Shown here in pieces: positions 1-64,000 of a stretch of 64,000 bases of DNA. The position numbers were made by a program, and so were the translations under genes. The DNA is from Acidovorax radicis (lineage in GTDB: Bacteria; Pseudomonadota; Gammaproteobacteria; Burkholderiales; Burkholderiaceae_C). The notes beneath the pieces were generated by a model, which worked only from the letters and a program-made list of their open reading frames with translations, did no database searches and was not told where the DNA came from. Location of the stretch: assembly GCF_020510705.1 (NCBI RefSeq), contig NZ_CP075184.1, forward strand, positions 2,046,001-2,110,000, written 5' to 3'. The stretch's first letter is position 1, and the number at the start of each line of letters is the position of its first letter.

Positions 1-664
1 TGCTGTGGCTGATGTGCCCGCCTTGGGCGATGAGGCGATGCACGCCACGGCGGTCACCGGCCCTCGTCTTCGCAAAGTGTGGATTCTTGCGGGCTTGCTG
101 GCGGGTACATCGGCCACCGTGGCACTTGCCAGTTTCGGACTGGGTCCTCCGCAAGCAAGCGCTTTGGGGGCAACGAGTGATGCTGCCGTAGTTGCTACGC
201 CTGCGCAACCCAGCCTCTCTGCCGCTTCTGTTTCTGGCCTTGCGCACGGTTCTGCTATGTCCGCTGAGGTTTCACCTCGCCGTGCTTGCGAGACCCACAT
301 GGAGGCGCAGGCGCTTGCCGACGAAGTGGTGCACACGCAGCGCTTGCCGGTCGGGGTGTCTGATGCCTGGAAGTCTTCCGCACGGTTCTGTCGTTTCGTG
401 GAGGGGCAAGAGTCTTGGGTGGTATGGCTGGAGCGCGGTGAGGCGCGCCACATCGTGGCTGCACAACCGGCGACGCTCAAGGTGCAGGCAAAGCTCAAGA
501 GCCTGGGGCTGCTCGATCCGCGCGAGCCTGGGGACGGATTTTTTGGCACCAAGACTGGGGAGGCGCTCGCCCGCTTTCAGCAGCAAAACGGCTTGGCTCC
601 TACGGGCAAGCCTGACGAATTGACCTTCTTACTTTTGGAGCATCTGGATGCATCCCCCCGCTGA
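1..664 (+). CDS. Peptidoglycan-binding membrane protein, ExeA/MshM-like C-terminal part (5' cut by window)
   Basis: The frame is open to the left edge, so the GTG at 5 need not be the start and the gene is probably partial. The visible 219 residues contain one membrane segment (about residues 25-48), a Pro/Ala/Ser-rich linker, and a C-terminal peptidoglycan-binding type 1 repeat (about 158-215; LKSLGLL, DGFFG, TGEALARFQ, NGL.PTG). GspA/ExeA and MshM proteins have an N-terminal AAA+ ATPase, a membrane helix and a periplasmic peptidoglycan-binding end, and sit next to the assembly ATPase, so this could be the tail of such a protein; the ATPase part would lie outside the window. The stop overlaps the next gene's start by 17 bases, which implies translational coupling. 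The role in anchoring a pilus or secretion machine in the wall is inferred. Confidence 0.6.
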   Translation, partial: AVADVPALGDEAMHATAVTGPRLRKVWILAGLLAGTSATVALASFGLGPPQASALGATSDAAVVATPAQPSLSAASVSGLAHGSAMSAEVSPRRACETHMEAQALADEVVHTQRLPVGVSDAWKSSARFCRFVEGQESWVVWLERGEARHIVAAQPATLKVQAKLKSLGLLDPREPGDGFFGTKTGEALARFQQQNGLAPTGKPDELTFLLLEHLDASPR

Positions 665-2396
665 ATCATTGCCGGAGATTTCAGGCCAGTCGTTGTCCTC
701 CTCTGGCGTGTCTGTTGCAGATCGCCTGACGGTTCTCAAAGAAAAGAGCCCCTCGTTGGGCGCTGCGTTGGTCAATGCGGGGTTGGTGTCAGCGGTGGCC
801 ATCGACTACGTATTGCAAAAGCAAAAGATCGAGAAGGTGCCCATGGGTGCTCTTCTCGTGGAATTGGGCTTTGTCAGTGCCAATGAAGTGGCCCGCCAGT
901 TGGCGGGCCAGCGTGGCCTGCGGTTTATCAGTTCCGATGAAATGCCAGAGCCTGACGCGGCAGTCGCAGGATTCTTCAACCGCGCTTTGTGTTTGACGTA
1001 TGGGTTCTTGCCGGTGCGTGAGAACGACGACGGCTTGATTGACGTGGTGCTGGGCGACGCACAGCCAGACGCGGTCAGCGAGTTGGTGCAGCGCAAACTG
1101 GGCAAGGGCTGCCACTTCTATCAAGGCGAGTTCGACAGCGTTGCACAGGCCATCCAGCAACACTATTACTTTGCCGAGCACCCCCCGGCACAGTTGATCG
1201 AGAGCGAGGTGCGCAAGCTCGAAGCGGACGTAGACCGCGCTTACAGCCCAGCGCGGCTGCTGGAGCACATGTTGCACTTGGCTGTGCGTGAGCGCGCCAC
1301 CGATATTCACCTTGCGCCCACAGCGCGCAGCCGCTCGGTGCTGTTGCGGGTGGATGGCGTACTCCGCCCGGTTTTTGCACTGTCTCCCGCGCTGGACCGC
1401 CTGGTGGTTTTCGTCAAGCTGCAAGCCGACATGGACGCCAGCGAGCAGCGCCTGCCGCAGGACGGCAGCTTCACTGCGGTGGTGATGGAGCAAACCTACG
1501 CCATTCGCGTGTCCACGCTCATCTCCGAGTTCGGCGAGCGCATGGTGCTGCGCTTGCTGCCCGAGCGCAGCAACCTGGACAAGCTCGCTGACCTTGGATT
1601 TCTGAAGGACGACGTTGCGGTGATGGCGAAGGCCTTCTCGCGGCCGCATGGGTTGATTCTTATCACCGGGCCCACGGGCTCGGGCAAGAGCACCACCTTG
1701 CATGCCGCGCTGCGCATGCAACCGCTCATTGAGCGTAACGTGCTGACGGTGGAAGATCCCGTGGAATACCGCGTTCCCGTGGCTTGCCAGACGGAAGTGA
1801 ACCGCCGTGCGGGCTATGAGTTTTCCAACGCGATGCGGCATTTTCTTCGGCATGATCCCGACATCATTCTGGTGGGCGAGATCCGCGACTCGGAAACCGC
1901 GCGTGCGGCGCTGGATGCGTCTTCCACTGGCCACCTTGTGCTGTCGACTCTGCACGTTGGCACCATCTTTGGCGTCATGCCCCGGCTCAAGCTGCTGGGC
2001 GTGGATGCAGAGACGATTGCCGAAAACCTGGTGGCCGTCATCAATCAACGCCTGGTGCGGCGCATCTGCCCGCACTGCGTGCGGCCACGCCTGGCAACGG
2101 ACGACGAGCGCCGGTGGTTGGGGCAGGCGCATGAGGATGAAACCGTCCAGGTCTTCCATGGCGCGGGTTGCAACCACTGCCGCGATACCGGGTACCTGGG
2201 CCGCCTGCCGGTCTACGAGATGCTCGTTGTCAACCGTGATCTGGCCGACGCTATTGCGTCGGACGCTTCACGCGCTGAAATGCGCCAGCGTGCGCTGGCT
2301 GCCGGTATGCGCCCTATCTTGACCTTGGCACGCCATCGAGTGCTCGCGGGTGAAACCACCATGGAAGAAATTCTGCGCACGGTCGGTGAGGACTGA
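648..2396 (+). CDS. GspE/PilB-family assembly ATPase with N-terminal MshEN domain
   Basis: This 582-residue cytoplasmic ATPase would power pilus or pseudopilus assembly. Residues about 36-90 form a MshEN domain: two LGxxL..xG..xxxxx..L..Q-type repeats (SLGAALVNAG...VLQKQ, then MGALLVELGF...LAGQ). This is the cyclic-di-GMP-binding module known from MshE. The secretion ATPase core follows, with Walker A GPTGSGKST at 341-349, an Asp-box/Walker B stretch around 405-414 (DIILVGEIRD), and a C-terminal zinc site made of two CxxC pairs (CPHC, CNHC). The ATG at 648 has a TTGGAG ribosome-binding site just upstream inside the preceding gene. The platform protein follows after 10 bases. MshE-like is preferred to GspE because of the MshEN domain and the upstream peptidoglycan-binding protein. 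One repeat begins with Ser instead of the usual Arg/Lys. Confidence 0.92.
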   Translation: MHPPAESLPEISGQSLSSSGVSVADRLTVLKEKSPSLGAALVNAGLVSAVAIDYVLQKQKIEKVPMGALLVELGFVSANEVARQLAGQRGLRFISSDEMPEPDAAVAGFFNRALCLTYGFLPVRENDDGLIDVVLGDAQPDAVSELVQRKLGKGCHFYQGEFDSVAQAIQQHYYFAEHPPAQLIESEVRKLEADVDRAYSPARLLEHMLHLAVRERATDIHLAPTARSRSVLLRVDGVLRPVFALSPALDRLVVFVKLQADMDASEQRLPQDGSFTAVVMEQTYAIRVSTLISEFGERMVLRLLPERSNLDKLADLGFLKDDVAVMAKAFSRPHGLILITGPTGSGKSTTLHAALRMQPLIERNVLTVEDPVEYRVPVACQTEVNRRAGYEFSNAMRHFLRHDPDIILVGEIRDSETARAALDASSTGHLVLSTLHVGTIFGVMPRLKLLGVDAETIAENLVAVINQRLVRRICPHCVRPRLATDDERRWLGQAHEDETVQVFHGAGCNHCRDTGYLGRLPVYEMLVVNRDLADAIASDASRAEMRQRALAAGMRPILTLARHRVLAGETTMEEILRTVGED

Positions 2397-2406
2397 GAGC
2401 CATCGC

Positions 2407-3675
2407 ATGTCCAATCTCAATACATACTATTACCGGGTATTGCTGCCGCACGGGGGCGTCAGGTCTGGACTGCTGCGTCTGGCCGTCAAGCGCGACTTGT
2501 CGGCGCGCATGCGCCTGGAGTCTGACACCGAGGGCACGGTCATCAGCCTGTGGAAGTTTCCTGCCTGGCTGGGGGCCATCTCTAACGTGCTTTTGCACCT
2601 GTTTCGCCGGCAGGTGCGCAATGAAGACCTGGCGGGCTTTCTGCGCGACCTGGGGTTGATGATGCGAGCCGGTGTGCCCGCTCTTGATGCATTGGCCACC
2701 TTGGTGGATGAGAGCAACAGCGTGGGCCATCCGGCCATGGCCGCAGTGGCCCGCAACATGTTGGACGACCTGAACGCTGGCGTGGGCATGACCGAGGCGT
2801 TCAATCGGCACCCCAACGTGTTCCCTGAGACCGTGCGCAACCTTATCTCCATTGGCGACCAGACCGGCACGCTCGACAAGATGCTGAGCGAGGCGGCCGA
2901 GCACGTGGAACGCATGATCAACATCAAGCGCGACGTCAAGACCGCGCTCATCTACCCGGCCTTTGTGTTTGCCACCATCATCGGCGTGGCGATCTTCTGG
3001 ATCTACTACGTGGTGCCCAACATGGCGCGGCTGTTCAAGCAACTGCAGGCCAAGCTGCCCCCCATTACGGAAGGTCTAGTGGCATTCGCAGACCTGCTGT
3101 CCACCCATCTTCCCTGGGTGTTGCTGGTCACGGCCATCGTGGTGTCGATCGGGGTCATTGCCTTCAGGCGATCAGAGCGCTTCCAGCTCGCTACCTACAC
3201 CCTCATGCACCGTCTGCCAATCGCGCGAACGCTGCTGGTTTCCTCAGGCATGGCGCACATCACGGAGCACCTTTCGATCCTGGTGCGCGCGGGGGTGGAT
3301 ATGGTGTCGAGCCTGCGCGTTCTGGGCCGTGCAACCAAGAACCGGTACTACCGCACGCGTCTCATCCATGTGGCGGAGTCCGTATCGCGCGGGGAATCGA
3401 TGTCATCGTCGATGAGGCGCGTAGGCGGTTTTCCAGCCATGGCCGTGCGCATGATTTCGGTGGGCGAAGAGTCTGGCAGTCTGGACCAGCAACTCTCGCA
3501 TCTGGCGGCAGACTATCGCAAGCGCCTGGAGGTGCTGGTGAAGTCGCTGGCAGAGATCCTTAAGCCCTTGATCATCTTGATTGCGGGGGGATTGTTCCTG
3601 TTCCTGATTGTTGCTCTGTTATTGCCTGTGTATGACTTGGTGCGACAGTCAGTCAATCAAAGCATGGGGCGGTGA
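2407..3675 (+). CDS. GspF/PilC-family inner-membrane platform protein
   Basis: A 422-residue inner-membrane protein with two GspF domains (about residues 75-200 and 280-405). Each carries the family hallmarks: FLRDLGLMMRAGVPALDAL and ISIGDQTGTLDKML in the first half, and LSILVRAGVDM and ISVGEESGSLDQQL in the second. Three membrane helices are visible: about 178-200, 236-255 and the C-terminal 390-412. It is the cytoplasmic-face platform that couples the ATPase to pilin extraction. An ORF extends upstream to 2350, but the ATG at 2407, 10 bases after the ATPase stop, is the sensible start. The N-terminal ~70 residues are less typical. Confidence 0.92.
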   Translation: MSNLNTYYYRVLLPHGGVRSGLLRLAVKRDLSARMRLESDTEGTVISLWKFPAWLGAISNVLLHLFRRQVRNEDLAGFLRDLGLMMRAGVPALDALATLVDESNSVGHPAMAAVARNMLDDLNAGVGMTEAFNRHPNVFPETVRNLISIGDQTGTLDKMLSEAAEHVERMINIKRDVKTALIYPAFVFATIIGVAIFWIYYVVPNMARLFKQLQAKLPPITEGLVAFADLLSTHLPWVLLVTAIVVSIGVIAFRRSERFQLATYTLMHRLPIARTLLVSSGMAHITEHLSILVRAGVDMVSSLRVLGRATKNRYYRTRLIHVAESVSRGESMSSSMRRVGGFPAMAVRMISVGEESGSLDQQLSHLAADYRKRLEVLVKSLAEILKPLIILIAGGLFLFLIVALLLPVYDLVRQSVNQSMGR

Positions 3676-3677
3676 AG

Positions 3678-3806
3678 ATGCGCAGCATGATGACATCCAC
3701 CACCCATCGTGGCCCACGGGGTGTGTATTTGCACAGACTCACGCGGGCTGAACTTTGCCTATCGTTGGCCAAAGGTTGCCTGTTGATTCTGGCGGGGTGG
3801 CAATGA
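3678..3806 (+). CDS. Possible 42-residue coupled small ORF
   Basis: Directly after the platform-protein stop there is an ATG-started frame of 42 codons whose TGA overlaps the ATG of the next gene (ATGA at 3803-3806). The product begins MRSMMTSTTHRG and ends with a hydrophobic stretch (LCLSLAKGCLLILAGW). I do not recognise it. The exact stop-start overlap is the main argument that it is translated, perhaps only as a coupling leader; it may also be chance. Confidence 0.25.
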   Translation: MRSMMTSTTHRGPRGVYLHRLTRAELCLSLAKGCLLILAGWQ

Positions 3807-4414
3807 AAAAGTCTGTGTTGATCGGCGGCAGCCTGGCTCTGCTCGTACTTGGCATTGTGTTCTTCGCTGGGTGGACGGCGCGAGGGAGGGGCGCTGACAG
3901 TCTCGTTTCCCCAGTCCCTCGGTTAACGACCGCACCGCCGTCAAATCAGGGCAGCTCTGCCAGCCCGATGTCCCATCCTTCCGAAGAGTTGGCGTCGTCC
4001 GGGAAGCCTCCGGCAGCAGTGGCTCCTGCAACAACTTCCTCTGCTCCACTTTCGCCTGATGAACGTCGCAAGCGTTTGGCCCAAGTGCGGTCCGATATTG
4101 CGGCAATGATGTCTAACGGAGCGCTCGGTTCGCCCCAGAAAGCGTTGGCACTCATCGATGAGCTGGAGCAACTGTCGCCAGGAAATACAGACCCGCGCTA
4201 TTTTCAAACGCTTCGGAACATGTTGGAAAGCACGGCCAAGGTTCAGGCGCTCAATGCGGAGTTGCAGCGGATCTCGGGCAGCTCCAAACCTGAAGACATC
4301 GCGCGTCGCCAAGAGGTATTGAGTCAGTTGCAGCAGATCAGCGCGCGTATCAGTGCTGATGCCGCTGATCTCCAATCCAGCGTGCGACGGCCGTCCGCAG
4401 CGGGGAAATCGTGA
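3803..4414 (+). CDS. Bitopic accessory protein of the pseudopilin locus, unknown family
   Basis: 203 residues. A short cytoplasmic start (MKKS) is followed by one membrane helix (about 5-25), a Pro/Ser/Thr-rich linker (about 30-85) and a predicted helical domain (about 90-195) with heptad-like spacing (LDELEQL, LNAELQRI, RRQEVLSQLQQI). That topology, N-in with a periplasmic coiled coil, is what assembly-platform proteins of the PilN/PilO or GspM type show, but I see no sequence match, so this is positional inference. A GGCGGGG run precedes the ATG. The stop overlaps the next start (TGATG at 4412-4416). A longer frame to 3755 exists but lacks support. Confidence 0.6.
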   Translation: MKKSVLIGGSLALLVLGIVFFAGWTARGRGADSLVSPVPRLTTAPPSNQGSSASPMSHPSEELASSGKPPAAVAPATTSSAPLSPDERRKRLAQVRSDIAAMMSNGALGSPQKALALIDELEQLSPGNTDPRYFQTLRNMLESTAKVQALNAELQRISGSSKPEDIARRQEVLSQLQQISARISADAADLQSSVRRPSAAGKS

Positions 4415-5199
4415 TGACGCGGGGCTTCTTGCTGCGGACGCGTATTCGCATGCGTCGGTTGCAGTCCGGCTTTTCGGCGATCGAGCTGGCTGTTGCTCTG
4501 GTGGTGGTGGGCCTCTTGTCTTGGGCGTCATTCAGCGCGTACGAGACCGTTTCCGCACAGCAGCAGCTTGAAAGGGGCCGAGCACAGGCACAACAGCTGC
4601 AGTCGATATTGCGCGCCTTTTCCCTTCGCTATGGGCGTCTGCCTTGTCCTGACGTGGGCGCAGTGGCGAATGGCTATGAGTCGCTGACCGCTGGCGAGTG
4701 TTCCAGCGGTAGCCAGTTGGGTTGGTTTCCATATGTCAGTTTGGGGCTGGAGATTCCGACGCTACAGCACCGTGCCCGCTACGCGGTGTTTCGTGCAGCC
4801 AACGCAGATCCGTTGCTGGACGCAGATCTGGCCATCTCCAAGGAGCGTACCGGCGACTCCGTCAACGAAGCCAACTACCTTGACGTCACGGATTTGATTG
4901 CGGCGCTTGTGAATGCGGCCGCGCTTCCTTTGTCCACCGGCCGCGCCTATCTCACGGGAGATGAAGGATCGGCTGGGGTCATTGATTGCGTGTCGAACGC
5001 CGTAATGCCAGTGGCCTATTGGGTGGTGGTGCCGCTCCAAGACAAGGACAACGATGGCAGTCGCCTGGATACACCCCATACGAGCGCCAGCCTGTGTGCA
5101 GCAAGTCCTTCGGCACCGCTGAGGTTTGCTTCCGATGATGTGGTGGTGGCCGAGTCACCCGCACAGTTGGCTGGCTGGCTGCGTGCAAGTTTGCCGTAG
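4414..5199 (+). CDS. Pseudopilin with LPCP-type ectodomain (smallest of four paralogues)
   Basis: 261 residues. A 19-residue basic leader ends in Gly19, followed by Phe20 and a Glu at mature position 5 (G|FSAIEL), the canonical prepilin peptidase site, then the hydrophobic helix. The ectodomain shows block A, RLPCPD at 75-80 followed by a GEC and GWFPYVSLGL; block B, a DKDNDG acidic loop at 210-215 that looks like a Ca2+ site; and block C, SDDVVVA with an SPAQLAGWL tail. The same blocks recur in the next three genes, but this one ends after block C. The ATG at 4414 overlaps the preceding stop; an internal ATG at 4450 would give a short 7-residue leader and cannot be excluded. Probably a minor pseudopilin. 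Confidence 0.8.
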   Translation: MTRGFLLRTRIRMRRLQSGFSAIELAVALVVVGLLSWASFSAYETVSAQQQLERGRAQAQQLQSILRAFSLRYGRLPCPDVGAVANGYESLTAGECSSGSQLGWFPYVSLGLEIPTLQHRARYAVFRAANADPLLDADLAISKERTGDSVNEANYLDVTDLIAALVNAAALPLSTGRAYLTGDEGSAGVIDCVSNAVMPVAYWVVVPLQDKDNDGSRLDTPHTSASLCAASPSAPLRFASDDVVVAESPAQLAGWLRASLP

Positions 5200-5221
5200 C
5201 CGCATTCGAGACCAATAACTC

Positions 5222-7546
5222 ATGTTCATGTTGATATTTGCCTTTGCTCACCTGGCTGGAGGGCCTTCGCGGGAGGTACCGAGCCTTGGCGTTGGCGCTT
5301 TCGAATTGCGCGGGCCTCATTCCAGGCAGAACGGTTCGTTCTCGGGCACTGGCTTGCGATGCAGCGAGGGTGCGTCGTGCTATCGCTCGCGCGGCTTTGG
5401 GATGGTGCAGGTGCTACTTCTCATTGCCGTTTTGGCGGGTCTGGCGACCATGGGCTACCTGCAATGGCGTGAACGTTCTGCGGTGGAGTCTTCACGCCAG
5501 GAGCGGCAGGCGTTGGCCCAGGCGGACCGCGCCATTGTGACGTTTGCCACGGTCATGCGGCGCTTGCCTTGTCCCGATACCAACCGTGATGGTCTGGAAG
5601 ACTGTGGCGCTGGCGACCAGAAAGGCTGGCTGCCCTCCGTGTCGCTGCGACTGGCAGGGGCAGACCCTGGCGTTGATGTGGGCCAGTTGCGCTACCTCGT
5701 GCAGCGAGGCGGCGGAGCGAACGATCTGACCGTGCTGGACGACGCATGGCGACCCCTTGAATACGACACCACAGGCAAGACCTATGCCATGCGTGCAACC
5801 ACTGCAGCGGGGGGCGCCTACAAGGCAGACATTCAGACATTGGCGGATCTGTGTCAGCGTCTGGAGGATGGGCGCAAAACACCTTACGCGGCGGGTATGG
5901 CGGAGGTGAGGTCGTCTCCCGTTCGCACGGTGGCGTACGCGCTGGTTCATCCTGGTAATGACGACGCAGATGGGAACGGATCGCTCTTCGATGGGGCGAA
6001 CGCCTCTGCAGACAGCGCCGTGGAAGACCCGGTGCGTCGGCCATTGCTGGCCCGTTACAACGACATCGTCATGGAGCACTCCTACGTGAGCCTGCTCGCC
6101 GGGCTGCATTGCGCTCCCCTGATCGACTCCATCAACACCGTGGCATTGGCGCACGATGTGGTGACACAGGTGGACGATCTGCGGACCGGCAACATCGCTG
6201 CGGCAAAACAAGCTGTCGTTTTCGCTGCCCTGGGGGCGGCGATCACGGCGGCAGATATGACGGGCACGATTCTGGGTGGCATTTCCGATGCGGGTAATGC
6301 TGCTGTGGAGTGGGCGATTTGCGCAGCGACTCTGGGGCTCGCTGTAAACGCTTGCGCCGCTGCGCCACAACACACTGCTGCCGTGGCGCTGACGGGCGGC
6401 GTGTTGTATGCCAACGGCGTTTCGGTGGGGCTGAACGTTGTGGCTGCTGTGATGGCAGGCAATGCGCTGGCGCTGGCCGACAGCTCTGTCGATGCGTCCA
6501 CGCTCACATGCCCATCCACCGACTACACGCAAACGCTCGCAGCTGCGAAAAAGGAGTGGGACGATGCTGTAGCGGACCGCAACACGCTCATCACAAAAAT
6601 CAACGACAAAACCAATGAGCTGAACGCGGCCAACGTTGCGCGCACCATTGCGATCAACAACCTGGTAGCGCAGGTGCGCGCCGGAGGCACCTCCACCAGC
6701 ATTGACTCTCGGATACTGCCGGTCCTGGATGCAGCGACCACCTGGGAGTCCAATTCGTTCTCCTTGACCGCCGCCACAATGCGCCGCGACAACTATCAGA
6801 CGGCGGTAACGCAGTGGACCAATCAGGTGGCTACCTACGCCAACATGCTGGCCAACCGAACCACGATGATCTCCCAGCTCAATGTCGACATAGCGGCACT
6901 GGACGCACAAATTGCCACCACCACCGACCCCGCAGTGAAGGCCGCGCTGCAGAAACAGAGGCTGGAGAAGACTTCGCAGTTGACTCTACTTAACGACCCC
7001 GTTGCCCTCCAGGCGGAGTACGACAAGGCGGTGACCGAGCGGACCAACGCGCAAAACAACCTCAATGCAGCCCAGAGTGATCTGTCGGCTGCCCAGGCGA
7101 GCGTCGGATCTGCGCAAACGATTTTTCAGACGGCCTATTCCAATTTGAGCAATGCCGGGCGCTACACCATCTTTGTGGGTGCGGCGGCCGCAGCGACTGG
7201 GTGCACGACCACGTCTGCCGGCGTATGCCAAGCGGGCGACATCGTGACATCCGCAGGTATCCAGGCGGCTTTGGTGGATCTCTTCGGTGGTTCATCGGTC
7301 AGCCCGGACCCGGATGCCAAGTATCTGAAACCTATCAAGCTGCAAAGGGAGCTCAATGCCCTTCAGAGCCAGCTTGGCGAGGCCAACAAACGAGTGACCA
7401 ATGCCAAAAACATATACGACCAACTCAAGACACAGGCTGACAATCCTCCACCTTGCAACATCACTGGCAAGGGGGTGACACCGATGCCCCCAAGTGCCGC
7501 GTTGGATATTCTCATCAAGGTGGACGAGAAAGGGGGGACGCGATGA
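5222..7546 (+). CDS. Giant pseudopilin-like protein, LPCP ectodomain plus hydrophobic and coiled-coil extension, no Glu5
   Basis: 774 residues from the ATG at 5222. A prepilin-like site lies at Gly58|Phe59 (RG|FGMVQVLLLIAVLAGL), but mature position 5 is Gln, not Glu. This is as in GspK, the large tip pseudopilin of type II systems, which also lacks Glu5. A 58-residue leader is very long, so a start further in (for example the TTG at 5354, 14 residues before the site) is possible. The ectodomain has LPCP at 115-118, GWLPSVSLRL, a DDADGNG loop near 248-254 and YNDIVM. Beyond it come two Ala/Gly-rich hydrophobic stretches (about 328-378 and 386-420) and long Ala/Asn/Gln-rich predicted coiled coil (about 440-490 and 520-650). 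The stop overlaps the next ATG. Function unknown; a tip or adhesive subunit is a guess. Confidence 0.7.
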   Translation: MFMLIFAFAHLAGGPSREVPSLGVGAFELRGPHSRQNGSFSGTGLRCSEGASCYRSRGFGMVQVLLLIAVLAGLATMGYLQWRERSAVESSRQERQALAQADRAIVTFATVMRRLPCPDTNRDGLEDCGAGDQKGWLPSVSLRLAGADPGVDVGQLRYLVQRGGGANDLTVLDDAWRPLEYDTTGKTYAMRATTAAGGAYKADIQTLADLCQRLEDGRKTPYAAGMAEVRSSPVRTVAYALVHPGNDDADGNGSLFDGANASADSAVEDPVRRPLLARYNDIVMEHSYVSLLAGLHCAPLIDSINTVALAHDVVTQVDDLRTGNIAAAKQAVVFAALGAAITAADMTGTILGGISDAGNAAVEWAICAATLGLAVNACAAAPQHTAAVALTGGVLYANGVSVGLNVVAAVMAGNALALADSSVDASTLTCPSTDYTQTLAAAKKEWDDAVADRNTLITKINDKTNELNAANVARTIAINNLVAQVRAGGTSTSIDSRILPVLDAATTWESNSFSLTAATMRRDNYQTAVTQWTNQVATYANMLANRTTMISQLNVDIAALDAQIATTTDPAVKAALQKQRLEKTSQLTLLNDPVALQAEYDKAVTERTNAQNNLNAAQSDLSAAQASVGSAQTIFQTAYSNLSNAGRYTIFVGAAAAATGCTTTSAGVCQAGDIVTSAGIQAALVDLFGGSSVSPDPDAKYLKPIKLQRELNALQSQLGEANKRVTNAKNIYDQLKTQADNPPPCNITGKGVTPMPPSAALDILIKVDEKGGTR

Positions 7547-8772
7547 AGCGCTCCCTGCGCCGAGAGCTCGGCTTCTCGATGGTGGAGTTGGCCGTCGTGC
7601 TGGCGATCATTGGAATCATCGGCATCTTCGTATGGCGATGGGTTGTGTCCACCCGTGAGCCGATGCAGCGGCCTGCCATGCTGAGGCAGTTGGGAGAAGC
7701 ACAGGCGGCTGTGGAGGGTTTTGTGCTAGCCCACCACAGGCTGCCATGCCCAGCGGCCAATGCCAGCGGCAACGAAACCTGTGGCGACGTCACGGCTGTG
7801 CGGCTGCCCTGGAAAAGCCTGGGGCTAAGTAGCGCCTTTGGGCAGTTTCACTACGGCGTGAACCGGGGGGCGGGGCTGGACCTGGCAGCAGCGCCCGCTG
7901 CGGCCGTATCTCCAGACCTGAACATCGACTTCACCGGCATGCCGGTGATACCGACTTACCCCACGTTTTCCCCACCGATCGTAGCGTCGGCAACTGTCAC
8001 TGCGGCAGCCGCCCGAGCACAAGCCGCCATCATCGCAGCCAGCGCTCGCCGTGTCGCAGTCAACGGGTTGGATTGGTGTCGTGTGCTGCGCGGCTTCGCT
8101 TCCAATTCGGCAGTGGCCGGCACACTCACTGCTGGTAACGTGACTGACAGCATGCCAGTGGCTTATGTGCTGGTACACCCAGGCGCAAACAACCAGTTTG
8201 ACGGCAACAACGCAGTCGGCGCCAGCGCGACTTGGCGTTTTGATTTTCCGGGGCGGCCGCAGGATGCGAACTACGACGATTTGACTCTGGCGGTGGGACC
8301 CGCGGATCTGGATGCGCGGATTGGCTGCGTGGGTCGGCTGAGCGAGATGCAGGCCACTGCGCAAGGTGCCTATGCGGCATACGACAGTGCGCGTGTGATG
8401 CAGGAGTATTGGGCTTTGCGAGTGTTTGACATCACGGCGGCGGAGTCAGCGGTGCAATCTGCCGAGTCCGGTGTCGCCACAGCGGCTTTGGCCTTGGCTG
8501 TGGCTACCGCTAGCGGCGTGATCAGTATTGCGTCGGCGGCCAATTCTGAGGGAGTCACAGCATTTGTGGTGAGCATTGCAGCCGCCAACTTGGCCGTGGC
8601 AATTGCGCAAACAGTGTTCGCAGCCAAGGCGCTTGATGATGCGAAGGCTGCGCTGCAGGTGGCCAAGGAAAAGCAAGTTGCCACGGATACCTACGCCACG
8701 CAGGTGTATGACACGTTCACGCAAGTTTTGACCAATGCCACCAAATTGGATGTGAAGGGACTCAACCCATGA
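7543..8772 (+). CDS. Pseudopilin with LPCP ectodomain and hydrophobic C-terminal hairpin
   Basis: 409 residues. The leader MKRSLRRELG is cleaved before Phe11 (G|FSMVELAVVL; Glu5 present). Block A is at 66-70 (RLPCP), then NETCG and LPWKSLGL, and FHYGVNRG. Block B is degenerate (PGANNQFDGNNAVG, about 208-221; the acidic DxDxDG is lost), and block C reads NYDDLTL with a conserved Cys after it. The C-terminal third has two Ala/Val-rich hydrophobic helices (about 310-333 and 337-362) and an amphipathic tail. ATG at 7543 overlaps the previous stop (ATGA) behind an AGGGGGGA Shine-Dalgarno; the longer frame from 7453 lies inside the preceding gene. Same family as its neighbours; role unknown. Confidence 0.8.
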   Translation: MKRSLRRELGFSMVELAVVLAIIGIIGIFVWRWVVSTREPMQRPAMLRQLGEAQAAVEGFVLAHHRLPCPAANASGNETCGDVTAVRLPWKSLGLSSAFGQFHYGVNRGAGLDLAAAPAAAVSPDLNIDFTGMPVIPTYPTFSPPIVASATVTAAAARAQAAIIAASARRVAVNGLDWCRVLRGFASNSAVAGTLTAGNVTDSMPVAYVLVHPGANNQFDGNNAVGASATWRFDFPGRPQDANYDDLTLAVGPADLDARIGCVGRLSEMQATAQGAYAAYDSARVMQEYWALRVFDITAAESAVQSAESGVATAALALAVATASGVISIASAANSEGVTAFVVSIAAANLAVAIAQTVFAAKALDDAKAALQVAKEKQVATDTYATQVYDTFTQVLTNATKLDVKGLNP

Positions 8773-10079
8773 AGCGCCGCATGCAAGGGTTCACCCTGGT
8801 CGAAATTTCGGTCATCTTGCTCGCGCTGGGTCTGATATTGCCAGGTGCCATCGTTTTCTGGCAGCTGTCGGAGCGCCAGCGCGTAACCACCGTCCAGGTG
8901 GACGCCCAACAACAAACGCGCGATGCCGTGGTGGGTTTTTTGCACTCGAACTATCGCCTTCCTTGCCCGGCCGCTGATACGGCAGGTGTCGAGTCTTGCG
9001 CAGAGGGCGCGGGCCTGCGACAGGTGGGGTTTGTGCCCTGGCGCACACTGGGGCTTCCACGTCCTGAGGCCGGGGCCCTACGCTATGGGGTCAACAGGGA
9101 GCCATCAGCCACCGCGCATGAGGACCGGGATCTCGCGACCGCCGTGGATCGCATGAATCCGCTGCGCGTGCGAACACCCAATCCCAAGCCGCAGAATCAG
9201 GATGCACCCAATGACAAGGAGCCCCCGATCCCTTCGGTATCGACGGTTCAGTTGGGCATTACGCAGTCTGGCAACGATGCAGCCCCTTTGAACACGGCGT
9301 GCAACCCGTCAGATAGTCCACCTTGCCCCCTGGGTGTAGCGAGGGCCGTCAACCTCGTGGATGTCTGTCTGGCTCTGAATAAGGGGAGTGACGCTCTGGT
9401 TGCACCTGCGGGGCGGCTGGCTGCGAAGATGCTGGGAACCAGACGTTCCGTGGCGTTTGTCATTGCCGCTCCAGGCATGTTGGATGCTGACGGAGACGGA
9501 CATGCCTTCGACGGGGCGAACGCCACCGCCAGTTCTGCCAATCCGACCTTTGAAGCACCTGGCACCGTGGCGACCAATGCCTATGACGACTCTGTAGTGG
9601 CACCCAGCCATGCGGAGCTGTTCGGCGAACTGCACTGTGGTGCTGCCTTGTCGGCCATATCGCACGCGCATTTCACCGCCGCCACGGGTGCTTTCGTCAT
9701 GGAGCGAGCTCTGTACGACTACCGAGACCAGTTGTTCGTGGCTGTCAAACTGGCAGAAGCCAACGAGGCTGCTGCCTTTGCGGGGGTTGCCGGTGCAGCG
9801 GCGGGTGCTTTGGGTGCGGCCAAGGAGATGGTTTCAGCAACCGCGGACACGACAATGAGCGCGGGCGCCCGGGCTGTGCAGATCGGATTGGCCGCTGCAG
9901 GCATCGTGGCAGCCGCCGTTGGCGTGGGGCTGTCTATCGTGACCACGGGATTGGCGACCGCCGCTCTGATAGAGGCAAAGCAAGTGCATTCGGACTTTGC
10001 CACGCGAACCACCGCCATGACGGAACTCGCCATTTCTATCAACAACAACACGCTGAAGGCTGATGCCATTGGCTATTGA
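8769..10079 (+). CDS. Pseudopilin with LPCP ectodomain and hydrophobic C-terminal hairpin
   Basis: 436 residues. The leader MKRRMQG is cleaved before Phe8 (G|FTLVEISVILLALGL; Glu5 present). It has YRLPCP at 62-67, ESCAEG, FVPWRTLGL and LRYGVNRE (block A); an insertion rich in Pro/Asn; a DADGDGHAFDGAN loop at about 240-252 (block B, a good Ca2+-loop match); and AYDDSVVAPSHAELFGELHC (block C). Two hydrophobic Ala/Gly stretches follow (about 334-355 and 368-401). The start overlaps the upstream stop by 4 bases. Presumably exported and assembled with the preceding paralogues; what the hydrophobic extension does is not known. Confidence 0.8.
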   Translation: MKRRMQGFTLVEISVILLALGLILPGAIVFWQLSERQRVTTVQVDAQQQTRDAVVGFLHSNYRLPCPAADTAGVESCAEGAGLRQVGFVPWRTLGLPRPEAGALRYGVNREPSATAHEDRDLATAVDRMNPLRVRTPNPKPQNQDAPNDKEPPIPSVSTVQLGITQSGNDAAPLNTACNPSDSPPCPLGVARAVNLVDVCLALNKGSDALVAPAGRLAAKMLGTRRSVAFVIAAPGMLDADGDGHAFDGANATASSANPTFEAPGTVATNAYDDSVVAPSHAELFGELHCGAALSAISHAHFTAATGAFVMERALYDYRDQLFVAVKLAEANEAAAFAGVAGAAAGALGAAKEMVSATADTTMSAGARAVQIGLAAAGIVAAAVGVGLSIVTTGLATAALIEAKQVHSDFATRTTAMTELAISINNNTLKADAIGY

Positions 10080-10106
10080 GAACTTTTGCTCAAAGAGCTG
10101 TACACC

Positions 10107-10838
10107 ATGACAACGAAACCAACGAACTATTGGGCTACGCCCGCGAGGCGGCAGCGCGGGTTTTCGCTGCTTGAACTGAGCATTGCCCTGGTGGTGATTG
10201 GCCTTGTGTTGGGGGCTGTGGCGGTGGGGCGCGACCTGCAACGGTCAGCGGCCAACCAACGCCTTTCCACAGACTTCATTCAAGGATGGCAGCTGGCCTA
10301 CGAGGCGTTCTTCAACGGCGTCGGCTACCCTCCGGGGGACAACCCCACCAACCCCACGGGGCGCATTTATGGCAGCAGTGCTACTCCCGGTACAGAGCTG
10401 TGTGGCGACGCGATGATCAATGCGTTTTTGGCCGCCGGTATCCGGTTGCCCGCCGGACGTACGGAGGGGCAACAAGACCGTTATGTGTACCTGGACAGCA
10501 ATGGCAACCCCCAGGAGGTGCAGGTGTGTTTCCAAAGCATGAAGTGGGCTGAGCCCGGTGCCACCGTGGGCACTTACGAGACGCGGCCTCGCAACGTCAT
10601 GGTGATTCGTGGCACCACGTTTTCGCTGGCCGCCGCATTGGACCAGCAGATTGATGGCAACAGCGATGCACGGTTTGGCCGACTGCGCGACGTTTCGTTA
10701 GCGAACGACACTACGGCCAACACTCCCGGGAAAATTTGGCCCATTGATGACCGTATGGCTTTTGGTAGCACTACACCCACTTCGCTGGATGAATCGCAGG
10801 TGGCCATCACCACCGCCTTGTTCAAGATGATGCGTTGA
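10107..10838 (+). CDS. Type IV pilin-like pseudopilin, last gene of the locus
   Basis: 243 residues from the ATG at 10107. A TTG at 10086 would add seven residues, but the ATG fits the spacing from the previous stop better. An 18-residue leader ends at Gly, then Phe with Glu5 (G|FSLLELSIALVVIGLVLG). Unlike the four preceding proteins it lacks the LPCP block; its ectodomain is shorter and has two Cys (ELCGDAM, VQVCFQ) that could form the usual pilin disulfide. It could be the major subunit or a minor one of the same machine. No terminator was recognised downstream. Confidence 0.78.
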   Translation: MTTKPTNYWATPARRQRGFSLLELSIALVVIGLVLGAVAVGRDLQRSAANQRLSTDFIQGWQLAYEAFFNGVGYPPGDNPTNPTGRIYGSSATPGTELCGDAMINAFLAAGIRLPAGRTEGQQDRYVYLDSNGNPQEVQVCFQSMKWAEPGATVGTYETRPRNVMVIRGTTFSLAAALDQQIDGNSDARFGRLRDVSLANDTTANTPGKIWPIDDRMAFGSTTPTSLDESQVAITTALFKMMR

Positions 10839-10946
10839 CACTTGGCCAATGCGCGGAGGGTGTTTGCCTTGGCAGCTTCTGCTGGCCCAGCCACTCTGAG
10901 CTCGCGTTGGTCGGAGGGTTAGGTCCCCGCCAATTGAAACCGCTGA

Positions 10947-11249
10947 TCAAAATTCATCTTGCCCAGCACGCGCAGCGCAGCGGCACGGGTGGCTCAGGCT
11001 GTAGCGCTTGGCGGTGGACACTACGTCCACGCACTTGTGCCCCCATTGCACGGCCACTAGCAGGGCGGGGCGCTGGCCCGCTTCGGCGCCCACCGACACA
11101 CCGCGCTGCTCGGGCCGCAGCATGAACTCCAGCCGGGGGGTGCGCACCAGTGTGAGGCGGTGGGCACCCCGTGGGCACAGCGCGAATGAGACGACCCAGT
11201 CGTCTTCGTCTTCCACCGTCAGAAACGGGACATGCTGGGGAGCGGCCAT
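10947..11249 (-). CDS. Small hypothetical protein
   Basis: A 100-codon minus-strand frame, starting at the ATG at 11249 (MAAPQHVPFL). The middle has ordinary protein composition (VEDEDDWVVSFALCPRG, LRPEQRGVSVG), unlike the low-complexity + strand frame over the same bases. No family recognised and no clear ribosome-binding site, so it may be a gene or a remnant. It is convergent with the pseudopilin operon. Confidence 0.4.
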   Translation of the reverse strand: MAAPQHVPFLTVEDEDDWVVSFALCPRGAHRLTLVRTPRLEFMLRPEQRGVSVGAEAGQRPALLVAVQWGHKCVDVVSTAKRYSLSHPCRCAARAGQDEF

Positions 11250-11540
11250 GAACAAGGGGCTTGAGGTGTACGGGCGGACGGATGGGCCGCCGTGGTGCGC
11301 AGCCCGTGGTGTGGGCGGCCGCCAGTATGCCGTCGCACAAGCGGTGCCGAGGTCGGGAAAACCCGAGGTGGGTCTTTCCAACGCAGGTGCGGATGTGTCA
11401 GGTGGCTGCAAGCCAACGTGTGGCTCGGCCGGGGATGTGCTTTCTCGCGCTGTTCTGCCGAGGTGGCTTGGGCTCAAATGTGCTGCCTGCGATTATTGTG
11501 TATGCGTTATGTGCTATTGTTTATGTAGCGATTGGCGGTG

Positions 11541-13004
11541 TCATGCGCCGGGCGATGTGTTCGCCATCGCCGTGGCAAGCTCACCCACCGTCTGCAGCGC
11601 GGCTTCGAAGCGGCTCTGCGCCGGGTGCCCGTAGTTGATGCGCACGCAGTTTGCAAAGCGCTGGTCGGCAGAGAAGATCTGCCCCGGCGCGAGGCTGATG
11701 CCCTGTGCGAGTGCCTGTCTGTGTAGCTCCAGTGCATTGACATGGGGCGGCAGCTCCACCCACAAGAAGTAGCCGCCTTCGGGTCGCGACACACGTGTGC
11801 CCTGCGGAAAATGCCGGGCCACGCTCGCCAGCGCCATCGCCTGCTGCTGCGCCAGGCTGCGGCGCAGTTGGCGCAGGTGCCGGTCGTAGCCGCCCTGGGC
11901 CAGGTATTCGGACAGCGCCTGCTGCGACGGCGTGGCGGCCGAGAGCGTGGTCATGAGCTTCAGGCGCTGCACCGCCGTGGCAAAGCGGCCGGCCGCCACC
12001 CAGCCCACGCGGTAGCCGGGCGCCAGGCTTTTGCTGAACGAGCTGCAGTGCATCACCAGCCCATCGCCGTCAAACGCCTTGGCCGGTGGCGGGCGCTGGG
12101 GGCCAAAGTGCAGTTCGCCATACACATCGTCCTCGATCAATGGCACCTGATGGCGGGCCAGCAGCGCCACGAGTTCGCGCTTTTTATCTTCGGGCATCAG
12201 GCTGCCCAGCGGGTTCTGAAAGCTGGGCATGAGCCAGCAGGCCTTGACCCGTTGCTGAGGATGGCGCGAAGACTGGCGCTCCAGGGCCTCGGCCAGCGCC
12301 GCCAGGTCGATACCGTCGCGCGGGTGGGTGGCGATTTCCAGTGCCTGCAGGTTCAGCCGCTCCAGCGCCTGCAGCGCGGCGTAGAAGGTGGGGGATTCGA
12401 CCACCACGATGTCGCCGGGGCGCGTGACGGCCTCCAGGCAGAGGTTGAGGGCCTCCATGGCGCCGTTGGTGATGATGATTTCCTGCGCGTCCACGGTCAT
12501 GCCGTGCAGGCCGTAGCGCAGTGCAAGCTGCTGGCGCAAGCGTTCGTCGCCGGGTGGCAGGCTTTGCACGATGTTCCAGGGGTCGAGCTTGCGCATGCCG
12601 CTGCCCAGGCAGCGCGCCAGCCGCTCCAGCGGAAACAGCTCCAGCCCCGGGAAGGCCGAGCCCAGGGGCACCAGGTCGCGGTCGCGCGCCAGGCCCAGCA
12701 CCTCGAACACCAGGTCGCTGATGGCCACGCCGGTAGAGGTAGCGGCAGGCCGCGAGGGCAGGGGCTCAGCCGGGCGTGCCTCGGCGACGCCAGGCAACCG
12801 CGCGCTCACGTAATAGCCCGACCGCGGGCGCGCGTGGATCAGGCCCTGGGCTTCCAGCAGGTAATACGCTTCGAACACGGTGGAGGGGCTGATGCCCCGC
12901 GTGCGGCTGGCCTCGCGCACCGAGGGCACGCGGTCGCCGGGGCGCAGCGCACCGCTGTGGATGAGCTGGGCGATGGCGTCGGCGTGGCGTTCGTAGCGTT
13001 TCAT
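11541..13004 (-). CDS. MocR/PdxR-type regulator (GntR winged helix fused to aminotransferase domain)
   Basis: 487 residues. The N-terminal GntR winged helix (about 1-70: GALRPGDRVPSVREASRTRGISPSTVFEAYYLLEAQ, split here only by family recognition) is joined to a class I aminotransferase-like domain. The PLP-lysine motif SFSKSLAPGYRVG and the upstream GAMEALNLCLE and IEDDVYGEL elements are intact. MocR proteins use PLP or an amino-acid adduct as a signal and regulate a neighbouring, often divergent, gene. Here the divergent neighbours encode cytochromes c, and a direct repeat typical of MocR operators lies between them. Target assignment is inference. Confidence 0.92.
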   Translation of the reverse strand: MKRYERHADAIAQLIHSGALRPGDRVPSVREASRTRGISPSTVFEAYYLLEAQGLIHARPRSGYYVSARLPGVAEARPAEPLPSRPAATSTGVAISDLVFEVLGLARDRDLVPLGSAFPGLELFPLERLARCLGSGMRKLDPWNIVQSLPPGDERLRQQLALRYGLHGMTVDAQEIIITNGAMEALNLCLEAVTRPGDIVVVESPTFYAALQALERLNLQALEIATHPRDGIDLAALAEALERQSSRHPQQRVKACWLMPSFQNPLGSLMPEDKKRELVALLARHQVPLIEDDVYGELHFGPQRPPPAKAFDGDGLVMHCSSFSKSLAPGYRVGWVAAGRFATAVQRLKLMTTLSAATPSQQALSEYLAQGGYDRHLRQLRRSLAQQQAMALASVARHFPQGTRVSRPEGGYFLWVELPPHVNALELHRQALAQGISLAPGQIFSADQRFANCVRINYGHPAQSRFEAALQTVGELATAMANTSPGA

Positions 13005-13059
13005 GGCGTGGGGCGGGCTGACGGTGATGGGTGGCGGGTGGCGGGGGTTGATTCAGAGC

Positions 13060-13097
13060 AAACTGATCTGTATTTTTAACTGGAAACTGAATCTGTA
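13060..13097 (+). promoter_or_regulatory. Direct repeat, candidate MocR operator
   Basis: AAACTGATCTGTA at 13060-13072 and AAACTGAATCTGTA at 13084-13097 lie about 24 bases apart between the divergent regulator and cytochrome genes. MocR regulators generally bind direct repeats in such positions. Binding is inferred. Confidence 0.5.
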
Positions 13098-13187
13098 CTG
13101 ATTTTTGGACTGGGCGTAGAGTGGCGGCGTGTGCTGGTGTCCGCCCTGATGTGTGCCAGCCGGCCGTTCCCCTACTGATAAAACCCC

Positions 13188-14003
13188 ATGATCGATTGCC
13201 TGCGCAGCCTGCTGCGCCCCGTTCTCCGCCTGCCTGCGGCCACTGCCCTGTTGGCACTGGCCTTGAGCGCTGGTGCTGTGGCCCAGACGGTGCCTGCCAG
13301 CGCCGCCCCTGCAACCCCCGTGGCCACCGCAGCCACTGCGGCCACGGTGCCCGCGTCGTCCATGGCGTCGCGCGTACTGGCCTGCACTGCCTGCCACGGC
13401 AAGGAAGGCCGGGCCACGCCCGATGGCTACTTTCCGCGCATCGCTGGCAAGCCGGCGGGCTACCTGGCCAACCAGCTGCTCAACTTTCGGGATGGGCGGC
13501 GCAGCTACCCGCAGATGACCTACCTCATCGAACATCTGACCGACGACTACCTGCGCGAAATGGCCGAGCACTTTGCCGCGCTGGACCTGCCGTACCCGCC
13601 GCCGCCCGCGCCCCAGGCGCCGGCCGCTGCCCTGGAGCAGGGGCGCCAGCTGGTGCAGCAGGGCGACGCCACGCGCCGCATTCCGGCCTGCGTGTCGTGC
13701 CACGGCAGCGCCATGACGGGCGTCGCACCGTCGATTCCGGGCCTGTTGGGCCTGCCGCGTGATTACCTCAACAGCCAGCTGGGTGCGTGGAAGACCGGCC
13801 AGCGCCGCGCCCACGTGCCCGACTGCATGGCCGACATCGCCCGGCAGCTCACGCCTGATGAGGTGAGTGCTGTCTCTGCCTGGCTGGCCGCCCAGCCCGT
13901 GGCAGCGGGTGGCAAGCCCGCACGCACACTGCCCGCCGCCATGCCCGCCCGTTGCGGTGGCGTGGCCGAGGTGCCGGTTGCCGCTGTGGCGGCTGCACGT
14001 TGA
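13188..14003 (+). CDS. Di-haem cytochrome c (c4-like), exported
   Basis: 271 residues. A signal peptide (about 1-33, ending GAVAQ) is followed by two CxxCH haem-binding sites, CTACH near residue 66 and CVSCH near 169, in two similar cytochrome c domains separated by a Pro/Ala linker. Each domain has the YPxMTYL or QLGAWKTGQR-type helices seen in soluble c4/c553-like proteins, which shuttle electrons in the periplasm. It is followed after 14 bases by a tri-haem cytochrome, with which it probably forms an electron-transfer chain. Confidence 0.88.
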   Translation: MIDCLRSLLRPVLRLPAATALLALALSAGAVAQTVPASAAPATPVATAATAATVPASSMASRVLACTACHGKEGRATPDGYFPRIAGKPAGYLANQLLNFRDGRRSYPQMTYLIEHLTDDYLREMAEHFAALDLPYPPPPAPQAPAAALEQGRQLVQQGDATRRIPACVSCHGSAMTGVAPSIPGLLGLPRDYLNSQLGAWKTGQRRAHVPDCMADIARQLTPDEVSAVSAWLAAQPVAAGGKPARTLPAAMPARCGGVAEVPVAAVAAAR

Positions 14004-14017
14004 GAAAGGGTGCCCCC

Positions 14018-15301
14018 ATGAAACGCATCCTCTGGACCATTTCTTCCGCACTGGCGGCCCTGGGCATCACAGCCGCCGCACTGGTCACCTTGAACCTGCG
14101 CGGCGAAGAGCCGCTGCCTGCCAGCAAGACGCTGCAAACCACACCCGAATTGGTGGCGCGCGGCGAATACCTGGCCCGCGTCGGCAACTGCATGGCCTGC
14201 CACACCACGCAGGGCGGGGCGCCGTTTGCCGGCGGGCGCGGCATCGAAACGCCGTTTGGCGTGGTGCACAGCGCCAACCTCACGCCCGACAAGAGCCACG
14301 GTATTGGCGCCTGGACCTCGGCCGAGTTCTGGCGCGCCATGCACCATGGCCGCAGCAAGGACGGGCGGTTGTTGTACCCCGCCTTCCCATACCCCAACTA
14401 CACCCAGGTTTCGCGCGAGGATTCGGATGCGCTCTTTGCCTATTTGCAAAGCGTGCCTGCTGCTGCCGATGCCAACCGCGCGCACGCGCTGCGCTTCCCC
14501 TACAACACACAGGCGGCACTGGGCGTGTGGCGTGCGCTGTTCTTTGCGCCTGCCACACCCAAGCCCGACCCCACGCAAACCGCCGAGTACAACTGGGGCG
14601 CCTATCTGGTCAACGGCCTGGGCCATTGCACGGCCTGCCACACACCGCGCAACGCGCTGGGCGCCACCACGGACGCCAAGGCTTTCACGGGCGGGCTGAT
14701 CCCTGTGCAGAACTGGTACGCGCCCGCGCTCAACGCGGCCAAAGAGGCTGGCGTCAAGGAATGGCGCACCGAGGATGTGGTGGCCTTGCTGACAACAGGC
14801 GTGGCGCCCCACGGGTCGGTGCTGGGCCCCATGGCTGAGGTGGTGTTCCGCAGCACGCAGTACCTGACAGATGCGGACGCACGTGCCATGGCCATTTACT
14901 TGCAGGCCCTGCCGCAGCAGCCAGGCGCAGCAGCCCCTGCGACGCAGCCCGCGCCCCTGGCCTCTGCCATGGCGCGTGGTGGCAAGGTGTATGAGCAGCA
15001 ATGTGCGCAATGCCACGGCGACAAGGGCCTGGGCGAAGCCGGTGCATTCCCCGCGCTGGCCGGCAACCGGGCGGTGGTGCTGGCCGACCCGACCAACCTC
15101 TTGCGTGTGGTGCTGCAGGGCGGCTACCTGCCAGCCACCGCAGGCAACCCACGCCCCCATGGCATGCCGCCGTTTCAGCAATTGCTGACAGACGAAGAAG
15201 TGGCGGCCGTGGCCACCTTTGTTCGCAACAGCTGGGGCAACCAGGCGGCTGGTGTGGGTACCATCGAGGCTTACCGCGCCCGCGAGCGGCGCGGCTTGTA
15301 G
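14018..15301 (+). CDS. Tri-haem cytochrome c subunit of a membrane dehydrogenase (AdhB/gluconate dehydrogenase-like)
   Basis: 427 residues from the ATG at 14018; the frame from 13952 overlaps the upstream gene. An N-terminal membrane/signal helix (about 5-26) is followed by three CxxCH sites (CMACH, CTACH, CAQCH), the count and spacing of the cytochrome subunits of alcohol, gluconate and sorbitol dehydrogenases. The GIGAWTSAEFWRAMHHG and PYPNYTQVS segments are typical. Such subunits take electrons from a partner flavin or quinoprotein dehydrogenase; no catalytic subunit is encoded next to it here, so the partner is elsewhere or the substrate is different. Confidence 0.88.
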   Translation: MKRILWTISSALAALGITAAALVTLNLRGEEPLPASKTLQTTPELVARGEYLARVGNCMACHTTQGGAPFAGGRGIETPFGVVHSANLTPDKSHGIGAWTSAEFWRAMHHGRSKDGRLLYPAFPYPNYTQVSREDSDALFAYLQSVPAAADANRAHALRFPYNTQAALGVWRALFFAPATPKPDPTQTAEYNWGAYLVNGLGHCTACHTPRNALGATTDAKAFTGGLIPVQNWYAPALNAAKEAGVKEWRTEDVVALLTTGVAPHGSVLGPMAEVVFRSTQYLTDADARAMAIYLQALPQQPGAAAPATQPAPLASAMARGGKVYEQQCAQCHGDKGLGEAGAFPALAGNRAVVLADPTNLLRVVLQGGYLPATAGNPRPHGMPPFQQLLTDEEVAAVATFVRNSWGNQAAGVGTIEAYRARERRGL

Positions 15302-15382
15302 ATAAAAAAGCAACTGCCGAGGTTTTTTGCGCCCCCCTGCGCAAACCGCTGCCCCGTTGCGGATGACCCAGGAGTCGTTGTC

Positions 15383-15784
15383 ATGGAAAGCCCGGCCACG
15401 TTGCCCCACCTTGCCCCCGGCGCCACTTCGCCCTCTGCCCCGCAGGATTGGTGGGTGGTGTGTCTGTGTGCGGGTTGGTGTGGCACTTGTGGCGTGTACC
15501 GCCCCCTTTTTGACGAACTGGCCCGCGCGCACCCCGGTGTGCGTTTTGAATGGGTGGACATCGAGGACGACTCGGACATTGCGGGCGATCTCGATGTGGA
15601 GACCTTCCCCACGCTGTTGATTGCCAACGGCCGGCAAGCGCTGTTTCTAGGGCCGCTGCTGCCGCAGGCGCCGGTGCTGGCGCGTTTGTTGACCAGCCTG
15701 CAGGCCGCCGCGCCGGCCGCAGCGGGTGTGGGGGGCGAGGCACAGGGTGTGTTCGAGCGCGTGCGCACAGCCCGCGGCGGCTGA
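15383..15784 (+). CDS. Thioredoxin-like protein with CGTC active site
   Basis: 133 residues. After a ~20-residue N-terminal tail it has a thioredoxin fold with the active site WCGTC (near residue 32-36), the DIEDDSDIA strand-loop and the cis-Pro motif FPTLL. No signal peptide, so probably cytoplasmic. The C-terminal 30 residues are Ala/Gly-rich. It follows the cytochrome genes by 81 bases and may belong to the same unit, but a direct link to cytochrome maturation is not shown. Confidence 0.82.
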   Translation: MESPATLPHLAPGATSPSAPQDWWVVCLCAGWCGTCGVYRPLFDELARAHPGVRFEWVDIEDDSDIAGDLDVETFPTLLIANGRQALFLGPLLPQAPVLARLLTSLQAAAPAAAGVGGEAQGVFERVRTARGG

Positions 15785-15880
15785 GAAGGTCTGGCTGACT
15801 GCTTCTGTCCCGCCAGCCAGCGGGGTTGTTGGGCGCGATGAGCGCACCCAGCGCAATTGCCCGTTCCGCCTTCACTCATC

Positions 15881-15933
15881 TATTGATAGCTGCTTGCGCT
15901 TTGCTGTAAAGCGCAAGAGGCACTTTTGATACA
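15881..15933 (+). repeat. Interspersed repeat, copy 1
   Basis: Core ATAGCTGCTTGCGCTT, a short loop, then AAGCGCAAGAGGC and CTTTTGAT. The CGCTT/AAGCG arms can pair. It ends about 10 bases before the SNF2 start codon, so it lies in that gene's 5' leader. Same orientation as copies 2, 4 and 5. Confidence 0.75.
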
Positions 15934-15942
15934 TTTCTTGCA

Positions 15943-18900
15943 ATGTCATTCCCCTCTTTTCCTTTGAAGGCGCTGCAGGCACTGTGCGACCCCGGCGCCT
16001 GGACGCGTGGGCGCGGGCTGGCGAACAGCGACAGCGTCACGGTGCTGTCGATGGAGCCGCTGGCCACAAACCGGTGGCGCATCCATGGGCAGGTGCAGGG
16101 CACGGCGCACACGCCTTATGACGTGGTAGTGCAGTTGGCCTTTGATGCGAAATCGACACTCAGCGACTGGTTGGGGGATTGCAGTTGCCCCGTCGGCGCC
16201 GAGTGCAAACACGCGGTGGCGCTCACCTTGACGGCTTTGCAAGACGCCGCGCCCGCTGGTGCTGCCCCGGCCATGGCCAAGGTTTCACGCGCACCACCCG
16301 CGAAAGGCCGAGCCCCTGATCTGCAGGCCCGCCAGCAAGCAGCGGCCCGTGCCGAGGCCGATGCGCAGCTTGAACACTGGCTGCGCGAATGGGACAACGC
16401 AGTGGCGGCACCCGGCGCTGCATTGCGGGCAGGCAAGCCGCCGCGCGCAGGGGTGAGCGCGGCGCGGCCTGAGCAGTATGTTTTTTTGCTGTCAGTCCAA
16501 AGCCAGGTGGTGAACCGGCCCGCGTACCGGCTTGCGTACCGGGGGGCCCCAGCCAGCGCAGGCCAACCACCCGCCTTGCCCGAGCTTCAGCTGCAGGCCG
16601 TGGTGTCATACCCCAAAGCCACGGGCGGCTGGATCAAGCCCAAGCCCGTGCGCAACACGCCCGCACCGGGGCAGGCCGCCTACGACCGCGCTGGCGAGGC
16701 CGAGCGCCAGGTGCTGCAACTGCTTGGGGGCATGGGGGCGGATGCTCACAGCCCGTATTACGCCATGCACCAGTCGTTGCCCTGCGCCGTGCTGCAGGGG
16801 CCACTGGGCTTGCAGGCTCTGCAACTGGCGGCCAGCACGGGTTTTCTTTTTGCAGAAGAAGAGGGGCCCAGCGTGGGGCAGGCGCTGCAGTGGGGCGAGC
16901 CGCTGGCCATCAGATGGGCCTGGGGCGCCGTGCCCTCAACGGCCTCTGCGAACCGTCTGCCGGATACCAACCATGGCACCGATGACGATACCCACTGGGC
17001 GCTGGGCGCCCGCCTGCCACACCCCAGCGCCTTGTTGTGCGTCAACCAGCCGCCGCTGTATATAGACATTGAACGCGGCCTGTGTGGCCCCGTGCTTGCC
17101 GAGGGCCTGAGCTCCGCGCAGCTGGCGGTGCTGCTGCGAACACCCGCGCTAAGCGCAGCGGCCCTGCAGCGCTATCAGGCGCAGATTGCCTCGCGCCTGG
17201 GCGGTGTGTTGCCCTTGCCGCCCGTGGTGCCGTCCGTGCAGCGGCTGCCGCGTGTCAAACCGGTCGCTCGGCTGCACATCGCGCCAGTGGCCGAGGCTGA
17301 TGTGCCCCACCTTGGCTTGCTCACCGCCCAACTGCGGTTTGACTACCGGGGCGCCGATGCGGCGGCGCGGGTCGGGTCGCTCGAATCCCACCGCATAGGC
17401 TGGTGGTCTGGTGAGCCGCTGGAGGTGCTCGTTTCAGCGCCCGATGGCACCCAGGAGCTGCTGCAGCGCGACGCACGGGCTGAATTGAAGGCCATCGAAG
17501 GCCTGATGGACCTGGGCCTGCTGGCCACCGATGACGGTCTGTTCGGCATCCCCGGTGAGCAATCGCAAAACGACTGGATGCACTGGGTGGACAACCACTT
17601 CAGCGTGTTTCGCGAGGCGGGTTTTGAGGTGTCGCTGGATGCGGCGCTGAACGGCTGGATTACCCACGCCGACGTGCTGGATGCGGTTTTGCTGCCGCAG
17701 GGTGATGCCAGTGGTGTGGGGGCTGCTGGAGGCGCGGGCGGCGGTGCCAACACGGCCAGCAGCCACACCACGGCGCCGTGGTTTGCACTGTCGCTGGGGG
17801 TAGAGATCAACGGCGTGCGCCACAACATCCTGCCCCTGTTGCCGATGTTGATTGCCGCAGCGGCCGCGCAGCCTGCCGACCCGGTCACGGGGCAGCCGAG
17901 CCTGCCTCCTTATGTTTACCTTCGCGCACTGGGCGATGCGGGATTTGTGCGCCTGCCCACCGACGCATTGCGGCCCTGGATGGCCGCGCTGCTGGAGCTG
18001 GTGGGCGACCGCGCGCACGACTTCTCCGGCGACAGCCTGCGGCTTTCGCGCATGGAAGCACTGCGCACCAGCGCTGCGCTGGGCCGTCTGGGCGAAGGCG
18101 CGGTGTGGCAAGGGCTGGATACCTTGCGCGCATTGCTGTCGCAGTTGCACGGCGACACCACGTTGCCCGTGGTGCCCGTGCCTGCAGGGGTTCACGCCAC
18201 GCTGCGCCCCTACCAGGCGCAGGGCTTGAACTGGTTGCAGTTCTTGCGCACCCACGGGCTGGCCGGTGTGTTGGCGGACGACATGGGGCTGGGCAAGACG
18301 CTGCAGACCCTGGCCCACATCCAGGTCGAGAAAGACGCGGGGCGCTTGACCGATCCCGCGCTGATCATTGCGCCCGTGAGCCTCATGGGCAACTGGGCCC
18401 GCGAGGCGGCGCGGTTTTGCCCTGGGCTGCGCTGCCTGGTGCTGCATGGAGCAGACCGCCACCACGCCGCAGGTGCGCTGGCCGACCACGACATCGTGAT
18501 TGCGCCCTATTCATTGCTGCACCGTGATCGCGAGCGCTGGCTGGCGCAGACCTGGCACCTCGTGGTGCTCGACGAAGCGCAAAACATCAAAAACGCCAGC
18601 ACCCACGCCGCGCAGGTGGTGGGGCAGCTGTCGGCGCGCCACCGGCTGTGCCTGTCGGGCACACCCATGGAGAACCATCTGGGCGAGGTGTGGAGCCTTT
18701 TTCACTTTTTGATGCCGGGTTTTCTGGGGAGCCAGCAGCGCTTCACGGAAGTGTTCCGCAATCCCATCGAAAAGCAGGGTGACACCACGCGTTTGGCCCA
18801 ACTGCGCGCACGCATCACACCGTTCATGTTGCGCCGTACCAAGGCGCTGGTGGCCAGCGAGCTGCCGCCCAAGGTCGAGTCGGTCATGCCGGTAGCGCTG

Positions 18901-19602
18901 AGCGGTGCGCAGGCCGACCTCTACGAAACCATTCGCCTGGGCACCGAAAAGGCCGTGCGCGAGGCGCTGCAGAGCAAAGGGCTTGCCAAGTCGCAGATCA
19001 CCATCCTGGATGCACTGCTCAAGCTGCGCCAGGTGTGTTGCGACCCCCAACTGGTGCCGCTCGATGCGGCGCGCAAGGTCAAAGGGTCGGCCAAGCTGGA
19101 ACAACTCATGACGCTGTTGCCCGAGATGCTGGCCGAGGGGCGGCGGATTTTGTTGTTCTCGCAGTTCACCAACATGCTCACGCTGATCGAAGCCGAACTG
19201 AAGAAACGTGGGCTGCCGTGGGTCAAGCTCACCGGGCAAAGCCAGCGGCGCGACGCGATCATCGAGCAGTTCACCAGCGGGCAGGTGCCGCTGTTCTTGA
19301 TCAGCCTCAAGGCGGGCGGGGTAGGGCTCAACTTGCCCCAGGCCGACACCGTGATCCATTACGACCCGTGGTGGAACCCGGCGGCCGAAAACCAGGCCAC
19401 CGACCGGGCCCATCGCATCGGCCAGACGCAGAGCGTGTGGGTGATCAAGCTGGTGGCGCAAGGCACCATTGAAGAACGCATCCTGGCGCTGCAAGAGCGC
19501 AAGGCGCAACTGGCGGACAGCCTGTACAGCGGCGCGGCGGGGCGCAAAGAGCCCTTGTTCAGTGAAGATGACATTGCGCAGTTGCTCAAGCCGCTATCGT
19601 AG
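15943..19602 (+). CDS. SNF2/RapA-family helicase with SWIM zinc finger
   Basis: 1219 residues. An N-terminal SWIM zinc finger (CSCPVG.ECKHAVAL, about residues 79-92) precedes a long unclassified middle region and a C-terminal SNF2 ATPase core: DDMGLGKTLQTL (about 778-790), DEAQNIKN (about 876-883), then the second RecA lobe with FSQFTNMLTLIE and the arginine-finger region DRAHRIGQTQ (about 1153-1162). All helicase motifs seem intact. Proteins of this layout are widespread in bacteria; their remodelling target is mostly not known. The gene is flanked on both sides by copies of the same repeat in direct orientation. ATG at 15943. Confidence 0.93.
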   Translation: MSFPSFPLKALQALCDPGAWTRGRGLANSDSVTVLSMEPLATNRWRIHGQVQGTAHTPYDVVVQLAFDAKSTLSDWLGDCSCPVGAECKHAVALTLTALQDAAPAGAAPAMAKVSRAPPAKGRAPDLQARQQAAARAEADAQLEHWLREWDNAVAAPGAALRAGKPPRAGVSAARPEQYVFLLSVQSQVVNRPAYRLAYRGAPASAGQPPALPELQLQAVVSYPKATGGWIKPKPVRNTPAPGQAAYDRAGEAERQVLQLLGGMGADAHSPYYAMHQSLPCAVLQGPLGLQALQLAASTGFLFAEEEGPSVGQALQWGEPLAIRWAWGAVPSTASANRLPDTNHGTDDDTHWALGARLPHPSALLCVNQPPLYIDIERGLCGPVLAEGLSSAQLAVLLRTPALSAAALQRYQAQIASRLGGVLPLPPVVPSVQRLPRVKPVARLHIAPVAEADVPHLGLLTAQLRFDYRGADAAARVGSLESHRIGWWSGEPLEVLVSAPDGTQELLQRDARAELKAIEGLMDLGLLATDDGLFGIPGEQSQNDWMHWVDNHFSVFREAGFEVSLDAALNGWITHADVLDAVLLPQGDASGVGAAGGAGGGANTASSHTTAPWFALSLGVEINGVRHNILPLLPMLIAAAAAQPADPVTGQPSLPPYVYLRALGDAGFVRLPTDALRPWMAALLELVGDRAHDFSGDSLRLSRMEALRTSAALGRLGEGAVWQGLDTLRALLSQLHGDTTLPVVPVPAGVHATLRPYQAQGLNWLQFLRTHGLAGVLADDMGLGKTLQTLAHIQVEKDAGRLTDPALIIAPVSLMGNWAREAARFCPGLRCLVLHGADRHHAAGALADHDIVIAPYSLLHRDRERWLAQTWHLVVLDEAQNIKNASTHAAQVVGQLSARHRLCLSGTPMENHLGEVWSLFHFLMPGFLGSQQRFTEVFRNPIEKQGDTTRLAQLRARITPFMLRRTKALVASELPPKVESVMPVALSGAQADLYETIRLGTEKAVREALQSKGLAKSQITILDALLKLRQVCCDPQLVPLDAARKVKGSAKLEQLMTLLPEMLAEGRRILLFSQFTNMLTLIEAELKKRGLPWVKLTGQSQRRDAIIEQFTSGQVPLFLISLKAGGVGLNLPQADTVIHYDPWWNPAAENQATDRAHRIGQTQSVWVIKLVAQGTIEERILALQERKAQLADSLYSGAAGRKEPLFSEDDIAQLLKPLS

Positions 19603-19660
19603 CTATCATAGTCATAGCTGTATGCGCTTGACCATAAAGCGCTGGAGCCGATTTTGTGCA
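19603..19660 (+). repeat. Interspersed repeat, copy 2
   Basis: CATAGCTGTATGCGCTTGAC, then AAAGCGCTGGAGCCGATTTTG, matching the core of copy 1 with drift. It begins right at the SNF2 stop codon. Confidence 0.65.
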
Positions 19661-19775
19661 TTGTCTTTTCTGCTTGTACCTACCGCGTCCCATGGCGTGC
19701 GCCATGGGGTGCACCGCCCGTGCGGCACGCTGGCACACAAACAACATCGCAAGGCGTGTTTGGCACACTTGACCT

Positions 19776-19804
19776 TTGCAAAGCAATGCTTTACGCGTTA
19801 CAAT
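19776..19804 (+). promoter_or_regulatory. Sigma-70 promoter of the rimP-nusA-infB operon
   Basis: TTGCAA at 19776-19781 and TACAAT at 19799-19804, separated by 17 bases. Transcription would start near 19811 and run into a hairpin within about a dozen bases. Confidence 0.6.
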
Positions 19805-19814
19805 GCAAAGCTCA

Positions 19815-19856
19815 CGACCAATCGGGCGGGTACCAACCGCCCGTTTTTTTTGGTCG
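19815..19856 (+). terminator. Terminator-like hairpin in the rimP leader (possible attenuator)
   Basis: CGGGCGG (19823-19829) pairs with CCGCCCG (19837-19843), loop of 7, followed by eight T. An outer CGACCA/TGGTCG pair (19815-19820 and 19851-19856) could extend it around the T tract. It sits between the promoter and rimP with nothing coding before it, as in leader attenuation. Confidence 0.65.
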
Positions 19857-19937
19857 CTTGCTTTTCGAGCTCGAAGCTGTCGGGGAAGTCTCCGGGGGTT
19901 ATCGGGTTTTTTGTTTTTCCGGGATTGAACTGAACAC

Positions 19938-20531
19938 GTGGCATTGCAGCAAGTCGTTGAACAAATTGTGACGGGCCTGGGGTATGACCTGGTAGAGATA
20001 GAGCGCTCTGCCGGTGGGTTGTTGCGTGTCACTATCGACTTGCCTTGGGTGCCGCCGGCCGCCGATGCGCCCGCGCCAGTGCTTGATCAGTTCATTACGG
20101 TGGAAGACTGCGAGAAGGTGACGCGCCAGTTGCAGTTTTCGTTGGAAGTGGACGGCGTTGAGTACAAGCGCCTGGAAGTTTCGTCACCCGGTATTGATCG
20201 CCCCTTGCGCCATGACCAAGATTTTGTGCGCTTTGAGGGATCGATCATTGACATCACACTGAAGGCGCCAATCGGTGTCGCAGCGGCAGGGCAAGTCAAT
20301 GCGACCCGCAAAAAATTTCGCGGCACGCTGGAGCGGGCCGAGGCTGGAGGCTGGCAGATCGTCTGGAGCGATGAGCCGCCGGTCAAGCCAGGCCAAAGGG
20401 TTAGCAAAAAACGTGTGCCAGCCCCGTTGCAGGCCATGACTTTTACCCTGGATGAACTGAGGGATGCCCGTTTGGCACCGATCGTGGATTTCAAGGGGCG
20501 TGCGGGCAAGGCAGGGGCAGCACCCGCCTGA
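19938..20531 (+). CDS. rimP: Ribosome maturation factor RimP
   Basis: 197 residues, GTG start at 19938. RimP assists 30S subunit maturation. The N-terminal domain shows GYDLVEIE and ITVEDCEKVTRQL, and the signature EVSSPGIDRPLRHDQDFVRF marks the family. The C-terminal Sm-like domain follows. It heads the classical rimP-nusA-infB-rbfA-truB gene string; nusA follows after 75 bases. The C-terminal ~30 residues are a family-variable tail. Confidence 0.97.
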   Translation: MALQQVVEQIVTGLGYDLVEIERSAGGLLRVTIDLPWVPPAADAPAPVLDQFITVEDCEKVTRQLQFSLEVDGVEYKRLEVSSPGIDRPLRHDQDFVRFEGSIIDITLKAPIGVAAAGQVNATRKKFRGTLERAEAGGWQIVWSDEPPVKPGQRVSKKRVPAPLQAMTFTLDELRDARLAPIVDFKGRAGKAGAAPA

Positions 20532-20606
20532 GTCGCTGAATGAATTGGGTGGATGCCGCGGTGTGTGGCCACTACCTTCGGGTGATTGAAATAGGAGAGT
20601 CGTCGC

Positions 20607-22091
20607 ATGAATCGCGAATTGTTGATGTTGGTTGAGGCCATTTCGCGCGAAAAGAACGTGGAGCTTGACGTGGTCTTGGGCGCCGTGGAGGCGGCCTTGG
20701 CCCAGGCTACCAAAAAGCTGTACCAAGGCGATGTGGACATTCGCGTGTCCGTTGATCGCGATAGCGGCAATTACGAGACTTTCCGCCGCTGGCTGGTGGT
20801 GCCGGACGATGCTGGTCTGCAAAATCCTGAGGCCGAAGAATTGCTGATGGATGCGAAAGATCGCATTGCGGACATCGAAGTCGGCGAGTACATCGAAGAA
20901 AGCGTCGAATCCGTGCCTATCGGCCGTATTGGCGCCATGGCGGCCAAGCAGGTCATCCTGCAGAAGATCCGCGACGCTGAGCGTGAAATGCTGCTCAACG
21001 ACTTCATGTCGCGCGGCGAGCGCATCTTCACGGGCACCGTCAAGCGCATGGACAAGGGCGACATCATTGTCGAATCCGGCCGTGTGGAAGGCCGCCTGCG
21101 TCGCAGCGAGATGATCCCGAAGGAGAACCTGCGCAGTGGCGACCGTGTGCGCGCCATGATCATGGAGGTGGACCTGTCGCTGCGCGGCGCACCCATCATC
21201 CTTTCGCGTTCGGCCCCGGAATTCATGGTCGAGTTATTTCGCCAGGAAGTACCCGAGATCGAGCAGGGCCTGCTGGAGATCAAGAGCTGTGCCCGTGACG
21301 CCGGCTCCCGCGCCAAGATTGCTGTGCTCAGCCATGACAAGCGCGTGGACCCCATCGGTACCTGTGTCGGCGTGCGTGGCACCCGTGTGAATGCAGTGAC
21401 CAACGAACTCGCTGGCGAACGCGTGGACATCGTGTTGTGGTCCGAAGACCCGGCCCAATTCGTGATCGGTGCGCTGGCCCCGGCCAACGTGTCGTCCATC
21501 GTGGTGGACGAGGAAAAACACGCCATGGACGTGGTGGTGGACGAGGAAAACCTCGCGATTGCCATTGGCCGTGGTGGCCAGAACGTGCGCCTCGCTTCCG
21601 ACCTCACGGGTTGGAAGATCAACATCATGGACGCCGCCGAATCGGCGCAAAAGCAGGCCAGCGAGACCGACACGGCCCGCAAGCTGTTCATGGAGCGACT
21701 CGACGTCGACGAAGAAATTGCCGACATCCTGATTTCCGAAGGTTTCAATACCCTGGAAGAAGTGGCCTATGTGCCGCTGCAGGAAATGCTGGAAATCGAA
21801 TCATTTGACGAAGACACCGTCAATGAATTGCGAGCCCGCGCCAAGGATGCGCTGCTCACTATGGAAATTGCCCGCGAAGAAAGCGTGGACCAGATCTCTC
21901 AGGATCTGCGCGACCTCGAAGGCCTCACCCCCGAGCTGATTGCCAAATTGGCTGAAGGTGGTGTGCATACACGTGACGACCTGGCCGATCTGGCCATTGA
22001 TGAACTGACCGACCTGACCGGACAGTCTGAAGAAGAAGCCAAAGCCTTGATCATGAAGGCGCGCGAACATTGGTTCGCGGGGCAAGAGTAA
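20607..22091 (+). CDS. nusA: Transcription termination/antitermination factor NusA
   Basis: 494 residues. The N-terminal RNA-polymerase-binding domain (1-130; [16 protein letters not shown]) is followed by S1 (about 135-200), KH1 and KH2 (about 200-345; [31 protein letters not shown]) and two C-terminal acidic helix-hairpin-helix repeats (about 365-425 and 440-490). The duplicated C-terminal repeats are the form found in proteobacteria such as E. coli. An AGGAGAG ribosome-binding site precedes the ATG. Confidence 0.98.
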
Positions 22092-22115
22092 AGGTCAGGG
22101 AGGCACGAACCAAAT

Positions 22116-24989
22116 ATGTCCAGTAATACTGTCGCCGAGTTCGCCACCGAACTCAAAAAATCGCCTGAAACCCTGCTCGACCAGCTCAAGGCTGCGGGCG
22201 TGGGCAAGGCTGCCCCGTCTGACGTGTTGACCGAGTCAGACAAGCAAAAGCTGCTTGTCTATCTGCAAGCCAGCCATGGCACCGCTTCGGCCGACCGCAA
22301 GAAGATCACGATGGTGAAAAAATCCACCAGCGAAATCAAGCAGGCGGATGCGACCGGCAAGGCACGCACCATCCAGGTGGAAGTGCGCAAAAAACGCACA
22401 TTCATCCAGCGTGATGACGAGGTCGAAAGCCCTGTGGAGTCTGTCGCGGCGTCTTCAGTGGCTGAGCCCGCAGTGTCTAGCGAAGACCAGGAGCTGTCTC
22501 GCCGCGAGGAAGAGGCGCGTCGCCAGGCCGAGTTGATTCGCCGCCAGGAGGCCGAACTGGCCGAAAAGCGTGCTGAGCGCGAAGCACGCGAAACGCGTGA
22601 GCGTGAAGCCGAAGAGCGTGCCGCAGCCTACGCAGCCCAGGAGGCCGGTAAGAAGGCCCAGGCCTCCGCAGTGAAGCAAGAAGCGACCCGCGAGCAGGCT
22701 GCCGAGGCAGCAGCGCGCAACGCCGCGCAGGTGGAGGCTCGCGAAAAGGCCGCCGCTGAGTCCAAGGCGCGCTCCGACGAAGAGGCGGCCCGTGCTGCTG
22801 ATCTGGACGCCCGTCGCCGCAAGGCCGAGGCCGAAGCCGCTGCCATTCGCTCCATGATGGCCACGCCCAAGAAGGCGGTCATGGTGGCCAAGAAGCCTGA
22901 AGAACCCAAGCCTGTGGCTAAAGCAGCCCCTGCGGGAGACGCCAAAAAGGGCACGTTGCACAAACCCGCTGTGGGTACGGGGGTGGCGCGCGCTGGTGCG
23001 CCAGCGGCTGCAGGCGCAGGCGCCGGTGCCCCCGGTGCAGGCAAGGAAGTCAAATCTGCCAAGCTGTCTTCCAGCTGGGCGGGCGACACGGCCAAGAAGA
23101 AAGAAATCAAGACCCGCGGCGATAGCAGTGGCGGTGTCGGGCGTAACAACTGGCGCGGTGGCCCACGTGGCCGTCGTGGCGACAACCGCGATCAACGTGA
23201 CGATCACCACCAGTCCGCACCGGTGGAAGCGCGCATTATTGAAGTGCACGTGCCCGAAACGATCACGGTGGCAGAGCTGGCGCACAAGATGTCGATCAAG
23301 GCGTCTGAAGTCATCAAGACGCTGATGAAGATGGGCCAGATGGTCACCATCAATCAGCCTCTCGATCAGGACACCGCCATGATCGTGGTGGAGGAAATGG
23401 GGCACAAGGCCCTGGTGGCTGCGCTCGACGATCCGGAAGCTTTCGCTGACGAAGAGGCCGCACATCAGAACATTGAAGTGCTGCCACGCGCTCCTGTGGT
23501 GACCGTGATGGGTCACGTCGACCACGGCAAGACCTCGCTGCTCGACTACATTCGCCGTGCCAAGGTCGCAGCGGGCGAAGCGGGCGGCATTACGCAGCAC
23601 ATTGGTGCCTACCACGTGGAAACTCCACGCGGCATGGTGTCGTTCCTTGATACCCCCGGTCACGAGGCCTTCACGGCCATGCGTGCCCGTGGTGCCCAGG
23701 CCACCGACATCGTAATTCTGGTGGTGGCGGCGGACGATGGTGTCATGCCCCAGACCCGTGAGGCTATCAAGCACGCCAAGGCTGCTGGCGTTCCCATCGT
23801 GGTTGCCATCACCAAGGCCGACAAGCCCGATGCCAATCTTGAACGCGTCAAGCAGGAGCTGGTGGTCGAGCAGGTGGTGCCTGAAGAATACGGTGGTGAC
23901 TCGCCTTTTATTGCCGTGTCTTCCAAGACCGGCATGGGCATCGACGACCTGTTGGAACAGGTGCTGCTGCAGGCTGAAGTGATGGAACTCAAGGCGCCGG
24001 TGGATGCACTGGCCAAGGGCCTTGTCATCGAAGCGCAGCTCGACAAGGGCCGTGGTCCTGTGGCCACCGTGCTGGTGCAATCGGGCACGCTGAAGGTGGG
24101 CGACGTGGTGTTGGCTGGCCAGACCTATGGCCGCGTGCGCGCCATGCTGGACGAAAACGGAAAAACGGCCAAAACGGCAGGACCTTCGATTCCGGTCGAA
24201 ATCCAGGGCCTGACCGAAGTGCCACAGGCAGGCGACGAGTTCATGGTGCTCACCGACGAACGTCGTGCCCGTGAAGTAGCTACCTACCGCGCTGGCAAGT
24301 TCCGTAATACCAAGCTGGCACGCCAACAGGCCGCCAAGCTCGAAAACATGTTTGCCGACATGACGGCGGGCGAGATCAAGCATCTGCCCATCATCGTCAA
24401 GGCCGACGTGCAGGGTTCGCAGGAAGCGCTGTCGCAATCGCTGCTCAAGCTCTCGACCGACGAGGTCAAGGTGCAGCTGGTATATACCGGCGTGGGCGGT
24501 ATCAGCGAGTCGGATATCAACCTGGCGATTGCCTCCAAGGCCATCGTTATTGGCTTTAACGTGCGTGCCGATGCCGGTGCGCGCAAGCTGGCCGAAGGCA
24601 ATGGCGTGGACCTGCACTACTACAGCATCATCTATGACGCTGTGGATGAGTTGCGCGTGGCGATGTCCGGCATGCTGGCTCCTGAGCAGCGCGAGGAAGT
24701 CATCGGCACGGCCGAGATCCGCACGGTGTTCGTGGCGACCAAGATAGGCACGATTGCCGGCTCGTACATCACGTCGGGCATGGTCCATCGCAATGCACGC
24801 TTCCGTTTGCTGCGCGACAACGTCGTTGTCTACACGGGCGAAGTCGATTCGATCAAGCGCCTCAAGGACGATGTCCGGGAAGTCAAGGAAGGCTTCGAGT
24901 GCGGTATCAAGCTCAAGAACTACAACGACATCAAGGAAGGCGATCAACTCGAGTTCTTTGATATCAAGGAAATCGCGCGGACGCTGTAA
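22116..24989 (+). CDS. infB: Translation initiation factor IF-2
   Basis: 957 residues. IF-2 brings initiator tRNA to the 30S subunit. It has an N-terminal IF2N helix-bundle domain (1-50), a long charged Ala/Glu/Arg-rich linker (about 110-340), a second IF2N-type domain (about 380-430), then the GTPase with G1 GHVDHGKT (near 466), G3 DTPGHEAF and G4 TKAD (in place of the common NKxD), and the beta-barrel and C-terminal initiator-tRNA-binding domains. Internal in-frame starts giving shorter isoforms are known in E. coli; whether they are used here cannot be told. Confidence 0.98.
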
Positions 24990-25007
24990 GGCTTCGACGA
25001 AGACGAC

Positions 25008-25379
25008 ATGGCTGCAAAGAAGTCCTCCACACCCAACCGCGCCTTCAAAGTGGCCGACCAGATCCAGCGCGATCTGACGGAGTTGATCGCGCGCGAGTTG
25101 AAAGACCCGCGCGTGGGCATGGTGACGCTGCAGGGCGTGGAGGTCACCCCTGACTATGCCCATGCGAAGGTGTTCTTCAGCCTGCTGACAGGCGACCCTG
25201 TGGAAACGCAGGCGGCGCTCAATCAGGCTGCGGGGTTCCTGCGCAATGGGTTGTTCAAGCGTTTGCACATCCACACGGTGCCCACGCTGCACTTCTTGTT
25301 CGACCGTACCTCCGAGCGTGCGGCAGATATGAACGCCTTGATCGCCAAGGCTGTTTCCTCGCGCGCTCAAGAAGACTAA
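25008..25379 (+). CDS. rbfA: 30S ribosome-binding factor A
   Basis: 123 residues. RbfA binds the 16S rRNA 5' end region during late 30S maturation, especially in the cold. It has the single KH-like fold with the family blocks [25 protein letters not shown] and the helix ending [14 protein letters not shown]. It starts 18 bases after infB and stops 2 bases before truB. Confidence 0.97.
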
Positions 25380-25381
25380 CC

Positions 25382-26374
25382 ATGAACGCGCCACGCACCA
25401 GGGTGCAGCGGCGCCCTGTGCATGGGGTGTTGCTGCTCGATAAACCGCTCGGACTCTCGAGCAATGACGCCTTGCAGAAGGCGAAATGGCTGCTGCGCGC
25501 CGAAAAGGCGGGCCATACGGGTACGCTCGATCCACTGGCCACCGGGGTGTTGCCGCTGTGTTTTGGCGCGGCCACCAAGTTCAGCCAGTTGCAGCTGGAT
25601 GCGCCCAAAACCTACGAAGCGGTGGCTTTGCTCGGCACCACCACCACGACCGGCGATGCCGAAGGTGACGTGGTCGAGCGCTGCGAAATCGCCCCCGATC
25701 AGCTGACCGTTGAACGCCTTGCCGCAGTGCAGCAGCAGTTCACGGGCCCGTTGAGCCAGGTGCCACCCATGCACAGTGCGCTCAAGAAAGACGGCAAGGC
25801 ACTGTATGAGTACGCCCGCGCCGGCGTGACCGTGGAGCGCGAGGCGCGCAACGTGGTCATTCATGCATTAAAACTGGCGTTGGCCCATACAGATCAAGCG
25901 CAACCTGCTATCAAAATAATAGTGACCTGCAGCAAGGGCACTTACATCCGTACACTGGGTGAAGACATCGGTGCGGCGCTCGGATGTGGCGCCCACCTGA
26001 CGTTTTTGCGCCGCATCGATACCGGCGGTATTGGTGTGGAGCGCTGCATCACGCTCGCTCAGCTCGAAGCCCTGCCCGAAGCAGAGCGCCTGGCCTGCCT
26101 GGAGGCGCCTGAATCGCTGCTGGTGCATCACGTGCGTGTCACGCTGGACAGCGACAATGCGGCGCGGTTCCTGTCGGGCGTGCGGCGGCGCGGGGACTGG
26201 CCGGATGCCAGCGCTGTCGCGGTCTTTGGAGAAACACCCCCAGCGTTGCTTGGGGTCGGTCACATCGTTGGCGGGGAGCTGGTGCCGGACAGGCTCCTGA
26301 GTCCGCTGGAAATTCAACAAATCTTGGAAGGCACGCCGCACCTGAAAGCCAGCGGTACATTGGAAAAACTATGA
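25382..26374 (+). CDS. truB: tRNA pseudouridine(55) synthase TruB
   Basis: 330 residues. TruB makes pseudouridine 55 in tRNA. Catalytic Asp lies in the motif [18 protein letters not shown] (near residue 48). The [34 protein letters not shown] and [15 protein letters not shown] blocks are present, with a C-terminal PUA domain. Between residues about 162 and 180 the coding sequence contains a copy of the interspersed repeat, read in frame ([16 protein letters not shown]), at a place that varies in length between TruB proteins. Its last 4 bases overlap typA. Confidence 0.96.
25868..25921 (-). repeat. Interspersed repeat, copy 3, inside truB
   Basis: On the minus strand it reads TTTTGATAGCAGGTTGCGCTTGA... 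GGGCCAACGCCAGTTTT, the same element in inverted orientation relative to the other copies. It is translated as part of TruB. Confidence 0.65.
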
Positions 26375-28194
26375 CTAAACAAATCCGCAATATCGCCATC
26401 ATTGCCCACGTTGACCACGGCAAGACCACCATGGTCGACCAACTGCTGCGCCAGTCCGGCACCTTCGCCGACCACGAAAAAGTGGTTGACACGGTGATGG
26501 ACAACAACGCGATTGAAAAAGAGCGTGGCATCACGATTCTGGCCAAGAACTGTGCCGTGAGCTGGGAAGGCACCCACATCAACATCGTGGACACCCCCGG
26601 TCACGCCGACTTCGGCGGAGAAGTGGAGCGCGCGCTGTCCATGGTGGACGGTGTGGTGCTGCTCATCGACGCGCAAGAAGGCCCCATGCCCCAGACGCGC
26701 TTTGTGACCAAGAAGGCGCTGGCCCTCGGTTTGAAGCCCATCGTGGTGGTGAACAAGGTGGACAAGCCAGGTGCCAACCCCGACAAGGTGGTCAACGCTG
26801 CCTTCGACCTGTTCGACAAACTGGGTGCTACCGACGAGCAGCTCGACTTCCCCGTGGTGTATGCCTCGGGCATCAATGGCTGGTCTTCTCTGGAAGAAGG
26901 CGCACCTGGCGAACAGTGGGGCCCTGACATGTCTGCATTGTTCAACACCGTGCTCAAGCATGTGCCCGCGCAGACGGGTGACCCAGCCGCCCCGCTGCAG
27001 CTGCAGATCTCCGCACTCGATTTCTCTACCTTCGTGGGCCGCATCGGCGTGGGCCGCATCAGCCAGGGCACCATCAAGCCCATGATGGATGTGCTGGTCA
27101 TGGAAGGCCCGGATGGCAAAGCCGTGAAGGGCCGTGTCAACCAGGTGCTGACGTTCCAGGGGCTCGATCGTGTGCAGGCGACCGAAGCCGGCCCTGGCGA
27201 AATCGTGCTGATCAACGGTATTGCCGACGTCGGTATTGGCGTCACCATCACCGACCCGGTGAACCCCGCGCCGCTGCCCATGCTCAAGGTGGACGAACCC
27301 ACCCTGACCATGAACTTCTGCGTGAACACCAGCCCGCTGGCCGGCCGTGAAGGCAAGTTTGTGACCAGCCGCCAGATCTGGGACCGCCTGCAAAAGGAGC
27401 TGCAACACAATGTGGCCCTGCGTGTGAAGGAAACCGACGAGGAAGGTATCTTCGAAGTGATGGGTCGTGGCGAATTGCACCTGACCATCTTGCTCGAAAA
27501 TATGCGCCGTGAAGGCTATGAACTGGCCGTGTCCAAGCCCCGCGTGGTGTTCAAGGACATCAATGGCGAAAAGCACGAGCCTATCGAGCTGGTTACCGCC
27601 GACATCGAAGAAGCCCACCAGGGTGGCGTGATGCAGGCCCTGGGCGAGCGCAAGGGCGAGCTGGTGAACATGGAGCCGGACGGCCGTGGCCGCGTGCGCC
27701 TGGAGTACCGCATTCCTGCGCGTGGCCTGATCGGCTTCACGAACGAATTCCTGAATCTAACGCGTGGTTCGGGCTTGATCGCCAACATCTTCGACAGCTA
27801 CGAGCCGCATAAGGGCGATATTGGCGGTCGCAAGAACGGTGTGCTGATCTCGATGGACGATGGTGAAATCTTCACCTACGCCCTGGGCAAGTTGGACGAC
27901 CGTGGCCGCATGTTCGTGAAGGCGAACGACCCGGTGTACGAAGGCATGATTGTGGGCATCCACAGCCGTGACAACGACCTGGTGGTGAATGCCACGCGTA
28001 CCAAGCAGCTGACCAACTTCCGCGTCTCCGGCAAGGAAGACGCGATCAAGATCACGCCGCCCATCGATGCCACGCTGGAATACGCGGTGGAGTTCATCGA
28101 GGACGACGAACTGGTCGAAATCACGCCCAAGTCGATCCGCATCCGCAAGCGCCACCTCAAGGAAAGCGACCGCAAGCGCGCAGGCCGCTCCTGA
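26371..28194 (+). CDS. typA: Ribosome-associated GTPase TypA/BipA
   Basis: 607 residues, the usual length. An EF-G-like translational GTPase with G1 [11 protein letters not shown]2 [10 protein letters not shown]3 DTPGHADFG and G4 NKVD, followed by domains II, III and V and the TypA-specific C-terminal domain. It works in ribosome assembly and stress or cold adaptation. The ATG overlaps the truB stop (ATGA), so it is translationally coupled to the operon. A terminator lies about 95 bases downstream. Confidence 0.97.
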
Positions 28195-28288
28195 GCGGGC
28201 TTGCCGGAGAGCGTCGCCTTTGTGGCGGCTTGATCCGGTAGCCGTTGTGCGCGCAAGGGCCCTTTGGTTCTTGCTGCGCGACCCGAAG

Positions 28289-28315
28289 GGCCACTGCATT
28301 GCGGTGGCCTTTTTT
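28289..28315 (+). terminator. Intrinsic terminator after typA
   Basis: GGCCAC (28289-28294) and GTGGCC (28304-28309) form a stem with an inner GC/GC pair, followed directly by six T. It closes the rimP-typA operon before the next gene. Confidence 0.75.
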
Positions 28316-28346
28316 CCATGTTGCTCCCCTTGTCTTGCAGATTCCC

Positions 28347-29222
28347 ATGTTGAAGCTCACGCATTCCCGCGCGGTTGTTCTGATGGTGGCGGTCACCCTC
28401 ATGTGGTCCATTGCGGGTGTGGTCACGCGCCATCTGGAGCACGCTCGCAGCTTTGAAGTGACTTTCTGGCGCAGCTTCTTCACGGTGCTCGCACTGCTGG
28501 TGATTCTGCCGACCTTGCAGGGACGGACCGTGTTTGTGTCCATGCGCCACAGCGGCCGCTCCCTGTGGATTTCGGGTGTGTGCTGGAGCGTGATGTTCAC
28601 CGCCTTCATGGTGGCGATCATGCTGATGCCGGTGGCCAATGTGCTGGTCACCATGGCGGTGGGCCCGCTGCTCACCGCGCTGTTTGCGCGTGTCTTTATC
28701 GGCCACCATATTGCCCCGCGCACCTGGGCCGCCATCGCCGTGGCGGGCCTGGGCATTGCGTGGATGTATGGCTCGCAAATGGCGGGCCTGCCGGTGGCCG
28801 GGACGCTGGTGGCGCTGTGTGTTCCGGTGGCGGCTGCCATCAACTGGACCGTGGTGCAGCATTCGCAGCGGCACGGTCACTCGGTGGATCTGGTGCCTGC
28901 GGTGTTGGTGGGGGCGGTGCTTTCGGTCATTGCCACTCTGCCGCTGGCCCTGCCGTTTCAGGCATCCTTGCATGACCTTGTGTTGCTGGCGTTGCTGGGC
29001 GTGGTGCAATTGGCGATCCCGTGTGTGCTGGCGGTGCGCTGTGGGCGCGTGCTCAAGGCCCCCGAGATGGCTCTGCTGGGTTTGCTGGAAGTGATTTTCG
29101 GTATCTTGCTGGCATGGGTGGGGGCAGGTGAGAAGCCCGGCGCGGCCGTGCTCACCGGCGGCGTGTTGGTCATTGGTGCGCTGGTTTTTAATGAACTGTT
29201 AGGTTGGAAGGAACAAAAATGA
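28347..29222 (+). CDS. EamA/DMT-family transporter
   Basis: 291 residues from the ATG at 28347; the longer frame from 28245 reads across the terminator. About ten hydrophobic segments arranged as two EamA repeats, with the motif MWSIAGVVTRHLEHA...FWRSFF in the first and WTVVQHSQRHGHSVDLVPAVLVG in the second (short parts quoted). Members export metabolites or amino acids; the substrate here is unknown. It overlaps the following gene by 4 bases. Confidence 0.88.
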   Translation: MLKLTHSRAVVLMVAVTLMWSIAGVVTRHLEHARSFEVTFWRSFFTVLALLVILPTLQGRTVFVSMRHSGRSLWISGVCWSVMFTAFMVAIMLMPVANVLVTMAVGPLLTALFARVFIGHHIAPRTWAAIAVAGLGIAWMYGSQMAGLPVAGTLVALCVPVAAAINWTVVQHSQRHGHSVDLVPAVLVGAVLSVIATLPLALPFQASLHDLVLLALLGVVQLAIPCVLAVRCGRVLKAPEMALLGLLEVIFGILLAWVGAGEKPGAAVLTGGVLVIGALVFNELLGWKEQK

Positions 29223-30316
29223 CGGAGACGACAGGGGTATCTGAGGTCCTGAGCGAAGTGCGTGGACAGGTTGGTTTCATCACGCTGAACCGCCCGCGCG
29301 CGCTCAATGCGTTGTCGCTGGGCATGGTGCGGGCCCTGATGGGCACGCTGCTCGCCTGGCAGAACGATGCCCATGTGCTGGCCGTGGCGATCCGCGGCAG
29401 CAACAAGGAAGGCCCATTTGGCGCCTTTTGCGCAGGGGGCGATATTCGCTTTCTGCACCAGGCGGGCAGCCAGGGCAACCCGTTGATCGAGGACTTCTTT
29501 ACCGAGGAGTACGCGCTCAACCACCTGATTCATAACTACGGCAAGCCCTACATCGCGTTCATGGATGGCATCGTGATGGGTGGCGGGATGGGCATCAGCC
29601 AGGGCGCTGCGTTGCGTGTGGTGACCGAGCGCACAAAGATGGCGATGCCCGAGACGGCCATTGGTCTGTTCCCCGATGTGGGCGGAGGGTACTTTCTGAG
29701 CCGCTGCCCAGGCCGTGTGGGTGAATGGCTGGCGCTGACCGGTGACGCCATTGGTGCCGGTGATGCCATCGAGAACCAGTTGGCCGACGGCTGTCTGCCT
29801 GCCGACCAGCAAGCTGCCGTGTGGGAAGCGTTGGGCACGCAGGGCTTTGCCAGCGGTGGCGCCGCCAAAGACTTTGTTGCTTCTAAATTAATAGCTGCTA
29901 ACGCTTTGCAGTCAAGCGTTAGAGGCCAAATTGATCAATATTTTTCGCTTCCTACCGTGGGTGAGATCGTCGCTGCGCTGGAGGCTGCCGACACCGACTG
30001 GGCACGCGCCACGGCCGCTACGCTGCGCAAGCGCTCGCCGCTGATGCTGCATGTGGTGCTGGAGCAAATCCGCCGCGCCCGTGGCATGGGCCTGGCCGAC
30101 GACTTGCGCATGGAGCGCGACATGGTGCGCCACTGTTTCTTTTTGCGCCCCGGGCAGAGCGAGACAGTGGAGGGCATCCGTGCTCTGGCCGTGGACAAGG
30201 ACCATGCGCCGCAATGGAACCCCGGCCGCATCGAGGATGTGACGCCCGAGATGGTGGCGCCGTTTTTTGTCAGCCCTTGGCCGACCCACGCACACCCCTT
30301 GGCGCAGCTCGCCTGA
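29219..30316 (+). CDS. Enoyl-CoA hydratase/isomerase family, 3-hydroxyisobutyryl-CoA hydrolase-like
   Basis: 365 residues from the ATG at 29219, which overlaps the transporter stop and has a GGAAGG site upstream. The crotonase fold shows the oxyanion-hole motifs AFCAGGDIRF and MDGIVMGGGMGI. PETAIGLFPDVGGGYFLSR is nearly identical to the signature of 3-hydroxyisobutyryl-CoA hydrolases of valine catabolism, and the ~350-residue length agrees. Between residues about 222 and 240 a copy of the interspersed repeat is read in frame (ASKLIAANALQSSVRGQID). Confidence 0.82.
   Translation: MTETTGVSEVLSEVRGQVGFITLNRPRALNALSLGMVRALMGTLLAWQNDAHVLAVAIRGSNKEGPFGAFCAGGDIRFLHQAGSQGNPLIEDFFTEEYALNHLIHNYGKPYIAFMDGIVMGGGMGISQGAALRVVTERTKMAMPETAIGLFPDVGGGYFLSRCPGRVGEWLALTGDAIGAGDAIENQLADGCLPADQQAAVWEALGTQGFASGGAAKDFVASKLIAANALQSSVRGQIDQYFSLPTVGEIVAALEAADTDWARATAATLRKRSPLMLHVVLEQIRRARGMGLADDLRMERDMVRHCFFLRPGQSETVEGIRALAVDKDHAPQWNPGRIEDVTPEMVAPFFVSPWPTHAHPLAQLA
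29884..29938 (+). repeat. Interspersed repeat, copy 4, inside the hydrolase gene
   Basis: AATAGCTGCTAACGCTTTGC then TCAAGCGTTAGAGGCCAAATTGAT; the AACGCTT/AAGCGTT arms pair. Entirely within coding sequence and translated. Confidence 0.75.
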
Positions 30317-30319
30317 CGG

Positions 30320-31258
30320 TCAGCGCTGTATCTGTGGGTACACCGCGGTGGCCAGCGCAAGCAATTGCGCGCGAGACAGCTGCCCACTGAGTGCGTAGCC
30401 GAAGCCTGCATCCACCCAATAAAACCCAGGCACCGGGCCTTCGCTGGTGAACTGAAACGCTGTTGCGGGGGCGGGCTGCGCTGATTGCAGAGGCGGGTTT
30501 GTTGTCGACGAGCCAGCAGCCGTTGCCGCAGGGGAGGCAGCGGCGCCCGCCAATGCCCCCATATACAGGGTGATGCGCTGGCCCGCGCCATTTTGGTACA
30601 TGAACTGCGCCCGCGCGCCGGTGTCGCCCGGCAACAGGCGTCCACCCACCAGCTCGTAGCCCAACGGGGTGAGCACGGGCACTTTGAGGGGCCTGTCGAG
30701 CCGTTTGGACAGCCACTGGACCAGATGGTCCTGCTGCGCGGCACCAACCTCGACGGGGTGGCGTACTTCGGGCTGGTACACGGCATGGGCTACCGCTGCC
30801 TGCTCGGCAAAACGCTGGGCCGTTGCCGCCACCAGGACACTGGGGCCACCAGACGCCGGTTTGCCGGACCCCAGCTGGAGGGTGCCGCCCGACCATTGGC
30901 CGTGGCCCGCCCATCCCAATGCAAACGCCATGAATACCGAGGCAGCCATGCCTCCCCAGCGCCACCGCTGCATTTGCTGCGCCTTGCGATGGGCCGTGCG
31001 CAGCGCGCTGGCCCGCAGCATCTCTGGCACTGGGGCGTCGAGCATGTCGGTGTGCAGTGCCTGTAACTGCTGCCGTTGTTTCTGCCACTGATCGATGGAT
31101 TCGAGCGCAGCGGAGTTTCCCTGTAACTGGGTGCGCAAGGTGGCGGCCTCGGCAGGGGTGAGGCGGCCGTCTGCCAGGGCGTGCCACGCGGCTTGATCGT
31201 CGGTATGTTCCAACGGCGGGGTGCGTGGGGATACGGAGGGTGCGAGACGGTGGGTCAT
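30320..31258 (-). CDS. Transmembrane anti-sigma factor
   Basis: 312 residues. The cytoplasmic N-terminal part (DDQAAWHALADGRLTPAEAATL) resembles the sigma-binding region of anti-ECF factors. One membrane helix follows at about 100-120 (GGMAASVFMAFALGWAG) and a periplasmic domain after it (PVLTPLGYELVGGRLLPGD, AQFMYQNGAGQRITLYMG). It is the third gene of a lipoprotein-sigma-anti-sigma operon; its start overlaps the sigma stop by 4 bases, the usual sign of a cognate pair. The signal it senses is unknown. Confidence 0.85.
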   Translation of the reverse strand: MTHRLAPSVSPRTPPLEHTDDQAAWHALADGRLTPAEAATLRTQLQGNSAALESIDQWQKQRQQLQALHTDMLDAPVPEMLRASALRTAHRKAQQMQRWRWGGMAASVFMAFALGWAGHGQWSGGTLQLGSGKPASGGPSVLVAATAQRFAEQAAVAHAVYQPEVRHPVEVGAAQQDHLVQWLSKRLDRPLKVPVLTPLGYELVGGRLLPGDTGARAQFMYQNGAGQRITLYMGALAGAAASPAATAAGSSTTNPPLQSAQPAPATAFQFTSEGPVPGFYWVDAGFGYALSGQLSRAQLLALATAVYPQIQR

Positions 31259-31821
31259 TTGAGTCGGCGCAAAGAGGCGGTACGCGCTGGCTGTTCCATC
31301 GGGGCTGGCTCGGGGCCTGGGGTGGGCGCAGGGTTGGGCGCAGCAGCTGATGGTGTGGTGTGATCCATCAGCCCGCGCAGGCGCGCACGGGCCCGTGACA
31401 GGCGTGACATGACGGTGCCCAAAGGGATCGAGAGGACGCGTGCCGTGTCCTCATAGCTCATGTCCTCCATGGCCACCAGCAGCAATACGGCCCGTTGCTC
31501 TGCGGGCAAACGCTGCAGGCAACGCTGCAGGTCCAGCGCGTCGTCCGTGGGGTTGGGTGCTCCAGCGAAATGGTCTTTGATGTCGTCGATGTCCACCGAT
31601 GCCAACATCGGTGCGCCACGGCGCTGGTTGAGGTACAGGTTGTGCATCAACGTGAACAACCAGGCCCGCAGATCTGTGCCTGTGCGCCACAGCAGCCATT
31701 TGCTGCAGGCGCGCTCCAGCGTGTCCTGCACCAGATCGTCGGCGGCCCAGGCGTCACCGGTCAGCACCCGCGCATATCTGCGCAAGCCAGGCAATTGCTC
31801 GATGACCTGGTTGCGGTTCAT
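31255..31821 (-). CDS. ECF-family RNA polymerase sigma factor
   Basis: 188 residues from the ATG at 31821; the frame to 31932 runs into the intergenic region. Sigma region 2 (DDLVQDTLERA, LRAWLFTLMHNLYLNQRR) and region 4 (LPAEQRAVLLLVAMEDMSYEDTARVLSIPLGTVMSRLSRARARL) are intact. It pairs with the overlapping anti-sigma gene. A GGGAATAAA...GTGTTTA element upstream of the operon could be its own promoter. Confidence 0.92.
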   Translation of the reverse strand: MNRNQVIEQLPGLRRYARVLTGDAWAADDLVQDTLERACSKWLLWRTGTDLRAWLFTLMHNLYLNQRRGAPMLASVDIDDIKDHFAGAPNPTDDALDLQRCLQRLPAEQRAVLLLVAMEDMSYEDTARVLSIPLGTVMSRLSRARARLRGLMDHTTPSAAAPNPAPTPGPEPAPMEQPARTASLRRLK

Positions 31822-31856
31822 GTGGTGGGCAGGGGGGGCTGCAGCCGTGCCAGCGC

Positions 31857-32231
31857 TTAAGGACGCGCCGCGTGCCAGACCTGGTTCACACCGTCGCCGG
31901 TCTTGTCGCCGGGTTTTGCGTCCTTGGCCCAAAAATACAGAGGCTTGCCCTTGTACGCCAGTTGGGTTTTTCCGTCGTCACGGGTCACGATGCTGTAGTT
32001 GCTGTCGGGTGCCTTGCTGGCCATGAGCGGCGGCCAGTTGGTGGCGCAAGGGCCGTTGCACACGGATTTGCCGCTGCCTGCTGCGTCGCGGTCAAAGGTG
32101 TAAAGCGTCATGCCGCTGGCGCCAACGAGTACGCCATCCATGGCCTTTACGGGCGCTTCGGACATGGCAGCGCAGCCAGCCATGCCAGCCACGGCGACGA
32201 GTGCTGCAGCCATCGATACAAATTTCTTCAT
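31857..32231 (-). CDS. Small lipoprotein with COG4315-type repeats
   Basis: 124 residues from the ATG at 32231, behind a CTGGAGAAA site. Lipoprotein signal ends MAGC (Cys20). The mature part has the DGVLVGASGMTLYTFDRDAAG block with a C..PCATNWPPL segment and a second LAYKGKPLYFWAKD block, the secreted repeat of unknown function (PF03640/COG4315). It lies 35 bases upstream of the sigma gene on the same strand and is likely co-transcribed and a target of that sigma factor. Confidence 0.85.
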   Translation of the reverse strand: MKKFVSMAAALVAVAGMAGCAAMSEAPVKAMDGVLVGASGMTLYTFDRDAAGSGKSVCNGPCATNWPPLMASKAPDSNYSIVTRDDGKTQLAYKGKPLYFWAKDAKPGDKTGDGVNQVWHAARP

Positions 32232-32289
32232 GGGTTTCTCCAGGGTGTGGTGGGTGCAGGCGGGCACCAATGCTTGCCTTGCACCTGCA

Positions 32290-32318
32290 TAAACACAGAG
32301 GCATGGCGGTTTATTCCC
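32290..32318 (-). promoter_or_regulatory. Candidate ECF-sigma promoter of the lipoprotein/sigma operon
   Basis: On the minus strand GGGAATAAA (32310-32318), 13 bases, then GTGTTTA (32290-32296), about 59 bases before the lipoprotein start. It looks like an ECF promoter with an AATAAA-type -35. Inferred from position and form. Confidence 0.4.
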
Positions 32319-32419
32319 GTAGGTACCTAATAAATTCTGCCAGTTGACGGTTGGGGCTGTGCTTACTTTGGTTCGGCGTGTCGCCCACGCACCCGCATTG
32401 ACCCCAGGGGGCTTGCGCT

Positions 32420-32703
32420 TGCATCGAGATTTCTTCGGGAAGTTCACCCAAGCAGAGCGGAGGGGTCAGCCCTGCGAGCATGCCGACGCCCGTCGCGCCT
32501 TGCTCCGTCCAGTCGTTCTTGCACCAGGGCATGCTGGACGGCCTAAGAACACCTACGACTCTATTGCAGCGTTCTCGGCCGCAGACTTCACCGAGGACCT
32601 CAAGAGCTTCGACGTGCCCAGGTTGGTCATCCACGGCGATGGCGATCAGATCGTGCCGATTGAAGCATCAGGCCGCGCTTTAGCCACACGGGTCAAGATG
32701 TGA
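32420..32703 (+). pseudogene. Decayed alpha/beta-hydrolase (non-haem haloperoxidase-like) 3' fragment
   Basis: Pieces of a haloperoxidase-type hydrolase appear in different frames: [11 protein letters not shown] in one frame (about 32510-32543), then after a one-base loss [18 protein letters not shown] and [13 protein letters not shown] in another, ending with a TGA at 32701-32703. The latter includes the family's catalytic-Asp strand. The 5' half with the nucleophile elbow is absent. No function expected. Confidence 0.7.
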
Positions 32704-32789
32704 GTTGAGTACAAGGGCGTGGCATAGGTAAGCGCTTCAAACTCGCCATTGCAGCCGGGGGTAAGGACGGGCCTGCAAAGCCCTTCTCA

Positions 32790-33263
32790 TCAGCGGCTGC
32801 GGCTCTTCATGGCGCGCTCCACCTCGCGTTTGCCTTCGCGGTCCTTGATGGTGTCGCGTTTGTCGTGCTCGGCCTTGCCTTTCGCCAAAGCGATTTCGCA
32901 TTTCACGAAACCATTTTTCCAGTGCAGGTTCAAGGGCACCAGGGTGAAGCCTTTTTGCTCCACTTTGCCAATCAGGTGCTCAATGTCGGCCTTCCTGAGT
33001 AGCAGTTTTTTGGTGCGCGCAGCTTCGGGGCTGACATGGGTGGAGGCGGTCTTGAGCGCATTGATCTGGCAGCCGAGCAGGAATAGCTCGCCCTCGCGAA
33101 TCAGCACATACCCATCGGTCAGCTGCACCTTGCCTTCGCGCAGCGCCTTGACCTCCCAGCCGTGCAGCACCATGCCCGCCTCGTAGCGTTCCTCGAAGAA
33201 ATAGTTGTAGGCCGCTTTCTTGTTGTCGGCAATGCGGGCAGTAGGATCGGGTTTTTTGGCCAT
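32790..33263 (-). CDS. smpB: SsrA (tmRNA)-binding protein SmpB
   Basis: 157 residues. SmpB delivers tmRNA to stalled ribosomes. Family blocks [40 protein letters not shown] and the basic C-terminal tail ([20 protein letters not shown]) are all present. It is divergent from ratA, the arrangement common in proteobacteria. The tmRNA gene itself is not in the window. Confidence 0.97.
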
Positions 33264-33398
33264 GGGGAATTAGATGCGGCGCAAACCGGGAGTTGAAAGG
33301 CCTCCCTACAATTGTCGTGGTCTGGCTCACGTGATTCTAATTTCCTCTGGCAGTCGAACTTCGTTGACCGCGTTGCGATGGCCAGAATCCCTGTCTGC

Positions 33399-33839
33399 AT
33401 GAAAACCGTCCAAAAGTCCGTCCTGATCTGGTATAGCCCTGAAGAAATGTTTGCGCTGGTCACTGGCGTGGAGCAATACCCCCAGTTTTTACCGTGGTGT
33501 GATCGCTCTGCCGTGCTTGAGCGCACGGCCGACAGCATGACCGCCGAGGTGGGTATTGCCCTTGGAGGCATCCACCAAACGTTTGTGACCAAAAATACGC
33601 ACGAAGTGGGGCGGCGGGTGCAGATGCATTTGGTCAAGGGGCCGTTTTCACGGCTCGATGGTGATTGGCATTTTTATCCGGTCGGTGACGGCACGCAGCG
33701 GGCGTGCAAGGTCGAGCTGCTTCTCAACTACGGGTTTGCCAGTGCCGCGCTGGCCGCGCTCGTGGGGCCGGTGTTTGACCGCATTGCCGGGAGCATGGTC
33801 GATGCTTTCGTGAAGCGGGCAGAGCAGGTCTATGGCTGA
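33399..33839 (+). CDS. ratA: Type II toxin-antitoxin RatA-family / coenzyme Q-binding START-domain protein
   Basis: 146 residues from the ATG at 33399 (MKTVQKSVLIWYSPEEMFALV). The START/SRPBCC fold is recognisable by EQYPQFLPWCDRS and GPFSRLDGDWHF. In E. coli RatA was reported to inhibit 70S association; in other organisms the homologue (COQ10) assists ubiquinone function, so the toxin name should be taken lightly. The next gene overlaps by 8 bases, as in E. coli ratA-ratB(rnfH). Confidence 0.9.
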   Translation: MKTVQKSVLIWYSPEEMFALVTGVEQYPQFLPWCDRSAVLERTADSMTAEVGIALGGIHQTFVTKNTHEVGRRVQMHLVKGPFSRLDGDWHFYPVGDGTQRACKVELLLNYGFASAALAALVGPVFDRIAGSMVDAFVKRAEQVYG

Positions 33840-34245
33840 TAGGGCCCGGGGCCTGGCCCCTTTGCAGGTGACGCAGGTGATGCAGGTGACGGTGGTTGTG
33901 TGTGTTGCCCCGCGAGAAACCCAGGAGCAGGTTTTGCAACTGCCCGTGGGCTCTACAGTAGGGGACGCCCTGGATGCGTTGGGTTCGTTAGCGGCTATTG
34001 GTGGCGATACGCTGCAGTCGAAGAATCCAAGGCACAGTGACGCAGTGCCGCCCTCGGTGCTTGTGGGTGTTTGGGGCCGCGTTGTCGATCGCAATGTATT
34101 GCTGGGGCATCTTGATCGACTGGAGATCTATCGGCCACTGACCGTAGACCCCAAGGTGGCTCGCCGGGAGCGGTTTGCCCGCCAGGGCGCCCGAACCACC
34201 GGCCTGTTTGCGAACCGCCGGGACGGAGGTAAATCGGGTTATTGA
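33832..34245 (+). CDS. rnfH: RnfH/RatB family ubiquitin-like protein
   Basis: 137 residues. A small beta-grasp protein of the UPF0125 family: VTVVVCVAPRETQEQVLQL, ALDALGS and VGVWGRVVDRN...LRDGDRVEIYRPL-type ending (here LDRLEIYRPLTVDPK). It is coupled to ratA. Function is not settled in any organism. The ~25 C-terminal residues (ARTTGLFANRRDGGKSGY) form a basic tail. Confidence 0.9.
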   Translation: MADRARGLAPLQVTQVMQVTVVVCVAPRETQEQVLQLPVGSTVGDALDALGSLAAIGGDTLQSKNPRHSDAVPPSVLVGVWGRVVDRNVLLGHLDRLEIYRPLTVDPKVARRERFARQGARTTGLFANRRDGGKSGY

Positions 34246-34313
34246 TGGCCGAGTTGTTGGGGCGCGTTCTGCCAAGCCGTGCCGGACATCCTCGCGCAGT
34301 GGGTCGCAGCGGA

Positions 34314-34838
34314 TCAGCGCACGCAGTCTGACGCGACGATCCCGTCAATCCGTTTGGCTTCCGCAGCGCGTGCCGGTCCATCCAGGAATATGCGTTCGCC
34401 TTGGGCATTTGCTTGGGTAATGGGCTTGCCCGCATCAAACGCGGCCTTCGCAGCCTTTGCACGGGTGCAGTTTTCAGCCTTGGCCTTGGCCACCTTTTCG
34501 TCTTCTGCCTTCTTTTTAGCGGCTTCGGCGGCCTCTGCCTGGGCCTTCTTTTCTTCCAGCTCCTTGTCTTTGCCAGTGCCGGGAGCGCTGGCGGCCGGTT
34601 TGGGTGCGGCGGCCGCGGTTGGTGCCGCGTCCGGGTCCACCGGCACGGCTACGCGCGAACTGTTGGCGGGGCGGTTTCCGCCAGGCTGTTTGAGAACGTT
34701 CTTGTCAGGGATTTCCTGTGGTGGCGGGCGGTCGCTGAAGACCTTGCGTCCGTCCTTGTCGATCCACTGCCATTGGGCGGCTGCGCCCATGGCCCAGGTG
34801 CAGGCCACAGCCAGCAGCAGAAGCTTGTGCATTTTCAT
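34314..34838 (-). CDS. DUF4124-domain exported protein
   Basis: 174 residues from the ATG at 34838 (MKMHKLLLL). A signal peptide ends at about AAAQ, then the DUF4124 hallmark WQWIDKDGRKVFSDRPPPQEIP. The remainder is a Pro/Ala-rich linker and a long charged, probably coiled-coil segment (KDKELEEKKAQAEAAEAAKKK), with a Cys pair near the end. A cell-envelope protein common in betaproteobacteria, without a known function. Convergent with rnfH. Confidence 0.85.
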   Translation of the reverse strand: MKMHKLLLLAVACTWAMGAAAQWQWIDKDGRKVFSDRPPPQEIPDKNVLKQPGGNRPANSSRVAVPVDPDAAPTAAAAPKPAASAPGTGKDKELEEKKAQAEAAEAAKKKAEDEKVAKAKAENCTRAKAAKAAFDAGKPITQANAQGERIFLDGPARAAEAKRIDGIVASDCVR

Positions 34839-35022
34839 GCGAACGAGTTTATCCGTCCGGCTCGTCACCCGCCAGCGTATGAGCGCCGGGGTTGCCTTTG
34901 GACAACGCGTCGCTGGGGTTTCATGTCAGTGGGAATGTCGGCCGCAGGGCGATATATGACAAATGACGAGCGGATCTGATTTTCATATGGACCGCCAACT
35001 GAATGCGTGTGCCCGCTGCTGA

Positions 35023-36534
<1,512 letters not shown>

Positions 36535-36550
36535 TTTTTCAGCAACTACA

Positions 36551-36590
36551 GGCCCGAACCCACTTTCCAAGTGTTCGGGCCTTTGTCTTT
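36551..36590 (+). terminator. Terminator hairpin between guaB and guaA
   Basis: GGCCCGAAC (36551-36559) pairs perfectly with GTTCGGGCC (36573-36581), followed by TTTGTCTTTT. It could separate or attenuate guaA expression relative to guaB. Confidence 0.7.
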
Positions 36591-36604
36591 TCCTGTCGCC
36601 CATC

Positions 36605-38218
36605 ATGCCACACCAGAAAATCCTCATCCTCGATTTCGGCTCGCAAGTCACCCAGCTCATCGCCCGTCGCGTGCGCGAGGCCAACGTGTACTGCGAAGTG
36701 CACCCCTGCGATGTGACCGACGAGTGGGTGCGGGACTATGCCAAGGACGGCTCACTCAAAGGCATCATCCTGTCCGGGAGCCATGCCAGCGTGTACGAGG
36801 ACACCACCGACAAGGCGCCGCAATCGGTGTTCGAGCTCGGCCTGCCCGTGCTGGGCATCTGCTACGGCATGCAGACCATGGCGCACCAGTTGGGCGGCAA
36901 GGTCGAGGGCGGCCACAAGCGCGAGTTCGGCTTTGCGGCCGTGCGCGCACGCGGCCACACCGCACTGCTCAAGGACATTGCCGACTTCACCACCCCCGAA
37001 GGCCACGGCATGCTCAACGTCTGGATGAGCCACGGCGACAAGGTCACCGAGCTGCCCCCGGGCTTCAAGCTCATGGCCAGCACCGATAGCTGCCCCATCG
37101 CTGGCATGGCCGACGAAGAGCGCCGCTTCTACGCCGTGCAGTTCCACCCCGAAGTCACGCACACCGTACAGGGCAGGGCGCTGCTCGACCGCTTTGTGCT
37201 TGGCATCTGCGGCACCAGCCCCGACTGGGTCATGCGCGACCACATTGCCGAAGCAGTCGAGCAGATCCGCCAGCAGGTGGGCAATGAGGAAGTGATCCTC
37301 GGCCTCTCCGGCGGCGTCGATTCGTCCGTGGCTGCGGCGCTCATCCACCGCGCCATCGGCGACCAGCTCACCTGCGTGTTCGTCGACCACGGCCTGCTGC
37401 GCCTGAACGAAGGCGACATGGTCATGGACATGTTCGTCGGCAAGTTGCACGCCAAGGTCATCCGCGTGGATGCGAGCGACTTGTTCCTTGGCAAGCTGAC
37501 CGGCGTGAGCGAGCCCGAGGCCAAGCGCAAGATCATCGGCGGCCTGTTCGTGGATGTCTTCAAGGCCGAAGCCGCGAAGCTTAAGGGCGACGGAGCGAAG
37601 GGCGCCAAGTGGTTGGCCCAAGGCACCATCTACCCTGACGTCATTGAATCCGGCGGCGCCAAGAGTAAGAAGGCCGTCACTATCAAGAGCCACCACAACG
37701 TGGGCGGCCTGCCTGAGCAGCTGGGCTTGAAGCTGCTGGAGCCCCTGCGCGACCTGTTCAAGGACGAAGTGCGCGAACTCGGTGTGGCTCTGGGCCTGCC
37801 GCCCGAAATGGTCTACCGCCACCCCTTCCCCGGCCCCGGCCTGGGCGTGCGCATCCTGGGCGAGGTGAAGAAAGAATACGCCGACCTGCTGCGCCGCGCC
37901 GACGCCATCTTCATCGAAGAACTGCGCAACCACGTGGACGAAGCCACCGGCAAGACCTGGTACGACCTCACCAGCCAGGCCTTCACCGTCTTCTTGCCGG
38001 TCAAGAGTGTGGGCGTGATGGGCGATGGCCGCACGTACGACTACGTGGTCGCCCTGCGCGCCGTGCAGACCAGCGACTTCATGACCGCCGACTGGGCCGA
38101 ACTGCCTTACGCGCTGCTCAAGAAGGTGTCGGGCCGCATCATCAACGAAGTGCGTGGCATCAACCGCGTGACCTATGACGTGAGTAGCAAGCCGCCAGCG
38201 ACGATTGAGTGGGAGTGA
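36605..38218 (+). CDS. guaA: GMP synthase (glutamine-hydrolysing)
   Basis: 537 residues from the ATG at 36605. Converts XMP to GMP. N-terminal class I glutamine amidotransferase with Cys86 in GICYGMQTM and the His/Glu pair in [12 protein letters not shown]-pyrophosphatase domain with SGGVDSS at 235-241; C-terminal dimerisation domain ([18 protein letters not shown]). The 3' end is complete. An integrase gene and repeats start just after the stop, so the 3' end of guaA very likely served as the attachment site of the following island, as is known for several guaA-targeting elements. Confidence 0.98.
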
Positions 38219-38519
38219 AATCAGGTCCTTCGGGGACTATCGCTACTTATCGAAAATCCGTCGTAACGTGTTGATTTAAAAAGAAATACGTCACGGCAGC
38301 TATCGGTGACTATCGCCGGGCAGCGCAGCGGATTGACGGTAGAGGTGACGGTAAGAACCGAAGGCCGGATTAAGACCCCCTTGTTTACTATCGAGACCAA
38401 ATCGGTCTTTGACGGTAAATCACTCCTCTGGAAAGCTTGTTTCATGCGGCTTTCCAGGCATCAGCAGGTCTCCTGACCCCTGACGGTAAAAGCCGTCATG
38501 AACAGGAGGAAAAACCTCG
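38219..38519 (+). other. Island end after guaA with putative integrase arm-type sites
   Basis: No gene is visible. The stretch holds four copies of TGACGGTA (38334, 38346, 38410, 38481) and three of ACTATCG (38236, 38309, 38387), all in the same orientation, between the guaA stop and the integrase. Such clustered short repeats next to an integrase gene usually are arm-type binding sites flanking the attachment core. No second copy of the guaA end was found further right. Confidence 0.55.
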
Positions 38520-39776
38520 ATGCTTACCGACACCGCACTGCGCAATTTGAAGCCTAAGTCCTTGACTTATAAGGCTTCCGACCGGGATGGAATGTACGTG
38601 ACGGTATCGCCCACCGGTACCGTCACCTTCCGCTTTGATTACCGTCTCAACGGTCGGCGCGAGACGTTGACCATTGGCCGGTATGGGCTTTCCGGTATTT
38701 CGCTGGCGATGGCCCGCGAAAAGCTGCTGGACGCCAAGAAGGCCGTCGCCCAGGGCAAGTCCCCGGCGCACGAGAAGCAGCGCGAGAAGCGCCGCCTGAC
38801 TGCTGCCAAGAACTTTGGCGACATGACCGCCCAATGGCTGGCCGGTGCGAGGATGGCCGACAGCACGCGAGCGATGCGCAAGAGCATCGTCGATCGGGAC
38901 ATCCTGCCGGCCTTCCAGAACCGCCTGCTCAACGAAATCACCGCCGATGACTTGCGCGCCTTGTGCGGCAAGGTGAAGGAGCGCGGTGCCCCGGCCACCG
39001 CGGTGCACGTCCGCGACATCGTGAAGCAGGTCTATGCCTTCGCCATCCTGCATGGTGAGAAAGTGGATAACCCGGCGGCCGACGTGGGCGCGGCGTCGAT
39101 TGCGACCTTCGTGCCCAAGGACCGTGCCTTGTCGCCACTGGAGATTCGCCTGATGTCGCGGCAGATGGAGTCGGTGGCCACCTATCCCACCATCCGGCTG
39201 GCGTTACGCATGATCCTGCTGACGCTGGTGCGCAAGAGCGAGCTGATCGAGGCCACCTGGGACGAGGTGGATTTCGAGAACGCGACCTGGACCGTTCCGA
39301 AGCAGCGGATGAAGGGGCGCAACCCGCATGTGGTCTACCTGTCGCGCCAGGCGCTGGACATCCTGGTGGCGTTGCACACCTGTGCGGCTGGATCGAGGTT
39401 CGTGCTGCCGTCGCGCTACGACTCCGACCGCTCCATGTCCCACGCGACCCTCAACCGGGTCACGCAGATCGTGGCGCAGCGGGCGAAGGCTGCAGGCCTG
39501 CCGCTGGAGCCATTCACCGTCCACGACCTGCGCCGCACGGGTTCGACGCTGCTCAACGAGATCGGGTTCAACCGCGATTGGATCGAGAAGTGCCTTGCGC
39601 ACGAGGAAGGGCGTTCCTCGCGCTCGATCTACAACAAGGCCGAGTACGCCGAGCAGCGGCGCCACATGCTTCAGGAGTGGGCCAACATGGTCGATGCCTG
39701 GACCGACGGACAGACCTACGTGCCGAAGCTGATGCCGGACAACGTGGTCGTGCCGGTGTTGAGTGCGTTGGCCTAA
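38520..39776 (+). CDS. Tyrosine-type site-specific integrase (P4-like, DUF4102 N-terminus)
   Basis: 418 residues. The N-terminal arm-binding domain (LTDTALRNLKPK, SDRDGMYVTVSPTG, RRETLTIGRYG) is of the P4-integrase type, followed by a SAM-like core-binding domain and the catalytic domain with Arg in LVRKSEL, HDLRRTG (His-x-x-Arg) and the nucleophile Tyr in SIYNKAEY. All catalytic residues seem present, so it could be active. It starts about 300 bases after guaA, which points to guaA-site integration, as in the integrases of guaA-targeting islands. Confidence 0.94.
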   Translation: MLTDTALRNLKPKSLTYKASDRDGMYVTVSPTGTVTFRFDYRLNGRRETLTIGRYGLSGISLAMAREKLLDAKKAVAQGKSPAHEKQREKRRLTAAKNFGDMTAQWLAGARMADSTRAMRKSIVDRDILPAFQNRLLNEITADDLRALCGKVKERGAPATAVHVRDIVKQVYAFAILHGEKVDNPAADVGAASIATFVPKDRALSPLEIRLMSRQMESVATYPTIRLALRMILLTLVRKSELIEATWDEVDFENATWTVPKQRMKGRNPHVVYLSRQALDILVALHTCAAGSRFVLPSRYDSDRSMSHATLNRVTQIVAQRAKAAGLPLEPFTVHDLRRTGSTLLNEIGFNRDWIEKCLAHEEGRSSRSIYNKAEYAEQRRHMLQEWANMVDAWTDGQTYVPKLMPDNVVVPVLSALA

Positions 39777-39783
39777 TGCGATG

Positions 39784-39825
39784 GCAAGGTTGTCACTTGA
39801 CAACCTTGCTGACTATTCCTATACT
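39784..39825 (+). promoter_or_regulatory. Operator dyad overlapping a consensus promoter
   Basis: A perfect 12-base inverted repeat, GCAAGGTTGTCA (39784-39795), CT, TGACAACCTTGC (39798-39809), covers the -35 box TTGACA (39797-39802); after 17 bases comes TATACT (39820-39825). It drives the following two-gene unit and looks autoregulated. Confidence 0.75.
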
Positions 39826-39836
39826 GGAGACTGTTG

Positions 39837-40112
39837 ATGGCACGTTCCTCTCATCCGAAGAAAGAGGTTGAGGAAGCGCTCAGGCACGCTGAAGGGCAAG
39901 GCTGGCGCGTGGAAGTCGGTGGCAGCCATGCTTGGGGACGGATCTATTGCCCGTACAACGACGCGGAGTGTCGCTGTGGCGAGTTCTGCATCACCAGCGT
40001 ATGGAGCACGCCGAAGAACCCTGGCAACCACGCGCGTGCCTTGCGGCGCGTCGTGGACAACTGCACCACACACCGCAAGCAGCAGGAGGCCGCTGACGAT
40101 GCCGAGGAGTAG
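39837..40112 (+). CDS. HicA-like small protein, putative toxin
   Basis: 91 residues from the ATG at 39837, behind TGGAGA. The N-terminal half (VEEALRHAEGQGWRVEVGGSHAWG) has the layout of HicA mRNA interferases: a helix, a strand, then a G-S-H with the presumed catalytic His. It continues with a cysteine cluster (CPYNDAECRCGEFC) and a STPKNPGNHARALRRVV helix, also HicA-like. The extra cysteines are unusual for HicA. Followed 4 bases later by a DNA-binding partner, under one autoregulatory promoter. Toxin activity is inferred. Confidence 0.6.
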   Translation: MARSSHPKKEVEEALRHAEGQGWRVEVGGSHAWGRIYCPYNDAECRCGEFCITSVWSTPKNPGNHARALRRVVDNCTTHRKQQEAADDAEE

Positions 40113-40116
40113 CACG

Positions 40117-40641
40117 ATGGAATACACCTTCACCCTGAAATACCAACTTGCCGACGATGACCGTGAACCGGATGCGCTGGTCGAGCGCTTGGGCGAGGCA
40201 GGTTGCGACGATGCCCTGGTCGGCATCGGGCAGCCGGGGCGGCTCGCACTGGAGTTCACCCGCGAGGCGGTCAGTGCGGACGAGGCTGTGCGCAGCGCGC
40301 TGGCGGACGTGCGGCGTGCCGTACCGTCAGCCAGTCTGATCGAGGTCGCACCGGATCTGGTCGGGCTGACCGATGTGGCCGATATCGTGGGCGTGTCGCG
40401 GCAGAATATGCGCAAGCTGATGCTGGCCCATCCGGGCAGCTTCCCGACGCCGGTGCATGAGGGCAGTGCATCGATCTGGCACTTGGCGGATGTGCTGGCC
40501 TGGCTGCAGGCCAAGGGTAGCTACTCGCTGGCCTTGGATGTCCTGGAGGTGGCGCGAGCGGCCTTGCAGGTCAATTTGGCCAAGGAGGGGCGGCGGCTAG
40601 CGCGTTCGGCTTCCAATGAACTGGATGCTCTTGTTGGATGA
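40117..40641 (+). CDS. Helix-turn-helix protein, putative antitoxin/autorepressor
   Basis: 174 residues from the ATG at 40117 (GAGGAG upstream; an in-frame ATG at 40099 is possible). The N-terminal half (MEYTFTLKYQLADDDREPDALVERLGEAGCDDALVG) resembles a small alpha/beta ligand- or partner-binding fold, reminiscent of HicB. The second half contains a helix-turn-helix (LTDVADIVGVSRQNMRKLM) and a long C-terminal helix. Together with the preceding HicA-like gene and the operator dyad it makes a convincing toxin-antitoxin layout. It might alternatively be a plain regulator of the island. Confidence 0.65.
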   Translation: MEYTFTLKYQLADDDREPDALVERLGEAGCDDALVGIGQPGRLALEFTREAVSADEAVRSALADVRRAVPSASLIEVAPDLVGLTDVADIVGVSRQNMRKLMLAHPGSFPTPVHEGSASIWHLADVLAWLQAKGSYSLALDVLEVARAALQVNLAKEGRRLARSASNELDALVG

Positions 40642-40657
40642 GAGGCTGTCGCCAGGC

Positions 40658-41038
40658 TCATCTCAGAGCGGAACCCGCCCGAACGGGGCGGGTTTTTCGT
40701 AGGTGGACATCCGGCTTGGCGGCGCTGGCGCGCGGGGCTTGCTTGCGTTCGTCGATCCAGGCCTCCACCTCGGCTAGGTCCCACACCACGCAGCGCGGCG
40801 TCAGATTGAAGCGCCGTGGAAACTCGCCGCGGCGCTCCATTTCGTAGATCGTCGTTTCGGCCAGGGGAACGATTTGGCGTAACTCATGCCGACGAATGGT
40901 GCGCCGAAATGGCAGAACGCCGCGCTTCGGGAACTGCGGAAGATTGCTGTAAACGTTTGAGCCAGGCAAGGGGGCGGCCTGCGGGCGGCTTTCGGTACCT
41001 TGGCTGTAGCTAATTTCTCCCGGCAAGTTGTTCCCCAT
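40658..41038 (-). CDS. AlpA/MerR-like DNA-binding protein (excisionase-type)
   Basis: 126 residues, ATG at 41038. The middle carries an AlpA-type winged HTH (LRQIVPLAETTIYEMERRGEFPRRFNLTPRCVVWDLAEVEAWI, named by family; key part TTIYEMERRGEFP). AlpA proteins activate integrase or excision genes in cryptic prophages and islands. Upstream is an N-terminal ~55-residue tail without match. The 3' end overlaps a hairpin shared with the convergent antitoxin gene. Confidence 0.85.
   Translation of the reverse strand: MGNNLPGEISYSQGTESRPQAAPLPGSNVYSNLPQFPKRGVLPFRRTIRRHELRQIVPLAETTIYEMERRGEFPRRFNLTPRCVVWDLAEVEAWIDERKQAPRASAAKPDVHLRKTRPVRAGSALR
40672..40697. terminator. Bidirectional terminator between antitoxin and AlpA genes
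   Basis: ACCCGCCC (40673-40680) and GGGCGGGT (40686-40693) with a short loop, followed by TTTTT on the + strand. It ends the toxin-antitoxin unit and lies inside the last codons of the minus-strand AlpA gene. Confidence 0.7.
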
Positions 41039-41764
41039 GTCGAACTCCTTGAGTTTTCGGCGATGCGTGGCTTGCTGCCGTATTAAGGAATGGTGGCTTT
41101 CATTTGCTATTGTGGAAACTCGCAGGAGCGTAGATAGGCGTACCGAAAGAAAGTGGATCAGAAGGGCTGCAGAGAAAAAAATCGGCCTGTCTATTCCATC
41201 ATTTGGCTCACAGCATCTTGAACGCTGCTCGATGTGCCCTTACTGACACGTTCCCTGTAGTGAGAGGCATGCAGATGACGCGGATGTTGCGCCACATGGG
41301 GGTTGTCGACACATCGCCCGGTTTGGGCGAGTCGCATATTCCGGTGATGTGATCACACGAAAAGTGTTCCTGGTCACCTCCGCGTCGGGAGCCTACCGGC
41401 CATAAACAGTCTTTATGGGGCTCAAGGCCATCCGACAGCTTTAGGCGGCGGATTCAACCGGTTGATGCAATAGTTGTGCTGAACATCTCAGCGGGCGCTC
41501 AGTGGTGCAGCTTCAAATCATTGCAGGGCTTCAGCTTTTCCGATATGGTCTGCCCTGGGAGGTAACACGCCTGAATGGCGTCGCAGAAACGAGCTGAGCA
41601 GGTACGTGTGCTGTGCGCTTTCAGCATGGTTCAAGCAGCCAGCCAGTTCGGTTTCGCGCGACATTTCGAGGCCGTTAGTTAGTACGGATGCTATCTTTGT
41701 TCCTGGCAAAGCGGCCATAAGCGGGCAGGGATTCATCACAGATCTGAGCCAACCCGGTTGCCGT
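41039..41764. other. Non-coding stretch with insertion-sequence debris
   Basis: 726 bases without a convincing gene; the frames at 41028-41246 and 41518-41818 have no recognisable protein. A GATGTGATCACACG palindromic patch near 41345 and a GGCGGATTCAACCGGTTG segment near 41447 remind me of transposon termini (IS21- and IS30-like ends), but I cannot place them firmly. It probably marks the degraded right part of the guaA island. Confidence 0.35.
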
Positions 41765-42499
41765 TCAGAACGGGCGAGTGCTGCCATACGCCAGGTCGCG
41801 CAGTGGCGATGCGTTTAGCAGTGTCCAGCTTCTCCTATGTCCGCGTAGCCAGCTCTGGGACTGCCAGTCAGCTAGCAACCGACTCAGGGTTTCTGCGCGG
41901 ATACCCAAATAGGCGGCTAGCTGGCGCTGACTCAGGGGCAGAGTGATCTCCCCCTGCTGCGTGCTCGGAAGCCGCAGCAGATAGGCCGCCAGACGCTCTG
42001 GAGCGTTGCTGGTGGTAAGCCACTGCACTTCATTGACGTAGCGATACAGCCGTTTGCTGAAATCTTCCAGCAGCCTTATCGCTAGTTCGGAGTGGCGCTC
42101 ACATGTCCGGCGCATTGCGTCACGCCCAAGCTGCCAAACAGCTGTAGCACCTCTGGTTCGCGCGGTCATGGGATAGCGGCCGTGCTCCATGAACATCGCC
42201 GCTTCGGCCACGCTTTGGCCTGCGAGGAAGCAATGAAACACCAACTCCTGGCCTTCGAGTCCATAGCGCACAACCTCCACGCAGCCGTGCTCTATCAACA
42301 ACCAGTGTTGTGCGGGCGCTCCTTCGCGAAACAGGGTTTCGCCGCTGCGATGTTCTCGCTGCTGGGCGCCCTGTACCAATGACTCCAGCACTTGAGGAGC
42401 CAGCCCCGCAAGCCTTGGCAGTGTACTGAGCAGAGTGATGAGTTTTTCTGGCGTGGCAGCGTTGTTGATAAAAGTCATTGGTTGAAATTGCATGTGCAT
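41765..42499 (-). CDS. Crp/Fnr-family transcriptional regulator
   Basis: 244 residues. An N-terminal cyclic-nucleotide-binding-like beta roll (LFREGAPAQHWLLIEHGCVEVVR, LAGQSVAEAAMF) is followed by a C-terminal winged HTH (LPLSQRQLAAYLGIRAETLSRLLADW). It lacks the Fnr cysteine cluster, so it is not an oxygen-sensing iron-sulfur Fnr; the effector is unknown. It is divergent from a TonB receptor gene, with an inverted repeat between them, and probably regulates the metal-uptake cluster to its right. Confidence 0.9.
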   Translation of the reverse strand: MHMQFQPMTFINNAATPEKLITLLSTLPRLAGLAPQVLESLVQGAQQREHRSGETLFREGAPAQHWLLIEHGCVEVVRYGLEGQELVFHCFLAGQSVAEAAMFMEHGRYPMTARTRGATAVWQLGRDAMRRTCERHSELAIRLLEDFSKRLYRYVNEVQWLTTSNAPERLAAYLLRLPSTQQGEITLPLSQRQLAAYLGIRAETLSRLLADWQSQSWLRGHRRSWTLLNASPLRDLAYGSTRPF

Positions 42500-42506
42500 A
42501 GATCAT

Positions 42507-42531
42507 ATTGAGAATACGAATACATCTCAAT
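42507..42531. promoter_or_regulatory. Inverted repeat in the Crp/Fnr - TonB receptor divergent region
   Basis: ATTGAGA (42507-42513), 11 bases, TCTCAAT (42525-42531), in the 42-base gap between divergent starts. Could be the regulator's own operator or a Fur-type site (GAGAATACGAAT). Not assigned. Confidence 0.5.
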
Positions 42532-42541
42532 AACTTTTCAT

Positions 42542-44683
42542 ATGCGCATTTGTTTCTCTCTACCTTCGACAAAAAAGGGATCTGGTTGCTTGGTAGTGGT
42601 GGCAGTCATGGCCCAGATTGCAATCGCCCAGGATGGTCAGCCCCAGAAACCAGAGCTGCCAGCGGTCACCGTTCGCTCCAGCCGCGACAGTGCTACTGCG
42701 CCGATGTATGACGGAGTGGAGGCCGAGCGGGCGCGCCTTGCGCGCGTGCCGGGCGGCACCAATTTGATTGAGCCTCAGCAGCAGAGTCGGCTGGCCACCT
42801 TGCGCGATGCGCTGGACTATCAGCCCGGAATTGTGATCCAGGACTTTTTTGGGGGCACGGACCAGCCACGCTTGAGCATTCGAGGCTCGGGTATTCAGAG
42901 CAACCCGGTCAACCGAGGTGTATTACTGCTCCAAGATGGCCTGCCTTTGAATGAGGCCGATGGCTCTTTCATCATCGGTTTGCTGGAGCCGCGCAACGCT
43001 GCACTGATCAGTGCGCGCCGAGGAGCGAATGCGCTCACCCCAGGGGCAACCACGTTAGGTGGTGAACTGGATTTTGTGTCGCTGACGGGTGCTCAGGAAC
43101 GCGGCCGCGTGCGTGCAGAGACAGGGAGCTATGGCCGCCAGGCTTTGCAGGCATCAGTGGGCGGGGTGGGAGAGCGGTTTGACAGCCGCATCTCTGCCAG
43201 CAGCGATCGTTTCGATGGCTACCGTCACCACTCTGCGTCGAGCCGGGACAGTGTGCAGGCGAATCTGGGTTTCCAGGGAGATGGCAGCTTTGAAAACCGC
43301 ACTTACCTGAGTTGGGCCGACCTGTCGTTTCAGGTTCCGAGCGTGGTGCCCAAAGACCGCATTGCGTCCAACCCGCGCGGCGTGATGGGGGATGGCGCCA
43401 CGGCGCAAGACCAGTTGCTCAACGTGTACAAGCGCGACCCGCGCCGTGCGGCTGACCAAATGCGCTTGGCCAACCGCTCGCGCTGGGGCTCAGACACCTT
43501 GCGCCAGGAGGTGGGGGTGTACTGGCAAGACACCGATGATTTGTTCAACAACCAAACCAACTACACCGTGACCCACAGCCGCACGGCGGGCGCGCAGTGG
43601 CAGGCCAGCGGGCGGCCAGCGGGTGAACAGGGGGCGTGGGGTTGGCGCACTGGCGTGTCGTGGGCGCACAGTGAAATGCAGCGCGATCTGTACGCCACCA
43701 GCCCTGTCAATGGCCAGCGGTTGCAGCGCTTTGGCTCCTACGATCTGGACGCCAGCAATTTGCAGGCGCTGGCCGCGCTGGATTGGCGCGTGGTACCTGA
43801 CTGGACGGTGGTGGGCAGCGTGCAATGGAGCCACCTGACCCGTGATGCCGCCAGCCGCACCAGCGCTGTGCGGGCCGATCAAGACTGGGCATTTGCCACC
43901 CCCAAGGTGGGCGTGAACTGGGCGGCCACCCCCACCACCCGCCTGTGGGCCAACCTGAGCCGCAGCCACGAGGCGCCCACCTTCTGGGAAATCGTCAGCG
44001 CCACCGTGGCACCCAACAGCCCGGCCACGGCCCAGGCCGAACTGGTGCGCCTGAAGATGCAGCGCGCCACCACCTTCGAACTCGGCGGTGCCGGTCGCTG
44101 GGGCGAGGGCGCCCATGCGCTGAACTGGACGGCCGCCGTGTACCGCAGCGTCCTGGCCGACGAGCTGATCTCCACCACCGACGCCAACGGTATCAAGGTG
44201 GGCACGTACAACTATGCCGGCGGCACGCGCCACCAGGGTGTGGAGCTGGGCCTCTCGGGCAGCCAGCGCATGGGTGTGGGTGCGCTCGACTACCGCGCCA
44301 GCTGGACGTACAGCGACTTCCGCTTCCGGGGCGGCGAATACGCGGGCAAACAGATTGCCGGTGTGCCACGCCAGCTCATCAATGCCGAGGTGCTCTACCG
44401 CATCGGCGCCTGGCGCTTCGGCCCCAACGTGCGCTGGATGCCTGTCAGCACGCCCACCGACCACGCCAACACCGCAGGTGCCGAGCAGGACGCTTACGCA
44501 CTGCTGGGCCTCAAGCTCGAATGGCGCGATGGACCCTTGGCGCTGTATCTGCAGGCCGACAACGTGACCGACCGGCGCTATGCCAGCGCCTACGCCATCC
44601 GCAACCAGGCTACCGCAGCGCAGCCGGGCTACTTGCAAGGCCTGGGCCGCAGCTTCACGGCAGGCCTGAGCTACCAGTTCTGA
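42542..44683 (+). CDS. TonB-dependent outer-membrane receptor
   Basis: 713 residues. A signal peptide ends near AIAQ, then the plug domain (VTVRSSRD... RLATLRDALDYQPGIVIQDFFGG, LSIRGSGIQSNPVNRGVLLLQDG) and a 22-strand-type barrel ending in QF with the C-terminal aromatic. The plug is of the TonB type; a conventional TonB box is not obvious. It opens the metal/tetrapyrrole cluster. The FecA-like N-terminal signalling domain is absent, so it does not signal to an ECF factor. Substrate unknown. Confidence 0.93.
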   Translation: MRICFSLPSTKKGSGCLVVVAVMAQIAIAQDGQPQKPELPAVTVRSSRDSATAPMYDGVEAERARLARVPGGTNLIEPQQQSRLATLRDALDYQPGIVIQDFFGGTDQPRLSIRGSGIQSNPVNRGVLLLQDGLPLNEADGSFIIGLLEPRNAALISARRGANALTPGATTLGGELDFVSLTGAQERGRVRAETGSYGRQALQASVGGVGERFDSRISASSDRFDGYRHHSASSRDSVQANLGFQGDGSFENRTYLSWADLSFQVPSVVPKDRIASNPRGVMGDGATAQDQLLNVYKRDPRRAADQMRLANRSRWGSDTLRQEVGVYWQDTDDLFNNQTNYTVTHSRTAGAQWQASGRPAGEQGAWGWRTGVSWAHSEMQRDLYATSPVNGQRLQRFGSYDLDASNLQALAALDWRVVPDWTVVGSVQWSHLTRDAASRTSAVRADQDWAFATPKVGVNWAATPTTRLWANLSRSHEAPTFWEIVSATVAPNSPATAQAELVRLKMQRATTFELGGAGRWGEGAHALNWTAAVYRSVLADELISTTDANGIKVGTYNYAGGTRHQGVELGLSGSQRMGVGALDYRASWTYSDFRFRGGEYAGKQIAGVPRQLINAEVLYRIGAWRFGPNVRWMPVSTPTDHANTAGAEQDAYALLGLKLEWRDGPLALYLQADNVTDRRYASAYAIRNQATAAQPGYLQGLGRSFTAGLSYQF

Positions 44684-44692
44684 GGGTACGCC

Positions 44693-45709
44693 ATGCTGCC
44701 ATCCCTGCCTGTGCCGACCCTCTCACGCCGCCAGGTGCTGGCGGCGCTGGCCGCCTCCGGCCTGCCCGCTGTGGCGTGTTCTGCCCCGCGCCTGCCGCGC
44801 ATCACCCTGTCGGGCCCTCCGGCGATTGTGTCGGCTCCCTTGATCCACATGGCCGAGACCCATGCGTTGGCGGGTGTGGCGGGCGAAACCGCTTTTGTGT
44901 CGTGGCGCGACCCCGACCAACTGCGCATGATGGCCATGGGCGGCAAGGCCGACGTGCTGGCCATGCCCAGCAACGTGGCCGCCAACCTGTTCAACCGGGG
45001 CGCGGGCGTCACGCTGCTCAACATCTCGACCTGGGGAGCGCTGTGGCTCGTCACGCGCGATGCCCATCGCAAGGCGCTGGCCGACTACCGGGGCGAGGAA
45101 ATCGCCGTGCCCTTCCGGGGCGACATGCCCGACATCGTGCTGCAACTGCTGGCCGCCAAGCAGGGGCTCGATCTGCAAAAAGACTTCCGCATCCGCTACG
45201 TGCCCACGCCCATGGAGGCCATGCAGTTGCTCATCACGCGCCGTGTCTCGCATGCGCTGCTGGCCGAGCCCGCCGTATCGCTGGCGCTGCGTAAAACCAA
45301 GTCCTTCCCCATCGGTCTGATTGCGCCTGACCTGCACCGGGGCGCCGACCTGCAGCAGGAGTGGGGCCGCCTTTTTGAGCGCAAGCCCCGCTTGCCGCAG
45401 GCGGGTATCGCTGCCGTGGGCACGGTGCGCCAGCAGCCCGAGGTTTTGGCTGCCGTGGCAAACGCCTATGCGCAGTCGCTCGCCTGGTGCCGCGCGCACC
45501 CCCTGGAGTGCGGCGCCATGATGGCCAAACACATCGACCTGCTCATCCCCGAGGCCGTGGCCGACGCCATTGCCGTGAGCCAGCTCGACACCGTGCCTGC
45601 CGCCGCCGCGCGGCCCGAGCTGGAGTTCTTCTTTGGCCAGCTCATGGCGCGCAACCCGGCGCTGGTGGGCGGCAAGCTGCCTGCCAGCGCGTTCTACGGC
45701 ATGCCGTAG
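44693..45709 (+). CDS. NitT/TauT-type periplasmic substrate-binding protein
   Basis: 338 residues. The N-terminus SRRQVLAALAASGLPAVAC has both a twin-arginine-like pair and a possible lipobox Cys. The two-lobed binding protein follows (ISTWGALWLVTRD, VPTPMEAMQLLITRRVSHALLAEPAVSLALRK), as in the nitrate/sulfonate/bicarbonate ABC family. It starts 9 bases after the TonB receptor, and the matching permease and ATPase lie at 52985-54648, beyond the second receptor and the CobN-like gene. Its ligand could be the imported metal or metal chelate. Confidence 0.85.
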   Translation: MLPSLPVPTLSRRQVLAALAASGLPAVACSAPRLPRITLSGPPAIVSAPLIHMAETHALAGVAGETAFVSWRDPDQLRMMAMGGKADVLAMPSNVAANLFNRGAGVTLLNISTWGALWLVTRDAHRKALADYRGEEIAVPFRGDMPDIVLQLLAAKQGLDLQKDFRIRYVPTPMEAMQLLITRRVSHALLAEPAVSLALRKTKSFPIGLIAPDLHRGADLQQEWGRLFERKPRLPQAGIAAVGTVRQQPEVLAAVANAYAQSLAWCRAHPLECGAMMAKHIDLLIPEAVADAIAVSQLDTVPAAAARPELEFFFGQLMARNPALVGGKLPASAFYGMP

Positions 45710-45710
45710 C

Positions 45711-45732
45711 TGCTTCGGGGCGCAGCCCCGCA
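45711..45732 (+). terminator. Weak hairpin after the binding-protein gene
   Basis: CGGGGC (45716-45721), loop GCA, GCCCCG (45725-45730), followed by a mixed CATTCCTTTT. Only a modest T tract; possibly a partial terminator within the operon. Confidence 0.35.
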
Positions 45733-45817
45733 TTCCTTTTCGTTGTTTTCCATTGTTTGTCCCCGGCAGCCGCCGCCACCTGGGTCTTTGCTTTTTTGAT
45801 TCCAGGAGTTTGCATTC

Positions 45818-47827
45818 ATGACGTATTCCCCCGAGGCCCCCGGCGCGCCCAGCGCAGCCCCGAACAATTCCCGCCCCTTGCGCCCCCGTCCCGTGGCCTG
45901 GGCCGCCATGCTGTTGCTTGCCGGAACGAGCGCCCAGGCCCAGGACAACACCCCGCCCCTGCAGGTGGCACAGGCCGCCACGGCCCTGCCTGCGGTCACC
46001 GTCACGGCCACGCTGACCGAGCAGGACGCCCGCACCGCGCCCGCCAGCGTCACCGTCATCAACCGCGAGGAGCTGGCGGCGCGCAATGCGTCCGATCTGC
46101 TCGACGCCGTGCGCGGCGCCCCTGGCCTCACACTCTCGCCGCGCCAGGTGGGCGGGCGCAAGACGCTGGCGTTGCGGGGGCTGGAAGGCAAGCACACGCT
46201 CACTCTCATCGACGGGCGGCGCATCAGCGCCACGGACGATGTGGTGGGCCATTCCGACTACCAATACGGCTGGCTGCCCATGTCGGCGGTCGAGCGCATC
46301 GAGATCATCCGGGGGCCCATGTCGGCGCTGTATGGCTCCGAGGCGCTGGGCGGTGTCATCAACCTCATTACCCGCCAGCCCAAGGACCGCTGGATCGGCT
46401 CGGTGGGCGTCTCGGCCAGCGCCCCTACCCGCTTCAGCGAAGGCGAACCCACGGGCACCACCTCGGTGTTTGCTGCCGGCCCGGTGGGCGAACGCCTGAG
46501 CCTGCGCGTGAACGCCGAGCTGGCGCACAGCGCACCCGTGGCCGATCGGCAGAGCCCGCTGCTGTCGGAAATCGAAGGCAGCCACGCCAAGAACGGTGGC
46601 CTGGCTGCCCGCTATGCGCTGACGCCCGAGCAAACCCTGGAGGCGGGGTGGAGTGGCGGCAAAGAGCAGCGCGTGTACGACACCAGCTCCACCTCCAAGG
46701 GTGTGTACCGCAGCACCTACGACATCGACCGCTCTCAGGCCCATGTTGGCTGGGAGGGCCAGTTTGACAACTGGCGCGGCAAGCTGCGCGCCTACCGCAG
46801 CGAGATCGACATTGCCAACCGCGCCAGCAACGGCGCTACGCCCACGCGGCCGCAGAACATGGTGGACGACGTGCTGGACGGCCATGCCAGCTTTGCCCTG
46901 GGCGCGCACAAGGTCACCGTGGGCGGCGAATGGCGCCGCGAGACGCTGGAGAACGCCGGCCTGAAAAACGGCGTAGACGATGCGGCGCACAAGGCCCTGT
47001 TTGCGCAAGATGAAATCGCCCTGACCGACACGCTCATGCTCACCGCCGGTCTGCGTGCCGACCACCACGCACTGTTTGGCAGCGAAGTCAGTCCGCGCGC
47101 CTATCTGGTGTGGGAGCCCACCCCGGCGCTGGTGGTCAAGGGCGGTTTTGGCCACGCCTTCAAGGCGCCCACGCTCAAGCAGATCTCGCCCAACTACGTG
47201 GGGGCCGAAGGGCCGCACACCTTTGCGGGCAACGGCAACATCAAGCCCGAGTCGTCCAACTCGTTTGAAGTGGGTGCCGACTGGCAGGTGGCGCCCGCCT
47301 GGTCGCTGCGCGCCACGGTGTTCAACACCGAGGTCAAAGACCTCATCACCTACCGCCTGCTGCGCCAGGAGGGCGTGCGGCGCTTCTACCAGTACGACAA
47401 CGTGGACGCCGCACGCATCCAGGGGCTGGAGGCGGGCATGACCTGGGACATGACGCGCCAGCTTGCCTGGAGCAACGACCTGACGCTGCTGCACACGCGC
47501 GACAAGAGCACCGGCAAGAAGCTGGCCGACCGGCCATCGAGCAGCCTGACCTCGCGCCTGGAATGGAAAGGCGCCGAGGGCTGGAGCGCACGCCTGACCG
47601 GCGAATTCACCGGCAGCCAGACCGGCACCGACGGCGCGGCGCTGCCCGCGTATGCGCTGTGGAGCGCCAGCGTAGGCAAGCAGTTTGCACTGGACGCCCG
47701 CCGCAAGCTGGTGCTGCGCGCGGGGCTGGAAAACATTGGCAACGTGAACCTGGCCGAGAAGTCGGAGAGCTTTGGCTATGCCGAGCGCGCCCGCCGTGTG
47801 TTCGTGACCGCAAGGGTTGATTTCTGA
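45818..47827 (+). CDS. TonB-dependent outer-membrane receptor (BtuB/haem-type plug)
   Basis: 669 residues; ATG at 45818 behind CCAGGAG. The signal region ends near AQAQ. The plug has VTVTATLTEQDARTAPASVTVI, LALRGLEGKHTLTLIDGRRIS and GPMSALYGSEALGGVINLITR, the form of the BtuB/CirA/haem-receptor group. The barrel closes with a terminal F. Its position directly before the CobN-like gene suggests that it carries the substrate of that enzyme, as HmuR does for HmuS in Bacteroidetes. Confidence 0.93.
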   Translation: MTYSPEAPGAPSAAPNNSRPLRPRPVAWAAMLLLAGTSAQAQDNTPPLQVAQAATALPAVTVTATLTEQDARTAPASVTVINREELAARNASDLLDAVRGAPGLTLSPRQVGGRKTLALRGLEGKHTLTLIDGRRISATDDVVGHSDYQYGWLPMSAVERIEIIRGPMSALYGSEALGGVINLITRQPKDRWIGSVGVSASAPTRFSEGEPTGTTSVFAAGPVGERLSLRVNAELAHSAPVADRQSPLLSEIEGSHAKNGGLAARYALTPEQTLEAGWSGGKEQRVYDTSSTSKGVYRSTYDIDRSQAHVGWEGQFDNWRGKLRAYRSEIDIANRASNGATPTRPQNMVDDVLDGHASFALGAHKVTVGGEWRRETLENAGLKNGVDDAAHKALFAQDEIALTDTLMLTAGLRADHHALFGSEVSPRAYLVWEPTPALVVKGGFGHAFKAPTLKQISPNYVGAEGPHTFAGNGNIKPESSNSFEVGADWQVAPAWSLRATVFNTEVKDLITYRLLRQEGVRRFYQYDNVDAARIQGLEAGMTWDMTRQLAWSNDLTLLHTRDKSTGKKLADRPSSSLTSRLEWKGAEGWSARLTGEFTGSQTGTDGAALPAYALWSASVGKQFALDARRKLVLRAGLENIGNVNLAEKSESFGYAERARRVFVTARVDF

Positions 47828-47848
47828 CAACAAGGACTCTTTGAACCT

Positions 47849-47888
47849 CCCCTGGCCCTCTCTCTGGTGGGGAAGTGTGGGCCAGGGG
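47849..47888 (+). promoter_or_regulatory. Perfect 10-bp inverted repeat between receptor and CobN-like genes
   Basis: CCCCTGGCCC (47849-47858) and GGGCCAGGGG (47879-47888) with a 20-base loop, 22 bases after the receptor stop. No T tract follows. It may stabilise the receptor mRNA 3' end or modulate read-through. Confidence 0.5.
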
Positions 47889-47913
47889 CCGGTTGTATCA
47901 ATATTCAAATACT

Positions 47914-47970
47914 ACTATTTTGATAGCTGTTGCCGCTTTATAGATAAGCGATAGAGGCCAATTTGACTCA
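47914..47970 (+). repeat. Interspersed repeat, copy 5, at the CobN-like start
   Basis: TTTTGATAGCTGTTGCCGCTT, then AAGCGATAGAGGCCAATTTGA. It ends across the start of the next gene; the only start codon at the upstream end of that frame (TTG 47963) lies within it. Confidence 0.75.
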
Positions 47971-50900
47971 TAAAACTATTGCAAACACCATCGCCTGCTT
48001 GCGGCGCTGGCTGGCCCTGTGCCTGCTGGTGCTGGCGCCCTTTGGCGCTGCGCAGGCGGCGCAGGTGTTGTTCATCGCCACGTCCAATGTGCCTACAGGC
48101 AAGTTCCGCCAGTTGGCCGACATCGCCCGGCCGCACGGCATTGAGCTGCAGGTGCGCTACCTGGAAAGGCTGCCCGCCGAGACCGACGAAGGCCTGTTCA
48201 AGGGCTTTGACGCGGTGTTCATCGACAGCTATTTGCAGGATGTGGTGCAAGACCGGTTGGCGCATGCGCTGCCCGGCCTGCGTGCGCCCCACGCCTGGCT
48301 GTACGACGCCAAACCCGCCTGGGGCGGCGGCTTGCCCGAGCCCGTGGCGCGGCGGCTCATCACCTATTACAGCAACGGCGGCAAGCAGAACTTCGAGGGC
48401 TTCTTCGCCACACTGGCCGCGCAGCTGCAGGGCCGCGCGGCCCCGGGCGTGCCCGACCCCGTGGTGTTCCCCAAAACCGCTGTGTACCACCCGCGTGCGC
48501 CGGGCCTGGTCATGGCAGACCCTGTGGCGTGGCTGCGTTCGCAAGGCGTTGATCCAGCTGCTACCAACCGCCGCCCCGTGGTGGCGCTGGCGCTGCACCA
48601 GCAGTACATCGCCGCCATGCAGACCGCTTTCATCGACGACCTGATTGCGCGCATCGAAGCCGGGGGCGCCGTGGCGCTGCCGTTCTACAGCCCCATGCTG
48701 GAGGCGGGCGCGCTGGAGCAAATGCTCAAGCCCGCGGGCATGCGGCTGGCCGACGTGCTCATCAACACCCAGATCATGCTGAACGCCGAGGAGCGACGTG
48801 CCGAGTTCGAGCGGCTGGGCATCCCCGTGCTGCAAGCCATGCCGTACCGGCGCGGCGACGAGGCCGCCTGGGCCGCCAACCCGCAGGGCGTGGCGCTGAT
48901 GGATGTGCCGTTCTACCTGGCGCAGGCCGAATACGCGGGCGTTACCGACATCCAGGTGGCGGCCGCCACACGCAAGGCCGATGAGCAGATCGTGCCCATT
49001 GCCGCGCAGGCCGACGCCGTGGTGGGCAAGGCGCTCAACCTGGCTAGCTTGCAGCGCAAGCAGAACGCCGACAAGCGCCTGTCCATTTTCTTCTGGAACT
49101 ACCCACCGGGCGAGAAGAACCTGTCTGCCTCGTTTTTGAACGTGCCGCGCAGCCTGCAAACCACGCTGGCCGCGCTGCAGGCAGCGGGCTACGACACCGA
49201 GTCGCCTGCCGAGCCCCTGTTGATCGGCAATCTGCAGCGCCTGCTGGCTCCGGCCTACCGCCAAGGCGAGTTGGAGCCCCTGCTGCGCGACGGCCTGGCC
49301 GCCACCCTGCCCGTGGCGCAGTACCGCCAGTGGCTGGCCACGCTGCCTGCGGCCACGCAAGAAGCCCTGCGCGAGCGCTGGGGCGCGCCCGAAGCGTCGA
49401 GCATGGTGCTGCGGCGCGGCGGCGAAGCCGTGTTCGTGGTGCCGCGCCTGATGCTGGGCAAGGTCGCCATCCTGCCGCAGCCGCCGCGCGGCGAGCAATG
49501 GGACGACAAGGAAAAGGCGCTGTACCACTCACCCAGCGCCCTGCCATCGCACTACTACCTGGCCGCCTACCTGTGGGCGCGCGAGCAGCACAAAAGCGAC
49601 GCATTGGTGCACTTTGGCACCCACGGCAGCCAGGAATGGCTGCCCGGCAAGGAGCGTGGCCTGTCGGTGTTCGACCCCGGCATGCTGGCGGTGGGCAACG
49701 TGCCGGTGGCCTACCCGTACATTGCCGACAACATCGGCGAGGCACAGCAAGCCAAGCGCCGGGGCCGCGCGGTCATCGTCAGCCACCAGACGCCGCCGTT
49801 CAAACCCGCAGGGCTGCACGCCGCACTCACCCACATGCACGACCTGCTGCACGCCTGGCTGGCGCAGGACGATGGTGTGGTCAGAGAAAAAATCAAGGCC
49901 GACCTGCTGGCCGCCGTGCAAAAAGAGCACATCGACCGCGACATGGGCTGGACGCCCGCGCGTGCGCGCAGCGAATTCCCGGCTTTTGTCGACCTGCTGC
50001 ACAACCACCTGCACGAGCTGGCCGAAACCGCCCAGCCGCTGGGCCTGCACACCCTGGGCCGTGCGCCCGAAGAGCAGCACCGCCTGGCCACCGTGCTGCT
50101 GATGCTGGGGCGCCCGTTCTGGGAGGCTGCGGCACTGCACGCCGGAGCACCGGCTGCCGATGTGGACGAGGCCCTGATTGGCGAGTACAGCCGCCTGGCG
50201 CAGACGGCGCCCTACCAGTTGCTGCAGCGCCATGTGATCGAGGGCCAGAGCCTTGAGGCCCTGCCAGCGGCGTTGCAAACCGGCATCGCCAAGGCCCGCA
50301 CCGCCTACGCCCACATTGGCGCCGACCAGGAGTTGCCTGCCTTGCTGCAGGTGCTGGCCGGGCGCCACCTGCCCACGTCGTTTGGCGGCGACCCCATCAA
50401 GAACCCCGACGCCTACCCCACAGGCCGCAACCTGTACGGTTTTGACCCCTCGCGCGTGCCCACGCCCCAGGCCTGGGCGGCCGGCAAGGACGCTGCCGAG
50501 CAACTCATTGCTGAGCACCAACGCCTGACCGGCAAGGCGCCAACGAAGCTGGCCGTGTCGCTGTGGTCGGTGGAGACCATGCGCCACCAGGGTTTGCTCG
50601 AAGCACAGGCGCTGTGGCTGCTGGGCGTGGAGCCGGTGTGGGACGACGGCGGGCGCGTGACGGGCGTGAAGCTGGTGCCGCGCAACGTGCTCGGGCGCGA
50701 GCGGGTGGACGTGGTGCTGTCGGCCACCGGCCTGTACCGCGACCATTTCCCCAACGCCATGAAGCAGCTGGCCCGTGCCGTGCAACTGGCTGCGCAGGCT
50801 GAGGGGCCGGGCGAAGAGGCCAACCCCGTGGCGGCGCACACGCGCAGCATGGCCGCCAAGCTGCGCGCCCAAGGCATGGGCGACCAGGCTGCGCTGGCGG

Positions 50901-52105
50901 CGGCGCAAACGCGCATCTTCTCGTCCGAATCGGGCAACTACGGCACGGGCCTGGACAACGCCACGCTGGCCACCGACAGCTGGCAGGGCAAGAAAGAGGG
51001 CGACCGCAAGCTCGCGCAGCTGTACCTGTCGCGCATGCAGTACGCCTATGGGCCGGACGAATCCACCTGGGGCAGCCTGCCGGGGGCGGCGCAGGAGGGA
51101 AAAAGCGGTATAGGCGGCAACGGCGGCAAGGCACTCAACCTGTATGCCGAGCACCTGCGCGGCACCGAGGGCGCGGTGCTCTCGCGCAGCTCCAATCTCT
51201 ATGGCATGTTGACCACCGACGACCCGTTCCAGTACCTGGGCGGCATTGCGCTGGCCGTGCGGCACCTGGACGGCAAGGCGCCGCAGCTCTACATCAGCAA
51301 CCTGCGCGGGGCAGGAAGTGGCAAGGTCGAAGGCGCGGCGCAGTTCCTGGGCAAGGAGCTGGCCACGCGCCAGTTCCACCCCGGCTACATCCAGGGCCTG
51401 ATGGCCGAGGGCTACGCCGGCACGCTGCAGGTGCTGGACGCCACCAACAACTTCTGGGGTTGGACGGCGGTGGCGCGCGAGATCGTGCGCGACGACCAGT
51501 GGCAGGAGATGGCTGATGTGTACGTGCGCGACAAGCACCAGCTGGGCCTCAAGCGCTGGTTCGAGGCGCACAACCCGCATGCGCTGGCGCAGACCATGGA
51601 GCGCATGCTCGAAGCCGCCCGCCAGGGCTACTGGAAGGCCGACCCGAAAACCGTGGCCGAGCTGAAAGCGCGCTGGCGCGACCTGGCGGAGCGCTTTGAT
51701 GTGCGCACCGATAACGCACGCTTTCAAGCGTATGTAGGCAAAGCGCCTGCGACTAACAACCAAGTGGCGCCCGCTGCACCGGGTTTTGGCCTCGATGCCC
51801 CGTTGACGCAGACTGCCGCCGCCCAGGCCGCTGCGCCAGCGCCGCTGCCACCCTCCGCCGAGCCACCGCAACCCACCACACCGCCGCAATCCGCCGAGCC
51901 CGCCGCTGCAGAGCCCCCGGTGGTCAGCGGCCTCTTGATGGCGCCCGTGCCGCAAGCCCAGCCGGTCAGCGTGGGCCCCACGCAGGCCGCGCTGCTGGCG
52001 CTGCTGCTGGCGGGCATCACCGGCGCCGGTGCCGTGCGGCAGGCGCGCCGCCGCAGCGTGGTGCGCCCCCACCGAATCCCTTCACTTTCTGGAGTTTTCA
52101 AATGA
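47963..52105 (+). CDS. Exported, membrane-anchored CobN/HmuS-like chelatase large subunit
   Basis: 1380 residues. Homologous to CobN/ChlH-type subunits of cobalto- and magnesium-chelatases, with the core motif FGTHGSQEWLPGKERGLS (about 548-566) and an NIGEAQQAKRRGRAVIVSHQ-type block. Unlike cytoplasmic CobN it has a signal peptide (LALCLLVLAPFGAAQAA) and a C-terminal Pro/Ala-rich spacer (about 1285-1325) leading to a membrane helix (about 1339-1357) and an Arg-rich tail, so the large domain should be periplasmic. No CobS/CobT ATPase partners are nearby. HmuS-type proteins of Bacteroidetes remove iron from haem; de- or re-metallation of an imported tetrapyrrole is the likely job here. Start ambiguous: TTG 47963 in a repeat, or TTG 47999. 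Confidence 0.85.
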   Translation: MTHKTIANTIACLRRWLALCLLVLAPFGAAQAAQVLFIATSNVPTGKFRQLADIARPHGIELQVRYLERLPAETDEGLFKGFDAVFIDSYLQDVVQDRLAHALPGLRAPHAWLYDAKPAWGGGLPEPVARRLITYYSNGGKQNFEGFFATLAAQLQGRAAPGVPDPVVFPKTAVYHPRAPGLVMADPVAWLRSQGVDPAATNRRPVVALALHQQYIAAMQTAFIDDLIARIEAGGAVALPFYSPMLEAGALEQMLKPAGMRLADVLINTQIMLNAEERRAEFERLGIPVLQAMPYRRGDEAAWAANPQGVALMDVPFYLAQAEYAGVTDIQVAAATRKADEQIVPIAAQADAVVGKALNLASLQRKQNADKRLSIFFWNYPPGEKNLSASFLNVPRSLQTTLAALQAAGYDTESPAEPLLIGNLQRLLAPAYRQGELEPLLRDGLAATLPVAQYRQWLATLPAATQEALRERWGAPEASSMVLRRGGEAVFVVPRLMLGKVAILPQPPRGEQWDDKEKALYHSPSALPSHYYLAAYLWAREQHKSDALVHFGTHGSQEWLPGKERGLSVFDPGMLAVGNVPVAYPYIADNIGEAQQAKRRGRAVIVSHQTPPFKPAGLHAALTHMHDLLHAWLAQDDGVVREKIKADLLAAVQKEHIDRDMGWTPARARSEFPAFVDLLHNHLHELAETAQPLGLHTLGRAPEEQHRLATVLLMLGRPFWEAAALHAGAPAADVDEALIGEYSRLAQTAPYQLLQRHVIEGQSLEALPAALQTGIAKARTAYAHIGADQELPALLQVLAGRHLPTSFGGDPIKNPDAYPTGRNLYGFDPSRVPTPQAWAAGKDAAEQLIAEHQRLTGKAPTKLAVSLWSVETMRHQGLLEAQALWLLGVEPVWDDGGRVTGVKLVPRNVLGRERVDVVLSATGLYRDHFPNAMKQLARAVQLAAQAEGPGEEANPVAAHTRSMAAKLRAQGMGDQAALAAAQTRIFSSESGNYGTGLDNATLATDSWQGKKEGDRKLAQLYLSRMQYAYGPDESTWGSLPGAAQEGKSGIGGNGGKALNLYAEHLRGTEGAVLSRSSNLYGMLTTDDPFQYLGGIALAVRHLDGKAPQLYISNLRGAGSGKVEGAAQFLGKELATRQFHPGYIQGLMAEGYAGTLQVLDATNNFWGWTAVAREIVRDDQWQEMADVYVRDKHQLGLKRWFEAHNPHALAQTMERMLEAARQGYWKADPKTVAELKARWRDLAERFDVRTDNARFQAYVGKAPATNNQVAPAAPGFGLDAPLTQTAAAQAAAPAPLPPSAEPPQPTTPPQSAEPAAAEPPVVSGLLMAPVPQAQPVSVGPTQAALLALLLAGITGAGAVRQARRRSVVRPHRIPSLSGVFK

Positions 52106-52638
52106 GCAATCCCATTGAATCGATGATGTATGGCGTCAGCCAGCTCTTCCTGTTCCCCGTGCTGCTGGCCATTGCCGCGCTGTTCGTGCATGCCTTCTAC
52201 GCGGCAGGCGCCTTTGCCTGGCAGGCCTGGCAGCGCCGCAGCGGCAAGGCCGCAGGTTTTGAAATGCTGGCCGCACGCCGCGCCAACCCCGCCATCAGCG
52301 TGCTCGACCTGGAAGTGCTGGCGGCCGAGCGGCTCGAGTTTGCCCGCATCGCCACCCGCGTGGCGCCCATGCTGGGCCTGGTGGCCACGATGATCCCCAT
52401 GGGCCCGGCGCTGATGGCACTGGCCGATGGCAATCTGGCCGATGTGTCGCGCAGCCTGATGGTGGCGTTCTCCGCCGTGATCCTGGCGCTGCTGGCCGCC
52501 GCCATCAGCTACAGCGTGGTCAACGTGCGCAAGCGCTGGTACGCCACCGACCTGGCTGCCATTGAGCAAGGCACAGCCCCGGCCGAGACCCCCGCGCAAG
52601 ACATGCTGGGCCACCTGGTGAGCGAGGTGCCCGCATGA
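52102..52638 (+). CDS. MotA/TolQ/ExbB-like proton-channel subunit
   Basis: 178 residues with three membrane segments (about 12-40, 88-110 and 118-140), the ExbB topology, and the TolQ/ExbB-like ARIATRVAPMLGLVATMIPMGPAL stretch in the second. Its ATG overlaps the CobN-like stop (ATGA). With the next gene it should form a proton-driven energiser, as ExbB with ExbD. In hmu operons the equivalent gene also follows the CobN-like gene. Whether it drives TonB or acts on the chelatase is not known. Confidence 0.85.
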   Translation: MSNPIESMMYGVSQLFLFPVLLAIAALFVHAFYAAGAFAWQAWQRRSGKAAGFEMLAARRANPAISVLDLEVLAAERLEFARIATRVAPMLGLVATMIPMGPALMALADGNLADVSRSLMVAFSAVILALLAAAISYSVVNVRKRWYATDLAAIEQGTAPAETPAQDMLGHLVSEVPA

Positions 52639-52985
52639 AGCTGCGCCTGATGGACGACATGGAGGCCGACGACCCCATCCAGTCGGTGGTGAACCTGATC
52701 GACGTGTTCCTGGTCATCATCGCTGCGCTGCTGCTGGCGGTGGCCAACAACCCGGTGAACCCGTTCAGCACAGAGTCGGTCACCGTCATCAAAAACCCTG
52801 GCAAGCCCAATATGGAGGTCGTGATCAAGGACGGCCAGAAGATCGAGCGCTACAAGGCCAGCGGCGAAATTGGCGAAGGCCAGGGCAACAAGGCGGGTGT
52901 GGCCTATCGCCTCAAAGATGGCTCCATGGTGTATGTGCCCGAAGCAGGTGCAGAGCAGTCTGCAGCGGCAGGGGTGGTGCAGTAA
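52635..52985 (+). CDS. DUF2149 protein, ExbD-like partner
   Basis: 116 residues. One membrane helix (about 18-40) with an Asp at its start (VNLIDVFLVIIAALLLAVANNPVNPF), as in ExbD/TolR, then a small periplasmic domain (MEVVIKDGQKIERYKASG, AYRLKDGSMVYVP). This is the DUF2149 form that accompanies CobN-like and ExbB-like genes. Start and stop overlap both neighbours by a few bases. Confidence 0.88.
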   Translation: MKLRLMDDMEADDPIQSVVNLIDVFLVIIAALLLAVANNPVNPFSTESVTVIKNPGKPNMEVVIKDGQKIERYKASGEIGEGQGNKAGVAYRLKDGSMVYVPEAGAEQSAAAGVVQ

Positions 52986-53779
52986 TGCTGCGGCTGCTGG
53001 CGCGCGTTTTGCGGGGGCTGCCCGGCTACTTGTGGAGCGGCTGGGGTGCGTGCGCCAGCCTGTTTTTGCTGCTGGCCGCCTGGGAGGCGGTGGCTGCTTT
53101 CTACGACCCGCTCATCCTGCCCGACCCGCTAGGCGCCTTTGCCGCGCTGTGGGGCCTGGTAGAGCAGGGCAGTGCCTGGCCCGCGCTGGCCGCCACCGCA
53201 CGGCGTGCACTCGTGGGGCTGGCGCTGGCCGTTTCAGTGGGCAGCCTGCTGGGGCTGGCCGCAGGCCTGTCGGTCACCGCGTCCGTCCTTTCGCGCCCCT
53301 TGGTAACCGTGTTGCTGGGCACACCGCCCATTGCCTGGCTGGTGCTGGCCATGCTGTGGTTCGGCATGAGCGACGGCACGCCCGTGTTCACCGTGTTTAT
53401 CGCCTGCGTCCCCGTGGTGTTTGCAAGTGCCCTGCAGGGCACGCGCACGCTGGATTTGCAGCTGCGCGACATGGCGCGCGCCTACCGCCTGCCGCGCTGG
53501 ATGGCGCTGCGCGAGGTGTATGGCCCGCATGCACTGTCGTACCTGTTCCCGGCCTGGGTGACGGCGCTGGGCAGTGCCTGGAAAGTGACCGTCATGGCCG
53601 AGCTGCTGGCCAGCACCGACGGCGTGGGCGCCGCGCTGGCGGCAAGCCGCTCGCAACTGGACACCGCCACCACCCTGGGCTGGATCACCGCCGTGGTGGG
53701 CTGCCTGCTGGTAGTGGAGTATGGATTTTTGGAACCGCTCAAGCGCGAAGTCGAGCGTTGGCGGGAGGCACCGCGATGA
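52985..53779 (+). CDS. ABC transporter permease (NitT/TauT type)
   Basis: 264 residues, six membrane segments, with the BPD_transp_1 signature for ATPase docking in the family position (EVYGPHALSYLFPAWVTALGSAWKVTVMAELL, key part ALGSAWK). Start TAATG overlaps the DUF2149 stop. It forms an importer with the ATPase that follows and the binding protein at 44693. Confidence 0.92.
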   Translation: MLRLLARVLRGLPGYLWSGWGACASLFLLLAAWEAVAAFYDPLILPDPLGAFAALWGLVEQGSAWPALAATARRALVGLALAVSVGSLLGLAAGLSVTASVLSRPLVTVLLGTPPIAWLVLAMLWFGMSDGTPVFTVFIACVPVVFASALQGTRTLDLQLRDMARAYRLPRWMALREVYGPHALSYLFPAWVTALGSAWKVTVMAELLASTDGVGAALAASRSQLDTATTLGWITAVVGCLLVVEYGFLEPLKREVERWREAPR

Positions 53780-54648
53780 GCCTTTTTTTGAACGATGTGC
53801 GCCACAGCTACGCGTTGACCGAAGTACTGGGCGGTGTGGGCCTGGCCCTGCCTGCGGGCGGCGTGCTGGCGCTGGTCGGCCCCTCGGGCTGCGGCAAGAC
53901 CACGCTGCTGCACCTGTGCGCGGGCCTGCTCGATGTGCAGGAGGGCCGGCTGGACAACTTTTTTGCGAACCCTGCGTTGATGTTCCAGCAGCCGCGCCTG
54001 CTGCCCTGGCAGACCACGGTGGACAACATCGCCCTGGGCCTGCGCGCACGGGGCATGGCCCGTGCTGAGGCCCGCGCCAGGGCGCACGCCATGGGCGCCG
54101 TGCTGGGGCTGGACGCCGAGGCGCTGGCCGTCTACCCGCACCAGCTTTCGGGCGGTATGCAAAGCCGCGCCGCGCTGGCGCGCGCCCTGGTGCTCGAACC
54201 CGATCTGCTGCTGATGGACGAACCCTTCGCCGCGCTGGACATCGGCCTCAAGGCGCAGCTGCACCGTCTGCTGCTGCGCCACCAGGCCGAGAAGGGCACA
54301 GCGGTGCTGATGATCACGCACGACCTTATGGAGGCCGTGCGCCTGGCCGACACCGTGCTCGTCATGGCCGCTAGGCCGGGCCGCATCTTGCACGGGCACA
54401 CGCCTGCCGCGCCCGCGCTGGCGCGCACCGACGCCATGGTCTACCGCGAGACCGCCGAGCTGCTGCGCGTGCCCGCCGTGCGTATGGCCTTTGGGTTGGA
54501 TGCGCTGCAGGAAGAGGGTGCATGCATCGCGATATCCAGCGTGACCAGCGCGGCCACCACAGTCCCTTCCTTGCCGGGCCAGCAGCGCTTGGCGGCTGCG
54601 CAGCAAGCGTCTGCCGCCAGTGCTTCCAGCAAAATCTCCTGCGGATGA
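53776..54648 (+). CDS. ABC transporter ATP-binding protein (NitT/TauT type)
   Basis: 290 residues from the ATG at 53776; the same frame is open from 52870, which is not coding. Walker A GPSGCGKTT (about 36-44), Q-loop MFQQPRLLPWQTT, signature LSGGM, Walker B LLLMDEPFAALD and H-loop ITHD are intact. It overlaps the permease stop and the NnrS start (ATGA each). The ~35 C-terminal residues (Ala/Ser-rich) are an extra tail. Confidence 0.93.
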   Translation: MSLFLNDVRHSYALTEVLGGVGLALPAGGVLALVGPSGCGKTTLLHLCAGLLDVQEGRLDNFFANPALMFQQPRLLPWQTTVDNIALGLRARGMARAEARARAHAMGAVLGLDAEALAVYPHQLSGGMQSRAALARALVLEPDLLLMDEPFAALDIGLKAQLHRLLLRHQAEKGTAVLMITHDLMEAVRLADTVLVMAARPGRILHGHTPAAPALARTDAMVYRETAELLRVPAVRMAFGLDALQEEGACIAISSVTSAATTVPSLPGQQRLAAAQQASAASASSKISCG

Positions 54649-55898
54649 ACCTCTCCACTGCCCCCCATCCGCCCACGGCTGCCACTGCCGCCTCTGCTGC
54701 ATGGCACCAGTCGGTACACCCGCTGTGGATGTGCGCCATGCGCCCGTTCTTTTTGCTCACCATGGGCTCTGCCGTGCTGCTCATCGCGCTGTGGAGCGCC
54801 GTGCTGGCGCTGGGCCTGCCGCCGCCCCCGGTGGCGGGCGGCGCGCTGGTGTGGCACGCTCACGAGCTGCTGCTGGGCTTTGGCCTGGCGGCGGTGGCGG
54901 GCTTTGTGCTCACCGCCGTGCCCGAGTTCACCAATACCGCGAGCGCCAGCCCGCGCACCGCGCGCCAGCTGGTGCTGCTGTGGCTGCTGGGGCGTGCGGG
55001 CTTCTGGCTCTCGGGCGTGGCGGGCAGCCTCGCGCTGGCGCTGGCTGCCTTGGCGCACCTGGGCCTGCTCGGCGGCCTGCTGGCGCTGCTGTGGCCCGCG
55101 CTGCGCACCGTGGCCGGGCAGCGCCACCGCGCCTTTGGCTGGGCGCTGGCGGGCCTGTTCGTGCTGGTGGCCGGCTTCTATGTGGACGCGCTGCGCGGGG
55201 CCTACCCCATGCGCTGGCTGCTGGCCCTGCTGGGCATGGTGATGGTGCTCATCATCGTGGCCATGAGCCGTATCTCCATGCGCATCGTCAACAACGCCAT
55301 TGACGCAGCAGGCGAGGGCAGAGAGCCCTACCTGGCCCGCCCGCCTCGGCGCAACCTCGCCATCCTCTGCATTGCATTGTTCACCGTGGCCGAGTTCCTT
55401 GAGCCCGGCGGCCGAACCAGCGGATGGCTGGCATGCTCCGCCGCCGCGGCGCTGTGCAATCTGATGGGCGACTGGCATGTCGGCCGCCCACTGCTGCGCC
55501 GCCTGCCGCTCATGCTCTACGTCGTATACGCCTGTATGGCGCTGGGCTACGCCCTCATCGGCTCAGCCCTACTCGCGGGCGGGCCAGGCGTGGACGCCGG
55601 GCGCCACCTGCTCAGCGTGGGCGCCATCGGGCTTTCGATATACACCGTGATCTGCATCGCCGGGCGTGCGCACTGCGGCTACCCGTCGGACGAACGGCCC
55701 TGGGTCGCACGCGGGGCGATGCTGATCCTTGCTGGGGCCGTGCTGCGCGCGAGTGCGGCATTTGTGCCTGACGCGGTGGTCGCTCTGCAGAGCCTGGCCG
55801 GGCTGTCCTGGGTGACGGCGTTCGGGTTGCTTTGCTGGCGCATCGCACCGGTGCTGTGGTGCGTGCGGCCGGATGGATTGTGGGGGTGCAGAGGGTAG
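54645..55898 (+). CDS. NnrS-family membrane protein
   Basis: 417 residues from the ATG at 54645. About twelve hydrophobic segments, with NnrS marks HPLWMCAMRPFFLLT, WHAHELLLGFG and several membrane His. NnrS proteins are haem- and copper-containing integral membrane proteins linked to nitric-oxide stress. Its fusion to this cluster by a stop-start overlap ties a haem-dependent protein to the tetrapyrrole pathway. Last gene of the run; no clear terminator seen. Confidence 0.9.
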   Translation: MNLSTAPHPPTAATAASAAWHQSVHPLWMCAMRPFFLLTMGSAVLLIALWSAVLALGLPPPPVAGGALVWHAHELLLGFGLAAVAGFVLTAVPEFTNTASASPRTARQLVLLWLLGRAGFWLSGVAGSLALALAALAHLGLLGGLLALLWPALRTVAGQRHRAFGWALAGLFVLVAGFYVDALRGAYPMRWLLALLGMVMVLIIVAMSRISMRIVNNAIDAAGEGREPYLARPPRRNLAILCIALFTVAEFLEPGGRTSGWLACSAAAALCNLMGDWHVGRPLLRRLPLMLYVVYACMALGYALIGSALLAGGPGVDAGRHLLSVGAIGLSIYTVICIAGRAHCGYPSDERPWVARGAMLILAGAVLRASAAFVPDAVVALQSLAGLSWVTAFGLLCWRIAPVLWCVRPDGLWGCRG

Positions 55899-56355
55899 AA
55901 GCTGAGTACACCGTTGACCTTTTGATTGGTTCCAGATGAAGGTCTTTCCGGGATCTACTGGGGGGTAGTTCTCGGCACGCATGGCACGCATGGCAGGCGT
56001 GGTAAGGGCGTTCTTGTGCAGGGCAATCAACGTGACTTCACTCCCCGGGTTGATTGCAAGGACTCTATCAACTCTTGCAGAACCGCTCGGTCCATGAAGA
56101 GTGGATAGCGTTTAGGGTCTATGTAATCGTCCGGGATGCGACAGCTAGGGAACAAGCAATGGCTCTGATGCTCCGCTTTTGTTAGAGTCCCGACGCTATC
56201 GCGTGGCGTTCTGATTCTTTGATCAGCTCGTATGTTCGATTACTCATGGATACCTCAATTCTGAAGGGGTGTTGCACTTCAGATTTGAGGCCGCCATGCG
56301 CTACAGGACGTTTTAATTTAAAAAAGCCCGCTGTGCAGTCAACGACGCAAACGCC
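55899..56355. other. Gene-free stretch with transposase debris
   Basis: No intact gene. On the minus strand 55970-56030 encodes LIALHKNALTTPAMRAMRA, close to the N-terminus of IS481-type transposases (LHKNARTTPA.RAEI), without the rest. A TGTTGCACTTCAGATTTGAGG segment near 56269 may be a transposon end. Nothing else recognised. Confidence 0.45.
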
Positions 56356-58086
56356 TTACGTGGCTATTTCCGCAAGGAGTCCAGGCGCATGTGCGAGCGG
56401 CATGTTGACGGATGTGCCCCTGCGGTTCAGCGCATGCGTGTGAAAGGGCTGTAATCTGTCGCGGTGGGCCACGCTGATCAGTGTTACGCCGGGCAGACGC
56501 GCCAGCACCAGACCATAGAGCGTCGCTTCGTTGCTGGCATCCAGCGAGGCGGTGGCTTCGTCAAGGAACAGGTGGGTCGGTTTTTGCAGCAGTATGCGGA
56601 CGAAGGCGATACGCTGCTGTTCTCCGGGCGACAGGCGTGTTGACCAGCTGTCGCTTTCGTCCAGGTGTTCGGTGAGATGTTCCAGCCGCACGGCGCGCAG
56701 CAGTTCGACGCACTCGTCGGTCCCGGCATCCGATCCATTGCCCGGATAACACAGGCAGGCGCGCAGCGTGCCGTTGGGCAGGTAGCTTTGCTGCGGCACA
56801 AACATGGCTTTGGCCGATACAGGCCATTCGATGCTGCCGCTGCCATGGGGCCAGAGTCCCGCCAGCGCCCGAAGCAGTGTGCTTTTTCCTGCGCCCGAAG
56901 GGCCGCGGATCAGCCAGCGCTCGCCCGGATGCAAGGCAAGGTCCAGGGGCTCATCGAGCGCGCTGCCGTCGGGCAGCGCCAGGCGCAGGCCATGCGTGCG
57001 CAGCACCGCGCTGTTGCCCTCAACCGTTTTGATGTCGCTGACTTGCGGCGTGGCAAGGGCGGCGTCAAATTCATTCAAGCGCATATACACCGAGCGCAGC
57101 AGGGCAAGGTCCTTGTACATCATGATGAACCACGACAGTCCACCGCGCACCCGACTGAAAGCCAGCGTGACTTGTTGCACCGTGCCCAGCGTGATCTCCC
57201 TGGCGAAGTAGCGCGGAACGATAATCAGGTAAGGAACAAAAGCGCCCACCTCGATATACGCTTCCTTGAAAAAGGTCACGCGCTTGGTGTAGCGCATGAC
57301 ATCTCGCCAATTGTGGCGGATGGCCGCAAAGGCCGCACCCAGCTGCCCACGCTCGGTTTCGCCCCCGCCATAAAAGGCAATTTGCTCCGCGTTTTCGCGC
57401 AGGCGAACCATGAGAAAACGAAAATGCGCCTCGCGCCGCCGCTGTTGGTAATCGACCGCCGCCATCGGCTTGCCGATTTTTTCCAGAAACAGCGAGCCCG
57501 CCAGCGCGTACAGGATGGCCGCCCAGAGCATGTAACCCGGAATGCTGATGTTGATGCCGCCCACCGCAAAAGCCAAACTGCCCGAAATCGCCCAGACAAC
57601 CGTCCCGTAAGACACCAGCCTGACCACGTTGTCGAGCAAGCCGAGCGACAGCCGCAGCGTTTCCGTGGCCATCATGCGCAAGTCTTCGGCAATGCGCTGG
57701 TCGGGGTTGTCCACGAGCTTTTCGCGGTTGATACGGTAGTATGCGTTGGCGTGAAGCCAGCGCCCCACATACACATCGGTCAGCCAACTGCGCCAGCGCA
57801 TTTCAAGCTTCTGGTTGAACCAAGGGCGCGTGGTATCCAGAAAAATACTTGATACCGCAATCACCAGGAATACCCATATCTGGCGCCAGAAGGCGGCAGC
57901 ATCAAAATCCGCCAACGCATCAAAAAAATCGCGCTGCCAGTACGTCATGCGCACCGCGGTGTAGGCCCGCGTCAAGTCAATCGCAATGATCAGCGCCAGC
58001 AGGCCGCGCGCGGCCCAGCGCTCTTCCGATATCCAGTAGGGTTTTGCCAGCCGCCATGCTGCCGAAAACTGTTCTTTAATGGCCAT
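56356..58086 (-). CDS. SbmA/BacA-type ABC transporter with fused ATPase
   Basis: 576 residues from the ATG at 58086 (AGGCGG upstream; a GTG two codons earlier also fits). The N-terminal SbmA/BacA-like membrane domain has WFNQKLEMRWRSWLTDVYVGRWLHANAYYRI and IDNPDQRI-type residues (here VDNPDQRI). The nucleotide-binding domain has Walker A GPSGAGKST, signature LSPGEQQR and Walker B LFLDEATASLD. Relatives move vitamin B12, peptides or siderophores; position after a siderophore receptor suggests uptake or recycling of its ligand. Confidence 0.88.
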   Translation of the reverse strand: MAIKEQFSAAWRLAKPYWISEERWAARGLLALIIAIDLTRAYTAVRMTYWQRDFFDALADFDAAAFWRQIWVFLVIAVSSIFLDTTRPWFNQKLEMRWRSWLTDVYVGRWLHANAYYRINREKLVDNPDQRIAEDLRMMATETLRLSLGLLDNVVRLVSYGTVVWAISGSLAFAVGGINISIPGYMLWAAILYALAGSLFLEKIGKPMAAVDYQQRRREAHFRFLMVRLRENAEQIAFYGGGETERGQLGAAFAAIRHNWRDVMRYTKRVTFFKEAYIEVGAFVPYLIIVPRYFAREITLGTVQQVTLAFSRVRGGLSWFIMMYKDLALLRSVYMRLNEFDAALATPQVSDIKTVEGNSAVLRTHGLRLALPDGSALDEPLDLALHPGERWLIRGPSGAGKSTLLRALAGLWPHGSGSIEWPVSAKAMFVPQQSYLPNGTLRACLCYPGNGSDAGTDECVELLRAVRLEHLTEHLDESDSWSTRLSPGEQQRIAFVRILLQKPTHLFLDEATASLDASNEATLYGLVLARLPGVTLISVAHRDRLQPFHTHALNRRGTSVNMPLAHAPGLLAEIAT

Positions 58087-58174
58087 CGACACCGCCTGTT
58101 CGTGTGTTCATTTTCGACCGGAGGCGCGCGGATGCTGCCATCATCGCCACCTCCAGTTCGGTGCCATGTAAAGA

Positions 58175-60388
58175 TCAGAATCTGGTGCGTAGCGTGATCG
58201 CCACGTTGCGCGGTTCACCGTAGCTGTTGTAGGTGTTGGTGCCGCCAAGCCGCGTGTAGTAAGTCTTGTCAAAGAGGTTGTTTACATTCAGGCTCACCGT
58301 GGTGCGGGCATCGATCGGGTAGCTGGCCAGAGCGTTCACCACTGCATACCCGTCTTGCGAGCGGATTTCCGAGCTGCCGTTGCCGGCCTTGCTTTTACTC
58401 ACCAAATTCGCGCCCAGGCCCAGTGTCAATGTCTGCAGCGCGCCCTCGGAAAAAGTATGCGTGCCCCAGACCTTCACGGTGTGGCGCGGCTGCCAGGTCT
58501 GGAACTGCAGGCCTGCGTTGGCCAAGTCTTTTAAATAAGCCGTGTCCTGCCGCGAATAAGCGAGCTGCAGGTTGTAGCCGGGCATCGGGCTGCCCGACAC
58601 CTCGAACTCCCATCCCTTGCTTTCCACTTCGCCGGCATTGATGTAGTAGCCCAGATGGTCCGGGTCGGCGAATGAACGGTTGGTGTCGCGCAGATTGAAC
58701 AGCGCGATTGATGCGTTCAACGCCCCGTTGAAGAACGCGCTCTTTGCGCCGACTTCATATTGGCGCCCCTCGCGCGGATCAATCGTTTCGCCGCTGACCT
58801 TGCTCTGGGTTTGAGGAATGAAGATGCTGGCGTAACTGGCATACAGGGAAACTTCCTGAGTCAGGTCGTAAACCGCACCCGCATAGGGTGTGAATTCGTT
58901 GTCGGCTCCGGCCGCGCCCGTCGCCCAGTCGGTCGGATTTCCCGGCGCCACGGTGCGTGACCGGGTTTTGAACTGGCTCAGCCGGCCACCCAGCAGTATT
59001 TTGAGCGGGTCGGTGACGTTCAGGCGGACCTGCCCGTAGAAGCCGCTCTGCTGGGTCTGTGAATTCGATCCGCGGTTATACGGAAGTTCGAAATCGGGCA
59101 CCAGGTCAGGCCGTTCAAAAGGCACGTCGGTCACGGCTGGCGCATTCACGCCGACGTTGAGGGTCGAGAACTTGTCGTAGTTGTAGCCAAACAGCACATC
59201 GTGCCTGCGACCCAGCACCGGAATCGCACCTGTCACGAACACATCGACGGCATCACGCTGGTATGTCACATCGCTTACTCGGCGCGCATAGTTCAGCGTC
59301 TGCGTGACCGGATTAACGCCGGTCGATGCATACGAGTCCTTGAAAAAGAAGCTTTGGTCGCGCCGTGAGAGCTTGACCTTGGCGCTCCAGTCAGGGTTGA
59401 AGCGGTGTTCCAGTTCAGCTGCAAGATCCTGCGTACGCCATTCGTAGCGCGACCAGCGCGGCACCGGGTTGGTGGAGCGCGGCACGTCCAGCAGGCCGCC
59501 TGTAGTCCAGGCCGGCAAACCACCATAAGAAACAGGCGTTTTGTCCTCCTGCCCGGTGGCGATGAGCGAGAGCGTCGTGTCTTTGGTGAGGTCCCATTCC
59601 AGCGTGCCGTAGCCTAGCCATTTTCGCGTCCTGGTCGCATCGTAAAAATAGTCGCGGTCCTGCGCCGCAAGAACCGCACGGGCGCGCACCGTCCTGGCCT
59701 CGTTGAGTGGGCCGGTGACATCGATCTCGCTGCGGTAGTTGTTCCACGAACCCGCGCTGATCGAGCCGGACAGACCAAAGTCCGCTTTGGCGCGCTTACG
59801 CACCAGGTTGACCACGCCGCCCGGTTCGTCTGCCCCCTGGAGAACACCCGCAGGTCCGCGCAGCACTTCGACGCGTTCATAAATAGGCAGGTCGATTTGC
59901 TGATAACCCGAAAGCCCGGTGCGCGCAGGAATTCCGTCATAAGCAACGCCCAGGGCATAGCCGCGTGAGTAGAACTGGCTTTGCGTGGAGTCGTTTGAAA
60001 TGGCGGTAACGCCGGGCATCTGGTTCAGCACCTCGGTAACCGTGGCCAGGTTCTGCTCCTCGATTCGCTGGCGCGTGATGACTGAAACCGAATTCGGAAT
60101 CTCACGCAAGCTGCGCTCCTGCTTGCCTCCGACCATGACCTTGCTGAGGTAGCCTTCCGGTTCGGTTGAGCCGGTAACAATGACCGGCGCCAGACTCGGC
60201 ACCGCATTGTGGTCGGGGTTCGCAGTGTCTGCAGCCGGCGCCGCGATCGATGCGGACGGCTTGACCGTTTGCAGCGGGTCACTGACCTGGGACCAGCCTT
60301 GCGGTACATACAAAACCAGCAAGATGGCCAGCGCGGTGGCCGTTGCTGCAAAATTTCTTTCTGCGCGTTGATTGCTTTTTATGGACAT
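58175..60388 (-). CDS. TonB-dependent siderophore receptor
   Basis: 737 residues. After a signal peptide and Ala/Pro-rich linker comes the siderophore-type plug (SLREIPNSVSVITRQRIEEQN, LNQMPGVTAISNDSTQSQFYSRG, ERVEVLRGPAGVLQGADEPGGVVNLVRKR; short parts are the hallmarks) and the barrel ending TLRTRF. Similar to FhuE/FpvA-type receptors without the N-terminal signalling domain. Third gene of a minus-strand DUF2946-HMA-receptor-ABC set. Precise siderophore unknown. Confidence 0.94.
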   Translation of the reverse strand: MSIKSNQRAERNFAATATALAILLVLYVPQGWSQVSDPLQTVKPSASIAAPAADTANPDHNAVPSLAPVIVTGSTEPEGYLSKVMVGGKQERSLREIPNSVSVITRQRIEEQNLATVTEVLNQMPGVTAISNDSTQSQFYSRGYALGVAYDGIPARTGLSGYQQIDLPIYERVEVLRGPAGVLQGADEPGGVVNLVRKRAKADFGLSGSISAGSWNNYRSEIDVTGPLNEARTVRARAVLAAQDRDYFYDATRTRKWLGYGTLEWDLTKDTTLSLIATGQEDKTPVSYGGLPAWTTGGLLDVPRSTNPVPRWSRYEWRTQDLAAELEHRFNPDWSAKVKLSRRDQSFFFKDSYASTGVNPVTQTLNYARRVSDVTYQRDAVDVFVTGAIPVLGRRHDVLFGYNYDKFSTLNVGVNAPAVTDVPFERPDLVPDFELPYNRGSNSQTQQSGFYGQVRLNVTDPLKILLGGRLSQFKTRSRTVAPGNPTDWATGAAGADNEFTPYAGAVYDLTQEVSLYASYASIFIPQTQSKVSGETIDPREGRQYEVGAKSAFFNGALNASIALFNLRDTNRSFADPDHLGYYINAGEVESKGWEFEVSGSPMPGYNLQLAYSRQDTAYLKDLANAGLQFQTWQPRHTVKVWGTHTFSEGALQTLTLGLGANLVSKSKAGNGSSEIRSQDGYAVVNALASYPIDARTTVSLNVNNLFDKTYYTRLGGTNTYNSYGEPRNVAITLRTRF

Positions 60389-60458
60389 GAATTTTTCTTT
60401 GAGGTGTTGATGTTCTGGCGCCGGATGCTGGTGCTCTTCGTACGTAGCGCATGTCGCT

Positions 60459-60716
60459 CTAGGCGCGCACGCTGAAGCCGGTTGCTTCGACGGCTAGCCG
60501 AATGGCGTCTTTGGTGATGCAGGCCGTGTCGAAATCGACCGTCACCAGTTGGCTTTCCAGAACGACAACGGCCGAGCGAATGCCCGTCGTTGCTTCCAGT
60601 GCTTTTTTCAGGCGACCCGAACAGCCTCCGCAATGCATGCCGTCCACGCCTAATTCAAGCGTGCCTGGGGATGCGCTGTTCAGTAAAAGATGCGGGGTTG
60701 AAACTTTTGGGCGCAT
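60459..60716 (-). CDS. Heavy-metal-associated (HMA) domain protein
   Basis: 85 residues from the ATG at 60716; a longer frame to 60752 is possible. HMA fold with the metal-binding CxxC as GMHCGGCSGRLKKALE, plus VTVDFDTACITKDAI. A cytoplasmic copper/zinc-binding chaperone or regulator type. It lies between the DUF2946 and receptor genes, so the locus may handle copper as well as iron. Confidence 0.85.
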   Translation of the reverse strand: MRPKVSTPHLLLNSASPGTLELGVDGMHCGGCSGRLKKALEATTGIRSAVVVLESQLVTVDFDTACITKDAIRLAVEATGFSVRA

Positions 60717-60942
60717 GAATGTCTTTTGCGCTAGCCATGGACGTGGGTTCACATAGAGCTGGGCGATTGGCAGCTGGGCACACGCAATCGAGCCGATTCG
60801 TCGATCACGAAAGGCGGGAAAATGTAGAAATGAACAGCGGTTTAGCGACTGCCTTCGGCGCTGGGCCGACGCGCACGGGGAAAGGCTGGGATCATTCGAT
60901 GAACGCCCATGGCGGCAGCAAACCGCCCCACTGCGCTTGGCG

Positions 60943-60955
60943 GAGAATCATTCGC
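60943..60955. promoter_or_regulatory. Possible Fur half-site
   Basis: GAGAATCATTCGC resembles the core of a Fur box (GATAATGATTATC type) upstream of the metal-uptake genes. Only a partial match, over 200 bases from the HMA start. Confidence 0.2.
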
Positions 60956-60985
60956 AGGCGTGCGTGACGCCGGGAAACTAGAAAT

Positions 60986-61345
60986 TCAGACGAGTACGGG
61001 CGGCCCGCGCGCGGGTAGCGGTGCCCCGGCAAGTGCGGCGATATGCGCCACAAAGAAGAGTTGGAGAAAATGTGCCATTGGCGGTGGCGTCTTCAAGGCG
61101 CTGCTGGTCTCAGGAAGAGGAGCGATAGCGCCAAGGCAAAGCGGACAGTCCAGCGTGCGCTTGACCAACTCGACAGCTTCACCGTCGCTGTTGATCACGA
61201 GCAGCTTGGTGAAGCTGCCATCGGAGCAAACAAACTCCATCACTTGCGGATGGAAGATGGGAGAGGCCGTAGCACTTGCCAGTGTCAATGCAAACCATGC
61301 CAGGATAAGGCGGGCAAGCAATGACGAACTTCGCAGACGGTGCAT
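60986..61345 (-). CDS. DUF2946-family exported protein
   Basis: 119 residues from the ATG at 61345. Signal-like N-terminus (RLILAWFALTLASATASPIF), then the DUF2946 core with a CSDGS..K segment and the CPLC pair (TLDCPLCLGAIAP) followed by a hydrophobic stretch. Such proteins are frequently encoded next to TonB receptors and copper genes in beta- and gammaproteobacteria. It heads the minus-strand metal locus. Confidence 0.75.
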   Translation of the reverse strand: MHRLRSSSLLARLILAWFALTLASATASPIFHPQVMEFVCSDGSFTKLLVINSDGEAVELVKRTLDCPLCLGAIAPLPETSSALKTPPPMAHFLQLFFVAHIAALAGAPLPARGPPVLV

Positions 61346-61679
61346 GGTCAAACATTATCTACAAGCTTTGACGCTTTTTGCAGCTCGAAAGGTTTGCCGC
61401 TTACTTCGATGATGTTAGTCAACGGGTCTCCGAATTTCAGACCATGCGATGCGCTGGCTATTTCGCTCAACCAAAATGTACAAGTTCAGTGCCGAGCAAC
61501 GCGCGAGGGATAAACGACGACGGACTCGCCCGCGAGCGTTCGTTGTCATCGTGCACCTCTTCTGGCGGCTGGCGTGTCAGCATCAAGCCCCAGCGCCAAT
61601 ATGACATGCGCCACCTTCCTCCGAAAAATTGGTGAGTAAAGAGGCAGGTATGACCACCAACCAGCAGAGGGGGTGCGGC
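61346..61679. other. Gene-free stretch
   Basis: Nothing recognisable. The near part probably holds the promoter of the DUF2946 gene; on the minus strand TGCAAA and GATAAT lie 17 bases apart (about 61352-61379). Confidence 0.3.
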
Positions 61680-62072
61680 GGCACCGGCCGTGATGAACCG
61701 CTCCATCAGGTAGCGGTCGTGCGGACGGATATCCGCTTAGTAGAGCGGTACCCCCAGAGACTGGAGAGCCTGTGCCACCTTGCCGAGATCGCGGAACCTG
61801 CGGGCGTAGACACCAAGGATGGGTTCCTGATCGAACGTCTTCAGATCGAGCACCCTCACCTCCAGGCCCCGCAGGTTCGTCAGCGGGGTCTGTGCCGCTG
61901 CCCGGTAACGGGCCGGCAGAAAGGCGACCGAGGTCTGCCGGGTCAGAAGCACCTTCTTTGGCCCATCGTCGGTGGCCAGCCAGTATTCGGTCTCGGTGCC
62001 GTCTGGGAGGTCACGCCAGTGGCGGGTGAGGAGGAAGCCCCGGAGTTCGGTGGGTGCGAGGGCTGAGGACAT
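61680..62072 (-). pseudogene. polB: 5' fragment of DNA polymerase II (polB) with in-frame stop
   Basis: From the ATG at 62072 the product matches the N-terminus of PolB (GFLLTRHWRDLPDGTE, YWLATDDGPKKVLL, SVAFLPA). At codon 112 a TAA (61737-61739) replaces the Glu of the YEADIRP motif; the same frame then goes on with ADIRPHDRYLMERFITAG, so a single G-to-T change broke the gene. Homology then stops near 61680, so the catalytic parts are lost. A LexA box lies 84 bases upstream, as expected for this SOS gene. Confidence 0.85.
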
Positions 62073-62155
62073 CAGGTGGGGCGGAGGACGTTGGCGCGCA
62101 AATTTTGATGCCTATGGCGAGATGATCGACAGGTGCGGCACGCTCTTGCGCATAA

Positions 62156-62175
62156 TACTGTATTTTTGTACAGTA
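62156..62175. promoter_or_regulatory. LexA (SOS) box
   Basis: TACTGTA (62156-62162) and TACAGTA (62169-62175) make a consensus CTG-N10-CAG site with perfect 7-base arms. It lies between the divergent polB fragment and the small ORF at 62202. Confidence 0.85.
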
Positions 62176-62201
62176 TTGCAAAAACCGAAACCGAGAAGGC
62201 C

Positions 62202-62282
62202 ATGTACAAACCCTCCCGCTATGTATTCCGTCCCGCCCGACCGGCTCCCGCACTGCTGCGCCGCATCTGGGCGTGGTTCTGA
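62202..62282 (+). CDS. 26-residue ORF behind a LexA box
   Basis: An ATG at 62202, 26 bases after the LexA box, with GAGAAGG close before it (spacing short). Product MYKPSRYVFRPARPAP, then a Leu/Arg/Trp ending (ALLRRIWAWF). Basic, with aromatic end, so membrane-active or regulatory if made. No match known to me. Confidence 0.35.
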   Translation: MYKPSRYVFRPARPAPALLRRIWAWF

Positions 62283-62878
62283 CCCGGCGCGGCGGCGCCA
62301 TCGGGCCATGCCCACCTTCGGGAAGTCACGGTGCGCACTGTGCGTGCCGACCGCTTGAGGCTGTGAGCGGAAATGCGCGCCGCTTTAACGTGATCCCCCG
62401 ATTCCGCAGACGGCGGGGCAACTAGTCGGGAACGTGGGGGGTAATCCTTTTTTTGGCTGTGTTCTTTGAGATAGCTACGACGGGCCATGACCATAAAACC
62501 GATTAAAGAAATGAAATTCACAGCACATGAGACCGCACCACGAAAATCCAGCGAAACCTCCCGGGACACGTCGAATGTGACGCCGTACAACAGAAACCAT
62601 GCGCCGGTGGAGCGGTGGGCCCAGTGCGATCGGTGTCGTGGCCTCGGGCGTTGAAGGCAGCCGACCATGGCTGCACGACACTGTGTGGCTGGTCACCGAC
62701 CCGACGCCGTTAAGTGCTTTAGATGCCTGCAAATCAAGACTCCGTCGCCAATACTTGGGCTCACCTGATATGGGCAAACCCCGTAGATACGTGGCCTGCC
62801 GGCACCATGCCGGAAATGCGTTGCGCTGCACGGACTTACGACGGCATGTCACTTCGGACTGTAAAAGTCAGGTCTGAG
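62283..62878. other. Stretch without a firm gene
   Basis: Two overlapping weak candidates. A minus-strand segment (about 62450-62620) reads as a membrane-protein remnant (WFLLYGVTFDVSREVSLDF, FISLIGFMVMARRS). A + strand ATG at 62487 opens a 54-codon frame (MTIKPIKEMKFTAHE). Neither has a match I recognise. Confidence 0.3.
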
Positions 62879-64000
62879 TCAGGCTGCGGCCGACAGCAGC
62901 CGGACGGCGGGCGCGGGTGCGTGCGGCGCGGCGGCTTCCAGCGTGAAGACTGCGATGGCCGCCACCTGGGCCCGCGCCTGCTCCTGCAGACTGCAGGCGG
63001 CGGCGGAGAGTTCTTCCACCAGCGCCGCGTTCTGCTGCGTGGCCTGGTCCAGGTGCTGCACGGCCTGCCCGATCTGAGCCGTGCCACCACGCTGCTCGGT
63101 GCTGGCGGCGCTGATGTCGGCCATGAGGGTGGTCACGCGCCGGATGGCGGCCACGGCTTCCTGGATGGTGGTGCCCGCCGCGTCCACCAAGCTGGCCCCC
63201 TGGCCCACGCGCTCGGTGCTGGCGCTGATGAGCTGCTTGATTTCCTTGGCCGCCTCGGCGCTGCGCTGCGCCAGACTGCGCACCTCAGACGCCACCACCG
63301 CGAAGCCCCGGCCCTGCTCGCCGGCGCGGGCAGCCTCGACAGCGGCGTTCAGCGCCAGGATGTTGGTCTGGAAGGCGATGCCGTCGATCACGCCGATGAT
63401 GTCCGCGATGCGGCCGGACGAGGCGTGGATGTCGCGCATGGTGGCCACCACCTGGTCCATCACTGCGCCGCCGCGCTCTGCCACTGTGCTGGCCTCGGCG
63501 GCCAGCGCACGGGCCTGACCGGCGTTGTCGGCGTTGTGCTGCACGGCTGCGTTGAGCTGTTCCATGGCGGCGGCGGTCTGCTCCAGCGCGCTGGCCTGCT
63601 GCGCGGTGCGGTTGGCCAAGTCGTGGTTGCCGGTGGAGATCTGGCTGGAGGCGCTTGCCACGCTTTCGCCGCCCTCGCGGATGGTGGCGACGACGCCGGT
63701 GAGCTGCCGCTGCATGGCGGCCAGCGCGCGCAGCACTTGGGCCGCCTCGTCCCGTCCGCCCACTGCGATGGGCTGGCTTAGGTCGCCTTGGGCGATGCGC
63801 TCGGCCGAGTGCACGGCCTGCTCCAGCGCGCGCCTAATGCCCCGTACCATCGTGGCGGCGAACAGGATCGCCAGCAGCAGCCCGCCCGCGATGGTGGCCC
63901 AGGCAACGGCGCGTACCGTGGCGTAGCGTTCTGCGCTGGCGGCGCTGGCCTTGCGACCCTCGTCGGCCTGCAGCTGCACCAGGGCCTCGATGTTTGCGCC
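62879..64000 (-). CDS. Methyl-accepting chemotaxis protein (5' part outside window)
   Basis: The frame is open past the right edge, so the periplasmic sensor is missing; the visible ~373 residues start in the end of the sensor region. They contain a membrane helix ([20 protein letters not shown]), a HAMP domain ([22 protein letters not shown]) and the signalling coiled coil with the invariant hairpin tip ([21 protein letters not shown]) and flanking heptads. It ends in an Ala/Pro tail without the NWETF-type CheR-docking pentapeptide. Ligand unknown. Confidence 0.95.

Follow-up and report, generated by a model that had tools for sequence, protein, structure and literature searches.

The gene run studied here raises the question of why a CobN-like protein should be encoded together with two TonB-dependent receptors, a NitT/TauT-like ABC transporter and NnrS, and what such an assembly acquires. 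The window (the whole stretch analysed) comprises 64 kb of Acidovorax radicis, positions 2,046,001 to 2,110,000 of contig NZ_CP075184.1 (GCF_020510705.1). All genes named in the original prediction were found by Pfam on the plus strand (Table 1), and the stop-start overlaps claimed from the CobN-like gene to NnrS were verified at all five junctions, as ATGA or TAATG at 52102, 52635, 52985, 53776 and 54645. The ATPase and NnrS genes are likewise present, with amended boundaries: the ATPase gene is as given in Table 1, and NnrS most likely starts in an ATGA overlap with it rather than at 54522. The receptor 2 gene is flanked by gaps of 108 and 135 bases, and co-transcription across these gaps is therefore putative. 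By beginning at 41765, the region given previously also included the divergent Crp/Fnr gene.

Table 1. Features of the gene run and its promoter (window coordinates).
Feature	Position	Strand	Evidence or remark
Divergent Crp/Fnr-family regulator gene	41765..42499	-	Pfam; 3dkw match
FNR/DNR-like palindrome TTGATAAAAGTCAT	42465..42478	+	8/10 consensus positions; overlaps start of divergent regulator gene (coding sequence)
Fur-like operator ATTGAGA-N11-TCTCAAT	42507..42531		Top matrix match in 64-kb window (matrix site 42512-42531)
TonB-dependent receptor 1, weakly PqqU/YncD-like	42542..44683	+	Pfam, family profiles
Substrate-binding protein, PqqT/NrtA/SsuA fold class	44693..45709	+	Sub-threshold Pfam, fold matches
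TonB-dependent receptor 2, CirA-like	45818..47827	+	Pfam, family profiles
CobN-like protein, predicted exported with C-terminal TM anchor	47963..52105 (likely start 47999)	+	Pfam CobN/Mg-chelatase, 994 bits
ExbB-like proton channel protein (MotA/TolQ/ExbB), three hydrophobic segments	52102..52638	+	Pfam, hydropathy
DUF2149 protein, one hydrophobic segment	52635..52985	+	Pfam, hydropathy
NitT/TauT-like ABC permease (BPD)	52985..53779	+	Pfam, family profiles
ABC ATPase	53776..54648	+	Pfam, family profiles
NnrS, about 12 hydrophobic segments	54645..55898	+	Pfam (scan used longer start), hydropathy

The cluster had been described as a combination of an hmu-like system with an ABC importer. The genes are as described, and the arrangement looks like a fusion of two often-adjoining modules. 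Module 1 comprises a TonB receptor, the binding protein, the NitT/TauT-like permease, the ATPase and NnrS; module 2, the CobN block, comprises a TonB receptor, the exported CobN-like protein, the ExbB-like protein and the DUF2149 protein, whose layout would be ExbD-like. Among 80 loci holding the closest relatives of the binding protein, the permease is found in 74, the ATPase in 73 and NnrS in 69. Of the 11 loci without one of these genes, seven stop at a contig end and four (L022, L024, L026 and L027) carry an inserted block, which moves the missed genes past the fetched stretch or the distance limit. NnrS is absent from some more distant relatives. Parts of the CobN block were seen in 20 of the 80 loci, in three positions; module 2 lies within module 1 in the window's group and upstream, downstream or alone elsewhere. 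The fused arrangement is also carried by Diaphorobacter nitroreducens (L035), a non-pathogenic denitrifier. The fetched flanks, some of them short, hold no part of it in the remaining 60. The order receptor-binding protein-permease-ATPase-NnrS is thus a separate module. The view of the ABC genes and NnrS as additions to an hmu core is borne out, whereas the proposal that the transporter takes up what the CobN-like protein releases, be it metal or product, is left unsupported.

The module 1 promoter carries a recurrent pair of elements. In 74 upstream windows scanned for FNR boxes (at least 9/10) and Fur boxes (at least 13/18), both were found together in 35, and the Fur box started 10-14 bp past the FNR start in 33, where 1,480 random windows from the same loci gave an expectation of 0.05 for each count. 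An FNR box of 9/10 was absent from 36 of the 74, and a Fur box of 14/18 from 30. A matrix trained on loci L036-L094, without the 21 nearest loci, ranked the window's own promoter site first over both strands of the 64 kb (17.3 bits; next independent site 12.1). This site is degenerate, scoring below every training site (lowest 18.3), and does not match the classical 7-1-7 Fur pattern at up to three mismatches. Where module 2 stands alone, a Fur box (at least 15/20) lies near the receptor gene in seven of ten loci, two of which have a perfect FNR box 12 bp ahead of it. The closest solved relative of the divergent regulator is DNR of Pseudomonas aeruginosa (3dkw, E 7.8e-22). These elements suggest that Fur and an FNR/DNR-type regulator would act at the promoter.

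The same elements bear on zinc acquisition, another role for such a core, as in the Zur-regulated P. aeruginosa run PA1921-PA1925, in which we take PA1925 to be a DUF2149 protein. That run shares a TonB receptor, a CobN-like protein, an ExbD homologue and a small hypothetical protein with the window, a similar core content as reported (PMC4542158, PMC8531726); its own features are Zur control and an adjacent methyltransferase gene, and no ABC or NnrS gene figures in the run as these accounts report it. The binding-protein fold neighbour 3un6 also has zinc bound. However, a Zur consensus allowing up to two mismatches matched nowhere in the window, and scans of 18 relatives on one strand of the near-palindrome likewise gave no Zur-like site; Fur and FNR boxes are present instead, and we consider a zinc system very improbable.

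The anoxic side of the promoter has a counterpart in genome content. The binding protein co-occurs with NosZ (10 of 13 genomes versus 20 of 137, p=4.8e-6, kinship ignored) and with NirS (10 of 13 versus 33 of 137, p=2.3e-4, kinship ignored), and the host genome has both. NnrS of Vibrio cholerae is described as sparing the iron pool from dinitrosyl complexes (PMC9246220). The operon might instead supply copper to N2O reductase, a reading with which the NosZ association and the description of NnrS as a haem-copper protein (PMC1274295) are consistent. However, the TonB-copper family TIGR01778 was matched by only one of ten receptors (143 bits versus 472; E up to 1e-40), and the Fur boxes point to iron rather than copper, which makes copper supply highly unlikely. 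Neither the pairing of FNR/DNR and Fur sites in the promoter nor the divergent DNR-like regulator had been noted in the original prediction, which also overlooked the denitrification link.

The receptors point in a similar direction in relatives. Module 2 receptors were tested in six relatives that share the CobN-type active-site motif. Five of them exceed the TIGR01786 haemoglobin-receptor cut-off, and the remaining one (L145) resembles CirA, like receptor 2 of the window; the window's own receptors are not haem-type. A haem-family receptor accompanies the CobN block in Pseudoduganella violacea (L073), for example. Together with the Fur boxes near module 2 receptors, this agrees with the hmu-like tetrapyrrole or iron theme first proposed. 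The binding protein has sub-threshold Pfam matches only (VitK2_biosynth, NMT1_2) and, by eye, a twin-arginine signal; its fold neighbours, apart from the zinc in 3un6, bind small organic anions or oxyanions. Receptor 1 distantly resembles PqqU, a TonB receptor, and the binding protein is of the same fold class as the PQQ-binding PqqT (PMC12124388). The ABC part could accordingly import PQQ, another aromatic carboxylate or a redox cofactor, the CobN block being a separate iron unit on a shared promoter. This is unlikely, though less so than the zinc and copper readings: receptor 1 scores 88 bits against the PqqU model NF041535, whose cut-off is 1200, and the Z score of PqqT lies within about 1 of that of nitrate-binding NrtA. 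The best family of module 1 receptors outside the window's group is TonB-hemin in 9 of 11 tested, all below cut-off. Unlike the PqqT/PqqU pair, the window also has NnrS and an iron/anoxia promoter, and Fur boxes recur in module 1 promoters. The ABC ligand would rather be an organic iron-related compound.

The longest reading frame of the CobN-like protein begins at 47963, and an in-frame TTG at 47999, which opens a signal peptide (MRRWLALCLLVLAPFGAAQA), may be the gene start. Export, as originally proposed, is upheld by this peptide and by hydropathy, which favours a C-terminal TM helix; the protein is predicted to be exported and membrane-anchored. Its top PDB match is HmuS (9d26), the haem dechelatase of Bacteroides thetaiotaomicron hmuYRSTUV, which turns haem into PPIX in an NADH-dependent reaction (PMC12583661). 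Of the active-site motifs, HFG(T/A)HG, which is superfamily-wide and bears the catalytic His, is present as HFGTHG. In place of LSLDHxxEFMGG, which holds His-1209 of HmuS, the protein has LTTDDPFQYLGG, with Asp at the His position. The HGR of HmuS (His-254, the haem ligand in the neck) is unmatched in the alignment, and between residues 151 and 330 of the trimmed frame no HGR occurs. The head domain, site of the Met-79 haem ligand, falls outside the aligned stretch, and the Met-rich insertion of about 120 residues is missing, two aligned blocks being separated by 67 residues versus 228 in HmuS. Hydropathy alone places TM segments at both ends, as in HmuS; the segment at the N terminus could belong to a signal peptide that is cleaved off. 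The protein thus departs from HmuS on three markers, the second active-site His, the HGR ligand and the Met-rich insertion, and membership of HmuS is not supported. The run shares with the hmu operon a TonB receptor, an exported CobN-like protein with HFGTHG and small membrane partner genes, but leaves no gene to be HmuY and is joined to an ABC importer and to NnrS under an FNR/DNR plus Fur promoter. The hmu partner genes presumably include ExbB-like and DUF2149 members.

The NCBI name CobN would instead suggest cobalamin salvage or cobalt chelation, and the protein does pass NF004644 (1370 bits, cut-off 1248). So does the CobN of a separate locus in the same genome (L115, 1467 bits), which has the same three-gene core together with CobT, BluB, CobB, a CobU-like gene and a cobalamin riboswitch. 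The two CobN proteins share 40.7% identity and fall in different clades of the CobN tree, and L115 differs in gene order (ExbB-DUF2149-CobN) and in its BtuC/FhuB-type permease. The window has no Rfam match, and no CobS/CobT-type AAA subunit was found among the ten proteins scanned. A cobalamin or cobalt role is therefore very improbable; since the NCBI model merges the window group with the B12-locus clade, inferring B12 from the name is unsafe.

We favour, at somewhat better than even confidence, an iron-acquisition system, probably for haem-iron, for iron shortage without oxygen, during denitrification and in the presence of NO. Its observed basis is the gene order, the repeated association of the modules, the sites in the promoter, the joint occurrence with denitrification genes, the class of receptor found in relatives and the CobN tree. 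Fur would repress the promoter and an FNR/DNR-type activator would switch it on. We infer that the TonB receptors would carry iron-bearing molecules into the periplasm, haem being the most likely cargo in relatives, and that the membrane-anchored CobN-like protein, in an operon without an AAA chelatase partner, would strip the metal there, served by a dedicated proton-driven ExbB/DUF2149 partner. Such demetallation, unlike haem oxygenase, would work without O2. The binding protein and NitT-like transporter would meanwhile take in an organic ligand related to iron, and NnrS may shield the incoming iron from nitrosylation.

More tentatively, denitrifying proteobacteria may possess an undescribed iron-import module, AND-gated by Fur and FNR/DNR. 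Its NitT-type ABC transporter would take up an iron chelate or a ligand derived from tetrapyrroles, NnrS would be a dedicated partner that keeps NO away from the incoming iron, and the module would recruit anaerobic haem-opening units, here distinct CobN-like dechelatases with a His/Asp site rather than the His/His site of HmuS. The question touched is how denitrifiers obtain iron or haem-iron without O2 while NO is present. The conserved pairing of NnrS with a transporter, under a promoter with iron and anoxia sites, offers a testable partner for NnrS, and the association of another CobN-like group with haem-family receptors offers a test for anaerobic haem demetallation beyond the Bacteroidota.

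Every gene named in the original prediction is found in the window, and the gene overlaps from CobN to NnrS are borne out; NnrS itself starts downstream of the previously assigned 54522. The run is a real operon. A divergent Crp/Fnr gene lies ahead of it, and the best solved relative of its product is DNR of Pseudomonas aeruginosa. Because the CobN-like protein carries a signal-like helix at the N-terminus and a TM helix at the C-terminus, a cytoplasmic location, which would conflict with the exported protein first proposed, is not predicted. Short similar elements with an ATAGCTG core, presumably a repeat common in comamonads, occur at three positions in the window, the rightmost adjoining the point where the longest ORF for the CobN-like protein begins. 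The siderophore receptor gene beyond the run scores 382 bits against TIGR01783 (cut-off 223.5).

Features of the window and of three compared loci, with positions numbered within each
Feature	Sequence	Position	Strand
ATAGCTG-core elements	window	15882; 29886; 47895-47962	
Phage-type integrase, right after guaA	window	38520-39776	
AlpA-like regulator, before the operon	window	40658-41038	
Crp/Fnr gene, divergent	window	41765-42499	
Top promoter-matrix site	window	42512	
ABC ATPase	window	53776-54648	
NnrS	window	start 54645	
SbmA/BacA-like ABC protein and siderophore receptor	window	56356-60388	-
Fur-like pattern, 2 mismatches	window	60942	
CobN-ExbB-DUF2149 block	L004, Azospirillum plasmid	11614-16345	
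ChuW/HutW and HutX	L013, Cereibacter plasmid	1618-3584	
Break in permease match	L076, Stutzerimonas kunmingensis	11005-13422	

Horizontal gain of the operon is likely. DUF2149 occurs in 25 of 47 genomes of the genus; by score, a window-like copy is found only in the host and in G042, where the context (L116) confirms it. In five loci of the other kind (L115, the host's second CobN locus, and L117–L120), ATP, ExbB, DUF2149 and CobN matches always follow in that order, and Rfam detects a cobalamin riboswitch in both of those submitted to it, L115 and L118. GC content is 0.59 for the regulator gene and 0.65 for receptor 1; it lies at 0.67–0.71 in the genes that follow, DUF2149 (0.60) excepted, and at about 0.60 in the flanks. 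Upstream of receptor 1 there are a phage-type integrase, at about 2.8 kb, and an AlpA gene, at about 1.5 kb. Together with GC reaching about 0.69 further in, these could mark a genomic island; no second copy of the guaA end was found elsewhere in the window.

The operon combines two modules: a receptor, the binding protein, the ABC genes and NnrS (module 1), and the CobN block with its own receptor. Four binding-protein queries against GTDB species genomes gave 443 relatives, and the best 80 loci were kept, leaving distant relatives outside the sample. In these 80, tblastn found the permease in 74, the ATPase in 73 and NnrS in 69, at least one being missed in 11. Contig ends explain missing parts in L015, L017, L018, L034, L057, L077 and L087, while in L022, L024, L026 and L027 an inserted block takes up the 10-kb flank (the L024 permease can be seen at 20400, past the distance limit of the count). 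Parts of the CobN block occur at 20 of the best 80 loci. At 11 of these they follow the binding protein, and at six of the 11 the permease was counted on their far side; six loci have them upstream of module 1 and three downstream of NnrS. L015 was scored as having none, yet its contig runs past the binding protein into receptor 2 before breaking off. All 11 insertions belong to the window's group (Simplicispira, Acidovorax, Comamonas, Diaphorobacter, Giesbergeria and kin) and may be a single event; the other nine loci are further arrangements. Five group members (L016, L017, L021, L029 and L030) have no insertion, and their binding proteins are 76–88% identical to the window's.

HmuS, the haem dechelatase of Bacteroides thetaiotaomicron, is the best solved relative of the CobN-like protein. 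Of the HmuS features described in PMC12583661 and compared here, HFGTHG is shared, whereas the window's protein has neither LSLDHxxEFMGG nor HGR nor the Met-rich insertion. Lacking these three, the protein is not assigned to HmuS; an HmuS-like mode of action is possible. A 33-row tree places it in a 16-row clade (support 99/98) separate from the B12 clade (100/100), although NCBIfam NF004644 calls both it and the L115 protein CobN. The motif GMLTTDDPFQYLGG is common to 18 of the 33 rows, including the five blocks with haem-family receptors; L142 and L140 have it, yet fall just outside the 16-row clade. The L004 CobN, encoded near an iron-type ABC transporter, a siderophore receptor and nikR, has LSTDHPFEYLGG, with His as in HmuS, and the DH..E version also occurs in L139, L137 and L144.

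Control of CobN-ExbB-DUF2149 blocks varies between loci. Where the CobN block lies away from module 1, it carries sites of its own. Ten blocks combine the window's CobN motif with a receptor in view (L042, L063, L073, L082, L136, L138, L141, L142, L143 and L145). A Fur box of at least 15/20 lies near the receptor start in seven and about 1.07 kb upstream in L141, and is absent from L136 and L145; in L073 and L082 a perfect FNR box stands 12 bases ahead of it. Among the loci scanned from the B12 clade, no Fur box was found in L115, L118 or L147. Two reports describe a P. aeruginosa block of this type as Zur-regulated (PMC4542158, PMC8531726). The Azospirillum block has nikR nearby, the host's second locus its riboswitch, and the window's type Fur/FNR-type sites. 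The receptor test took in six Fur-type or motif-sharing blocks, with L082, L136, L138 and L143 outside it. Receptors of L063, L073, L042, L141 and L142 pass TIGR01786 (haemoglobin/transferrin/lactoferrin), the first four also TIGR01785 (haem), and that of L145 is CirA-like. The window's receptor 2 is likewise CirA-like, and a haem substrate there is inferred from the relatives; the CobN-like protein may demetallate haem, and the ligand assigned to the ABC transporter is similarly putative.

The module 1 promoter holds an element that, by its match to the Fur consensus, we take to be a Fur box. We scored windows of 450 bases upstream of the receptor preceding the binding protein; of the 80 loci, 75 have a frame for this receptor and 74 a window of sufficient length. 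Expected counts come from 1,480 windows drawn at random from these loci. FNR boxes of at least 9/10 occur in 38 of 74 windows (0.55 expected) and Fur boxes of at least 14/18 in 44 (0.65 expected). When the Fur threshold is lowered to 13/18, 35 windows have the two boxes together (0.05 expected), and Fur starts 10–14 bases past the FNR start in 33 (0.05 expected). In the remaining windows one of the elements is absent or the gene start misjudged. A matrix of 46 sites from L036–L094, omitting the 21 loci nearest the window and still including some Comamonadaceae (e.g. Rhodoferax), puts its top site on either window strand between the regulator and receptor 1, at 17.3 bits against 12.1 for the next independent site. 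This is lower than every training site, and the plain 7-1-7 Fur pattern does not find it; 17 relatives in the window's group (L003, L016–L030 and L035) score 21.3–26.5 in the same interval.

In annotated plasmid records, module 1 neighbours at least one of Crp/Fnr, Rrf2, NnrU, nap, nor, hemerythrin and DUF1971. In Cereibacter it adjoins ChuW/HutW and HutX, genes of anaerobic haem degradation. A clostridial plasmid has it next to hcp and without NnrS, and NnrS is not adjacent in three further annotated records; the unit is therefore not invariant in distant relatives. In L076, about 1.6 kb, perhaps an insertion, breaks the permease match.

Among 150 genomes of the family, the binding protein (E ≤1e-40) occurs in 13, NosZ (PF18764) in 30 and NirS (PF02239 below 1e-100, a threshold chosen for this analysis) in 43. 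Ten of the 13 binding-protein genomes have NosZ (Fisher 4.8e-6) and ten have NirS (Fisher 2.3e-4), both values uncorrected for kinship; two have neither, and the host has both. At the level of promoter and context, a role for the operon in providing iron for anoxia is well supported.
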